From positions 5,073,001-5,137,000 of the forward strand of contig JAVTVX010000012.1 of assembly GCA_033439265.1 (NCBI GenBank): 64,000 bases of DNA. The letters are read 5' to 3'. The position numbers were made by a program, and so were the translations under genes. Below the pieces are notes generated by a model. The model searched no databases. It was not told where the DNA came from and was given only the letters and a program-made list of their open reading frames with translations. Positions within the stretch are counted from its first letter, which is position 1. Each line of letters starts with the position of its first letter. Source of the DNA: Dillenia suffruticosa (Eukaryota; Streptophyta; Magnoliopsida; Dilleniales; Dilleniaceae). Of this stretch, positions 1-64,000 are shown piece after piece.

Positions 1-663
1 ATATTGGTACTACTTAAGTAAGGATTCAAATTCGAGTTATGTGTATAAAAAAAATAAGTGTCGAGAAAGTTTTATTAATTAATGATCTAATCTAACTTAA
101 ACTGGGTTTAGTTCGGCCAATGTGGTTACCAGATACAAGTGTTTTATAATATATATATATATATATACATATATCAACTATATATTTCGATGCTCATGTA
201 AACTTGTTTATTTTTTTTGATATTATATTAACCGGTATTTGGAGTCATATTTCGAGTAATCTAGTTTGAAACTTGCAGTGACCCATTTAGGGAATTATCT
301 TCCTAACGTAGTCTGTTTCAATCCCAAATCGCAAGTCAAATTCGGGATCTTGGTTAAGAGATTTAGCGTCGTATCTTACTACGCCAACTGACCATTGGTA
401 TGTGAATTTGTTTATTCATAAACCATAAATCAACCCAATCTGTGGATCTAATGGTAAAGTACTAAATTTCCTTAACCAAAATCTCGAATTCGAATTTTGA
501 AAAAAAAAAAAATTGTTTAGAGTGTCAGTCCTTAAATTAGGGTTCATAATTAGTCGAATCAAATTAGTCGAATTTTCAAATATCGATTATTATGTACTAA
601 AAAAAATAAAGAAAGATTCAAGGTAACTCAACACAAACCGATACTCATCAAGACTTAATTATT
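1..663. other. AT-rich intergenic DNA with one SINE copy
   Basis: No coding region is supported here. The stretch is AT-rich with short (AT)n runs near 153-168. Its only recognisable content is a degraded SINE copy at about 209-400, listed separately. The last bases run into the left direct repeat that borders the LINE. Confidence 0.6.
209..400 (-). mobile_element. tRNA-derived SINE, degraded copy
   Basis: Read on the minus strand, this has a tRNA-like 5' part (box A-like CAGTTGGCGTAG, then a weak box B-like GAATTTGACTT). A body follows with GGGTCACTGCAAG and an AGATTACTCG-type stretch, then an A-rich tail seen as the T run at 211-218. It matches about 761-934, 11640-11812 and 56427-56624 by eye over the whole length. 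Similar size, order and A-rich end across separate sites indicate a SINE family. This copy has diverged at both boxes, so it is old. Confidence 0.6.
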
Positions 664-724
664 AAAAGACTTAGACTCAAACATTTTTTTTTGGATCAAG
701 CTCAACTTGGGTTTCAATAATTCA

Positions 725-727
<3 letters not shown>

Positions 728-764
<37 letters not shown>
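728..764. repeat. (AT)n microsatellite
   Basis: About 37 bp of pure AT alternation inside the left direct repeat. The other direct repeat has only a short AT run at the same place, which explains part of the length difference between the two copies. Confidence 0.9.
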
Positions 765-767
<3 letters not shown>

Positions 768-934
768 GTATTATATCGATCGGTATCCGAAATAATACTC
801 TAACTAATTTAGTTCAAAACTTGCAGTTACCCATTTAAGAGCGTTACCCTTTTAATATAGTTTTTTTCATACCTAAATTACGAGTCGAATTCAAAAACTT
901 GGTTAAGGATTTAGCACCACAACTATCCGTTGGT
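761..934 (-). mobile_element. SINE copy inside the left direct repeat
   Basis: Same family and orientation as 209-400. It has a mirror copy at 11640-11812 at the equivalent place in the right direct repeat, so these two come from one insertion that was later duplicated with its surroundings. Confidence 0.6.
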
Positions 935-1270
935 TCAATTTACATTTATGTGTAATAATTTAGTATGAATATAAAAATTTAATACAAATCGATCGGCTTA
1001 ATTTGCAAATTTAGTTTGTTTCATAAATGAGTTTTTTGGCCTCAAACCAAACTAATTTAAAATTATAACCTAAGGTTAAATTTTGATTGTTTAACAAAAT
1101 ATTTGTTACAAACTGATGAACGGATTATTTAAGTGGATGCGTTGTGTATTTTAGAACTCTAAAATTTTAGATTTGAATCCGATTAATAAAAATTATTTGT
1201 GCAAATATATATAAATATTTGTAGCTGTTTGATATTTCAGTGGTATTATAGTGATGGATTCATTTAGTTC

Positions 1271-1314
<44 letters not shown>

Positions 1315-1347
1315 ATGGATTCATCCCAAATTGAAGAAGCTCTCAGC

Positions 1348-1786
1348 AATGTTATTAAAATCGGACCGAACCGTCAGTTCAACCCTTCTTTTAATAATTT
1401 TGCGATTCGGTTGAATAAAAATACCATTTTACAATTGAACCAAACTGAACCGACGATTCAACCACGGTTCAACCGTGAACCGAGGTTGAGGGTTAAAACC
1501 TAAAATAATATTTTTTTTAAGATTTTTTTTTTAATTTCTATGAGACGTGAAACTATCAATTTTTGATATTATGATTTTAATTTATATTTTATATGACTTT
1601 ATAATTTAGTTATTTAGTTCTTAATTATCAATATGAGTTTTAAAAGTAATTATTGATTATATATATATATATATTTAATTATTATTAAAAAATTAACGGT
1701 TCGAACATATGAATCCACGGTCCAATCGGTTCAATCATATTTTTTAATTTTACGGGTCAATACACGGTACGATTATGATAACATTG
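1348..1786. mobile_element. Tag1-like hAT MITE, 439 bp
   Basis: The ends form imperfect inverted repeats: left CAATGTTATTAAAATCGGAC, right end reversed CAATGTTATCATAATCGTAC. They are flanked by an exact 8-bp direct repeat GCTCTCAG (1340-1347 and 1787-1794), the duplication size of hAT transposons. CAATG termini are typical of the Arabidopsis Tag1 group. There is no transposase inside; a 63-codon open frame covers part of it and is not a gene. It carries several GGTTCAAxCGG-like subterminal motifs. Removing one GCTCTCAG and the element gives continuous LINE 5' leader sequence, so it inserted after the LINE. Confidence 0.85.
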
Positions 1787-2142
1787 GCTCTCAGTAACAA
1801 CTCACATATCGGCCGGTGGCTTTCTCCATCTATGGAACCTGAGACAACAACTGAAGAAGACTGAGACAACAACTCAAGAAGAGGATCATCTGAAGTACCA
1901 AAAAGACTAAAGCAAATGGGGAGTCCTCGGGTTTCAATGCTAAACGTTCATTCAAAGAAATGTTATTGGGTCAAAGCAGTAATAGTCTTAGGATAGAAGA
2001 CAAATTTGAGTTTGACTCTGACTCTGATACAAAGTACCTAAAAGAAGAGGACCCAGAAAACCTCCCTGAGGCTTCGTCCATTCTAGAAATCAAAGTGTCG
2101 AACACTACCCTAAAAGACCTTTGGAAACCTTGAAAGAAGACC

Positions 2143-2690
2143 TTGATCATTAAACTCCTAGGTAAGAATATATGCTATTATCTAATGTCTATAAAAATAA
2201 ATCACATGTGGAGGCCAGAGAGTCCATTGGAGCTGTTGGACCTAGGAAAGGGATTCTTTCTCGTCAAGTTTGTAAATAGACAGGACTATGATCGTGTTCT
2301 CTCAGACGGACCATGGCTTATTCATGACCATTATCTGACTGTGAAAAAATGAAGACCTTGGTTTACATCAAAGGAGGAGAAGATCAAGTCGATTGTTGTG
2401 TGGATTTGCCTCCCCCATTTGCCGATTGAATTTTTTAATGAGGACATTTTGTCGAAATTGGGAAAGCAGCGGGAAAACCTATCAAAATTATTGCCAATAC
2501 AGCTAACGCAGTGAAGGGAAGATACGCTAGGATTTGCGTAGAGATTGATCTCGAGAAAGCATTGGTTCCGAGAATCAAAATCAGGAAAAAAATCCAGAGG
2601 GTTGAGTATGAAGGTTTACATGTCATATGCTTTAGCTGTGGTATGAAGTATGAAGGTTTAGGTGGGTCATAAATCGGAGGAATGTAAGGC
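2143..2690 (+). pseudogene. LINE ORF1 relic: DUF4283 and CCHC zinc knuckle
   Basis: Translation in shifting frames gives a nucleic-acid-binding ORF1 of the plant L1 type: MWRPESPLELLDLGKGFF, VKFVNRQDYDRVLSDGPW, then ICLPHLPIEFFNEDIL and a knuckle beginning CFSCG followed by GHKSEEC. DUF4283 followed by a CCHC_4 knuckle is the standard layout of plant L1 ORF1. The frame has an early stop after the VKK at 2349-2351 and a 12-bp-scale repeat at the knuckle (TATGAAGGTTTA twice, near 2608 and 2649). Confidence 0.75.
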
Positions 2691-3579
2691 TCGATGCGAT
2701 AAGGCAGAAGAGACTACAGTAGCGGAAGAGACGGGTGAGCCTGGGAAACAGTTCAACCCACGACGATTCCCATGGCGGAGAAAGAGGCGGAGCTTGGACC
2801 TTGGATGCTGGTCCAAAAAAGACAAAAAGTTAACAAGAATGGAAAGCTTAGAGATAAGGGAAAGAAAGAACTTACTGATATTAATCGATTCTCAAATCTG
2901 GAGGAAGTCAACGACAGTGTGTAGGAGGCGAGTGCGGAAGCGGACGAAGACAACATCATAAGCAGACTTGTTATGTTCCAGTCATCAGATTTGTAGAGAA
3001 ACCATACGGCTATGACGAGAAGAGCGTCTGGTAGGGCGGTAGATGGGAGTAAACAGATTATAGGAAGAAGAAAGGGTGGGACGATTTCCAAGGTAGCGTC
3101 AGGTTATGTTGAGAATTCCAAAGTCGGTGGTTCAAGGGACCCAATCCTAAATTTAAAAACAAAGACTACCCGTCTAAAGGCTTCGGGCATGGATGCGGCC
3201 CAATTAGAATCTGCAAACGATGGGCCTCAATTCGAAGCCGAAGACATGGAGAGGCTGGGTGAGCGGGAGCTTTTGGGCTAGATTCAATACCTCCTTCAAG
3301 TATGGCGGGACATGGGAGGAGGCCCAGTTAACTAATTTTAACTCGGGTCTGGCCTTCGATCCCGGCTACACGGAGGGCCCCAGAATAACTTAAAGGCAAC
3401 GATCGACTCCATGGTAGGGAAGGAACAGAGTATTGAAGTTCTTATGGGCTTGACCGACGTTCCAAGTGAAGAAAACAAGTCTGTAAGTGAGCTAGAGGAA
3501 GAGCGAGGGGATGGTATGGAGGTTCAATAAAGCTGCTTGCGCTCTTTCTTTCGATGTCTCCCTTTCAAATGAATGTAAA

Positions 3580-6500
3580 AATAATATCGTAGAACTGTAG
3601 GGGTGTGAAAAGCCCCAGCTTCAAACATGTTTGCAGGGATTTACTCTAGAGGGAAAGACCAGATGTTCTTTGCTGCTTAGAAACGAAAGTAAAAAATAAC
3701 TGCTTTCCGTCATTCATGAAGAAGTATGGGCTGAATGGTGAGTTCATCGTCCCTTCGAAGGGCTTCAGAGGTGGTCTCTGGTTATCTTGGGACAGCAGCA
3801 AAGTTAACTTATCGGTGATCCATCATAATAATCAGCTTATCCACTGCTTAATCAAGGATGCTCGTAGAAGCTGGTATTTGACCTGTGTGTACTGCCAACC
3901 CCACCTGAGAACCAAGAAAGCCTGCTGGAAGGAGTTAACTTCCATAGCAGACAAGTCCTTAGATAGTTATGGGGGACTTCAACGATATTGCAGGTACTAA
4001 CGAAACCAGCAGAATTTGTAATTCTTCTTGGAAAAGATTCCAAAGATTTAGGAACTAGTGGAATAAGTGCAACCTTATGGATATCAGATTAGTGGAGCCA
4101 AAATTCACTTGGATGGGAAAGAGGAAAGGTGGAATTGGGCTCTATCAAAAACTTGACAGAGCCTTGTGTAACTTGGAGGCTAAGCTGCTTTTCCCTAAAT
4201 TGAAAGTGCTCAACCTAACTAGACTCCATGGAGATCACTGTCCAGTTTGTTTGAACACTAACCTTCTTACCCCCCAACAAAAGCAGAAAGCTATTTAGGT
4301 TTGAAGTAGCATGGTTCTCCCACCCCAACTTCAATAAGGTTTTTACAGAAGCTTGGCGCAGAGAAGAGGGTCCGCTGGAGGCTGCTATCCACTCTACTAC
4401 TAAAGAATTAAAAGCTTGGAATAAATTTGAGTTCGACAACATTTTTCAGCGCAAAAGAGTGCTAAGGGTAGACTGAGGAACATTCAAAGAGATAAGAATT
4501 ACGGCCACTCGAAATACCTGCAGAACTTGGAATTAAATCTTCTGCAGAACTACCATTCAGTCCTTGAACAGGAAGAGACTTTTTAAAAACAAAGGTCCAG
4601 AATTAAATGATTGGTGGAAGGGGACAAAAATACCAAATTCTTTCATACTACAACTAAGATCAGAAGAAGTGCAAATAAAATTGCGGCTCTCAAAATAGGG
4701 AACAATTGGTGTTCGGATCAAGATGCCCTGAAGAGTAATGCGATTGCCTACTTTTCTAATTTGTTCTCGAGCAAGAAGGTTGCAGAAATGAGTGGTAGAT
4801 TCGGTGCTTAGAGAGTCAAAGTTATCTTAGAGGAGCAATAGGAGCTGCGCGGGGAATTTGAAGAGGATGAAGTTAAAAGAGCAGTATTTTCCATGGAAGG
4901 TTTGAAATCTCTAGGCTTAGATGGTATTTAACCTATCTTCTATTAAAAATTCTGGAGTACTGTGAAGGGTAAGGTTTGTAACTTCGTTAACAAGGCTCTT
5001 GCTGATGGGTATTTCTATCCGGTCATTGCCAAGACACTCATGATCTTAATCCCCAAGGTTGAGACCACCATTGACATGTCAGACTACAGGTCTATTAGTT
5101 TACTCAACACATCCTATAAGATACTTAACAAATGCTTGGTTTTTAGATTAAGACCTCTGTGGCAAAACATGATTGGAGCCCATTAGAAAAGCTTTCTTCG
5201 AAGTATAGGCACGCTGGAAAACGTGATCGTCCTCCAGGAAGTGATTCACACAATAAGACACTCTAGGAGCAAGACGCACGCAATGATTAACAAGATCGAT
5301 CTTCGAAAGGCTTATGACAATGTAAATTGGGAATCTCTGGTGAAGGCACTACTTGAAATCAACATCCCTATCAAGTTAGTGAAGTTGATCATGTTCGCAA
5401 TGGGGATACTTTTATCATTTGGAATGGAGGAATGCTCCCAACGTTTAAATCGGGTCAAGGTTTAAGACAAAAGCGACCCTCTGTCCCTTATCTCTTTCTG
5501 CTGGTCATGGAGAGACTTACACTTATGATTCAAGAGAAAGTTAGGAAGGGTGTTTGGAAAGCAGTTAAAGTTGCTAGAGGAGGGCCGGCAGGGATTATCT
5601 CATCTTTTTTTCGCGGACGACTTGAACCTTTTTGTAGAGGCAGAGCATCTCAATCTAAGCAATATCCTAGAGTGTCTGAGGGAATTTTCAAGGGAGAGTG
5701 GACTTCTAGTTAACCCCTCTAAATCTAAGATTTGGCTTTCTCCTAAGGCTCCTAGTCATCTTAAAGCCTCCCTTGCGGCCTATAGTAAATTTGCGGTTAC
5801 GAATAATTGGGGCAACTACCTCGGTGTGCCAACCATCCATATCAGAGTCAACAAGAATTTCTACCAGCAGCTTATAGATAAAGTGCAGTAGAAGTTGTGC
5901 AGCTGAAAAGCTAAGCTTCTAAACACAGTAGGAAGAAGAATGCTCATCCAATTGGTAACTGCATCGATTCTGATCTATACCATGCAGTCCACTTGGGTCC
6001 TAGAAAGTACTTGCAAAACTCTAAACAAGCTGAACATGGATTTCTTATGGGGAAGCAATGAATAGAAAAGAAAAATCCATCTAGTGAACGGAAGGTCATG
6101 TGTCAAGCTCAAAGGGACAGTGGTCTGGGTATGAGAAGCATGAAAGAATGCAATGTCGCGATGATGGCCAAGTTGGGGTGGTGAGTCTTGAAGGATGATA
6201 GGTCCTTGTGGGCTACGATGCTAAGAAGCAAGTACCTGAGGGGTGAAAACTTTCTTGATCATAAAAGAAAGAGTAACACTTTAGTTGTATAGAAAGGCAT
6301 CTATGCCAGTAGAGGGTGTCTTATCGAGGGTTTGAAATGGAGGATTGGGGATGGCAACTCCATAATTTCTGGTTCGACCGGTGGCTTGGTAAAAGTGTGC
6401 TAGCTAAAGTTGCATTGAGTCCGTAGGAGGTCGGCTCGACATCAACTAAAGTCAATCATTATTGGGATGAAAGAGGGAGATGGAAACTTGAGGAGCAGTC

Positions 6501-7470
6501 CTTAATTCTCCCCAGGAGCAAAATTGTAGAAATTAGAGCAATCCATATTCCTCAAGATAGGTCCAGAGGTGGCACATTGTATTGGAATGAGAAAGTTGAT
6601 GGAGAGTTCTCAGTAGCATCAACTTATTGGCTCCAAAAGAAGGAGGACCTACCTTGGTAGAGGAGTGATTAGAATTGGAATTGGATTTGGAAGATAAAAG
6701 GCCCTGAAAAAGTCAAGATCTTCTTGTGGTTGGCTATAAAGAGTAAGATCCTAACCAAATATGAGCTTAACAGAAGAATTGTGGACGATAACGTGTGTGA
6801 TATATGCAAGTTGGAGGAAGAAACATTGGTTCACGCTTTGAGGGACTATCCTCACGCAAGGAGTATTTGGAGGCGGGTGGCTCAGAACATTGGAGCAGTT
6901 GTTGGTTTCTGGTCTAAAACAGGGAGCAATTGGATTAAGATGGGAATGTACAGGAAGTTCCAGCTGGAGTTAGATGAAGAATAAGTGGGGTTTGCGCTGA
7001 TAGTTTAGAGCATTTGGAAATCAAGATGCTGTGTGATCTTCCAATAGAAGCTCAAAACGCCGCATCAAGTGGCTAATAGGATTTTATAATTGATCAGGGA
7101 GCTCACTTTTAGAGCTAACTGCATTAGAGATGAAGAGGAGGTGATTTCGGTGGCTTGGATCAAACTGCCCATAAGCAGAATTAAGCTAAACGTGGATGGT
7201 GGAGCTGAGTAGGGGGAATTTTGACTACTGCTGGTGGTCTCTTTAGAGACTGTGGAGGGAAGTGGCTCGTTGGAGGTCAAATGTGATTCGTTCAATGTAG
7301 TCGCAGCGATAAATAAGGGAGTTGGCAAAAATCATCCTTAGAGAAATATCGTGTTGGATTGCAGTGATATGATGAAAGATCTAAACATCTCTAAGGTCCG
7401 CCATGTATTCAGAGAGGATAACAAGAGTGCGGATAGGCTAGTAAAGTTAGGGAAAGCATCGTTTTTGGAA
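3580..7470 (+). pseudogene. LINE ORF2 relic: endonuclease, reverse transcriptase, zf-RVT, RNase H
   Basis: Ordered fragments of a plant L1 polyprotein. The endonuclease gives VLCCLETKV, GLWLSWDSSKVNLSVIHHN and the phosphohydrolase-type GDFNDIAGT when read across a frame change near 3970. The reverse transcriptase gives YRSISLLNTSYKILNK, INKIDLRKAYDNVNWESL and FFADDLNLFVEA. zf-RVT gives KSKILTKYELNRR and VCDICKLEEETLVHAL. The RNase H end gives VFREDNKSADRLVKLGKAS. Stops and frame changes recur through the region, so no product is expected. Confidence 0.8.
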
Positions 7471-7520
7471 CTGTAGAATCTTGCGGCCCTCCTCGGATTG
7501 TGGAGCCTTTGCTATTGCTA

Positions 7521-7528
7521 GATGTGGC
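7521..7528 (+). repeat. Left 8-bp target duplication of the hAT element
   Basis: GATGTGGC, repeated exactly at 11380-11387. Eight bases is the hallmark duplication of hAT transposons, and both copies are unmutated. Confidence 0.9.
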
Positions 7529-7539
7529 TAGTGAAGTAA

Positions 7540-7733
7540 CCGGGCCGGGCCGGGCCGGGCCCGGGCCGGTTCAATGACGGTTCAAGGAACCGCGGGCCGG
7601 GCCGGCAGCGGTTCCTAGGCCAGACCGGGCCGTGCCGGGCCGGTTCCAATTTTTTTCCTTGTGGAACCGGCCCGGCCCGCTGAACCGGAACCGGCGGTTC
7701 CTGGCCGGGCCGGTTCAGGGCCGGGCCCGGTTC

Positions 7734-7735
<2 letters not shown>
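7540..7735. repeat. Left CCGGG-rich subterminal block of the hAT
   Basis: Dense overlapping repeats of CCGGGCCGG and GGTTCC/GGAACC in an otherwise AT-rich window, immediately inside the left terminus. Clustered short subterminal motifs are usual transposase-binding regions in Ac-like hATs. The partner block at 11015-11370 uses the same words on both strands. Confidence 0.8.
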
Positions 7736-7774
<39 letters not shown>

Positions 7775-8089
7775 CTTTCTATTGCGTTTTTCTAAATTTT
7801 TTTCTAACTATATTTTTTAATTCCATTTTAATTTTATAACTCCATTTTTTTTTACTTTGTTTTTTTTTAATTAACTTTTGATAATTCACTTGTAATTAAA
7901 AATTAGAGACACAAGATTTTTAGAGTGGTTCCACCGAATTCGGTGTACGTCCACTACCAAGCTCATCACTTGGATTTTTAAATCCACTATTTTTTTTTAC
8001 ATTATTTTGATAATTACATCACTTTGATTTTTTTTTTCTATTTAAAATGACTTGTAAACAAAAGGAAAATATTAATATTATTATTATTA

Positions 8090-10114
8090 TTATTCTTCTT
8101 CTTCTTCTTCTTCAACTTCTTGTTCATCATCTTCCGAGGCTTTGATAATTCCTTGCATTCTTTTTTCTGCATCCTTCCAATCTTTAATGCATATTAAAGC
8201 TTCTAAAGTGTCGTCCGCTAAATTTGTACGTTTTTCGGTTAACACTCGACCACCTGCACTAAAAGCACTTTCGGATGGTACTGTAGATACCGGAGGGGTT
8301 AGTACATCTTTAGCCACTTGGGCCAAAATTGGATAATATGATGCATTATTTTTCCACCAACCTAATATATCATATAAATCTACATCATCAAAACCTTCTA
8401 ATCTAGGTGTTTGTTTATATAAAAGTAATTCATTAAATGATGATGAAGAAATTCTTTGTTTTTTTCCTAACATGTGTAAGGGATTAAATGAAAATGAAGA
8501 TGATTGAATACTATTACTACTACTACTAGCTATATTATTAGTATTTAAATTATTACTTTCCTTTTCATATAATTCAAATATTGATTGTAAAGTATGAGAT
8601 GTTTGTTGTTTTAAAAAATGTGGGTTAATAGACATTTCAGATGGAAAAGCTTGTGCAAAACAATCTATTAACATTTCAGCACCTTCAACCTTAACACGTG
8701 GATCTAATGCACTTGCAACTAAATATAAAATTGGAATTTCTTCATAATATTTTAAAAATTTTGTTTTCATTGAAAGAACAATTTCACCAAATCTTTCTTC
8801 ATTTTCAAATTGATTAAATACATAAATAATTTTACAAAGATTTGGTAGCATTAAATGAGTGGTTGGATAATAATATCCAGAAAATAATTTTGTACATAAA
8901 TAAAAAATTTCCAATAATTTTGTAAGTGTAGACGCAAATTCAAAAGCGGTATTATCAATAAAACCATATTCGTAATTTGAATTTGCAAATTCAATTAAAA
9001 TATTTTGAAAAGGAAGAACACCTTGTAACATGTCATATGTTGAATTCCACCTAGTGTCACATTCCATTTTAAATTTTTTATATTTTTTGTTATGTAAAAT
9101 ACATAATTGTCTCATTTCTTGAGTTTTTACAGCAGAATTTCTTATTTGATGAATTAAATCGCGAATAGGTTGTAAAAATAGTTCTCCCATTGCTAAACCA
9201 TCCTTAACACATAAATTAATTATATGACATGCACATCTAACATGAAAAAAAGCTCCATTTAAAATTGTTTTTAAAGAATTTTTTAAACTATTAACCGCAG
9301 TAGTATTAGCCGAAACATTATCAAAAGAAATTGAAAAAATTCTATCACTTATTCCATAATCATAAACAACATTTGAAATTATTCTAGCTATATGTGCACC
9401 AGAATGTGGAAATTCCCAACGTTGAAAAGCTAAAATTCTTTTTTGTAAAGACCATGAATTATTTATCCAATGACATGTTACTACAATATAATATTCTTTT
9501 TTATGCTCACTTTTCCAACTATCCGAAGTTAATGAAAATTTACATTGACTAGTCATAAATTCTGTAAGTATACCATTTTTTAATTCCTGATATCTATCTA
9601 ATGATCTCCTCCTACCGGATTTTTTACTACTTTTTTTATAACCGGGTTGTAAATATTTTTGGACATATTCTTCAAATACAGGACATGCAACTATACTAAG
9701 TGGTAATTCTTTTCTTGCTAGCCATTCTATTTGTCCAATTTTTTCTTTATCCGAATTATATTTAAATGTACCAATTATATTACCTCCCCCCGTAGAAATT
9801 TGTGTTTGTTTTGTTTGTGGTAATTTATCTGGATGATTATTAATTAAGTGTCTCTTAAGTGTGCCTACCCCCCAACCTTTTAAAAATTTATATTTTTGAT
9901 GACAAATTTTACAAATTGCTTTTTGTTCATCATTTTTTCTTTCAAAAAATGTCCATATATTAAAATCATTTTTTTTAGTTTGTGTTGTGTTAGATTCAGT
10001 GTTACTAGGTTCGGTTTCTTCCAAAAAAGTTTCAATATCTATATGATCGGGAATTTCAAAAAATGGAGGAAGAGGAGATTGTTGAGAAGATTGTGAAGAG
10101 TGTGTTCCGGCCAT
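8090..10114 (-). CDS. hAT transposase with BED zinc finger and hATC dimerisation domain
   Basis: A single open frame of 674 residues; cut-and-paste transposase acting in the nucleus on the element's ends. A BED-type finger lies at about residues 51-96 (C68, C71, H89, H94; KAICKICHQ and GTLKRHLINNHPDK). The RNase H-like catalytic core contains LTSDSWKSEHKKEY (first acidic residue) and FSISFDNVSANTTAVNSL. The C-terminal hATC domain has LYDILGWWKNN, VSTVPSESAFSAGGRVLTE and TLEALICIKDW. It ends in a poly-Glu run made by a TTC microsatellite. I chose the ATG at 10114 (MAGTHSSQSSQQ) because the in-frame extension up to 10294 is low-complexity and AT-rich, like a leader. Length and domain order are normal for the zinc-finger BED RICESLEEPER/Ac-like group. 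No stop or frame break is seen. Confidence 0.92.
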   Translation of the reverse strand: MAGTHSSQSSQQSPLPPFFEIPDHIDIETFLEETEPSNTESNTTQTKKNDFNIWTFFERKNDEQKAICKICHQKYKFLKGWGVGTLKRHLINNHPDKLPQTKQTQISTGGGNIIGTFKYNSDKEKIGQIEWLARKELPLSIVACPVFEEYVQKYLQPGYKKSSKKSGRRRSLDRYQELKNGILTEFMTSQCKFSLTSDSWKSEHKKEYYIVVTCHWINNSWSLQKRILAFQRWEFPHSGAHIARIISNVVYDYGISDRIFSISFDNVSANTTAVNSLKNSLKTILNGAFFHVRCACHIINLCVKDGLAMGELFLQPIRDLIHQIRNSAVKTQEMRQLCILHNKKYKKFKMECDTRWNSTYDMLQGVLPFQNILIEFANSNYEYGFIDNTAFEFASTLTKLLEIFYLCTKLFSGYYYPTTHLMLPNLCKIIYVFNQFENEERFGEIVLSMKTKFLKYYEEIPILYLVASALDPRVKVEGAEMLIDCFAQAFPSEMSINPHFLKQQTSHTLQSIFELYEKESNNLNTNNIASSSSNSIQSSSFSFNPLHMLGKKQRISSSSFNELLLYKQTPRLEGFDDVDLYDILGWWKNNASYYPILAQVAKDVLTPPVSTVPSESAFSAGGRVLTEKRTNLADDTLEALICIKDWKDAEKRMQGIIKASEDDEQEVEEEEEEE

Positions 10115-10355
10115 TTTATAAAAAAAAATTAAGATTAAAATTTTTAAAATAATATATACGATAAAATTTTTTAAAGGAAATTTAAAATTAAATTTTTTAA
10201 AAAGATAATACAAATGTAATGCAAATGCAAAAAAATAAATATGCAAAAAATAAAAAAATACCGATTTGACGAATACCGCAGTTGTTTTTCGCAAAATCTT
10301 GAATGAGCTCCCAACCTTGAAATCTTCTCAAATCTTGATTAATGTAGATAATGGG

Positions 10356-10760
10356 GTATAAGGTGATGAAATGGTGTAAATTTTGATGGAAATGGTGTAG
10401 AATTTAATGGAAATGGTAAAAAAATTGGTGTAGGTAATGTGGTATAAAAGAATAGAAATGGTGTAGAAATTGGTGGAAATGTAAATAATTGTGGAAATGT
10501 AGATAATGGAGAAAATGAAAATGGTGTATAAGGTGATGAAATAGTGTAAATTTTGATGGAAATGGTGTAGAATTTAATGGAAATAGTAAAAAAAATGGTG
10601 TAGGTAATGTGGTATAAGAGAATAGAAATGGTGTAAAAATTGATGGAAATGTAAATAATTGTGGAAATGTAGATAATGGAGAAAATGAAAATGGTGTATA
10701 AGGTGATGAAATGGTGTAAAAATTGATGGAAATGGTGTAGATAATAGTGTAGGAAATGAT
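10356..10760. repeat. 170-bp tandem repeat, about 2.4 copies, in the hAT leader
   Basis: The phrase GTATAAGGTGATGAAATRGTG recurs with AGGTGATGAA at 10361, 10531 and 10701, an exact 170-bp spacing, and intervening sequence is nearly the same in each unit. Each unit is itself built from shorter GGAAATGGTGTA-like words. It lies between the transposase start and the GC-rich end, where the promoter or leader should be. Long open frames across it on the minus strand are by-products of the repeat, not genes. Confidence 0.85.
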
Positions 10761-11014
10761 GGAAATGATATAAAAAATGGTAATACAAAGGAAATAATAA
10801 TGAGAGAATATAGTAATATTGAGAGAATGTAGATGTGAGAGAGAAAGAGAGATTTTGTTGTGGAAATTTTGGAAATGGGGTATAAGGTATTTATAGGAAA
10901 ATTTTTTGACCCTATGGACCAAAATAACCTCAAAAGTAGCCGTTTTATAGCTGTTGGGAGGGGTAAAATTGGAAAAAAAATTTCAAAATTCAAAAAAAAG
11001 GGGGAAATTTGAAC

Positions 11015-11370
11015 CGGAACCGGCCGGGCCGGGCCGGTTCCGTGCCGGGCCGGGCCGGTTCCGGGCCTGAACCGGCGGTTCCAGCAGGTTCAGGTCCGGT
11101 TCCGTGCCGGTTCCGGGCCCGGGCCCGGGCCGGTTCCGTGCCGGTTCCGGGCCCGGGCCGGTTCCGGTTCCGTGCCGGTTCGGTCCGGTTCGCTTTTCCA
11201 AACCGGGCCGGTTCCGGGCCGGTTCCCGGTTCAATTTTTTTTGAACCGGCCCGGCCCGCTACAGGACACGGTTCCGGGCCGGGCCGGTTTTACTGTAGCC
11301 TTGGGCCGGTTCCGGTTCGGGCTTGACCCGGGCCAGCCGGGCCGGTTTTCGGGCCCAAACCGGCCCGGTT
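11015..11370. repeat. Right CCGGG-rich subterminal block of the hAT
   Basis: About 350 bp made largely of GGCCGG, CCGGGCC and GGTTCCGT words, nearly all CpG-bearing. It is the counterpart of 7540-7735 at the other end, longer and with more variants of the repeated word. Frames running through it on either strand encode only Pro/Gly/Arg/Ala repeats and are not genes. Confidence 0.8.
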
Positions 11371-11379
11371 CCCAGTCTA

Positions 11380-11387
11380 GATGTGGC
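11380..11387 (+). repeat. Right 8-bp target duplication of the hAT element
   Basis: GATGTGGC, identical to 7521-7528. LINE 3' leader sequence resumes directly after it. Confidence 0.9.
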
Positions 11388-11552
11388 TGGAGTCTCCTGG
11401 ACTAGGAGAAGGAAAAAATCTATTTCCGCCTCAGACTAAGGTTCTGCCATCAATTTGTTACGGTTTTGTTCTTTCTGCTTTTGCTTCTTTCGGCCTCGTT
11501 GCGTTTTTGTTTGTTTTGGCTCTTAATCATCCTACACAAAAAAAAATAAAAA

Positions 11553-12153
11553 ATTAAAGGACTTGGGCTCAAACATTTTTTTTTGGATCAAACTCAACTT
11601 CGGTTTCAATAACTCAATTTATATATATATTTGATATTATATCAATTTGTATTCAGAATCATATTCTGATTAATTTGGTTCATGATTTGTAGTGGCCCAT
11701 TTAAGAGAGCTATTCTCCCAATATAGTTTTTTCCATACTCAAATCGCAAGTCAAACTCGGAAACTTGATAAAGAGTTTTATCATCACATACCACTAAACC
11801 AACTGTCTGTTATTTTAATTTATATTTATGTGTAATAATTTAGTATGACTATAAAAATTTAATACAAATCGAATAGCTTAATTTGTAAATTTAGTTTGTT
11901 TCATAAATGAGCTTTTTTGGGCTCAAACCAAACTAATTTAAAATTATAATCTAAGGTTAAACTTTGAACCGATTATTTAAGTGGATATTTTGTGTATTTT
12001 AGAACTCTAAAATTTTAGATTTGAATCCTATTAATGAAAATTATTTATGCAAATATATATAAATATTTGTAGCTATTTGATATTTCAGTGTTGTTATAGT
12101 GACGGATTCATTTAATTCACAAAAAAAAAAATTAGTGATGGATTCATCCCAAA
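11553..12153 (+). repeat. Right ~600-bp direct repeat bordering the LINE
   Basis: Same-orientation match to 664-1330. It starts directly after the LINE's A-rich tail (ATTAAAGGACTT) and ends with GATGGATTCATCCCAAA at 12137-12153, after which the two flanks diverge. It includes its own copy of the SINE. Confidence 0.75.
11640..11812 (-). mobile_element. SINE copy inside the right direct repeat
   Basis: Counterpart of 761-934, same family as 209-400 and 56427-56624. It was duplicated with its surroundings, not inserted independently. Confidence 0.55.
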
Positions 12154-12889
12154 CCGAATTGGGCTTTACGAAATACACTCAGAATATACAAGATATTGTA
12201 GTGACAACTATTATAAATTCCTTTTCCTTCCTTTTATATGCTACATTAAAAGGCTGTGAAAGGCAAGAAAAAATAACCAGCGTCACTGCGCCACCCTCTT
12301 GACATTATCCTCAAAGTTATCGATGAACAATTGATCTAATGAGATGAGATGATAGATCTCTTAATTAAGTTTGAATTTGAAACTAGGAATATAAAATATT
12401 ACGTCAGAAAAATAACTCCCTATATAAGGCTTCTACAGATATTTGAATTAAATTAATCAGAGTATGATTTTGGATATCGGTGATCTATAAAAAAAAAACT
12501 TTTATATTATCGGAGTTCTGCCTGCCATGAGGCTGGTTGAATTTTACAACCCTTTTACCTTACGTAGAAATGGAAGAAAAAAAGAAAAAGAAAAAACCTT
12601 ATTAGTAGAAAAGGTGGGTGGGGTCTGGACCGGGCTTTTAACTGGAGCGTAACCGAGCTCCCCACAACATACACGCCTACAATTTATAATGGGCCAACGG
12701 GCCTGCTGTTGAATGTCCGATATAAATTCAGGCCTAATCTGCACTGGCCGAATTAGTCCCAGGGCCTCACTAAATTGACAGTGAGCCAGACGGGCCGTGC
12801 AGGCCCACGATCAGGACTTAATATCCTCTCTCTGTTCAGTCTCCCCCAATCATCACCACCAACGTCTGAATTCTCTGAAACCAGCGAAA
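12154..12889. other. Intergenic DNA and DnaJ gene promoter/leader
   Basis: No gene seen. Composition becomes less AT-rich from about 12600 toward the DnaJ start, with GGGCC and TGGGCC/GGCCCA-type words near 12690-12805 that resemble the Site II promoter motifs of plant housekeeping genes. An upstream in-frame ATG at 12797 exists but is discussed under the gene. Confidence 0.5.
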
Positions 12890-15800
12890 ATGGCATCACT
12901 CATCGGACTCCATAGATGCCGTACAATTCTCTATTCATTTCTCCAATCAACTGCTTCATACAATCTCTTCTCCCATTCTCATTCTGTTCCTCAAAATAGG
13001 TGGTTCAGTCGCAGAGCTGAATTAGCCCCGAACGAATTCAGGGCGGTCGAAAATGCTTACGAGCTCTTAGGAGTCTCCGAAACCAGCTCCTTCTCCGAAA
13101 TCAAATCTTCGTTTCGCAAATTGGCTAAAGAAACTCATCCTGATCTCGCTAATTCGACGAATAACCCCATGGCTTCTCATAGATTTGTTCAAATTCTCGC
13201 CGCTTATGAGGTACTTCTTTTTCGAATTGTTTTGAATTATTTTTCTGTGGATTTAGTTTTGTAGAAGTTTGTATTTTTTTGGTGAAATTTTTTGTTTACA
13301 TGAATTCGTTTCATTTATGTAAGGGGAATTGCATGGTTGCGTTAGATATGGGTTTTTTGGGGGGTTTTAAGGTTGGATATACTGAGCTCCTATTTTGTTA
13401 AGGACTAGGGTTCGTATTTGTGGGGGAATTCTGGGAATTGAAGTTTAGATAGAAAAATTTTGAATTAAGTGACTAAATTTTATAATGTGGAAGGTTTTCC
13501 TGCTTGGTTAGAACATGGTCGAGAGGATTTTCACTTTCCAAACATGATGATAACATGAAGTGTGGGATTGGAATCTTCACATTTTCATTCCAAACATGAT
13601 GATAATTCATTACGGCTGTCTTGGAGCCACAGCAGGGTCTTCCTATTATAAAATTTTATTTGTAGTATAATTTTAATTCCCATCCCCCCCCCCGGCAGAA
13701 TCTATGAGAGTTGTTTTGGGGGGGGGTCCTCAGTTTAGTGCATGCCATTTAGCAGGAATGCACTGTTAACTTTTCGGTTTTATTACTGCTAGTTGAATTC
13801 CTTGTGGAATTCTAGCAGGCAGGCTAATTTTAAGGTCTTGGCTTCTTGCTCTTTATCCTTTGTATCTTAGGAAAATAATTAGAATCCCATGAGGCAACTC
13901 AACTTTGTGTTCGCATTCTTAGTGTCTGATTGTTGATTTATGGACTCAGTGCTTGTGTACATGCTAGTTTGAAATAAAATTGTTTACAAACCTATGAGAA
14001 ACTTTGGGTTTACTGCAATTAAGTCCCCACATGGTGTCCTCTCTTTAAATTCTGGGAAAACTTTTGTTTGTCATTGGTGTCATAATTGCATGTATTCATC
14101 AAACATTTTTTAAATTCATCTATCCAACTATAGTAGCTCTTTCTGTCTCAATTGGCTAGCATTTCTAAATCTCTTACTTAAACTCACTGGACTCTGAATT
14201 TTCTCCTAAAGATGAAGCGGACTATTGAGTGACCCTGTAACCCATCAGATCCTTTTGAGGAAAAAATGGCTTCTTGTTTCCTGATATTCTTAAGTTTGTG
14301 TTGTAATAGCAAGATCTTGATTTTCTGCAATAGATTCAAATACCCAATTTGTTCCATCATGGAAGTTTTGTGGGTAACTGAGAATGTTTCATTTTGATTG
14401 TCTTACTGGATTGGAAACAGAGAACCAGACTGCCTAGGTTAGCCCTTAAGGACTTTTGGAACTTCAGAGAAGGCCAGTCTAATAAATGCTGAAAAGTCTT
14501 GCTGCAATTTATAAAATTTCAGTTGTTGTTTCATTACTTGAATTATCTGATAGAAGATAAAATTTGTTCTTAAAATTTTGGTCTTGAGTGTGTTCACATC
14601 ATGCCTTTTCCATATTTTATTTCAAATTAATAAGTGAATAGATAACTTAGAATCACTGTTCTGATTGGGGGCCTTTTAATGCTTTCTTCTTTTGGTCTCC
14701 TATCAAAAATAAAAATTGGATTGATTGTATTGAATGAATAATTCTACTTCAAGTTAACCTTCTGACAGTTGACTGACTGGTGGATGGTTAGGGCTGATCC
14801 TCCAAATATGGACAAATTGCTTGCAAACCTAGCTAGTGTATGAAGGTAAACTTGCATGATTAGTGCCCCGTAAAATGTCTGTAGGATCAATAGCCCTTGC
14901 TTTTCGGAAGCTTTTCATGTGGTTTTGGTTTCCACAATATGAAAGATGATTACCTTCAAAATTATAAATTCTTTTAAGATTTCATTTATTTCGAAGTTGG
15001 TTAATTATAATTAGCATTGTTTTTTCTCTTCTTGTCTTTGGTAAGTTTCCTGTATTTATGGTACTATTATGTTTTATGAGATGTACAATTATGATCATTT
15101 TGTGGACAATAATTTGATGAAAATTACGGGCTTTAACTTACTAGTGATTCTAACTTCAAATGTAATAATTAATCCACTAGATTCTTTCAGATTCAGAGAA
15201 GAGGGCCTATTACGACAGGCACTTATTGTCTCAGAGAAGGCTTGTTGAAAAACATTCTGGAGAAAGCATGACATTTTACAGGTATGAATCTCATATGACA
15301 GCAACAAAGGAAATGGAAGTTGTTGAATGGTTAAAGTGGTACAGATGTGCAATGAGTAACATTCTATCAGAGAAGAAAATTGTTGTTGGGTCTAGTTATT
15401 TCAATGTCCTTGAGAGGGATTTCTATTCAGCCATACATGCGGCATATTTTGGTCCCATAATTGAGTCTATGGATCTTCTTCCTGATTGTTTTGAAGCAGA
15501 GGAGAGATCTGTTTATGGAACAAAAGAGGTCTTGCACTTGGTTTCAGGGCGTGATCTTTTTGGGATGATATGCCTTGTCAATGAAGTTCCAGAATTATCT
15601 TCTACCTGCAATCAAAAGTTGATTTCTTTTTCATCTATGGGCTCTATTATGTGTCAGTCAGTTCCTAATTCAAGCACCTATGGAAGTTCTAATGAAGCGG
15701 ATGGTGTTGATATATCCCATAACAAAACTGACCATGTGAACACTTACAAGTCAGATGCATATAAAGATTTAGAATTACATGTATCTGGGAGGGTTGTTGC

Positions 15801-18800
15801 TGTGGCAACCAGAATCCCTCCCAAAAGCTGCTGTAATGGAATCAAGAATGAAGACTCTGAAGATCACATACATGTATTTCTTCGTTCATGTGAAGAGCTT
15901 TGTGAGGATTCCTTTTTAGGTGATGTTGTTGGATCAAAGATACATTTGGGAACAATAACAGGCCTAGGGAGTGATTCTGAAGAAGATTCCTGCTTTGTCT
16001 TCAATGATAATGGAACAAAAACCCATGTGATCATGAAGCACCGTACATTGATGGTAGGTAAAAATAATCATTCTTCTCCTGTATACATCTTGCACTATAT
16101 AATTATTATATAGAGATAACATACAACTAGAAAAGGGTTACTTCTTGTCCTTTTCCTTCTCTTTAATGATCTATGTTACTTCCTTCCTTTGTTACCCTTA
16201 TTTGCTTGTGCTCTCTGCACAAGTGTTTTGAGGTTAAAAAGAAAAAAAGTGATTTGAAGTTTACTTGGAACTAATAATAAGCACATTCTTACTCATGAAT
16301 GCTCTCTTACCTACATGATTAAAGCTACTGATCATAATACTTTCCCCATGCAATTAACAAGCTCAAAATTGAGAATGAACATGATTTATTTTACAAGATA
16401 ATCTATGGAATTTGGTTTTGATGCCTACTTGGTTCATGTTTTGCAAGTAGAGCTATAAGTGAGCCGATTTGAACCAAGGCAAGATTCGTTTTCCCAGTCT
16501 GTCCCTATTTTTGTGGTTGAAAAGTACACTGAAAAGATCTATTACACACACATATACGGATGTTCATACTCTATGTGTTATCCATATATGTAGGGTGTTA
16601 AACATCTGTTCATTCATTTTGTAGTTTGTAGGGTGTTAAACATCTATTCATTCATTTTGTGGTATAAGATTTTGGAATTCTTTTAGAACCAGCTAACTCC
16701 TGGTGTGTCTTGGTTATAATATTTCTGCTACGAAATTGTTTCAGGTGAAGCATCTGCATTGGTATCAACTGGGGGATAAAGCCTCTGTTTGTGAGTGCAG
16801 GTGCAGCAGGGCTTGGTTGCCACCAAGCAAGTAAGCTGAATTTCTTTTAACCTGTGTGAAAGTTCTGCAAGAATGCAATAGCTTTGACTAAGCAATTTTT
16901 CCTAATCTTAGTCTAGTTTGACCACCCTTGAAAGTCACCTTTCATTGATATCTCTGTCAGAAAGGCACACTTGTCACCTCATTTCTGTGTTTCAAAACAT
17001 GTTATTTTGCCACCTCCTATATAACAAAGCTAGTTAAAGTAGCCTTCTTTCAATATTACAAAATCAAACTGTGTGCTTTCCGAAACCTTGAATTAGAATC
17101 CTAAGGTCGTAACTCCTAATTTCTTTACATAGTGCTCGACAGTTTGTAACTCCTAATTCTTTACATAGTGCTTGACAGTTTATTTCCTAGATTTCAGTCT
17201 TAAACCAGACAACTCTTAAATGATGTAAATATGTGAACCGAATTCCTAGTGGTGTGTGAATGATTTAAGTGTATAATCAGGTTTCTGGCCTCAATTCAGG
17301 CAAGTCTTGCTTGGGATGATTGACAGTTAAAATCAATGGTGTGAAATTTCCAAAAGTAAGTTAGTTATATCTCACTAACGCAATATAGGAAGCATAATTA
17401 ACTCTTCTGAACCTGGAAAAGCCTTAAGTAGTGTCGCATTGCAGTTGGCTGGCTCAATTGGAGGAATCATTTATCTTTTAAAGCTTTGTTACTCAAAGTT
17501 CAATTTGTTGCTTGATTTTGTATGATTAATTTGAAATTTTTCAAAACATTCTATCAAAATGACTGCTTACTTACTATATTTTGTTGAGATGGTTTTCAAG
17601 TGACTGTGTTTATTCTCTTAGTTACTCTATGTAGTCAAGTATACCTTTGAGAAATATCTATTTCTCTTAGAAACATCTATTCCTCTGTTTTGGGTCTAGA
17701 AGTCTTGCTCCCTATTACAATATACATGGTATATAGGCATCATTTGTTAGGAATTTTTCTTTTAACTTTTTCTATATAATTGTTTACTGCGTCATAACAA
17801 TGACAACCTTGAATGTATGAGGATGTGATTCCTTCTCAGCATGAGATTGATGTTGATGACCATTCACTTTGTTCACTTGAGATGCTGGGTCCTACTTTGA
17901 AGCACAGCTTCTTATACATTTTGAGCCTTCTACAGTTTAAATCACTGCCATTTGTTAACATCTTGATTGTGTCTTTGTTTAACAGGTTTTGGCTGTTTGA
18001 GCCTCGCTGTGATACACATGACATTGGTGGTTGGTATGTTGAAACATTTGGCAAAGACAAGAAAGGCAGGACAATACCATGCCAAAGATATTGGGATGGC
18101 ATCGATGCATGTGATCAAACTGAAAAGTAAGTCCACATCATGCTCAAGTTTTGAATCTTTTGGCATCTTTTTATTGGATGTATGACTAGCTAATTATAGG
18201 AGTGGGAAATGACTACACTTAAGTCTGCCTCTTAAGTAACTACAACTTTCTGTTGTTTCTACTATCTCTGTGTTTGCCATGTTATGTGAATGGTCTCTGA
18301 TTCTCTCCTTTACTCATTGGTTATGCATGTGGACATGCTCACATTTTGTTATTATGCTGCATGCTGGATGCTTGTATATATTATGCATGGCAAGCATACC
18401 ATCATGATATGCGGGGGTGTCAATGAGGGTATTTCAATATGCAGGTAGCTCCTTTTTCTTGTTTTGAATTGCTTTGTGCAAGGTTTGCCTAATTGGCTTT
18501 AGTTTTGGTCCAAATTATTAAATGGAATATGACTTTGTCAAGGCCACAGACTTCTGTTTCCTCTTTAAATATGTTTGCATGACTTGATGACAAAAGAAAA
18601 GGAGGGAAAAAAAAACTGGTGAATGTTTTATTTTTTTGTTCTTTTTGAAAGGCAAAGATATTATATATAATTTGAGCTTGGGGATTTCTTTTGTGAAAAG
18701 TAAAGGAGGCACTGAGCTGGTGCAGATCAACCTCATTACATGGATGGTGTACCATTCCTGAAATGGCACAAATATACGCAAATTTGCTAACAAAAATTAC

Positions 18801-19181
18801 ACCATTCGATTTAAAAGCTTAAATAGATTCTTTCTCAATATCTCCTATTTGAAGTTGCAATTCTTATGATTTCGACTAATTAATATGCTTGTCCCTTGAG
18901 GACATGGTATTCCTATCTATATATCCCTGTCTTGCCTGTTTTATGGTGCAGTTGAATTTATTTACCTTGCTTGCCTTTTCTGTTTCTCACTGAATCATTT
19001 TCATTTGTAGTTGTTCCTTCAATTTGCTTTTTGCAGGAGACTCCATCCAGCAATGTATTTGCTTGCTCTTGCATACAGAACTCTAGATATTGAAGATGCA
19101 AAAACAAGAAAACAGACCGTCCAAGATGTAGTTAACAGAAAACTGTTGAGAATTCTTGATTGGTGCAAAAAAATAATTTGA
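12890..19181 (+). CDS. DnaJ (J-domain) protein, probably mitochondrial
   Basis: Hsp40-type co-chaperone that would stimulate an Hsp70 ATPase. Five exons: 12890-13210, 15181-16053, 16745-16830, 17986-18126 and 19037-19181, giving 521 residues with consistent phases. The J domain covers about residues 55-122: AVENAYELLGV, HPD at 83-85, and AAYE|ILSDSEKRAYYDRHL across the first intron. Residues 1-45 are rich in Arg, Ser and hydrophobics with no acids before the J domain, like a mitochondrial presequence. The long remainder has no glycine/phenylalanine region or CxxCxGxG fingers, so it is a class C J protein. Its end carries a Cys-rich segment (VCECRCSRAW, FWLFEPRCDTHDIGGWYV, CQRYWDGID) that I do not recognise. 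I chose ATG 12890 (good AxxATGG context, leads straight into a presequence); an in-frame ATG at 12797 would add 31 residues. The client and exact role are unknown. Confidence 0.88.
13684..13726. repeat. Poly-C then poly-G tract in DnaJ intron 1
   Basis: Ten C (13684-13693) and nine G (13718-13726) separated by 24 bases. Together they can pair as a stem or form quadruplex-type structures. They lie in the 1970-bp first intron, which otherwise shows no recognisable element. Confidence 0.7.
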
Positions 19182-19998
19182 AAAGATACTATCGGGTATT
19201 CAGGCTTGATCTATGAATCTACATGAGGCGCTTTCAACAACTTGCTGCAGTTTGAACATTGGAAATTAGCATGCGGTGTTCACATAATATGGAAGTCATA
19301 TTAAAGGGACTATGCGTGTGCTCTATGTAGCACCAGAATTTCACATATCTATTACGCTGACATGACTTGTGGAGATAATTGATTAGGTACCCAGAGACAG
19401 TGAGGTACTTGTTAGTTTTCCTGCTTTCATCAATAAAAATTAGTACGCTACCAATATCTGCACCATTTTACATTTTTATTGATTGATTTATTGAGTTCGG
19501 GGACAGGTTTTAGAAACAGGAGGTTGACGAGGCTCTATGAACTATCTGGTTCAATTGGCGGAGAACATTGATATGAGACGAAGCATTGCTTGGCATTAGC
19601 GGCTATGAAGATTATCAGCTGGTGATTATTGTGGAAGAAACTTGGTACCCACTGTTCTAACTATAGTTTCTTTACTACTGTTATCAATGATGCATATTCT
19701 CCCAACAGTGACTTTATGGCCCCTCGACAAAGCCGGTCTGTGTTTCTTTTTTTTTTTTTTTCCCGTTATTTGCTTTCATGTATGGTTGAATGATGAACAT
19801 TGTCCTTCCTATATGTTGAGCACTGTGTATACGATCTCAATAATTCCCTCTTTGAGCCTTTCAAGCTTCAGAAATTTCATCCAATAGATTATGATGCTGG
19901 CCCCAAGTATCCTCAAGTATATGCTCAAATCTCATTCCACCAAAGACAATTGAAAGCCACATTAAATGAACAAAGATTGGAACTGCCAACTAGTTCGA
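19182..19998. other. Convergent intergenic/3' UTR region between DnaJ and CGLD27
   Basis: 817 bp between the two stop codons. It must hold both 3' UTRs; an AATAAA lies at about 19431-19436 on the plus strand. Short open frames near 19642-20006 show no recognisable protein and are not called. Confidence 0.6.
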
Positions 19999-22900
19999 TT
20001 ACTTGATTAGATCCTCCCATTTGCAGTACTGCCCACCCGCTAATGCACGATAATACCTATCTCTGCAGTAGACTGGCCTTCCATCTGCAGCCTCTGCTGC
20101 TGCTGTCGCCAAATCATCATCAGCCATCACCTCCACTGGCAATCTTAGCAACTCTTCTTTTCTGAAACATGCGGGAAAGGCACAGGTGCAGTCAAGAATA
20201 GAATAATCATGAGGCAAATCGGAAAATTAGATTCATAATAGCTGTACCTTATGTTGTACTTTGATGTGCCTTTTGATGTCTGAACTTCAGACAACTTCTC
20301 ATTAGTGGTAAAAGTGTTTCGAAGGAAATCCTCCACTGGTGTAGCAAAAATAAATAGAAAGACAGCTGTGACCAGTAGCGCCCCTGTTCCAACTAGTGTT
20401 TGTTTGAGCAATTGGATAACTGGTTTAACCTGGAGATACAAAAATTTTGGTCAGCACTTTGAAATTCATTTAAGATGCTTTTAATTGGTAAGAAAAGTAC
20501 TCCACTGACATGGATGTTTCTGTTCAACTGACTTTAGGCTGTGACTCACCCCCCCCCACGGGGAAAAAAACCCACCCCAATTAAAAACAAAAAGGAAAAC
20601 ACACCATTACTTTTAATATTATTGTTGATTTTCATAAAACCTTTAGATATTATTTTGTATGATTATTGTCTATTTATTGTTGCAAGGCAAGTTACTGCTT
20701 TTGTAATAAATAGCACATTGATGTGCTCATGCTTCTATAAATCTGGGGAGTTTTACCTTGTACGATCCCAAGAGTCTATCACGAGCTAGAACCTGCAGGA
20801 AGATAAAATTTCATTATTACTGTCCTATAAAATCTAATCACAAAGATAGTATTAGCAATTACTAGAGATGAGTTCCTTGAGATCTATTTGATTCTTTGTA
20901 TTATTACACTGCAAATTCGTTTTGACGTTGCCTTTCAGTAGTTCACCTATAAGTTTTATTGTTGTCAGAATAAGAACTCTTAAGAGGCCAGATGGAGGCT
21001 TACTAACCTCTGGTGGTTTCACCCACATTTGCCCATCGTACCATCCAGTTTCCTCATAAGGTATCACTGCTGAGAGTAATCTATCACCCACATAACTCCA
21101 TCCCTGAAACATGTACCAGAAAATGATCAGTTTGATGAATTTGAAGACATCCAGGGATGATACGATACTAGGTTATAGCTGATTACGCAGAGTGGGATTT
21201 ACAAGATCCGAGTATTCTGTCTTATACTGAAAATACCTGTAGCTCATTATGCACATCTAGTTTTCTAATGACAACAAGATTTGCAACATCTTTTATGCTT
21301 TTGAAGAAAGCTATTTTTTTAAAATAAAATTTATTGAATTCTAGTGTGACTAACAAACTTCATGCATAAATCTCAGATGGGCCTCGAGTCTCCTTTAAGA
21401 TTACAAGCTGAAAAGTGGTTCTAAAACTACAGGATCATTCATAGAACAATTTTGCGATAAAATATATAATTAGGGCAATCTTTTGCTCATCCGGTTGTCA
21501 CATTGGGGGCTAATATTAACATATGAAAATGTGAAACTGCTTTTGTGGCATTTAGTTCATTGGAGCCTACACACTAGGCAGAGATTATATGCTTGAGTGA
21601 GAAAATGAACATCAGTTAAATTATGCCTCTTTACATGCATTGAGGATGGATTCCCACAAGGTGGGATTTACTCAACTTTCCCCTCTAATATTAATAATCT
21701 CTTACCAAAATGATATTGAATTCAAAGAGATATGGAAGCCAAAAAATGATACCAAATAAATCCTCAAGACAATTAACGACACCAGAAAAAGAGTTCCTGT
21801 TCCAGCAGCTAGCACAAATCTTAGTGGTTCCTGCAGTAATAGAGAAGCAAGAGCAATGAAATGTGAACAGAGATGAGCAATCTTTAGCTACCATACGAAA
21901 GTGTTAGTTCTTGTGTAGTGCATGGATGTTTGTCTTTATTAGGTTATTTGTTCATTTATGTACAAACTTCTTGCTCAAATGACCTTTGTTGAGCTCAAAG
22001 CTTGTTCCTTATGGAGTCTGTTTTTTTTTGGACTAGTTTTCTAGTTGCTTTGGTCTATTGTCTTTGCATACTGAGAATCTACAGCCATTCAGAGCAATAT
22101 GAAGGCTTTAAAGTTTCTATTGGGAAAAAGGAGACCAAATGGCTAATTAACTTGTGCATTCCAATCTCTTTACTTACACCCTTTCAACTTACTGCTGCTA
22201 GATTTGGTGTTATTTTGAAGAATGAAATTGTTCATGTATTTCTCTGACTCTAAACCTGGCTGGCTTACCTTCACTAAGTCAACTTTCACCAAGACACTTT
22301 GCCCCGAGTGATAATCAAGCTTAGCCGCTTGCTATTATAACCTGATTGTAGTGCAGTTCACCGGTGGACATGTTTCTTTGCTTACTTCCTTATTTACTGC
22401 TATGATTTAAATCATTACTCCTGAATGATGTTTCTGTGGATCACTCAAATAGGTAAGAACTTATCTGCTAACCTATGGGAACAAATAATTTAATCAATCT
22501 TTGATATTGTTTATTATTTTAAGCTTTTCAGCGACTCATGAAAACTGCAAATTTATTTTTGTGCAAGATTGTGCGTTGTGAGTTTTTATCAGCATAATTT
22601 TTTCCCTCTATTTGAAGCCTGCAGTGTTACTCTGGATTTCTGAAGACATTTGTGTTTATAAATTTTGTCTTGAGGTAATAGAGTATTAATCAATAACCGT
22701 GACATATGGAACTGCTTGAGCTGGGTTGCTTTATGATCAGCTCAGCCTCATTCAACTCTAGAATTTCCAATTAATTTGGAGAAATTAGATAGTGTTGTTC
22801 TAGTTCCATCTTTATGGGTCTATTTGAATGTCACCCAAATTCTCTTGAAACGCTAAGCCTTCTCCTGGATCTATGCATTGTTACACCAGCCTCATATGTG

Positions 22901-23575
22901 GGTAAAGTATTGTTATAACGACATTCCTTCCAAAATAGAATCGTGGGTCCTGGTTGTAATTGTGCTTATGCTGCATCAAGTAGCTATAGCTGGAGCAGCG
23001 CGGAGAGAGTTGCGTAGTCTCTTAGTGTTTATGAGATTTTTTTCCCTGTTCATCCCTGTATTAGCATATTTTTTTAAAGCATTAATATGTGGCGTACCTT
23101 TGCAGGGTTGAAGCTTGCAGCTGCTACTGGAACTCCCAGAACAGTGAATGTTACTAACCAGAGGCCTCCAAGTCGTTTGAAGAGGTCTCTTGGACTCAGA
23201 TCGCCCCATGAGTATAGTGTTTCATCCTTCAGAGATGAGTACTCATTCACCTATTCAAAGATTGGATTACAGTGAGAATCTGTCTTGATACTTTTCTCAT
23301 GGTGTGTGGATCTTTCACGAAGAAATATTGCATACAAAGCATGATTGACCAGCATTGTCATGTCAAGTCACAATAGTTATAATCTACTCTCTAGTTTCAA
23401 ATAACTAGAATTCTGCGGGTTCATTCTTTTACACAATTCCCTATTCATGTTAATCCAAATCCGTGTGAAGTTAGAGCTAGGAGTTTTGGAAGCTTGCCAT
23501 GTACCTAGAACAGTGGAGAAATTCTTTCTGGCTTCAATTCTTGCTTGTCCATACAGAGACCGTTGGTATGAATTA

Positions 23576-23618
<43 letters not shown>

Positions 23619-24077
23619 CCCCCCCCCCCCCTCCGTGACAACTAATCACCGTAAAGTGACTGATTTTCTAATTGAACTCCATCGAACTTGATTTCTGCAC
23701 AGTGCAAAAAGGTGGATTACATGTTTCTAATATGGTTTTGCGGGTAGTAGGAATCCTTCTTATCAGTGGATTCAGATTTCACTAATTTTAAAGAGATTAA
23801 TTTATATTTTTCTTATATGCAGAGACAAAGAAGCAAAGCATATATGTGAAACACATACCGGCCTCTGTTCAAAAGGGACTTCCATCTCCAAACCAGGATC
23901 CCAGCTCCTCTCAGAATATCCACTTGAGCCACCATTCTTCTCATCACTCAAGGCCTTCACCGAAATTCTGAGATGGGCATTCCGAGGACCATGATTCGGT
24001 GTTATCCATGATCCATACCTAGCGCCGGACTTCACCTGTATTGGAATTGTAGAACAGCAAATATTTAACCTGAGCAT
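19999..24077 (-). CDS. CGLD27: CGLD27, chloroplast Ycf36/DUF1230 membrane protein
   Basis: Protein CONSERVED IN THE GREEN LINEAGE AND DIATOMS 27. Seven exons, in coding order: 23859-24077, 23098-23250, 21753-21830, 21008-21103, 20757-20792, 20248-20429 and 19999-20161, giving 308 residues. Recognised words are EYSSLKDETLYSWGDLSPRD, EPLRFVLAAGTGTLFLVSL, GWSYVGDRLLSAVIPYEETG, YDGQMWVKPPE and CRDRYYRALAGGQYCKWEDL at the C-terminus, all very close to my recollection of the Arabidopsis protein. The first ~60 residues look like a chloroplast transit peptide. Three hydrophobic segments follow (in exons 2, 3 and 6), giving a plastid membrane protein. In algae and Arabidopsis the gene is reported as iron-deficiency responsive with a photoprotective role; the biochemical activity is unknown. 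The start is the only ATG in the first exon that gives a presequence. No defect seen. Confidence 0.93.
23582..23631. repeat. (CT)n followed by poly-C in CGLD27 intron 1
   Basis: A CT run from about 23585 to 23616 is followed by 14 C (23618-23631). It lies in the intron between exons 1 and 2. On the coding (minus) strand it reads poly-G then (GA)n. Confidence 0.85.
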
Positions 24078-24310
24078 TTAACTCCACCCCAGAAGTGGAG
24101 TTGTATATTTGCTTCAGAACAGGGCAAGCTCTTCGTGAAGTCTGGAGAGAGAGTGTGAAAATAGGCTACAAAGCCTTGTACTTAAGCCAGAGCCACGCAA
24201 TAATTTTCATGGAGCTGATGACTCGAAGGTAGGATCCATATTTGTCAGCTGGACTGTCTAGAGCTCCTATCTGAGACCGCCACTTCACATGTCCCATCCC
24301 CACTTGTGCT

Positions 24311-24317
24311 CACGTGG
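24311..24317. promoter_or_regulatory. G-box CACGTGG upstream of CGLD27
   Basis: CACGTGG lies about 235 bp upstream of the CGLD27 ATG (minus strand gene), with further ACGTGG-like cores near 24429 and ACGTTA near 24452. G-boxes are bound by bHLH and bZIP factors, including the bHLH group that controls iron-deficiency genes. That link to this gene's known iron response is inference; a single G-box occurs often by chance. Confidence 0.35.
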
Positions 24318-26871
24318 CATCATCATCCGCCGTTCATTTGACGATGGTGGGGCCTCAGGAATTAGATTATCCATAGGCTAAATATTTGTCTGGTTCAGAG
24401 AGGAAGAGCGGGAGGCCCAAGTTGTGCAACGTGGCTGGTGAGTCTTGGCACGTTATTTTGTGTGCACTGCTCATGGTTCCACGGGCGGTCTGAGTCTCTG
24501 TACATGGTTGATGGCTGATGAGAACTCCTCGCCTCACGATAAAACCATTTTCAGCCTCTTAACCTCTGATCGCAGAATTTTTCTGAATTTATCAGAATTG
24601 CATTATTTAATGAAAATCGAAAGTGTTAATTTTCGAGAAATAGTCTTATTAAATTTATCCTTGTCAGTGTTGCACATTGAATGAGAGAGGTCACTTTAAT
24701 ATTAAAAATTATTGATATTGTAATAGTTTTAATCTTTTTTAGAAAAATACTTTTATTTTTTGAAAATAAAAAAAAATGAAAATTATTATAATTTAGGGAT
24801 AAATTGAGGTTCTCAAATAGGCTAAATGTTTGGTAAAAAAGAAAAAGAAAAAGGAAATTAAGACAACGGTCAACCAAATGCCCTGAGTGATTTCACTCAC
24901 CCTTCTGAATTTAGATTAGGTTCGAGTTTGTCTCACTCCAAAAATTTATATGAGAAAAAATATGTGTTGCAAAATCAAAGCCATGACTCATTTACTTAAA
25001 TTCTTTATTGCCATATAATTAATGTTACATTTTTTAAATTTCTTTGCACTTTCATTTTTTTTAATTCTAATAATTATTATTTAGTGAGGGGGCCACTCTC
25101 CACCCGGGGCATATTTTGTCTAATTTAAAATTCTAAGTTTAATGTAAAAATTGAGGAACTTTTGTTTAAAGTGAATTCGAATTAAAAATATAATTAAAAT
25201 TTATATAATTTGTTTTAATTTATATAATTTCTTTTAATTAATTGAATGAAAATGAGTGATAAGATTTAAATGTGTACAATACTTGTAATTGATTTTGTAT
25301 TATTTTTGAATAAAGATTATACTAATATTTATATTTTATGATATTTGATTTAGGAGAATACTTATTATGAAAAATGAAGAAAAATAAACTAAATTGGAGT
25401 AATTTTGTAAAAAATAGAAAATTGTACAACAATACTCTTTCATTAACACGTGGGTACGCTGATTACAAGAGGCAATGCAAGGCTTTGAAGATTTATTACA
25501 GTAAAACTTTCTTTCTCAATTGCACATTCAAGAGAAAATTGGGATGGAATTTGAGATATTAAATATTTTAAATATTTTTATTCCATTTCTAATATTTAAG
25601 AAAATAAATTTTTAAAAATATAAATCTCTTAAAATATTATTTTTAGAAAGTTTACTTTTTTACTCTCTTTTTATTTATTTAATAGTTATTTAGCGTTAGA
25701 AATATTTACTTTTTACAAATAAGAAAAATTTCATCTTACGTAACATTAGACTCCTCTATGTTACGTATTGTTTGGGCACTCTTGGAGGCAACCTCAAGGG
25801 GGCAGCAGCACTATTCATGTCCTGGAGGTGTGCAGCCACTTTGAGAGAGCACAACCGGCAGCACATTGTCTTTCTTCTTACAGTATCATTTATTTTCCGG
25901 TATCAATCAAAATCATTTTGTTAGTTTTCTCTTTACATGTTTTATTTTTAATTTACTTTTCTAGTAAAAAAATTATTGAAATCTTGATAAATTAGTATTG
26001 TGAGATCTAAATCATTTTATTCGCTTGATATTTATGGGTATTTATTTAATCTCTATACCTAATATTTATGATTGTTTTGGATTTATTAATTCAATAACCC
26101 TAAAATAGTTTACAACTATTTCAAAATAACAAAATTTATATGTTTTTAATAGAGTGGTAATTGATATGGTTTTATACTCTTACAAGTTGTAGAATTTATG
26201 TCAAGAGTTTAGATAATCTAATTTAAATAAATTCATATTGGAATTTACTGATTAGAATTGAGTTTTTTTTAAATCTTAATACTGTCATAATACTAAATTC
26301 AATGAAAATCTTTTGATTTGTCTTTCGATTAAGAAAGTAATTAACAATGGTATCTTAATTACCGAAAAAGTAATGAGAAATTTGTCGTTTCGTGGTATTT
26401 AACGACTATAACTAATTTATTCACATAATATTGAATAATTTTTGTATCGATAATTAATCAAGTATATCGATGAAAATAATTCATTTAACTATGTTTTAAT
26501 CTCATTGACATACTCTCTTTTAATTGATATTATTTAGTTATTTTATTTTAGTTAATTTTTATTGATCTATTTATGTTTATTAGACTTAGATAATTTCTCA
26601 AACCTCTACATTTTAATTTTTTTTAAAAGAGATAAATCCGTCGTTTCCTATGAATACAACTCTGCTCACCCTAGACTATATTTAGTAAAGTAGAATTTTT
26701 TTTTGTTGAATTGACATCTACCAATGAAGTATAAAAATGATACCCCAGATTATGAGATTTTTGAAAGTTAAGTGAAAATATATGTTTCTAAAACCTATTT
26801 TTAAAATTTTTTATTTCAAATCTAATTTTGATTCTTGATGTTGCCTCTCTTTTTTAATATTTTTTTAAAAT

Positions 26872-27090
26872 TCTAAATTTTTTTTAGTATCATATCTTGG
26901 ATATCGTCCAGTATCTGGGGTTTTGCCCTGATTAATTTAGACCGACCGCTGCAGTGACTCTTTTCGGAGGACGGATCTCTTAACGGGGAACACTCCATAC
27001 ACATGAGGGCCGATGCTCCCAACGGGAGTCGAATCTCGATCATATTTAAGGTTACTCAACCCTACATCTAATTGAGTCAACCCACGTCGG
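26872..27090 (-). mobile_element. tRNA-derived SINE, second family
   Basis: Minus-strand reading begins CCGACGTGGGTTGACTCAAT (box A-like TTGACTCAATTAGA), then box B-like AGATTCGACTCCCG. A body follows with GAGTCACTGCAGCG, CTAAATTAATCAGGGC and CCCCAGATACTGG, then an A-rich tail (T run at 26873-26885 on plus). The 3' half (CTAAATTAATCAG then GATAC) resembles the 3' half of the 56427-56624 family although the 5' halves differ, as expected of plant SINEs sharing a 3' domain. Confidence 0.65.
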
Positions 27091-27727
27091 TAAAAATTCT
27101 CAATTTTATTGACTTATATTTATCAAAGACATTTCCCTTTTGCAATTAAATAACTCAAATTTTGCCTTTTCTTTTAGGGTATATCTTCTCTGAAATTCAA
27201 TTCATCCCGTCCTCTAAAATCTCTAAAGATTTACCATAATATATGATAAAATATTTTATTAATTTCTGAAAAAAATTTTCAATAAAAAAAGGATAACAAC
27301 AAAAACGGGGATTTGTTTAATTAAACTTTTTTTTTGAAAAATGATAATTACGCAAATAAAAATTAAATTAGAGAAATTGTTTCATTTATTTTGGAATTAT
27401 ATGGAGAAGAAATAATATGTAATTTGGAGGGGGAGAGGTCATTTCCTTTAGAGTCAGAGCGTGAGTTGTCCAAGTCAACAAAGTCTTTTTCATTAGCATG
27501 AGCGGTCGCTGTTTTTTAGTCCAAATCAATTAAAATTCCCCTTAAAGCCGATGAATTCCCAAACGCAAGGTTGAATTATGGAAGTAAAAGGAAAGGAAAT
27601 TCAGGAAGGAGTTGGTCGGTAATTTTGGAAGCACAGAAACCGCAAAAGTCTTCCCGCCCCTCACACACCCCAACACTTTCCTATTCCCGAATCTATATCC
27701 AATCATTACAATTATTTCAAATTTTTC

Positions 27728-27728
<1 letters not shown>

Positions 27729-27787
<59 letters not shown>
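27729..27787. repeat. (GA)n microsatellite in the P4H leader
   Basis: Close to 59 bp of almost pure GA, ending 59 bp before the P4H start codon, so probably inside the 5' UTR. Open frames encoding Glu-Arg repeats here are repeat artefacts. Confidence 0.9.
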
Positions 27788-27789
<2 letters not shown>

Positions 27790-27846
27790 TTACAGAATAA
27801 AGAAGAGGTCGTTGAGCTGGGAGTGTGGAAGGGGTTTGATCTGCAG

Positions 27847-27972
27847 ATGATGAAAGTCAACAAAGGAAGACACCACCATTACTGGTCGAAGAAGCTAGGG
27901 TTGACAGTCATCCTTCTTTTGTGCTTCTTCTCCTTCCTCATCGGTTTCATCGTCTCCGCTTTCATCTATCAG

Positions 27973-28012
<40 letters not shown>

Positions 28013-31000
28013 CAAGTTCAATTGATCGGATTTTTATGGCGTTCATTTTTTTTTAAAAGGATATATCGAACATACGGCCAAGACCGAGATTGTTGAAATC
28101 GACTGAGGACGAGAGAGAGAGAGAAAGAGAGAATAATCCCTTGCCTCATGGAAATACAGGAGAGTCTTCGATGTCCTTTATTCCATTTCAGGTTTTGGAA
28201 AATTTTTCTTCTGTTCATTAGTTTTCTGCAATGCAGTTGTCAGAAATTTCTGAAATTGAATTTTGAGATCACAGCCTTGATGATAGTTGAATTTATTATC
28301 CTATTCTCACAAAGAAATTAATTTAAAGGCTAAATTCATAGTGTCTTAGTCTTATCATGTTGTGTCCAAACGAACTTGTTAGATTGCAATAGAGGGGTAA
28401 ATACACAGACTAATGTTATACAGAACAAAAAATGTCAATGAAATGACAAAATATTATTTTGTGGTTTTATTGATGCCACAATACTAGAAGATTCTTTTAT
28501 GTGCTTCTTAATAATTAGAAACTATGTCATGTTGGATTTTGTTATTTTGGTCAGCGAGTTTTCTGGTTTACGTAGCATTACTTTGTTTGAAACCCATTGA
28601 TACTTGGAGAGAGGAGAGAAAGAAAGGAGAAAAGTGGTTAAATGAACCAATTGATATTGGGAGGAAGAGATTGTTGTAAGATTAAAAGTGTGGGTTGGAT
28701 TTAGCATTTTTACACCAATACGGACAATCAATGTGCTGGACTGTATTGCTATCAGCTGTTGTAGATGGTGTTTAGCAACAACCAATATGTGGTGCTTCTG
28801 TTTGTAATGGTTATGCTGTGCTACAGAAAACCCTAGTGCCCTCGTTGTTTCATTTGCCAAAAGTGAGTGTGTTGGTTGCAGGAGGTGAAAGATAGGTCTT
28901 GAATTTCATCTTCATCTTTGTCTTTTCTGAAAATATTACTTGTTTAATTAAGTCAATTGTTTTAGTCAAGAACTTGAAGTTGATCTTAAAGATCTGATGA
29001 ACAAGTTTTGGATACATGTCAAAGATGATTACCTCCTGAACTTGTTTCATTATTTTTTTGTGTCATTTGGATGCCTATTGTCCACAATTACTTTTTAATT
29101 TATGCAGGTACTAAGCTGGAAACCCCGTGCATTATATTTCCCAAGCTTTGCAACTTCTGAACAATGTGAAAGCATAATTAATATGGCTAAAGTACACCTA
29201 AAGCCATCAACCTTGGCTTTACGGAAGGGAGAAACAGTGGAGAGTACTCAGGGAGTCAGAACCAGGTATCACATTTCTGAACCATTGTACACATGTTCTT
29301 CTGTTTCTTCAATGACATTAGCTTATTAATGGTTGCTGTGGCAATGTTTAGATGAAAAGCATTATCATTGAAACCATGTGGCTCCGAAGGGTCTATCCGT
29401 TGGTAATGATAGCTTGTTACTGTGCAATTTTCCTTTTTCAGTTGATACAAAACTAGTAATATTTCTGGCCTGATTTAATAGTGAAAAATGGTAGTGCCTG
29501 TAATGATTGAGTTTGAAATGGCTGAAAAAGCACCAAAAGCCTAGTTAATTTGGCATGTTGAGGTTAAATTTTGCATCTTCAGTTTTAACTTAGAAACAAA
29601 GATGATAAGCTTTAGGAATTTTGAAATAAGAGGTGCAGCTGCAATGTTGCAATGCCCATGCAAAGAGCCACATGCACACAGTTTCTCACTCTCACTTACC
29701 CACACACAGTGTGTGGATGAGAGAGAGAGAGATGCTGCATATGGGGTATATACAATCCCTTTTCTTCTTGCGATAGGGAAGAAAGAATACTAATATCCAC
29801 AATCAACAGTATTTTGCACATGGCTACACCATATCAAATAAATAGTTTCAATAACGGAAATAGAGCCATGTTAGTCCAAGCAAAAAGGATGATGGCTAGA
29901 CTTAGAGTAATGCAATGAGTATGATGAGAAATAAAAGTATTATTTGAACCGCAAAACTTAAAAGTAAAGGTACTAAGATATCACTCGAAGGCAAGGTTTG
30001 TTGCTTGTGAGTTAAAAGTATAAGTTGGACAAATAGTTTCATATGTCTTCTGTTTTTATTTGCTTTCTGAATATATCATGCTCCCAAGTGTGGTCAATGC
30101 TACTTATTTAATTTTGGTTTTCTTTTTAATCTGTTTATGTTCTATTGCTTCTTTCATAGTCATCCTTAGTACTTCACACTCACCTGCCAGTATGACTGGC
30201 TGGAGATTTGCATCCTTCTTACTTCACCAATGTTCAAACCTTGGCATTTGCAAGCAGGGAAATGTCTATGCGGTATCTTTAGCTGTTGCTTTTGGGTCTT
30301 TCATGCTCCTTTCCTTAAGTAGATGGATTGGTAAACATGGAAGTCAAATAGAAAAAGCTTTTGCATGTCCGTTTATGACAAATATTCTCTACGCACAAAC
30401 TGTTTGAGATTTTAATATGGAGATTGTATCAGTTTTTCATGAATATAACTTACCGATTTTCTCTTTTTCAAACAGTTCAGGCATGTTCATTAGTGCATCA
30501 GAAGACAAAACAGGGATTTTGGATCTAATTGAGCAAAAAATTGCAAAGGTTACCATGATACCCAAGAGTCATGGCGAGGTATCTGTTGTTTGTCATGTGT
30601 TGTCCTTCGTTGAGGGGCCTGTTGCTTTTGGTATTTGATATGCTGTTTCCAAAATGTTGTTTTTGTCATCTTTGGGGACATAACCAGTCTGGCGGCTGTA
30701 TAGATAAAATAAGACTATCTGTATGCAAGTACATTTCCTTTCATTGCACGGTATGATGATACAGGAGATTTTTACTTGTTATTTCTTTCCTATATTTCCC
30801 TTGACCAGCTTGTGGGCTCCTGGTAGTAGCTTTTTTTTTTTAATGTGTAATTTTTTTGAAGTACTTTCTTGTGAAGAGCTCTAGAAAATTTTCTTTCTGT
30901 ACTCCCATGTCCTTGTTCTTTTCTATTTGCTGTTCTTGATGTGGTCTATTATTATTCTCCCCACTTCTCCTTTTCCAGCCTTCCAAAGAATTGTTTTTTC

Positions 31001-33452
31001 TCTTCCTCCTCCTCTCTTCCCCTATATGATAAATATGTGTTTTCACAATTTGATCCTTGTTTATTGAGTAAATTTTATAAATACATGTCTCTGCATGCAT
31101 ATACATTTGTCTGTAGGGTTGAGTTTGTATGGGCTCAGTTGCATAATTGTGCATGTGCAAATACAGACAAACAATGGCATGTCAAATATCTCACACTATA
31201 TTTTTGGGTTTGTAGAAATATGACAATGTGTTTTATGTATGTGTATACCCATGAAGTGCTTGCATTGTGAATGTTGGCAAGTTATGAAGCAAAAATGGAA
31301 AGTGGACATGGACATTGTGATAGAACAAATTTTGTAACAGATTGGGTATGGCATAGTTGGGAGATTGTCATATGAAGCTACATGTTGTTTACTGTGTCGG
31401 TAAATGATTTAACTTTTGGTGGTTTTTCATTTCAGGCATTCAATGTCTTGCGCTATGAGATTGGGCAGAGGTATCAATCTCATTATGATGCATTTCATCC
31501 TGCTGAGTATGGTCCACAAAAGAGCCAAAGGGTACATTCTTAGGTGTCTTAATATTTGAAATTTTACTATCAGTGAATTCTTGATATTTCCATAATAATG
31601 CTCATGACATCACAATCATCAGTCTTCATCTTCTGGTCAGTAAAATGTAGATGTCCACTGTGATTGTTCGAAGGTGTTTGCATTAGGTCCATTCATCCTA
31701 CCTGAACTGCTTGATCTTTCAATGATATTATGCTACCTTTACAATTCAATGAACAGGCAGGAAAAAAAAAATTATTCTTATTTTGAAAAGCAATACGTTA
31801 GTGAATTGGATATCTATTAGTGCAGTTCTATTAAATGGTATTATTATGTGACTGCCTTTGATATGCTGAATTTGAAATCACTTTAATGGCTTTTCATTAT
31901 TTACTTCAGGTTCTGTGTTTTCTGTGTCCCTGTGAACTTTGTTCTTCCTAATTAATATTCATTACAGTGAAATGTAGGAACGATTTTGATATTGAATTGA
32001 ATATTTGTAAAACATGAAACTTAGGATAAAAAAAAAAACAACAACAACAACAATCTGAGTCTTAATCCTAATGTTTGAGGTCGACCATTTGAGAGACAAA
32101 TTTGAAGAAGATAAAATATATATAAATATATAATAGATGAATAAAATAAAATAAAAACAAAAAGAAAAAGAAAAGTAAATAAATAAATCAATAGATAAAT
32201 ATCTAAAATATATTAGTTTAATTTGTGTGGATTCTTCTATGCCACTCATTCCTATCCAAGATCATTTCATTTTCTAAATCTTTAACTTCCATGTCTTTAT
32301 AAATAACTTGCATCCAAGTTTTCAGCGGTCTATCTCTTCGTTTTATTAGATCTCTCATATTTAAGTTCTCGGTTCTCTTAACCGGTGTATCTTTGAGTTT
32401 TCTTTGCACATGTCCGAAGTATCTCAAACAACACTCTCGCATCTTATCCACAATTAAATTAACTCCTATTTTGTTACAAATCTCTTCATTTCTAATTCTA
32501 TCTCTTCTAGGATAAAAAAACATAAACATAATTTTCTGCAATTAGGATTACTTTCTTAATTCATGTTCTCTTTGTTGATTTAGAAATAGAATTTTGATGT
32601 CCAAACTTAAATTCTTTTTCCAATTTTGGGATATGAATAAGGCCCCATGTGACTTTGTGATTGACTTTGTTATTAAGAAAAAATTGCGTCAGACCATGTC
32701 CGTGCAATATATCTTTATTCTCTCCAGCCTATCTTATTATCCTGCATCAATCCAGACTAAGGATTATGTTTATTGATGTAGATATCGCTATTTATGTTCA
32801 CACAGGTTGCTTCATTTTTATTGTATTTAAGTGATGTAGAAGAAGGTGGAGAAACCATGTTTCCTTTTGAGGTAACATAGCATATATGTTTAGAATCAGA
32901 TTGTTGGCTTAGTTACTTTGACAGCCTCAATGCCTGTGGTTATATTCTATGACCTGCAGAATGGTGCATTTATGGATTCGAGTTATGACTTTAAAACATG
33001 TATCGGATTGAAAGTGAAGCCGCAGAAAGGGGATGGGCTTCTATTCTATTCAGTGTTTCCAAACGGTACAATTGACGAGGTAATATTGTATCCATTATCA
33101 CTGTCATCTATCCATCATGAACCCCATTGTGTTTTGGGCACTTATTCATTGACCAGGTTGTTACGTAGAAATTGGTAACTTGTGCATCTGCTAGTCACTG
33201 AATAAAACCTGAAAGAAATTAAGGAACTCAGCTGGGAGGGGGAGTTTGTAGTGCATCTTCAGAATGTGTCAAGTGGGGTAGATTGAAAGGAAGTGAGGCT
33301 TGGAAATCATCTAATTGTTTTTTCAAATTTTTCTCCAAGTTGTCAATAATCGCCAGGTCATATGTTCTATTAGAATCTACACACCTTTAATATATGCTAA
33401 TCATAAGATGTAGTCATTTCAAAGCACATTGTATTGTGCACAACAAACTTCT

Positions 33453-33494
<42 letters not shown>

Positions 33495-33767
33495 CTTGAA
33501 CAGTGTTAATTTTAATGCATTTTGGCGTATTAGGTATTTAGCTCTCGACTGCCATATGCTTGAGAAGTCCTGTTAGTGTTAAGATGATCTCCTAGGCTTA
33601 GGATCTATGCATCCTGTATTGCTCTTTGTCTACCTCACCCCATATTAAACAATGTCTTTTTCTTTTTCTTTTTCCTGTAGTTGTCTCTCCATGGAAGTTG
33701 TCCAGTAATTAGTGGGGAGAAATGGGTGGCAACCAAGTGGCTTAGAGACCGCGAAGATGAAGATTAA
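27847..33767 (+). CDS. P4H: Prolyl 4-hydroxylase, type II membrane protein (P4H9/P4H10-like)
   Basis: 2-oxoglutarate/Fe(II) dioxygenase that hydroxylates proline in secreted hydroxyproline-rich glycoproteins (extensins, AGPs) in the ER/Golgi. Eight exons: 27847-27972, 28060-28191, 29108-29265, 30476-30578, 31436-31531, 32806-32871, 32960-33079 and 33681-33767, giving 295 residues. A short basic N-terminus and one hydrophobic segment (about residues 17-40, LGLTVILLLCFF) give a type II anchor. The catalytic fold shows the iron ligands H189 and D191 (QSHYDAFHP) and H271 (SLHGSCPVISGEKW), and the 2-oxoglutarate lysine K281. Other family words are ALYFPSFATSEQC, EIGQRY and DVEEGGETMFPF. Exon 2 encodes a Glu-Arg repeat from a GA microsatellite, in a linker between anchor and domain. 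There are two ATGs in a row at 27847 and 27850; either could serve. All key residues are present, so it is likely active. Confidence 0.93.
27975..28008 (+). repeat. (CT)n filling the 5' half of P4H intron 1
   Basis: Intron 1 is only 87 bp and starts at the GT followed at once by a CT microsatellite. Length change here would change the intron size directly. Confidence 0.85.
32025..32520 (-). mobile_element. RTE-type LINE 3' remnant in P4H intron 5
   Basis: Minus-strand translation gives the C-terminal end of an RTE-clade reverse transcriptase: RIRNEEICNKIGV, CLRYFGHVQRKL and RPLKTWMQVIYKDM, followed by NEWHRRIH. The 3' end has the family's GGTCGACCTCAAACATT-like segment and a TTGTTGTTG tail (CAACAACAACAA at 32040-32051 on plus). 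It lies antisense to P4H. Only the last few hundred bases survive, as usual for 5'-truncated LINEs; the reading is broken before the catalytic core. Confidence 0.8.
33455..33489. repeat. Poly-T tract in the last P4H intron
   Basis: About 35 consecutive T in the intron between exons 7 and 8, on the coding strand about 190 bp before the final acceptor. Confidence 0.85.
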
Positions 33768-34931
33768 ACATGCGTTCAGAAAATCAAGACTGATTTAAAA
33801 TTTTGGCTCAAGCTTAGGATTTTATTTACTGTTGTACACTGCAGATGATGGGAGCCACCCCAACACAACTCAATTTTATTGAACACTTGAATCCTCAGAT
33901 GTCAAAGAAAGCATGTCATGAGATTGTTCTTCATTTTGCCTCTCTAATTTGCAAGTCCTACATGAGTCATATTACTCCAGCACTGATATATACATCAATA
34001 CAAATCATTTGCCTCTCTAATTGCAGTGGTACCGAATTTTCCCTCCAAACAATAGGTGGGGGCTTGATTCGAGCCTCTCTCCCTCGTGCAAAGACCTAAA
34101 AAGGAGAAAAGATTTGCTGCTCTTGCACAAGTCGTTTGCTATTATTTTCTTTTATTATGGAGAAGAATAACAGGACTAGCTTCTTCATTTTTTTTTCTGT
34201 TGTAAAGGAACAATTTCCATGAACAGGGGGTCAAATATGGGCGACCTTTTAGTTCGCTGCTGCACTGGGACTATAGTCAATCTTACCAACAAAAGGGTCA
34301 TACGTGCTACACATGAGAAGATCTCATTTACAGATATCAAGAACAACCATTGCCCACTCTGTACGTACAAAAAATACAAATCAAAATTTTCTAAGCTACA
34401 AAATATATTCATGGATTTGGACACAGATTCCTCTGGTTCAGTCAATAGAATTCCAATCAAAAATCAATACGCCTTACCAATGATGCCTCCAAAATTGATC
34501 CTCGTAACTTGTTTTTCCACTCCTTTCGAGTATGTCTAGGTCCTCAATGACAGACAAGAACTCATCGTTAAACTGTGCAAACTCGAGAGTCGATGCATAA
34601 AATGATTTCATTTTTTTCATCTTTCTTAAAGAATCTGGGTCTGGAGTATTTGAAACTTACGATTGAAATCTGATGGTGCATTGTTTCTCTTTGCTACTCG
34701 TTTTGAGATTCAGTTGTGATACTGGTAATGTTTAGATAACTTCTCAATTCGCATTCTTTATGGAATTGCTTGTTTTCCCTTGCATGTAATCTTCGTGGCA
34801 GGAGAGTTGGCTTTCTAGGCCTGCTCTGATTCCCTTGAATTTCCAGTTTGCATCACATTATGTAAACCCAATAATGGACAAAGCCAAAATCTATTAGTTA
34901 ATTGAGATGGGACAAAAATAATAACACCCAG
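33768..34931. other. Convergent intergenic/3' UTR region between P4H and the MFS gene
   Basis: 1164 bp between stop codons. Expected to hold both 3' UTRs. An open frame at 34219-34539 shows no similarity that I recognise and no exon signals. Nothing else is supported. Confidence 0.6.
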
Positions 34932-37900
34932 TTATAGCTTGTAAGAGTTTTGATGAGGCTGCTTTCCCATCCGCTTCAACAGGTACATGCAACCAGCTGC
35001 TCCAAATAGCCCAAGGGCCGCGAATCCCACCATTGTTGCATTTCCAATGTTCCTATGGTATCCTCCCTGTATTATTGATATCGTATTAGTTTTTCTCTTT
35101 TGACAACAAGCTCTGACTTCATAGTTTTCGTCTAAAATAACTACCAATAAATGGTATGGACTTGAAATTGCAGTCTATGCATACTGATCTATTCCAAATA
35201 TACTTGATTGGATGCAAGAGATTAGTGTGCAAGAGCTTCCTTTTCCAAATAAAGGAGTTGAGAGGATTATGGTAATTAAATTAACATGTCAGCATAGCAA
35301 ATAAAACAATCATGAGAAACTCTCTGATTTCAACCAGGCAGCATAAACTGTTATCCAGCACAATTGTTGCTTCCCCAGAAAGTGGGAAATCAGAAACATC
35401 ATTATGTATGAATCAAGGGGAGAGGACAATGACAACCCAAATTGTTGAGCATTTTGAGAGATGATGCTCATCATGAAAACAAAAACGACAGAAGGATAGA
35501 ATGAAGGTAAGCACATTAGAAGAAAGATATTTTCTGAACCAAGGCAGACACAGGAAAGTTGAGTTAGCTTTCTCTGGTTTCAAGAAACAGGAATGCTGAT
35601 TTGAAAGTTTCAAGGCTGCAGTTATGCAATAAATGTACCCTTTTGAGACCATCCTTTTTTTTCACCATCTTATAGAATGACAAGAGTAACATGTTTCTGG
35701 AATCCTATAACACAAGTAACTCATGGTAAATACCCAGGCTACAAACATGTGAAGCCAGTGTCCTGAAGTCCATTTTCATAGTCATATTCTCTATTTTTCT
35801 TCATCCTTTAATTGTGTCTCTCTCCTCTCTCTCACGAGGTCATCTAAGATGGGGGCCACCGTTTTCCCATGAATGCAACCAGATCAAAAAGAAAAAGGAA
35901 AATCTATAAAATTCTCCTTGTTAGTAATATGTGGCCAACATAGTGGTAAGACTAAGAACTAGTCAATCAAATCAAATATCTGCTAGTTATACAACAGATA
36001 CATACCTGCACTAGGAAAAAGAGAGTTGCTGCATTTGCAGGGACAAGAGAAAGGCTTATCATCCCTCCACGCAATTCATTGGGAACATAGCTGTAAATCA
36101 TAAAGTTTAGGCATTAGGCCCCTTGGGCCATGTTAGACATCAACATCCTAGGGGAGGGTAGATGAAGTTGCTTACATGGTTCGCATCCTTGCAAGCAAGG
36201 GTAAAACCAAGCCAACGCACATGTGGAAGATGCAGAGTAGCATCACCAAGACTCCAATTTCCTGCAGATAATGACTGCATAAGTCTAATTCTAAAGTTTC
36301 AAGCTTCAGATCAGGAATGTATGCAAGTACTTAGAAATATCACCTGATAATCAAAAGCCACTGTAGAAAAGGCAATCCCCATTACAACAAAAACATATGA
36401 GAGACGATCCTCAGCATGAAATGCCATTGGTCCAGTAGCAAACCATGGAAATGCTGTGCTTCCTAACATTCTTGCACCCAAAAAGCATGGATATATTAAC
36501 CCTAGATGCACTTCTCTCCCATCAGCCTGAAATTGCAACATAGATTGTACATCAATATTGATGTCTATTATCACAAGACAATTTAACTTAGTATTCGGCC
36601 TTTTTTTTTCTTCTTCTTTTTTTCCTTTTTGAGAGAGAGAACTAGCATTTCAATTGACAATAGATACCAAGATTTAACAAGTAAAGCATGCAAAGTTTTA
36701 ATAGAATGGGAAGCACAGATTTTGCCAGAGAAAACAAAAATGAATAGAAAGAGCCAGTTCAGATAAACAGAGATATAATGGCATAAACTAAGGAGGTCCA
36801 GACTAATGTATTCCACTTTCTAAATTCGATATCAGTATGTCCACCAGTAATTAATAAATGCATAGATAAAATCAAGTGGTTTTTTGCTCCATTTTCTGGA
36901 GAAAAAAATTTGCTCCTCATACATTTCTATTGACGAACCCCACATGTACAACAGATATAAGCACCCACTAGGTAAAAACAAGGAAGCAAAAGTAAGAACT
37001 ATGCACAGAATTGAGGACAATAAAAAAGCCACAACCATCTAGAAAAAGTAATCCAGGGCAAACAATCTCCACAGAAAAAAGTAGGGATTATAAATACAAG
37101 GCTTTTAATTCATTTTGAGATCCAGAGATTTTATATGCATCTTTTCTACTGAAACTCAAATCTTTGCACCACTTTCAGATGGCCCCAAAGCTAAGTGCTG
37201 TTTCAACTATACCAGACATGCCCCGGTACTTGTTTTGTGTTTCAAATATGTCGATGTGAGGCAGAAAGAATATGAACACCTCAAACAAAACATAGCTAAA
37301 TCTTCCAAAATTCTTTGCATTCAACCTGCCAAAGGAAGAGAACTTCAGGCTATAGAGCAGGACAATCACAAGCCCACACTTAAGCTGATTTAACGCTTGT
37401 TCGCTATTAATAAGGTCTTACCACAACAGTTGGAGCCCACAAAATCCAGAAGACTGTTACTGCAAATTGAAGGCAAGCTTGTGCCAATGCCAATAGCCAT
37501 ATTCTTCTATCTATCGAGTATAAACATTACTAAAATTAGATATGTGTTTTTAACAATACCAGAATATGTATAAAAAAAATGTGATTGACTATTCACAAAT
37601 GAACATATAAACATTTCTCCACTTTACCTCTGCTCTTTGTCAAAGTGAAGGCAAAGACCATTTCTATTCAAGTTTAGTACAACAAATTATAAATTCAGAT
37701 AATTGTCTGTGGTTTCTTGGTTTACATGCTGCTAAATGTTTCTCCAGTAACATCTCTCTAGAAAAGCACAAAAATACAGGTTCCTCATGATGCATTCTAC
37801 ACTGCAATTATGGAGAGAGAACTAAAAAGAATGATTCAGCAATACTAGACAAGCACAGATTAGCTTCCAAAACTAGAACAGATGAAAAGTATTATTGTAC

Positions 37901-40631
37901 AGATAAATTTATATTGCCCATACAAAGTCCAACCACAAAATTTACATCACAACACCATGACATTGCATATACTCACTCTAAAGAGATGAGCAATATCACA
38001 AGGTTCTAGGTTCAACAACTAGAAATGATATAATCGCATTTGCAAAAGGAGTCTGCAAAAGAACTCATCACAAAAGTAGAAGATAATACACAAGGTGAAT
38101 AAAAAATATTGGAACATAGAGAGACCTAGTAACTTTCTGATAAACATAAAAAGTTATTACATCTTGGAGTAACTAGATACACAAGTCAAACAATGTTTTA
38201 AAGAAGTAAGACGGTGTTAATTCTTGATGTTTTCGTTTTGGTGCACCATAAAAAATTTGTTGCATTATCAACAAATGGTATACAGGCTTTTCAGTCTGGT
38301 GATTCTTACCGCCTATAATGTATGTGTAGAAAGAACATCTGTACTCCTTGAATGATGCTGCTTGTGAATTATCTGTCCATCCTTTCTTGATGCATATGGT
38401 ACCCACAATTGCCAGGACAATTGCTGCAGTTGAGGAATTACTTATAATTTTGGCATCAACACCAATCAGCCAATTTGCAAGAACTTGGCTTCCAATCAAA
38501 GAGGCGGACTCAAAAAAGGTCATCAGCCAAAACATTTCATTCAATCCATCTTTCCTGTGCCATCGCTGGAAATTTTGTGAAAAGGAAAAGTATCTTTCAG
38601 TAACAAACCAATGCAGCAATCTCTGTCCGAAATACTGTAGTCATTAACAAACAACATAGCAATCTCTGTATGATTTAATATAGTCGAAGTGTCATTAACA
38701 GTGGCAGATGTGAAACCCGCATTGACTATTTGAATGTAGGAAATTTTAAAATCATGTTCCAAACACTTGAACAAACTTGAACAGAGGGGTGATGAATAAT
38801 AAATCACGAAACAAACCTTTTCATGCTCAATAACCATCCATGTCTCAAAACTGAATGCATATGTTGAAGTGGCGAGAGACAAACATATATTTGCTACCCA
38901 AGCACTTGGCTGCATGGTAATCCTCTTCCACACACCAACAAATAGGTGCAACATGAAAAAGATGATAGAAGTTTTCCTCTGACCCCTATGAATAAACATA
39001 ATGGAAATTTATTAGAGTTTCTCATGCCTTTGGAGCTATCATAAAAAACAACAAGACCACCACTCACTCTATTTGCACTTGAACATCTAAAACTTCTTCA
39101 TATAGCACATGATACACAATGCAGCATCCCAAGAAACAAATCATCAAACTTATGAATTAGCTAGTGTATTCAAATTCACAATCAATTCAGCAAAAAACTT
39201 AAGTTCCTTATTAATTAAACCAACTTAAAGTTTAAGGGTATTTTTGATAAACTAAAGGCTATATGTTAAATTTCAAGTATCAAAAAGTTAAAATATGTGA
39301 ATTAACACAAAAAAAGCTTAAACTAGGTTTTTTTGACCTTTGTAATAATGAATTTACGGTATTCAGTAGTTTTCACAATGTAAAATCAAATCCTGAATAT
39401 CAAACGTATGCCAACCCTTTCTATTGTCAGTTATAAACCAGATCTTATATGGTAGCACAAGTTTAAGGTTTGTTCTTCAAACTCAATCTTTCAGCATATG
39501 CTTTACTCTAGTATGAATAGATTCTATAATTCTAAATAGGGCAAGACTTCAGCATAAATCTTTTGGTACAGACCTTCCGATTATCATTTGTTTCATTGGT
39601 CGTGTGCTACGTGTCACGTCGTACTCTAAAAGATTTGTGCTAAGTGTACCAAAATATCTCCACTAAAGTTGTTGTATCCTTCTAATTAATGTTGTTGATC
39701 CCAGTGACAACAAAAAATAGGGGTTGAATTAGTTGTTTTTGATTGGTTTTATTTTTTAATCTAATTCCACTTAAATTCAAAATAATCCCATGGTTATTCT
39801 AAATATATGCAGCAGAAGATAAAAGTAAAGGATAGATAAATAAGCCAAATTTTATAATGGTTCAGCCTGTGTCTACCTCCACTCTTCCAAACAACAAGCC
39901 GGGATCTAACAATTTGTTAGTTTTCCACTATGATGAAAAGTTACAAAATATAATTCAAATTGTTGACTTTTGATCTTCTTTAACTTGAAGATGCCTTCGT
40001 CCAACCAAAAAAGACTCGCAACATTCACCAAACTATCTCACACAACTCACTGCACAACACAACTTGGGCTGTTCAAGTAGCCATTTTCCAGAGTGAATAT
40101 CTCACTCCAAAAATGTCGAAATAGCTCTGTAAAAATTGCTAAATAATCTCTGTATATCAGACTTTAAATCCCTGAAAAGATCCCTACAAAACTAGTCAAC
40201 ATCGTGAAAATATATATACCCAAAGTTGGCTTTCCAGCAAGTTTTTCAGCAGTAAGTCTGGTAACTTCCTAATTTGTAACACAAAAATCTATCAAGAATT
40301 CTTGAGATTTTCCGATTGTTGTAATTCAAATTTGAAATTTGAATTTCACTCTTAACATTTATAAACTTTAACTTGAATTTTCAGTCTTCAAAAACCTGCT
40401 ATAATAGAAACAAAATTAGCAGCCAAAGATAAGTAACTTTCTTAAAGAATGTCCTAATTTGTAGGTTGAAACTTCTCCTAATTTCTTGAGATTTTCTGAC
40501 TGTTGAAATTCAAATGTGAAGTTTGAATTTCACTCTTGACATTTATAAACTTTATAATAACAATAACAATCTGAACCTTAAACCCAATATTTGGAGTCGG
40601 CCATTTGAGAGACAAATTTAAAAAAGATAAA

Positions 40632-40669
<38 letters not shown>

Positions 40670-42505
40670 GATAAATAAAATAAAATAAAAAGAAAAAGAA
40701 AAAGAAAAAGAAATAAATAAATCAATAGATAAATATCTAAAATATATTGGTTTAATTTGTGCGGATTCTTCTGCGCCATTCATTTCTATCCAAAACCATT
40801 TTCTCTTTTAAACCCTTAACTTTCATATTTTTATAGATAACTTGTATTCAAGTTTTCAGTGGTCTATCTCTCTCCCATATTTAAGTTCTTGATTCTTCTA
40901 ATCGGTGCATCTTTGATTTTCTTTGCACATACCCGAATCACATCAAACGACACTCTTGCATATTTTCTATAATTGAACTAACTCCTACTTTGTTACAAAT
41001 CTCTTCATTTCTAATTTTATCCCTTCTAGTTTTTCCACACATCCACCTAAATATCCTCATTTCTGCTACGGTCATCTTTTGCTCTTGTTGTAGTTTAATA
41101 GTTTGGCATTCAATACTATACAATAGTGTAAGTCTAATCGTGATTTTATAGAACTTTCCCTTCCAATGCAATTGTATCGTGCGATCACGAAGAATTCCAG
41201 ATGCCTTTTCCATTTCATCCAATCCTGTTGAATCCTATGGTTCACATCTCTATCTATATTACCATCATTTTAAATGATAAAACCTAAATATCTAAATCGA
41301 TCACTTTTTGGTATATCTTGTCAATCTAACGTAATCGTTTTTTTATCATTCTGATAACTGTCGCTAAACCTACATATCATATATTCGGTTTTCGATCGAT
41401 TCAATCTAAACTCTCTAGATTCTAGTGTATGTCTCCATAACTGTAGTTTAGCACTAACGCTCTCCCTAGTTTCATCAACTAGCACTATATCTCTTATTTA
41501 AAATTTTCTGATTGTTAAACTTTGCTGAAAATTCAAATTTTTTTAGAAAATCAACTTCTGAATATACCTCATGCTTGGAATGATTGAGTGACCAGTCAAC
41601 TTTGCCCACAATTTTCTCCAACTTATCCTCGAGCTTTTAATACTGTTAATATTTAAATTTATAATCCTACAAACCTTCTTTAATATGCAATTTCTGAATT
41701 TGAAAAAATTTGATCATACAAAAAGATATAACAAACTGAATAATGATTATCTCAATCTTCCTAGAAAATTGCCAAATTTTATGGACTTTGAAATTTCTCA
41801 TCCCAAATTTGATTTTCAACTCTTGAATTATCGAAATATGTATCTGAACATGTCTTTGGACTAAGTGTAGTACTCAATTTATACTTAGATTGCTGAATTG
41901 GATCTTCAATTAATAAAAAGAATTTCTGCCTCTATAACAGTCTCTATGATCCAAGATAATTTGCCTCTATGGCATCCTCTATAGCAACTTTTATGCAACT
42001 TTTATGTGAATTTCCAGACAATTGCACACTTTGTAAAAATGTTAGAACAATATGAAAGATTTTATTATCATCAAAACCAAAGGGTTCGACAACAATTTCC
42101 CTAACAAATACCATCACCATTGTTGTTAAAAACTAATTGTACTTGTAATTTTACAAAATTTCCAACTGATTTGATTCAAAATTTCGTAAAATCCCAACTA
42201 GAGTCTTTGATTCTTTCAACTAATCAAGTAAAATCCCATGGCCATTACACACAATGTTGGTTCCAAATTCAGAAGTAATTCGTTCATTCATTAACCATAA
42301 AGGACTGCAATTTGCAAAAGAAAAATCACTTACATTATATCAGAAAGAATGCCTAAGAAAGGAACAATAACAAAAGCAGCTAAAATTCCAACAGAGAGAT
42401 ACACCACCATCTGCTCTCTACTAACTCCATGCAAAGCCAGCTCAAATTCTCCAAACACCGACCACACACCTTCCATTACTGAATCAACAAAACAAAGAAA
42501 CAATT

Positions 42506-42555
<50 letters not shown>

Positions 42556-42773
42556 AGAGGTGAATGCTGCTTACCTGAAGAGAGAGAGTAAAGGAGAAGA
42601 AAATTCCTCTGGAAACGAAGGAAGAGAGAAGAAGAAGAGACATCGAAGACATTGGGAGTTCGAGCTGATGAAACGTGAGGGAGAAGAAAGAGAGATAAGA
42701 AGCAAGAAATGAAAATGAAAATGTAAACCGATTGATTCGGCTCCCATACTTCGCTCTCGATCACCACTCCCAT
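34932..42773 (-). CDS. MFS transporter, MFSD5/molybdate-anion transporter-like family
   Basis: Multi-pass membrane protein of the family (PF05631) that includes MFSD5 and the algal molybdate transporter MOT2; the plant substrate is unproven. Nine exons in coding order: 42575-42773, 42334-42478, 38817-38985, 38310-38565, 37422-37510, 36344-36526, 36176-36261, 36006-36090 and 34932-35066, giving 448 residues, the usual size. Family words are VMEGVWSVFGEFELA, LGILSDMGQRKTSIIFF (the MFS loop 2-3 motif), TYAFSFETWMVIEHEK, MFWLMTFFESASLIGSQ, ACLQFAVTVFWILWAP, LARMRTIYVPNELRGGM and MVGFAALGLFGAAG. The first ATG (42773, MGVVIESEVWEPN) supplies the first hydrophobic helix; starting at the second exon's ATG (42476) would lose it. 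Intron 1 is 96 bp and mostly CT repeat. Intron 2 is 3348 bp and holds an RTE remnant. No defect seen. Confidence 0.9.
40552..41500 (-). mobile_element. RTE-type LINE 3' remnant in intron 2 of the MFS gene
   Basis: Same family as 32025-32520 but longer. Minus-strand fragments in order: VLVDETRESVSAKLQLWRHT, ESREFRLNRSKTEYMICRFS, SDRFRYLGFII, KFYKITIRLTLLYSIECQ, MTVAEMRIFRWMCGKTRR and RNEEICNKVGVSSI. The shared 3' end carries GACTCCAAATATTGGGTTTAAG, with an ATTGTTATTGTTAT-like tail. It is in the same orientation as the host gene, 5'-truncated, with several stops and frame changes. An (AT)n run at about 40637-40667 lies inside the 3' part. Confidence 0.82.
42510..42552. repeat. (GA)n microsatellite forming most of MFS intron 1
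   Basis: Roughly 43 bp of GA on plus, i.e. CT on the coding strand. It provides the polypyrimidine stretch of a 96-bp intron (42479-42574). Confidence 0.85.
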
Positions 42774-45700
42774 TTCTCAATCAGTTCAATTTTCAACCCT
42801 AAACCCTAAATTCTATAGAGAGAGAGAGAGAGAGATCTGAGTGAAGAGTTTGATCGGAATTTCATTTGCCCTTCGATCCTTAGGGGAAAAATAATGGTAT
42901 TCAGCTTGAGCTCCTTCTCTGTATCTCAAACGGAATTTTGATTTTTCCACTTTTTTTTTTTCTTTTCCATCTATTTCTAATGTTTGCACCGGTAACTTGC
43001 AGCCTCTTAAACGCTGTCGTTTCAAGTCTATACGGCACGGATACTTTTAAATTTATGTATTCTCTCTCTCCTTTGCCTATGTTCCCTTCATTTGGGAAAT
43101 AGGACTAGATCTGAGGGTAGGACCGGACGTACTGACTTTTAAATTTGCAATGAGGTAGTTATTTAAATTAAACATAATACTTTTTCATATTTTACACAAA
43201 TTTTAATTTTATTAGAGTTAAATTCCGTTAAAATCTTTATTTTTAAATAATTATTTTAAACTTTTGAATATAATAAAAAATTTCAAATCTAACTTTGTAT
43301 AATCTGAAACCTATCCCAATTTAAACCGGCAAACTTAAAGAATTCCCTCAATCCGGCTAAAATAGCAAGTTGGCTAGGTCATCCTCCGTGTCCAATTAGA
43401 AGACGAAATTGTTAAAAACCCAAAAAAATAATAATTTAAAATTAGCTAAAGTCCAAAGTTTAAAGAAGAAAATAATAATAATAATAATAATAATGTGTAA
43501 AAATTAATTTTAACAGATGAGTACATGAAATAACCAATTTAATTTCGCTAAAACTCCGTATTAAATTAAGAATATTATTAAAATTTAAAATTTAGGAATA
43601 ATTTGATAATGGTCTAAAATTTAAGAGAGTAATTTTGTATTTTTTTTCCCATTATTTGATATCCGTGAATATATTAGATACTAAGGGGCCATTATTTGGG
43701 AAGAGATGAGAGTTTGATATGAAGGCATTTGTAGAGGGTGGCGAAGATTTAACAAAAGATATAGATAAATGAAAAATATATGGAAACAAAAGAATATGTT
43801 CTCTCATGAAAAGTGAAAAGGGAAAGAAGAAGCCATAGGCGCAGCAATTCTGACTAGCGCCCCCACAGGTAATGATGTTAAATCACTGAAACATGAACAG
43901 AAATTTGTCTAAAAATGATGATTTTAGGTATGCTAAGTTAATTTCTCCTTTTCTTCTGTATACTTTTCATTTTAAGCTCTCAGTAATACCTCTCCTACTC
44001 TGAGCATAAAAAATTATGGTAGTGTAGTAAGGAAGTTGCAGTACACTAGGCCTCATGTAAGCCTTGTGCCCTCAAGACAGAGCATACAGACAGACCATTA
44101 TAAACTTTGATGCAGGAGTATATACAAGGGAAGAGCAAATGAGGCTCTGTCTGCATTGACAGTTGCACGGCCGCAGAATGGATCTCTGGATTTTTTCAAC
44201 ACTCATATATGTTCACTACACTTTTGAAAGTACATGAAATTTACACAACTGAATATAAATACAAATTGAAGATTGCAACAACTAAAACTACCTCTTCTAA
44301 ACTGACCAACCAAAGTAAGTTCCCTACCAAATAACCGCAGAACAGAACGCCATATAGGAGTAAAGAAATGCCACCACCTCCAATGCAAGCTGTTGATTCT
44401 CCTGAAAAATTGAGTATCATGGAGTCAATTCAAATGAGGTAATGGAATTTGGTGATTTAAGTTCAACCTTAATAGTAGTGCAGGGAATAAGCTGAGAGCA
44501 GCAACAAAGTGTGACTTTAATTTGACTAATGCAATCTAGTTTAAGACCATATTTATGAAATTGATCCATGCATATGCATATATAACCAACCAATGGCATG
44601 GGTCTGTGTTATGTCACATGTCTGTAGCTCACATAACATACATCATCACTAACTCAAAATCAGCTATTACAGGCTAGAAAATCTGTCAGGTCTTTCACAC
44701 ATGAGGGCCTCATGGAAGATGAAGAATTGAGCCTTAAATTGCCTACTGCTTGGGCACCTTTCTTGGAAATGTAAAAGTAACAGACTTGCTCTAATGATTT
44801 CTACTTTGTCCCTATTTTTGCGACGACATGCTTTGTAGAGGAAGAATTACAAGGCATCAAGGGGATCCTTCGTTTGAATGTGGCAGAGATAAGTCCACGG
44901 GCTCAATTGGTGACACTGAGAGTTGTCACTTACTCTTTAATATATGAACAAGAATTAGACATCTTGAGTGCCTCAATAAATGTCTTCCAAGGAAGTGACT
45001 GTGGAAAGTTGTCACAAAAGAAGTACAACGAACATAGGTGACAGGAAGGGCCTCCAAGTGATAATATCATGGTTTTAGTCCTCGGCAAAATATATTGGGA
45101 AGCATTGAGAAGACTTAAGTACTCAATTTTCATTCCTAAGTGGGAGACCGGAACTTCTTATTTTGGTATGGTAACTCACACTCTAATCCCATTTTCCTTT
45201 TCTTTTTGCTCTGTAATGGTTGTTGGGATCCTTTGGGGGGTGGTCTAGAGAAAGAAGTTTCGAAACTGGCATTGACAAGGCATGGAACAGGCAGGGCTGC
45301 TTATAAGGTCTCAAAAATCCTTTTAATAAACTTAGGAGTTAATAGCGTTGGAGAAGGAAGAACCCTTAAACATTGGAACTTTGACAAGAAAAAATAGGAG
45401 GAAAAGCTTTGTCTCTTGAAGAGCTATTAGAAGACAAAAGCACCCTAAGAGTTTGTTTGGAAAAACTATCCGCTTGAGATAAACTAGTAAATGTAATATA
45501 ATATCAGTACATGGTGAATAAATGCTTCTCCACAGAAGTGGACGAGACTTGGGGGGGGGGGGGGGTAAGCGAGTATAATCCTCTGCATTTTGGCACATAA
45601 TTTAGTAATTCGCTGTGTTTGTGCAGAAATTTAGAGATGTTGCTAATAGCTTAGAGGCTTCTATGATAGAGGCTGTTAGAAAAATATTATGTATTGAAAT

Positions 45701-46632
45701 CAAATTAATTATTAAATTATATTATATATTAGAATAAATCAATAATTGATCTGATTTTGAAAATATTTGATTTTCTTTATTTTTATATTTTCATATTTAT
45801 ACAATAGGTTTCTATATAAACCAAACCTATTAATATTTTATTGAAACAATGGATCATTAGGGTTTCATATTGTTATACCGTGTCCCATCCTTAATAGAGG
45901 CAACAAAAAGAAAGGTAGGTAAAATCAACAAATAGATCAAATGATAGAGCTTCATGGCATGCAGTATGGATGAATATTCACTATTGAAGAACTTCTGGGT
46001 TGGACCCTTCTAATTATTCTAATGTTCAAACATAGTGTGAATCTCTATATAGCAACTTTTGAGGAGTAGAGGAACAACACATACCATAGTAGGTGTAGCT
46101 CCCGGTCAAGCAACGATTCACAGAATTTCACACAGAAAACTTCCACAACTTCATATATTTCTCTTTCGAGAAGCAAGTGGGACAGAATGATTAAAGTACA
46201 GGAACTAATACTTTTGATTTCAATATGGCTTCACAAATATAATTCAACAGTTATCATATTGTTTATTTATAGTTTCAAATGGTTGAGGGAACCAAACAAT
46301 GCCAAAGAAAATAAGAATGTGCACTAGGTTCCACCATACATTTGTTTGGTGAATTCCAATTTTTAGGGGTGGCCTGTTTTGGACTATACATCTATTTTAA
46401 CAAATAAACTGTCCAAGATAGACAACAGTGACTGAGAGTGTGAGAAAAAAGTCATGTCAATGACCAATTAATAATACAGGCACCACAAGATATCTCTAGA
46501 CAAAAAATAGTTCTAGATTTTAAAGAGAAATATTGACATGATGTACAGAGAGAAACATTGATTACCTTTAGATATCAGCCTCAGTTTGCTAGCATAGCAA
46601 ATAATTCCAATCAAAAGTTAGCTTTCAGACAA
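42774..46632. other. 3.9-kb intergenic region between the MFS and ACBP genes
   Basis: The MFS leader and promoter occupy about 42774-43070, with a GA run at 42819-42834. Beyond it are AT-rich DNA, an (AAT)n run near 43464-43492 and a 15-G run at 45551-45565. Short open frames on minus at 44203-44388 and 44930-45133 and on plus at 45140-45397 have no family I can name. An LTR-like stretch near 45671-45900 is too weak to call. Confidence 0.5.
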
Positions 46633-48382
46633 TCAACACTTCGAACTTGAACTTAGTTCAGTATCATCAGCCATCCAACCAGGATAACTCCTTGAAAGAA
46701 TGGAGACATACTGTTCCATAGCAACCTCTGGGCTCATGTTTCCAAGACGTTGCCATGCATTCCTGGTACAATGTAAATAGTTTTCTTTGCCAGCATTACT
46801 TAAAGAAGATGCTTTAAACCCAGGTAAATCGCTAAGGACCAAACTATACCCACTCTTGAGGGCAGGCCCTTAGGTTTTATAACCTGAATTTCTACAAGGC
46901 TCTGACCAGGAACTTATATCATTTATTGATTTTAATGCTTCAACTAGTATTCTTTTTTTTTTTTTTAATAAAATGTCTATATTCAGAACTTTTTCCTTCC
47001 AACCCTAACTAATTCGGGAAACAAGATCAAGTTTCAACATAACCAAGAAAACTTCCAAAGAGGTTGGCTGATTTAGAACTTCCCACTGAACCCACTTCAA
47101 AAAGAGAAACATATAACGGAGAATCAGAAAAGAGAAGATGAAGAGCAAACTTAAAAGAAGGTTTGATTACTGAAAGCACCTGGTGGCATTATTTGGCATG
47201 AAATTACATTTTGTCAAAGAACATATGTTGAACTACTATTATTCTCAAACAAGCCCAGTCCCCTGTCACAAGAAAAGGGCCACCCTCTCTAATTTCATCC
47301 ATATGACTAATAACTTCACTGATTATTATTATTATTTTTTTTTTGGCTTCTTCAAAATTTCTTGGAAAAGGTAGTCGTGCACAAGTCTGGAGCACATCCA
47401 GTTTTGGCAAATCTCTGTACCTTTGAAACGTTTAAAAGTATATAATGTAGATCTCTTTTCGGCTGTTGGCAAATCCAAAAGGGTTGAGAAGCCCAATCAG
47501 CATTTTGGGCCTTGCCTTAAGAAGCCTACGGACTGCACCATGTCTGATTTGAATCATATAAAATCCCTTAAATTCCATAGATAGCCCTTCTACATCGAAA
47601 GGCTACAAAAAAACTTTTAATTAGAAAATTAAAGCCAAAAACTTTTAATTAGAAAATTAACTTAAATCATCCACATTATAGAATTATAAGACGAGGTTGA
47701 GTTAAAACACAACGACTATTAAACCCCAAAAGGCAGAGGAAGTAGGCATCCACTTGAAAACCAAGCAAAAGATCAGCAAATCACAAGCACCCAGATAATA
47801 ATAAAACATAAACGGGATTTAGTAAAGTAATCAATTTCAATACCATTTTGCACGAGCAGAGACCTTCCATGCGGTTGGTTGTGGCTCCCTACAAGGCCCT
47901 TCAACAGCAACCTTATTTAGTGCATACAATACCATCTTCACATCATGACCAAGTCCTAGAAACCAATCCTCATCAATCTTGGACTTAACAAACAGAACAG
48001 CCTCACAGAAAACCCTTTCCAATTCTGTTCTTTCTACTCCCACCCAATCACGATCAACATCCTCAATCTTCAACTCCTTAATCTCTTCTACCTCATCTTC
48101 TTTTTCTTCTACATTGTCCTCCTTCAAAGTCATGGCATCCTCAACTAACTCGATTTCAATCTCGCAAAAAGCCACAGATTCTGGGCCTTTTTGCTCGGAA
48201 ATATGTACAAAACCCTCTGGGGTTTGTTCAATGTTGAGATTTTCGACCTCGGATTTTTTGAGCAAGTCTTTGGGTTCTTCATCAGCGACGAAAGAGGAGG
48301 CCATGGAGACGAACTTGACGAGAATGATTGAGAAGAAAAGAGAAAAGGAGATTGAGAGGAGGAGTTCTTGGAAAAGTTCCAT
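46633..48382 (-). CDS. Membrane-anchored acyl-CoA-binding protein (ACBP3-like)
   Basis: Binds long-chain acyl-CoA esters for storage or transport between membranes. Two exons: 47844-48382 and 46633-46762, with a 1081-bp intron, giving 222 residues. An N-terminal hydrophobic segment (about residues 5-27, LLLSISFSLFFSIILVKF) acts as signal or anchor. A Glu-rich acidic linker follows at about residues 65-115. The ACB domain covers about 115-210: VFCEAVLFVKSK, VLYALNKVAVEGPC, KVSARAKW|NAWQRLGNMSP and EVAMEQYVSILS, the tryptophan codon being split by the intron. KxxAKWxAW is the acyl-CoA contact segment. The protein is shorter than Arabidopsis ACBP3 (about 360 residues) because the linker is short, so it may be a separate small clade. 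The start is the first ATG in frame; a later Met (MASSFVADEE) would drop the anchor. Confidence 0.88.
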
Positions 48383-48437
48383 TGCTTTTTCCTTTTTCCT
48401 TCTGGGCTTGCTTGTTGTTTCGTCTTAGTATTGCTTT

Positions 48438-48474
<37 letters not shown>

Positions 48475-48562
48475 TTTGAAGAGGAGGGGGACAATATTCC
48501 AAGCTTTTGCAACAGTATGGTGCTGTGGGGTCTTCATGGTCCCCCTTTCCGGTGAGGTATTT

Positions 48563-48595
<33 letters not shown>

Positions 48596-48634
48596 GTGGT
48601 CTGTGACTCCGGTGCATGGCCACTCGATATTCCC
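48383..48634. promoter_or_regulatory. ACBP leader/promoter with two GA tracts
   Basis: The 250 bp between the ACBP start codon and the MULE end hold two GA microsatellites (about 48440-48471 and 48570-48595). On the ACBP strand these are CT tracts, common in plant 5' UTRs. The MULE's inverted repeat begins only about 250 bp upstream of the start codon, so the native promoter is truncated or displaced. Confidence 0.5.
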
Positions 48635-48637
48635 TTA

Positions 48638-48765
48638 AACGTTTCATAAACGTGTCCCCTTTTCAAAATATTCTGAATAAAAAAAAAAATTCTTAAAAAA
48701 TCTATACAAAAAAGAAATTTCAAAAATAATTTAAGATGATCGAAAATCGAACACTCGACTAACAT
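48638..48765 (+). repeat. Left long terminal inverted repeat of the MULE
   Basis: Pairs with 54362-54490 read in reverse complement. The inner 60 bp are the clearest (AAGAAATTTCAAAAATAATT then ACTCGACTAA). The outer part shares CGTTTnAnAAA and GAATAAAAA-type words and is more diverged. Confidence 0.65.
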
Positions 48766-49459
48766 TGATCAAGTGTTTAACACTCGACATTCCGAAGACC
48801 ATAAGCCGAGCCCGGCTTCTTTTTCTTCCCATTTTCTCTTCTCCTCCGTCACTGACTGCGAAATCCTAATCTTAGCTCACCTCACCACAACAATCCAATG
48901 ACAAGAGGTGGTTTTCGGTGACGATCTCACCCCAGTAACTTCTGGCAACCATTGCAACCCTTTCTTTAGTGTCCGAAGGTATCCCCTTCTCCTCCTCTTC
49001 TCCCGACAATTTTTTTGCTTCAATTTAATAGGTTATTTGGATAGTAAATTATGCATATTGAATGATATTTAAGGTTTAACAATTTAAGGATAAATTTATA
49101 AGAAAATTTAAGGTTAAATTTAGGATTATTTCTAATTGTTAGAAATTTAGAATTTACTATATTTAACATTAAATTTTTAAAAAAAATATAAAAATTTTAA
49201 TACGAACATGTAATTGTTAGTTATATGTTTAATTAGATATTGATATATTAACAATTGGTATAAATTTATTTTTTATAAAATTGTTGAATGTAATATTTGA
49301 ATTGAAAAGATTGGATTGTTTGCATATATTATATCATGTCATGTTTCATTAGATGTTAACATGTTTAATTTTGTTGTTTAAAAAAAATGACAGATATGGT
49401 GTGATTGTTATATTACATTAATAATGATCTTGTCACGGGTGAAAATAGAATTGATTATA

Positions 49460-51913
49460 ACCATAATCCTTCTAAATTAATTAGGGTGAAAAAGAATATC
49501 TGTTTTAATGAGTTGGTATTTATGATATGTAAAAGTTGTTGGTTGAATTCTATGATATAACATATAGAGGTTTATCATTGGTGTCTCATTTAAAACACCT
49601 AAAGTGGGAATGTACAGTATAAATTGGTGTCAATTAATAATGATGACGATATTTTTAATTTAATGGAGTTTGCGATGAGTATGTGAGTGAATTTCACTCA
49701 TGAGTTGTATATAGAATCTTTTGATGGTGGAATATCATCGCAACAAGATTATGATTATATGAATGAGACACATATTGAATTTCGAGTGAATTTTGCCTCG
49801 GGAGAAGTGAAGAATGATGTAAATGAGGAAAAAATGACATAAAAGGAGGTAGAAAGAGATGCGGAAAAAGAGAATGATGATGAATATGAAGATGAAGGAG
49901 AACTTGGTGATGGCGGTGGTGATGTAAACGATTTAATGATCGTGACCTCCTCGGCTCCTAATACTTATGGCTGAATAGACGAGTCATTCCCTTTAATGAC
50001 CACTGCACCCGGAGGTGATGGTCATGTAACTTTTGAGAAAGATAATAGATTTGTAGGCGATAATTGAAGTTTCAGCGATGAATTGAGAAAGTTGATGAGA
50101 TTTGAGTCGAATGAATAACTTATTCGTGTGGTCAAAAGACACCATGTAAAGTATTACTATCAATTTCGTGTTGGGAAATCAACCCCTACATTGGGCAGCA
50201 ATATGTACGCAAAGGGAATCAAGGTTGTAGGTGAAGATTGCATGCTTGTAAAACAATACATGGTGCTTTTATGATTTTTGTTGTTGAAGGTTCACACACG
50301 TGTGAATGTTGGGTTGACATATGATCATACGCAATTAGATTCAAATTTGATGTCATGATATTTTTTTAACTGTGTGAGGGAAGATTTAAGTGTCAAAATT
50401 TCTTTCTTTTGGATTGTTATGATGGAGAGAACAACAAATACAGTCTCATGTAGAAGAGTCTGGGTAGTAAAGAGAAAGACCATTGAGATGGTAAACCGGG
50501 ATTGAGATGATTTTTACAAACAACTGCCTATTAGATGCAATAGTGTAAAGGAATTTAGAGATACGAGTCATTTGGAAGTTGAGTCCGCAAAATGCAAATG
50601 GCGAAATGGTATTTGAAACTGTGTTTTAGATATTTAGTTCTAGTATCATGGCTTTTAAGAGTTGTAGGATATTAATCAGTATAGATGAGACTCACGTTTA
50701 TGGGAACTATAAGCACAAATTATTAATTGCATACAATATGGAAGGTACGAATCACATTGTCCCATTGACTTTCAGGTTGGTTAATAGAGAGTCGCTTGCT
50801 TCATGGTCATGATTTTTATGTTGTGTGTGAGAGCATGTTGTTGGACATTGGGAGAATCCCATTTGCTTAATTTTAGATCGGTATAAGGGGATAATAGTAA
50901 CAGTTGCTTGTCCACAGTTTGGATGGGTACCTCCAAATGTTGTGTGGTGATTTTGCATACGTCATGTTATTAACAATTTAAACACACACTATAAAAATCA
51001 AGTTTGTAAGAGAGTTGCCACCATCGTTGTATTACAGCCACAGCCTAAAAAGTTTTAAGTATATATGGCAGGGATGAAGAAGATAAAAGAAAATACTTCC
51101 AACTATTTTGTAAATATTGCCCTTAAACAATGGACTCTCTCTGACGATAGTGGTTTTCATTTTGAGTATATGATGACAAACATAAGTAAGAGTTATAATA
51201 TTGTGTTAAAATGTATAAGAAATATACCTATTTCTGTCTTGGTGATTAAAACTTTTTACAACTCTGCGAATTATTTTGAGAGTTGATTGGATGAGGCAAG
51301 AGCAGGAATTGCGAGAGAAGAATTGTACACAAAGTATGCCTTGATTATACTATGGAGATGGATGAATACGACTAATCTCCATATGGTTGTTACTTTTCGC
51401 AAGGAGCATATAATATTTGAGATACAAATAGACCATAGACAAATACAGTATGGTCACAAGGGAGGTAATAAATAGATTGTAAATATGAGAAATGAGCATT
51501 GCACATGTATAAAATGATAAATATATAGAATTCTTTGCTCTCATGTAGTTGCTGTATTAACACAGACGATGATTGATGTGTATATGATTATCGGGAAATA
51601 GTATACATGGGAACACTAACTTAGAGTTTATGAATATCATTTCTTATTAGTGGAGGACATATTAGGTTGGCCCGTTGGTTTGTATCCAATTGTTATTTTT
51701 GATATATCACTTCGACATGAGAAAGGAATACCTAGATTAACTCGATATCATAATGAGATGGATTTTCGACAATCATAATCATGGTCATCATGCGGGAGTT
51801 GTAGTGCAGAAGGTCACAATAAGAGGAGATGCACGAGCCAATTGAGGTATGAACTTTGTTGTAGACAAGCACATAATCAAAGAGATTGTCCGACCCAAAC
51901 GAATGATACTTGA
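49460..51913 (+). pseudogene. MULE (MuDR-type) transposase relic
   Basis: Shifting-frame reading recovers the domain order of plant MULE transposases. First comes an acidic N-terminal part (EYEDEGELGDGGG near 49885-49920). Next is a DNA-binding region near 50100-50320 (VKRHHVKYYYQFRVG). Then the DDE-type MULE core appears near 50660-51055: SIDETHVYGNYKHKLLIAYN, ICLILDRYKGI and FCIRHVINNLNTHYKNQVCK. A SWIM finger end follows (ILCSHVVAV near 51528-51556). Last is a CCHC-type tail (CGSCSAEGHNKRRC, then CCRQAHNQRDCPT) ending at the stop 51911-51913. At least several stops interrupt it, so no protein is expected. Confidence 0.8.
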
Positions 51914-52146
51914 TTGTATTTGTATTTTAAGTGTAATTCTTATATTTTTTAGTATACCGAACATCATCATATTTTTGTGAAACATTTAACATATTTCGCA
52001 TACGTTTAATGTACTAAGTATTGATAGATTTTTTCATGCACATTAAGTATTATCATATTTTATGCTTAAAATGCTCATTCATATTTTGTCATTTCATAAA
52101 CCATCCATCTTATTATCGTGTCACAAACTAGCTATCGTTTTTCATT

Positions 52147-53348
52147 ATGTCTCAAATGGATCCTGGATTTACTGATTAGACCGTTCTACGTTTACAGCGA
52201 GATTAGCATTCCTCCAGAGTTTGAGATGGAAAGGACAAGACCTAACTTACTTGTTGTCGCCATGAGGCAGTTTTCCGACGTTAGGAGTATGGTCATATTG
52301 ATAAGCAGGTTCTCCCTTTACTAGAGCAGTTAGGATTTTTGGGAGTCGCTCAAGTTCGTTTCATTCAGGTTGACTGACATTGGATCACGATGTTAATTGC
52401 GAGATGGAGGCGGGAGATTTACATATTTCATATGCCTCACAGTGAACTTAATATCACACTCCAGCATGTAAAGGTTCTTTTAGGGTTACCCATCGATGGG
52501 ATACCTGTGGTGGGTAGATCAACGGGTGTGTCATGGGCTGATAAGTGTGAGCGATTATTAGATGTTTGGCCACCACGTTTTGCATTTAAGAGCTGTGTTG
52601 TTTTGTGATAAGATAGTACATTATGTACATTTACAATATTTATTACTTTTAGAGGATTTAAGTTTTTTGGGTTATCGTAGTTAGGGTTCAGTATTGTATA
52701 AACAGTTTTGTATAGTTGCGCATGCTAATTCACGTGAGATATGTGGGGCTCTTATCCATTTTCAAATTTGGTGAGCGGTTTTCTTATATTGCTCCCATTA
52801 GGCGATCGATTATGGAGAAGGATGGTCCACTTGCTTTGTGGTGGAAAACGCGGTTTGATATCAATACACTCCTTACACACATAGTCATAGTGTATAGGGA
52901 AGCGTTTGATAGGTAGACCATTAATTAGGTAGTATGGGTACCCTATACTGAGAATATTTTGTTTTCCATTCTCGACTATTATCACAAGAGTAGAGATATT
53001 TGCCACTTCGGGTACCACCGATTTGCTTTAGTATCGTGGAGTAACATTTTCTTGATAGAGGATTCGCCAGTTTGGAGGCATTCAATACTTTTCGATTCCT
53101 TGTGATACTAAGAATCGTCTCCATGATATTACGACACATGATCCATGGGAAATTGATTGGTCGGTCGAATATGCACATTATGTTGATATTTGGACAGCGT
53201 GACACGACTACTTATCTCCACTAGACACATCCCAAAGATCGATAGTTGGTCCTGCCTATGGCTCCTAGTTTCGCACCATTACTCACCGCTACATAGGTCG
53301 TTGAGGAGATTTCTTGAGCTACGTGGTAAGTTTCCAACTTGTTCATAT

Positions 53349-53403
<55 letters not shown>

Positions 53404-54032
53404 TAATTTATATTTGTCTCCTTAACTTACACATGTGTACTGTCTTGTAAAGGGATACCTTATATCGAATTCAAGACTCTATTGACATCGATAACATGCA
53501 TGGGATGGCAAACTCAGCTATTTTGGTCTTAAGAGATGATATGGTACATATTTTGAGGAGAAGACCAGATAAAGGTGGTGACGAGGGAGAGTATGATGAC
53601 AGAGGATGACGAGGAGGAGGATGGAGAGCACGTTCTAGAAAACCACCACCGTCGCCACATGATATATCACCACCACCTCATGAGCCACATTCTCAGCTCT
53701 CCACATCTCAGCATCCACCCGACGTCAGCAGATATGTAAAGTTCTCATCTTTTTTCACACTGAAGGTTGATGACTTGTCTCATGTTTTGACTTCGGGGGC
53801 TCCATATAAAGGAGTTCGTCCCAATATTCACATGGGTGAGGGGTTGACTTAGGTTGAGAGAGAGGATGCCCCAATATTGTTCCATATTTCTCTACTAGTT
53901 TTCTTTTACCCCCAACATGATCATATAGGATCTTCCCGGACCTCACAGATAAACGATCCGGGTCTTGTATTTCATGATGATAGTATAGATGATAGACCAG
54001 ATATTGATGTTAGGTATTATAATAGGAGATGA
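52147..54032 (+). pseudogene. Plant mobile domain (PMD) gene relic within the MULE
   Basis: Starts MSQMDPGFTD and reads, across frames, VLPLLEQLGFLGVAQVRFIQ, WRREIYIFHMPHSELNITLQ and VKVLLGLPIDGIPVVGR, the N-terminal signature of the plant mobile domain (PF10536). A proline-rich tail follows (PPPSPHDISPPP at about 53650-53680) and a final DVRYYNRR. PMD proteins occur both as host silencing/genome-integrity factors (MAIN/MAIL1) and as passengers of MULEs; this one sits between MULE ends, so the passenger reading fits. Several stops make it non-functional. Confidence 0.75.
53350..53400. repeat. (AT)n microsatellite inside the PMD relic
   Basis: About 50 bp of pure AT within a place where an intron of the PMD gene would fit (CGTGGTAAGT at 53321-53330 looks like a donor). 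Confidence 0.85.
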
Positions 54033-54361
54033 AGAAAATATTGAATTTCGTGTAATCTATATTTTGTATATTTTGTTATAATAATAAAAATCATATTATA
54101 TTTTACTAATTATTGTATTCTGAACCGTTTTACTTTTGTTTATTAGTTTTGTTGTGTTGTATTGGTAAGAGATTTGGTTGGATATGATTTTGGATAATTT
54201 TGGCTTGAATATGAGTTTGGATATAAATTGGTGTATGAGAATTGAAGTTTGAGTTGGATATGAATTTGTTGAATTTGATTGAGTTTGGATATGAGTTTGG
54301 TTTGTGGTGGTAGGATTTTGGTTTTGTGATGGTTGTAGGGTTATTATTGGGGAGAGGAACA

Positions 54362-54490
54362 CATTAGTCGAGTATTCAACATTCGACCATTCTAGATTAT
54401 TTTTGGAATTTATTTCTTGTGGGGTTTTTTTTAAGATTTTTATTTTTACTTTAGATTATTTCCATGTTTGGTTCCATTTCGTAAACGCTT
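54362..54490 (-). repeat. Right long terminal inverted repeat of the MULE
   Basis: Reverse-complement partner of 48638-48765. Shared words are TTAGTCGAGT, ATTATTTTTG, TTTTTTAAG and, near the outer edge, GTAAACG. Confidence 0.65.
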
Positions 54491-54495
54491 TTCGT

Positions 54496-54733
54496 TTTTA
54501 AAATATTCTAATCGTTTTTCATTTCAAAAATACTATACATACTAAATTAATTAATATTTATTTTATAATTAATAATTACATATTTCACAATTTTAAATTC
54601 TTATTATAAAAATGACTATTTTATTATTTTATAAAATAATTGATATTTATATAAAAAATTTTATATTTTTATATTTTTATATTTTCTTATATTTCTATTT
54701 TATATATTTTTATAAAATATCGTTCTTTCATAT

Positions 54734-54779
<46 letters not shown>

Positions 54780-56085
54780 TTCATTTTCACTTCTTTGCGA
54801 TCCATGTAGTGTGTGTGTGCGCACGTGCACGCACACGCGTGTGAGAGATTCCTTCCCCATCAGGTCATTCCGTCTTGTTTCGTCTTGAGGAATGAGTTAA
54901 AAAGGATTTTATACCGTATCATGTGGGTATTAATATCGATAATCAACATATTTTACTAAGATGACATATTAAAATAATTAATAATTATTGAATGTGATTT
55001 GTTATCATTTCATAAATATTGATATAGTGAGAATTGTGTAAAAAAAAAAAAAAGAGAAAAAACCCTTATTAAAACACTAAAGATTATTATTTAATTCAGA
55101 CCACATCCCATCATCAAATTTTACATAATATTTTACATTAAAATTCTTTTTGAATCAGATAAAAAAATTTAAAACATGTTAAGGTGAACATAAAATTTGG
55201 TTTATTCAGTTCTTTAACTCATTTGGTCTATTTAATAATATTATTATTTTTTAATATTTTTGTAGAGTTAAAATCGGATTTTAGACAGTTTTTATTAAAA
55301 AAAATGTTGTTATAATAAATATTTTAATTTTTTAAAAAATTGGACTTATATTTGTAAAATGTAATAAGTTTTTCTTTTATTTTAAGTAAATATATTATAT
55401 TATAAAATAAAATAAAAATATATAGAGAAAAAAGCAAAATTTGGAATTTTATTTATTTATTTATTTACTCAATTCTAATTAAGCTCCCAAAAACTTTTCC
55501 AACCCTATTAGTAGGATTTGATTTTTAATTTTTTTATACTATTTCAGAAATTTTTATTAATTGAATTAAATCATACAAGCATCAACATATATTTAGATTT
55601 TGAATGCAAATTGATATGCAGATTTAACGGTCTTATCGCCCTCACATAGTTATGGATTTGGCATGGTTATATCTTAGGGTTCTTCCCTAGAATTTTCAAT
55701 AGAATGCCACATGAATAATCTCTCTCCTTTTTCCTTTTCAATTCCTTTGTTGGACAATTGAAAGGTGGGGAGGAATGTGACCCTCTCTCCCCCTCTTCTC
55801 GTCTCTCTCTCGCTCTCTTTGCTTCTTCCTTCGACAAGCAAGCAATCTATATCTCTGTCCTCTCCCGCTAAAATAACTAAACAATTAAAACCAAATTATA
55901 AAAAAAAAAACTTCGCTTAATCTCTGTCAACTGCAGATTCAAAACTTCAAGAAATTGTCTTTCAACGCTAAAAAAAATAAAAGGTGGTTGAGGGTAATGC
56001 TGGTCACAGTAACCAATCTAATTCCCTTATCCCTTTGATACCATCTCTGTTCTCGTCTTACCATCATCATTCCCTTCGTCCTAAC
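54496..56085. other. AT-rich intergenic DNA
   Basis: No gene is supported. It contains an (AT)n run at about 54740-54770, a purine-pyrimidine alternating near-palindrome at 54809-54844, and a CT-rich patch at 55780-55870 that looks like a plant leader but is followed by no recognisable gene. Confidence 0.55.
54809..54844. repeat. GT/GC alternating near-palindrome (Z-DNA-prone)
   Basis: A 36-bp stretch of strict purine-pyrimidine alternation centred on GCGCACGTGCACGC. Its two halves are almost inverted copies (GTGTGCGCAC against GCACGCACAC). Confidence 0.75.
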
Positions 56086-56945
56086 TGGGAAGGTTGATGA
56101 TTGCAGAAGTAGAATTATTAATGTTGGATGTGCTTTCTTTTACTTCAGCAGAAGCAAATATATCCCCCATGGAGTTGCAGATTGCGACATATAACCGTTG
56201 CAAGTTTGGGAGCAACAATGGATGCTTGATATAAAACTCTTTAAGAAGAGAAAAAAGTACTGGCAGGGGATGGGGTGGGTGCCCCGGGGGGGGGGGGGGA
56301 TTTAGTAGAGCATTCAGAGAGGAGTAGGAAACCAACTGATTCCATAGGTATATATCACCAACCTCAAGAAAACCCAGTAGAGATTGTCGCTTCACGTCAT
56401 TAGACAGCACCACCTTCATTTTTTGCATTTTTTTTTTATTTTTTATACTATACCGATCGATATCTAGAGTCATTTTCTGATTAATCCAGTCCGAAACTTA
56501 TAGTGACCCATTGAAGGGGCTACTCTCCCAACATAGTCTGCTTTATACCTAACTCGCGAATCGAACTCAGAATCTTGTAAAAAATTTAACGCCACATCTC
56601 AGTAGGCCAACTAACCGTTAGTTTTTCGTTTTTTGCTTTCATCCAAGCCCTTAAAATGACAATCCAAAATTTCCAATTTGGCAAACCCATCGCTTGTTCA
56701 ACAATTGCCACCAGGATAAGGCAAATTTCTGTAATAGTAAAACCTTAATCCTTGTACTGCATAAATTTAAGATTCTAAGATTCACCATCGTGTCAGTACC
56801 CCTGGGTACTTGGCAGATAGCAGTACGACAAAGGTCGAACTGTAGCAATCCCTAGAAGGCATGTGCAAATTACGTAGGACCAGTGTTCTCAGAGACCTCA
56901 TATTGGATACACAGTGAGGTAAACTCTCGATCGCCGTCAATTGCC
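56086..56945 (-). pseudogene. NBS-LRR resistance gene relic (LRR part only), split by a SINE
   Basis: Two minus-strand pieces of the LRR region of a CC-NBS-LRR (RPS2-like) protein. The first, 56640-56930, reads LPHCVSNMRSLRTLVLRN, then FDLCRTAICQVPRGTDTMVN and LRILNLCSTRIKVL, the LxxLxLxxT repeat pattern. The second, 56086-56440, reads LFSLLKEFYIKHPLLLPNLQ, RLYVAICNSMGDIFAS and STSAIINLP, the C-terminal signature CxSMxxIFAS...AIxLP. The SINE at 56427-56624 interrupts it, and a 14-G run (56286-56299) lies inside the second piece. There is no NB-ARC domain in the window and frames shift, so this is a fragment without function. Confidence 0.7.
56427..56624 (-). mobile_element. tRNA-derived SINE with target duplication
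   Basis: The best-preserved copy of the family at 209-400. Minus strand starts near CTAACGGTTAGTTGGCCTAC (box A TAGTTGGCCTA) and continues to a strong box B (GAGTTCGATTCGC). The body has GGGTCACTATAAG and GGATTAATCAGA, and it ends in an A-rich tail (56427-56450 on plus). It is flanked by a 12-bp near-exact duplication: TTCATTTTTTGC at 56415-56426 and TTCGTTTTTTGC at 56625-56636, one mismatch. Length is 198 bp, normal for plant SINEs. Confidence 0.75.
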
Positions 56946-57942
56946 AGAAGAATCAGCCCTTAGTCTTCGCATCCGTCTACGATCTTGCCTTCATCGATCC
57001 AGAGAACATCAATCGTCTTCATCATCACGATCGAATTCATCGAAAGCCAACTGTGTTTGGAATTCCTCTGTTTGCTCTTTTTTTTTTTGGTTACATCTCT
57101 GTTGGGTCTTTTTCTAATTCTAACACTGAATTTAGCGAAAATGAGAGGAAGAAATTTCTCTACAAAACCCGAGAACACCTCTTTCGGACTCTATTAAATT
57201 CTTTCAAATTTCTTATGATTTCTCTCATGTTAATCCACCGCCATCACTTTCATTTACCATGGTAATTATAGCCAAACACGTCATCAGACGATGAAGAGGA
57301 CCTTTCTAACCTTATTGATTTGAACTCGAGCATACGTACAAACAACTGGCGAATGGGAAAACTTTTTGGGCATGTTTGGACCAAAATTCGTTAGGAAGGC
57401 CCAAGCCCAGCCCATTCAAAGTTTGGGATGGACTTCAGCCACACGTAAAAGCCAGCCCGGGTCATGTATACCTATGTTTGAGTTGAACTCAGATGGGCCA
57501 CAACTAGACTTTCCTGGTCTTGGGGTAGAGTGCAGCTCAAACCGGAGCTTGTTCAAAATCTGGGCTGGCCTATTATAGCCTTCGCCTTCACATTTCTGGG
57601 CCAAGTTTAGATGTCCCGCATTCCATAGGCCCAACCACAGCCCATTCAAATTTCTGCAACAGCCTATCAGTGGTACGCGGGCCCAACCTAAGCCCCCAAC
57701 TCTTGAAATCTTTCTGTAAGCCCAAGTCCAAAGAAAAACCAAGTATTTAAACAGATAAATTAATTCTGGATTTCAATTAAGAGGTTGAAATTTGAAAATA
57801 GAAACACACTCAAATGCGCATACAATGCTACCATGCTGTAACTGCTGCTCAAAACAGCATCATACTATTCATCATTTCACTGAAATGAGTTCAAGATTAT
57901 ACATTCAAGATTCAGGTATTGACCTGGTCACCACGTTGGAAG
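56946..57942. other. Intergenic region 3' of the CK2 gene
   Basis: No gene is recognised. 57390-57730 is rich in GGCCCA/TGGGCC words, listed as a finding. Open frames on both strands at 56960-57265 are mutually overlapping and have no family match. The part next to 57943 should hold the CK2 3' UTR. Confidence 0.5.
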
Positions 57943-63918
<5,976 letters not shown>

Positions 63919-64000
63919 CTGTCGAAAAAAGATCGGCAAATTAAATCCCTAAAGCAACCAATGCTAAAGCACACTGATTTCATGGAAAAGCTATTCAACA

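Follow-up and report, generated by a model that had tools for sequence, protein, structure and literature searches.

The 64,000-nt window of contig JAVTVX010000012.1 from Dillenia suffruticosa (the whole stretch of DNA that was analysed) contains near its start a decayed L1-type LINE between two long direct repeats, termed here left (L) and right (R). Both repeats carry a SINE, and two DNA transposons are nested in the LINE. The plant-type ORF1 of the LINE and the presence of hAT and SINE sequences mark the window as probable plant nuclear DNA. The features are listed in Table 1. The initial annotation had described two same-orientation repeats at 664-1330 and 11553-12153 that bound the LINE, and BLASTN, shuffled sequences and limits set at base level all bore this out.

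Table 1. Features of the LINE locus (positions within the window; TSD, target-site duplication)
Feature	Position	Strand	Remarks
Long direct repeat, left copy (proposed left TSD)	661-1335	+	secure to 1330, possibly to 1335
tRNA-like SINE in left repeat	760-949	-	nhmmer; own imperfect ~12-bp TSD (TTCAATTTATAT-like), flanks read by eye
L1-type LINE, decayed	1336-11552 (or from 1331, with a repeat end at 1330)	+	10,217 bp including nested elements, ~5,910 bp net
440-bp MITE in LINE 5' leader, probably hAT-like	1347-1786		TIR CAATGTTAT; TSD GCTCTCAG at 1339-1346 and 1787-1794
LINE ORF1 remnants: DUF4283 and possible zinc-knuckle fragment	2134-2669	+	Pfam
LINE ORF2 reverse transcriptase remnants	4947-5888	+	RVT_1, Pfam
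LINE ORF2 zf-RVT remnant	6673-6981	+	PF13966, E 1.6e-14
3,851-bp hAT transposon	7529-11379	-	TSD GATGTGGC at 7521-7528 and 11380-11387
LINE 3' A-rich tail	11538-11553	+	AAAAAAAAATAAAAAA; last A ambiguous with repeat start
Long direct repeat, right copy (proposed right TSD)	11553-12158	+	secure to 12153, possibly to 12158
SINE in right repeat	11626-11829	-	nhmmer; position and imperfect TSD as in left repeat, flanks read by eye

The LINE belongs to the L1 type, with RVT_1 and zf-RVT matches in ORF2, a plant-type ORF1 with DUF4283 and a 3' poly(A) tail. The combination of a DUF4283 ORF1 with reverse transcriptase (RT) and zf-RVT in ORF2 is typical of plant L1s. Pfam matches were obtained for six of the eight LINE pieces submitted. 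The two matchless pieces were 1894-2130 and 3650-3997; the latter was the single piece at the expected position of the endonuclease and showed no Pfam family at E 0.05. In ORF1, DUF4283 (PF14111) was detected in 2134-2349 with an E value of 1.2e-9, above the Pfam cut-off, while the weak end of DUF4283 (PF14111, E 0.01) and zf-CCHC_4 (E 0.034) in 2442-2669 were both below their cut-offs. All three RT pieces matched RVT_1 with E values of 7.9e-4, 1.6e-6 and 4.4e-8, the last of which alone reached the Pfam cut-off. In ORF2, a frame-path script that used no reference LINE counted 27 stops with 5 frame shifts, and in ORF1 12 stops with 1 shift; the final stop in each of these counts may be natural. 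After removal of the MITE, the hAT element and one TSD copy of each, the LINE has a net length of 5910-5915 bp, in agreement with the ~5.9 kb given by the initial annotation. It is full-length-sized, a term that refers to its size alone and not to the 5' ends of other copies.

The MITE and the hAT element are each flanked by an exact 8-bp target duplication. On account of the length of this duplication the MITE is probably hAT-like. The hAT element has GGCCGG-rich ends and contains a stop-to-stop transposase frame of 745 codons (minus strand, to 10327) with BED, hAT-like RNase-H and dimerisation domains; it was possibly active recently. A minisatellite with a 170-bp unit, whose neighbouring units are 95% identical, lies within it at 10347-10741.

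When 1-2500 was compared with 10501-13500 by BLASTN, four same-strand matches were obtained. The strongest one paired 661-1275 with 11553-12123 (484 of 630 columns identical, 523 bits, E 4e-151) and was extended by a short match at 1310-1330 with 20 of 21 identical positions. The third, at 216-409 with 95 bits, is a separate SINE copy apart from the long repeats, and the fourth, at 1574-1610 with 36 bits, is A/T-rich. When the left copy was dinucleotide-shuffled 500 times, no score against the right copy went above 39.2 bits.

The limits of the repeats were set by global alignment with base-by-base checks. At the 5' limit, position 661 of L (ATTAAA) pairs with 11553 of R. The A at 11553 is indistinguishable from the end of the A-tail of the LINE, and L and R hence start at 661 or 662 and at 11553 or 11554, respectively. 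At the 3' limit, the certain part ends with CCCAAA at 1330 in L and 12153 in R; five further bases, TTGAA in L (to 1335) and CCGAA in R (to 12158) with two C/T differences, may be homologous. The duplicated stretch is thus ~600-675 bp long; AT-microsatellites together with a few indels account for the length difference between its copies. R begins directly at the A-tail and L ends 0-5 bp from the leader of the LINE. Direct repeats of more than 100 bp therefore adjoin the element at its A-tail and at its 5' end, and the earlier placement of the left repeat's end at the LINE leader and of the right repeat's start behind the A-tail holds to within ~5 bp. The two signs that had been named beforehand as speaking against a long TSD, namely repeat homology that enters the LINE or that stops far from its boundaries, were both absent from the alignment.

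The left boundary falls within TTATTAAAA, a sequence that includes TT/AAAA (663/664), the word cut by L1 endonuclease. The initial annotation let the left repeat begin exactly there. The word is indeed present, but the repeat homology runs past it by 2-3 bp upstream, and TT follows the A-tail in the right copy. Either the nick was 2-3 bp off the canonical TT/AAAA, slightly upstream of it, or the tail happened to end in TT.

The pair could in principle represent the LTRs of a non-autonomous LTR retrotransposon (LARD/TRIM) that was entered by the LINE. A same-orientation pair with an A-rich tract ahead of the right copy would look like this, and an exact 4-bp outer repeat, AATT, is present near the repeat ends. 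Yet the repeats run from ATTAAA to CCCAAA (or CCGAA) and not from TG to CA, no sequence between the repeats and the LINE is left over as an internal domain, and 79% of 2,000 shuffles gave one or more such outer 4-bp matches. The LTR origin is highly improbable on these grounds; the initial annotation had already described it as fitting poorly.

The two copies are 86% identical when two AT microsatellites are left out (471 of 546 positions). Identity reaches 93% outside the SINE (351/378) and 71% inside it (120/168, pairwise alignment). An assembly duplication was ruled out as source of the repeats by the 27 of 378 non-SINE sites that differ and by several indels. Within the long repeats, at 1251-1324 and 12099-12147, a 12-13-bp direct repeat (GTGATGGATTCAT-like) surrounds a very short stretch with an A-tail, which may be a minute retro-insertion truncated at its 5' end; in the left copy the tail reads (AT)n.

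On the plus strand, the flanks 412-660 and 12159-12800 showed only matches of at most 28 bp to the repeat unit, with E values of 0.011 or worse, and the sole longer upstream relative was the SINE part at 201-411. On the minus strand, a SINE-like copy was matched at ~12327-12476 (E 3e-8), and two weak upstream matches were found at 459-493 and 505-537 (E 2.5e-4 each), both within or near the weak SINE-like hit at 464-612. The second of these is a weak inverted match to the start of the left repeat (505-537 against 661-692, 27/33, E 2.5e-4), possibly driven by A/T runs. A tandem array of the unit was ruled out, as a third unit is absent from the flanks 412-660 and 12159-12800. For the same reason, it is scarcely credible that the unit represents a satellite or dispersed repeat with the LINE lying in an array of such units. 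Part of it is dispersed, with same-orientation copies at 201-411 and 56426-56634 and three weaker hits elsewhere, but this portion is the SINE only, whereas the listed matches above 60 bits within the 64-kb window include no other copy of the remaining ~400 bp.

From its box sequences, we regard the SINE as tRNA-like. With a model based on four copies (those in L and R, 201-411 and 56426-56634), these four were recovered as well as three weaker hits at 464-612, 12322-12489 and 26875-27081. Three of the five further SINE-like hits are close to the LINE locus. Since both repeats hold the SINE at an equal position with its own ~12-bp TSD, the SINE predates the duplication, and the coincidence of site and imperfect TSD in both copies indicates the duplication of a single ancestral stretch. 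That the SINE entered two existing copies of the unit independently was ruled out by the identical insertion point and the shared imperfect ~12-bp TSD (assessed by eye).

The divergence between L and R was much higher inside the SINE (K2P 0.388, 168 sites) than outside (0.076, 378 sites), which corresponds to 29% and 7% difference, respectively. The excess consists mostly of transitions. Of the sites bearing C:G, 36 of 70 in the SINE and 19 of 103 outside had changed (Fisher p 6e-6), in a test that left out seven indel-edge columns (913-919) holding one transition and four transversions. This pattern points to decay of methylated cytosines. Transversions were not significantly enriched without the seven columns (7/161 in the SINE, 8/378 outside, p 0.16) but were in excess in the SINE with them (11/168 vs 8/378, p 0.019). 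If this excess is real, methylation decay gives no account of it. We choose to attribute the additional transversions, along with the low SINE identity of L and R (see below), to misalignment beside the indel together with a duplication soon after the SINE burst, and not to separate origins; the result on transversions bears on the divergence of the SINE and not on the boundaries of the repeats.

In a six-copy alignment, the SINE parts of L and R were 76% identical. Independent copies were hardly less close, with 69-71% identity among the four best, and the informative sites of a four-copy comparison were split into 11 for grouping L with R and 9 and 7 for the other groupings. Therefore, the SINE sequence alone barely reveals the common descent of L and R. 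It is shown instead by the shared SINE insertion point and TSD and by the 93% identity on either side.

The decay of the LINE was estimated from codons susceptible to C:G transitions (stops plus the remaining CAA, CAG, CGA and TGG). Mutated codons accounted for 39 of 146, or for 37 of 144 once the two stops that may be natural are set aside, that is 26-27%, an upper bound because all stops are assumed to be single C:G transitions. For the SINE pair, the decay per copy was ~26% (36/70/2). As the value for the LINE lies in the range of the SINE, the LINE and the duplication may be of one age, although this comparison is rough in setting codons against sites and assuming equal methylation.

In target-primed insertion, the TSD is the stretch from the first nick to the second-strand break, and L1-type elements usually duplicate 10 to 20 bp of their landing site. 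The ~600-bp repeats at this locus probably constitute one giant TSD that arose from the target-primed insertion of the L1-type LINE with a second-strand break ~600 bp away; we assign this reading a probability of roughly 0.8. A long TSD had also been preferred in the initial annotation and gains support from the fact that both limits meet the LINE ends and that no separate short duplication was found. The first nick, made by the LINE endonuclease, would have fallen on the bottom strand of the A/T-rich site, at ~661-664, and the poly(A) RNA would have been reverse transcribed from the nicked end to full length. The top strand would have been broken ~600 bp downstream, just past CCCAAA, instead of 10-20 bp away, with a chance nick or a repair-processed gap as the likeliest source of this distant break. 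The strands between the breaks would have parted, and fill-in of both single strands would have doubled the stretch including the resident SINE. At present, the diverged repeats lie directly outside the 5' end and the A-tail of the LINE, its frames are broken and two DNA transposons sit inside it.

An ordinary short TSD was not found. The only word of at least 6 bp common to 1300-1360 and 11530-11600 was ATTAAA, and its left occurrence in this comparison sits within the MITE, a later arrival. This bears on the alternative of an earlier ~600-bp tandem duplication, with subsequent insertion of the LINE precisely where the two copies meet. Such duplications are common, the end sequence would look alike, and the 93% non-SINE identity is silent on which event preceded. 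The LINE would, however, have had to hit within ~5 bp of the junction in some 1,200 bp, for which we estimate odds below 1 in 100, and to leave no TSD of its own. With an ordinary TSD of 7-20 bp, the LINE would be preceded by sequence of copy 2 or its tail followed by sequence of copy 1, and neither was found. A preceding tandem duplication is accordingly improbable.

Still less probable is an L1 insertion in which template-switch or break-induced repair copied ~600 bp of flank across the element without a staggered cut and fill-in. The final sequence would be identical, and distant or repair-derived ends have also been suggested for human long-TSD insertions in the accessible text of PMC5223499. 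Neither junction, on the other hand, shows an inserted scrap, inversion or deletion requiring such repair, and this route is a variant of the staggered-break explanation that is inseparable from it in one fossil copy.

Long TSDs are documented for human L1. The initial annotation had set L1 target duplications at normally under about 20 bp; very long ones have already been reported in human cells. According to the portions of Servant et al. (PMC5223499) at hand, the median length of L1 TSDs was 1,495 bp (range 5 bp to 5.3 kb) in NER-deficient human cells, as against 14 bp (range 2 bp to 1.6 kb) in complemented cells. In earlier HeLa work cited there, TSDs above 100 bp never exceeded 10% of events, and its Discussion calls second target-strand cutting by L1 poorly defined. 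As in Dillenia, the human long-TSD insertions have direct repeats of hundreds to thousands of bp and mostly an A-tail, and a distant second break was proposed for them. They are fresh, engineered elements of ~2-4 kb from NER-deficient and, less often, other cultured cells, whereas the present LINE is an old, full-length-sized, natural plant insertion (same source, same portions). In a human-chimp survey, only TSDs of 5-30 bp were admitted (PMC2912911, in the part available).

In plants, the Sadhu retroposons of Arabidopsis thaliana, an example of ordinary non-LTR insertions, resemble the present element in their A-tail and in a TSD tending to start with A after a T-containing nick site, and show TPRT-type empty sites, but they are non-coding and their TSDs measure 7-16 bp compared to ~600 bp here (PMC2848041). 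Plant L1-clade LINEs share the poly(A) end (PMC3747384); the size of its flanking duplication sets this LINE apart. Dicot retrocopies have been described with the L1-like hallmarks of A-tail, TSD and a TTAAAA-like site (PMC4838847). Among the matches listed in a literature search of titles and abstract openings, whose scope lay mostly outside subscription journals, there was no plant LINE with a TSD above 100 bp, and the accessible sections of PMC10191854, PMC10741241 and PMC12458276 held nothing further on TSDs of hundreds of bp. Thus, the long-TSD mechanism is already known from human cells, and what is new is a natural, old, full-length-sized plant case. If a long TSD has arisen naturally outside mammals, insertion with a distant second break would not be limited to human cells in culture or with deficient repair, and its product could persist, here as a scar in a plant chromosome.

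It is a rather unlikely, speculative extension that plant L1-type LINEs leave TSDs of hundreds of bp fairly regularly and that these are missed when TSDs are sought only up to ~30 bp. If true, small tandem-like duplications would steadily arise from such insertions, and second-strand cleavage in plants would not be tied to the LINE endonuclease.

Elsewhere in the window, a ~480-bp direct-repeat pair at 32040-32510 and 40556-41029 is 81% identical and 8.5 kb apart. It was not counted as a second giant duplication, since the two members resemble 3' fragments of an RTE-like LINE on the minus strand and neither a TSD nor an LTR pair. A 107-aa minus-strand frame at 32218-32541 presumably resembles an RTE-like LINE; a Pfam search of this frame gave no match. 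The window further contains a frame with a DnaJ domain at ~12.9 kb and one with an ACBP domain at ~48 kb.
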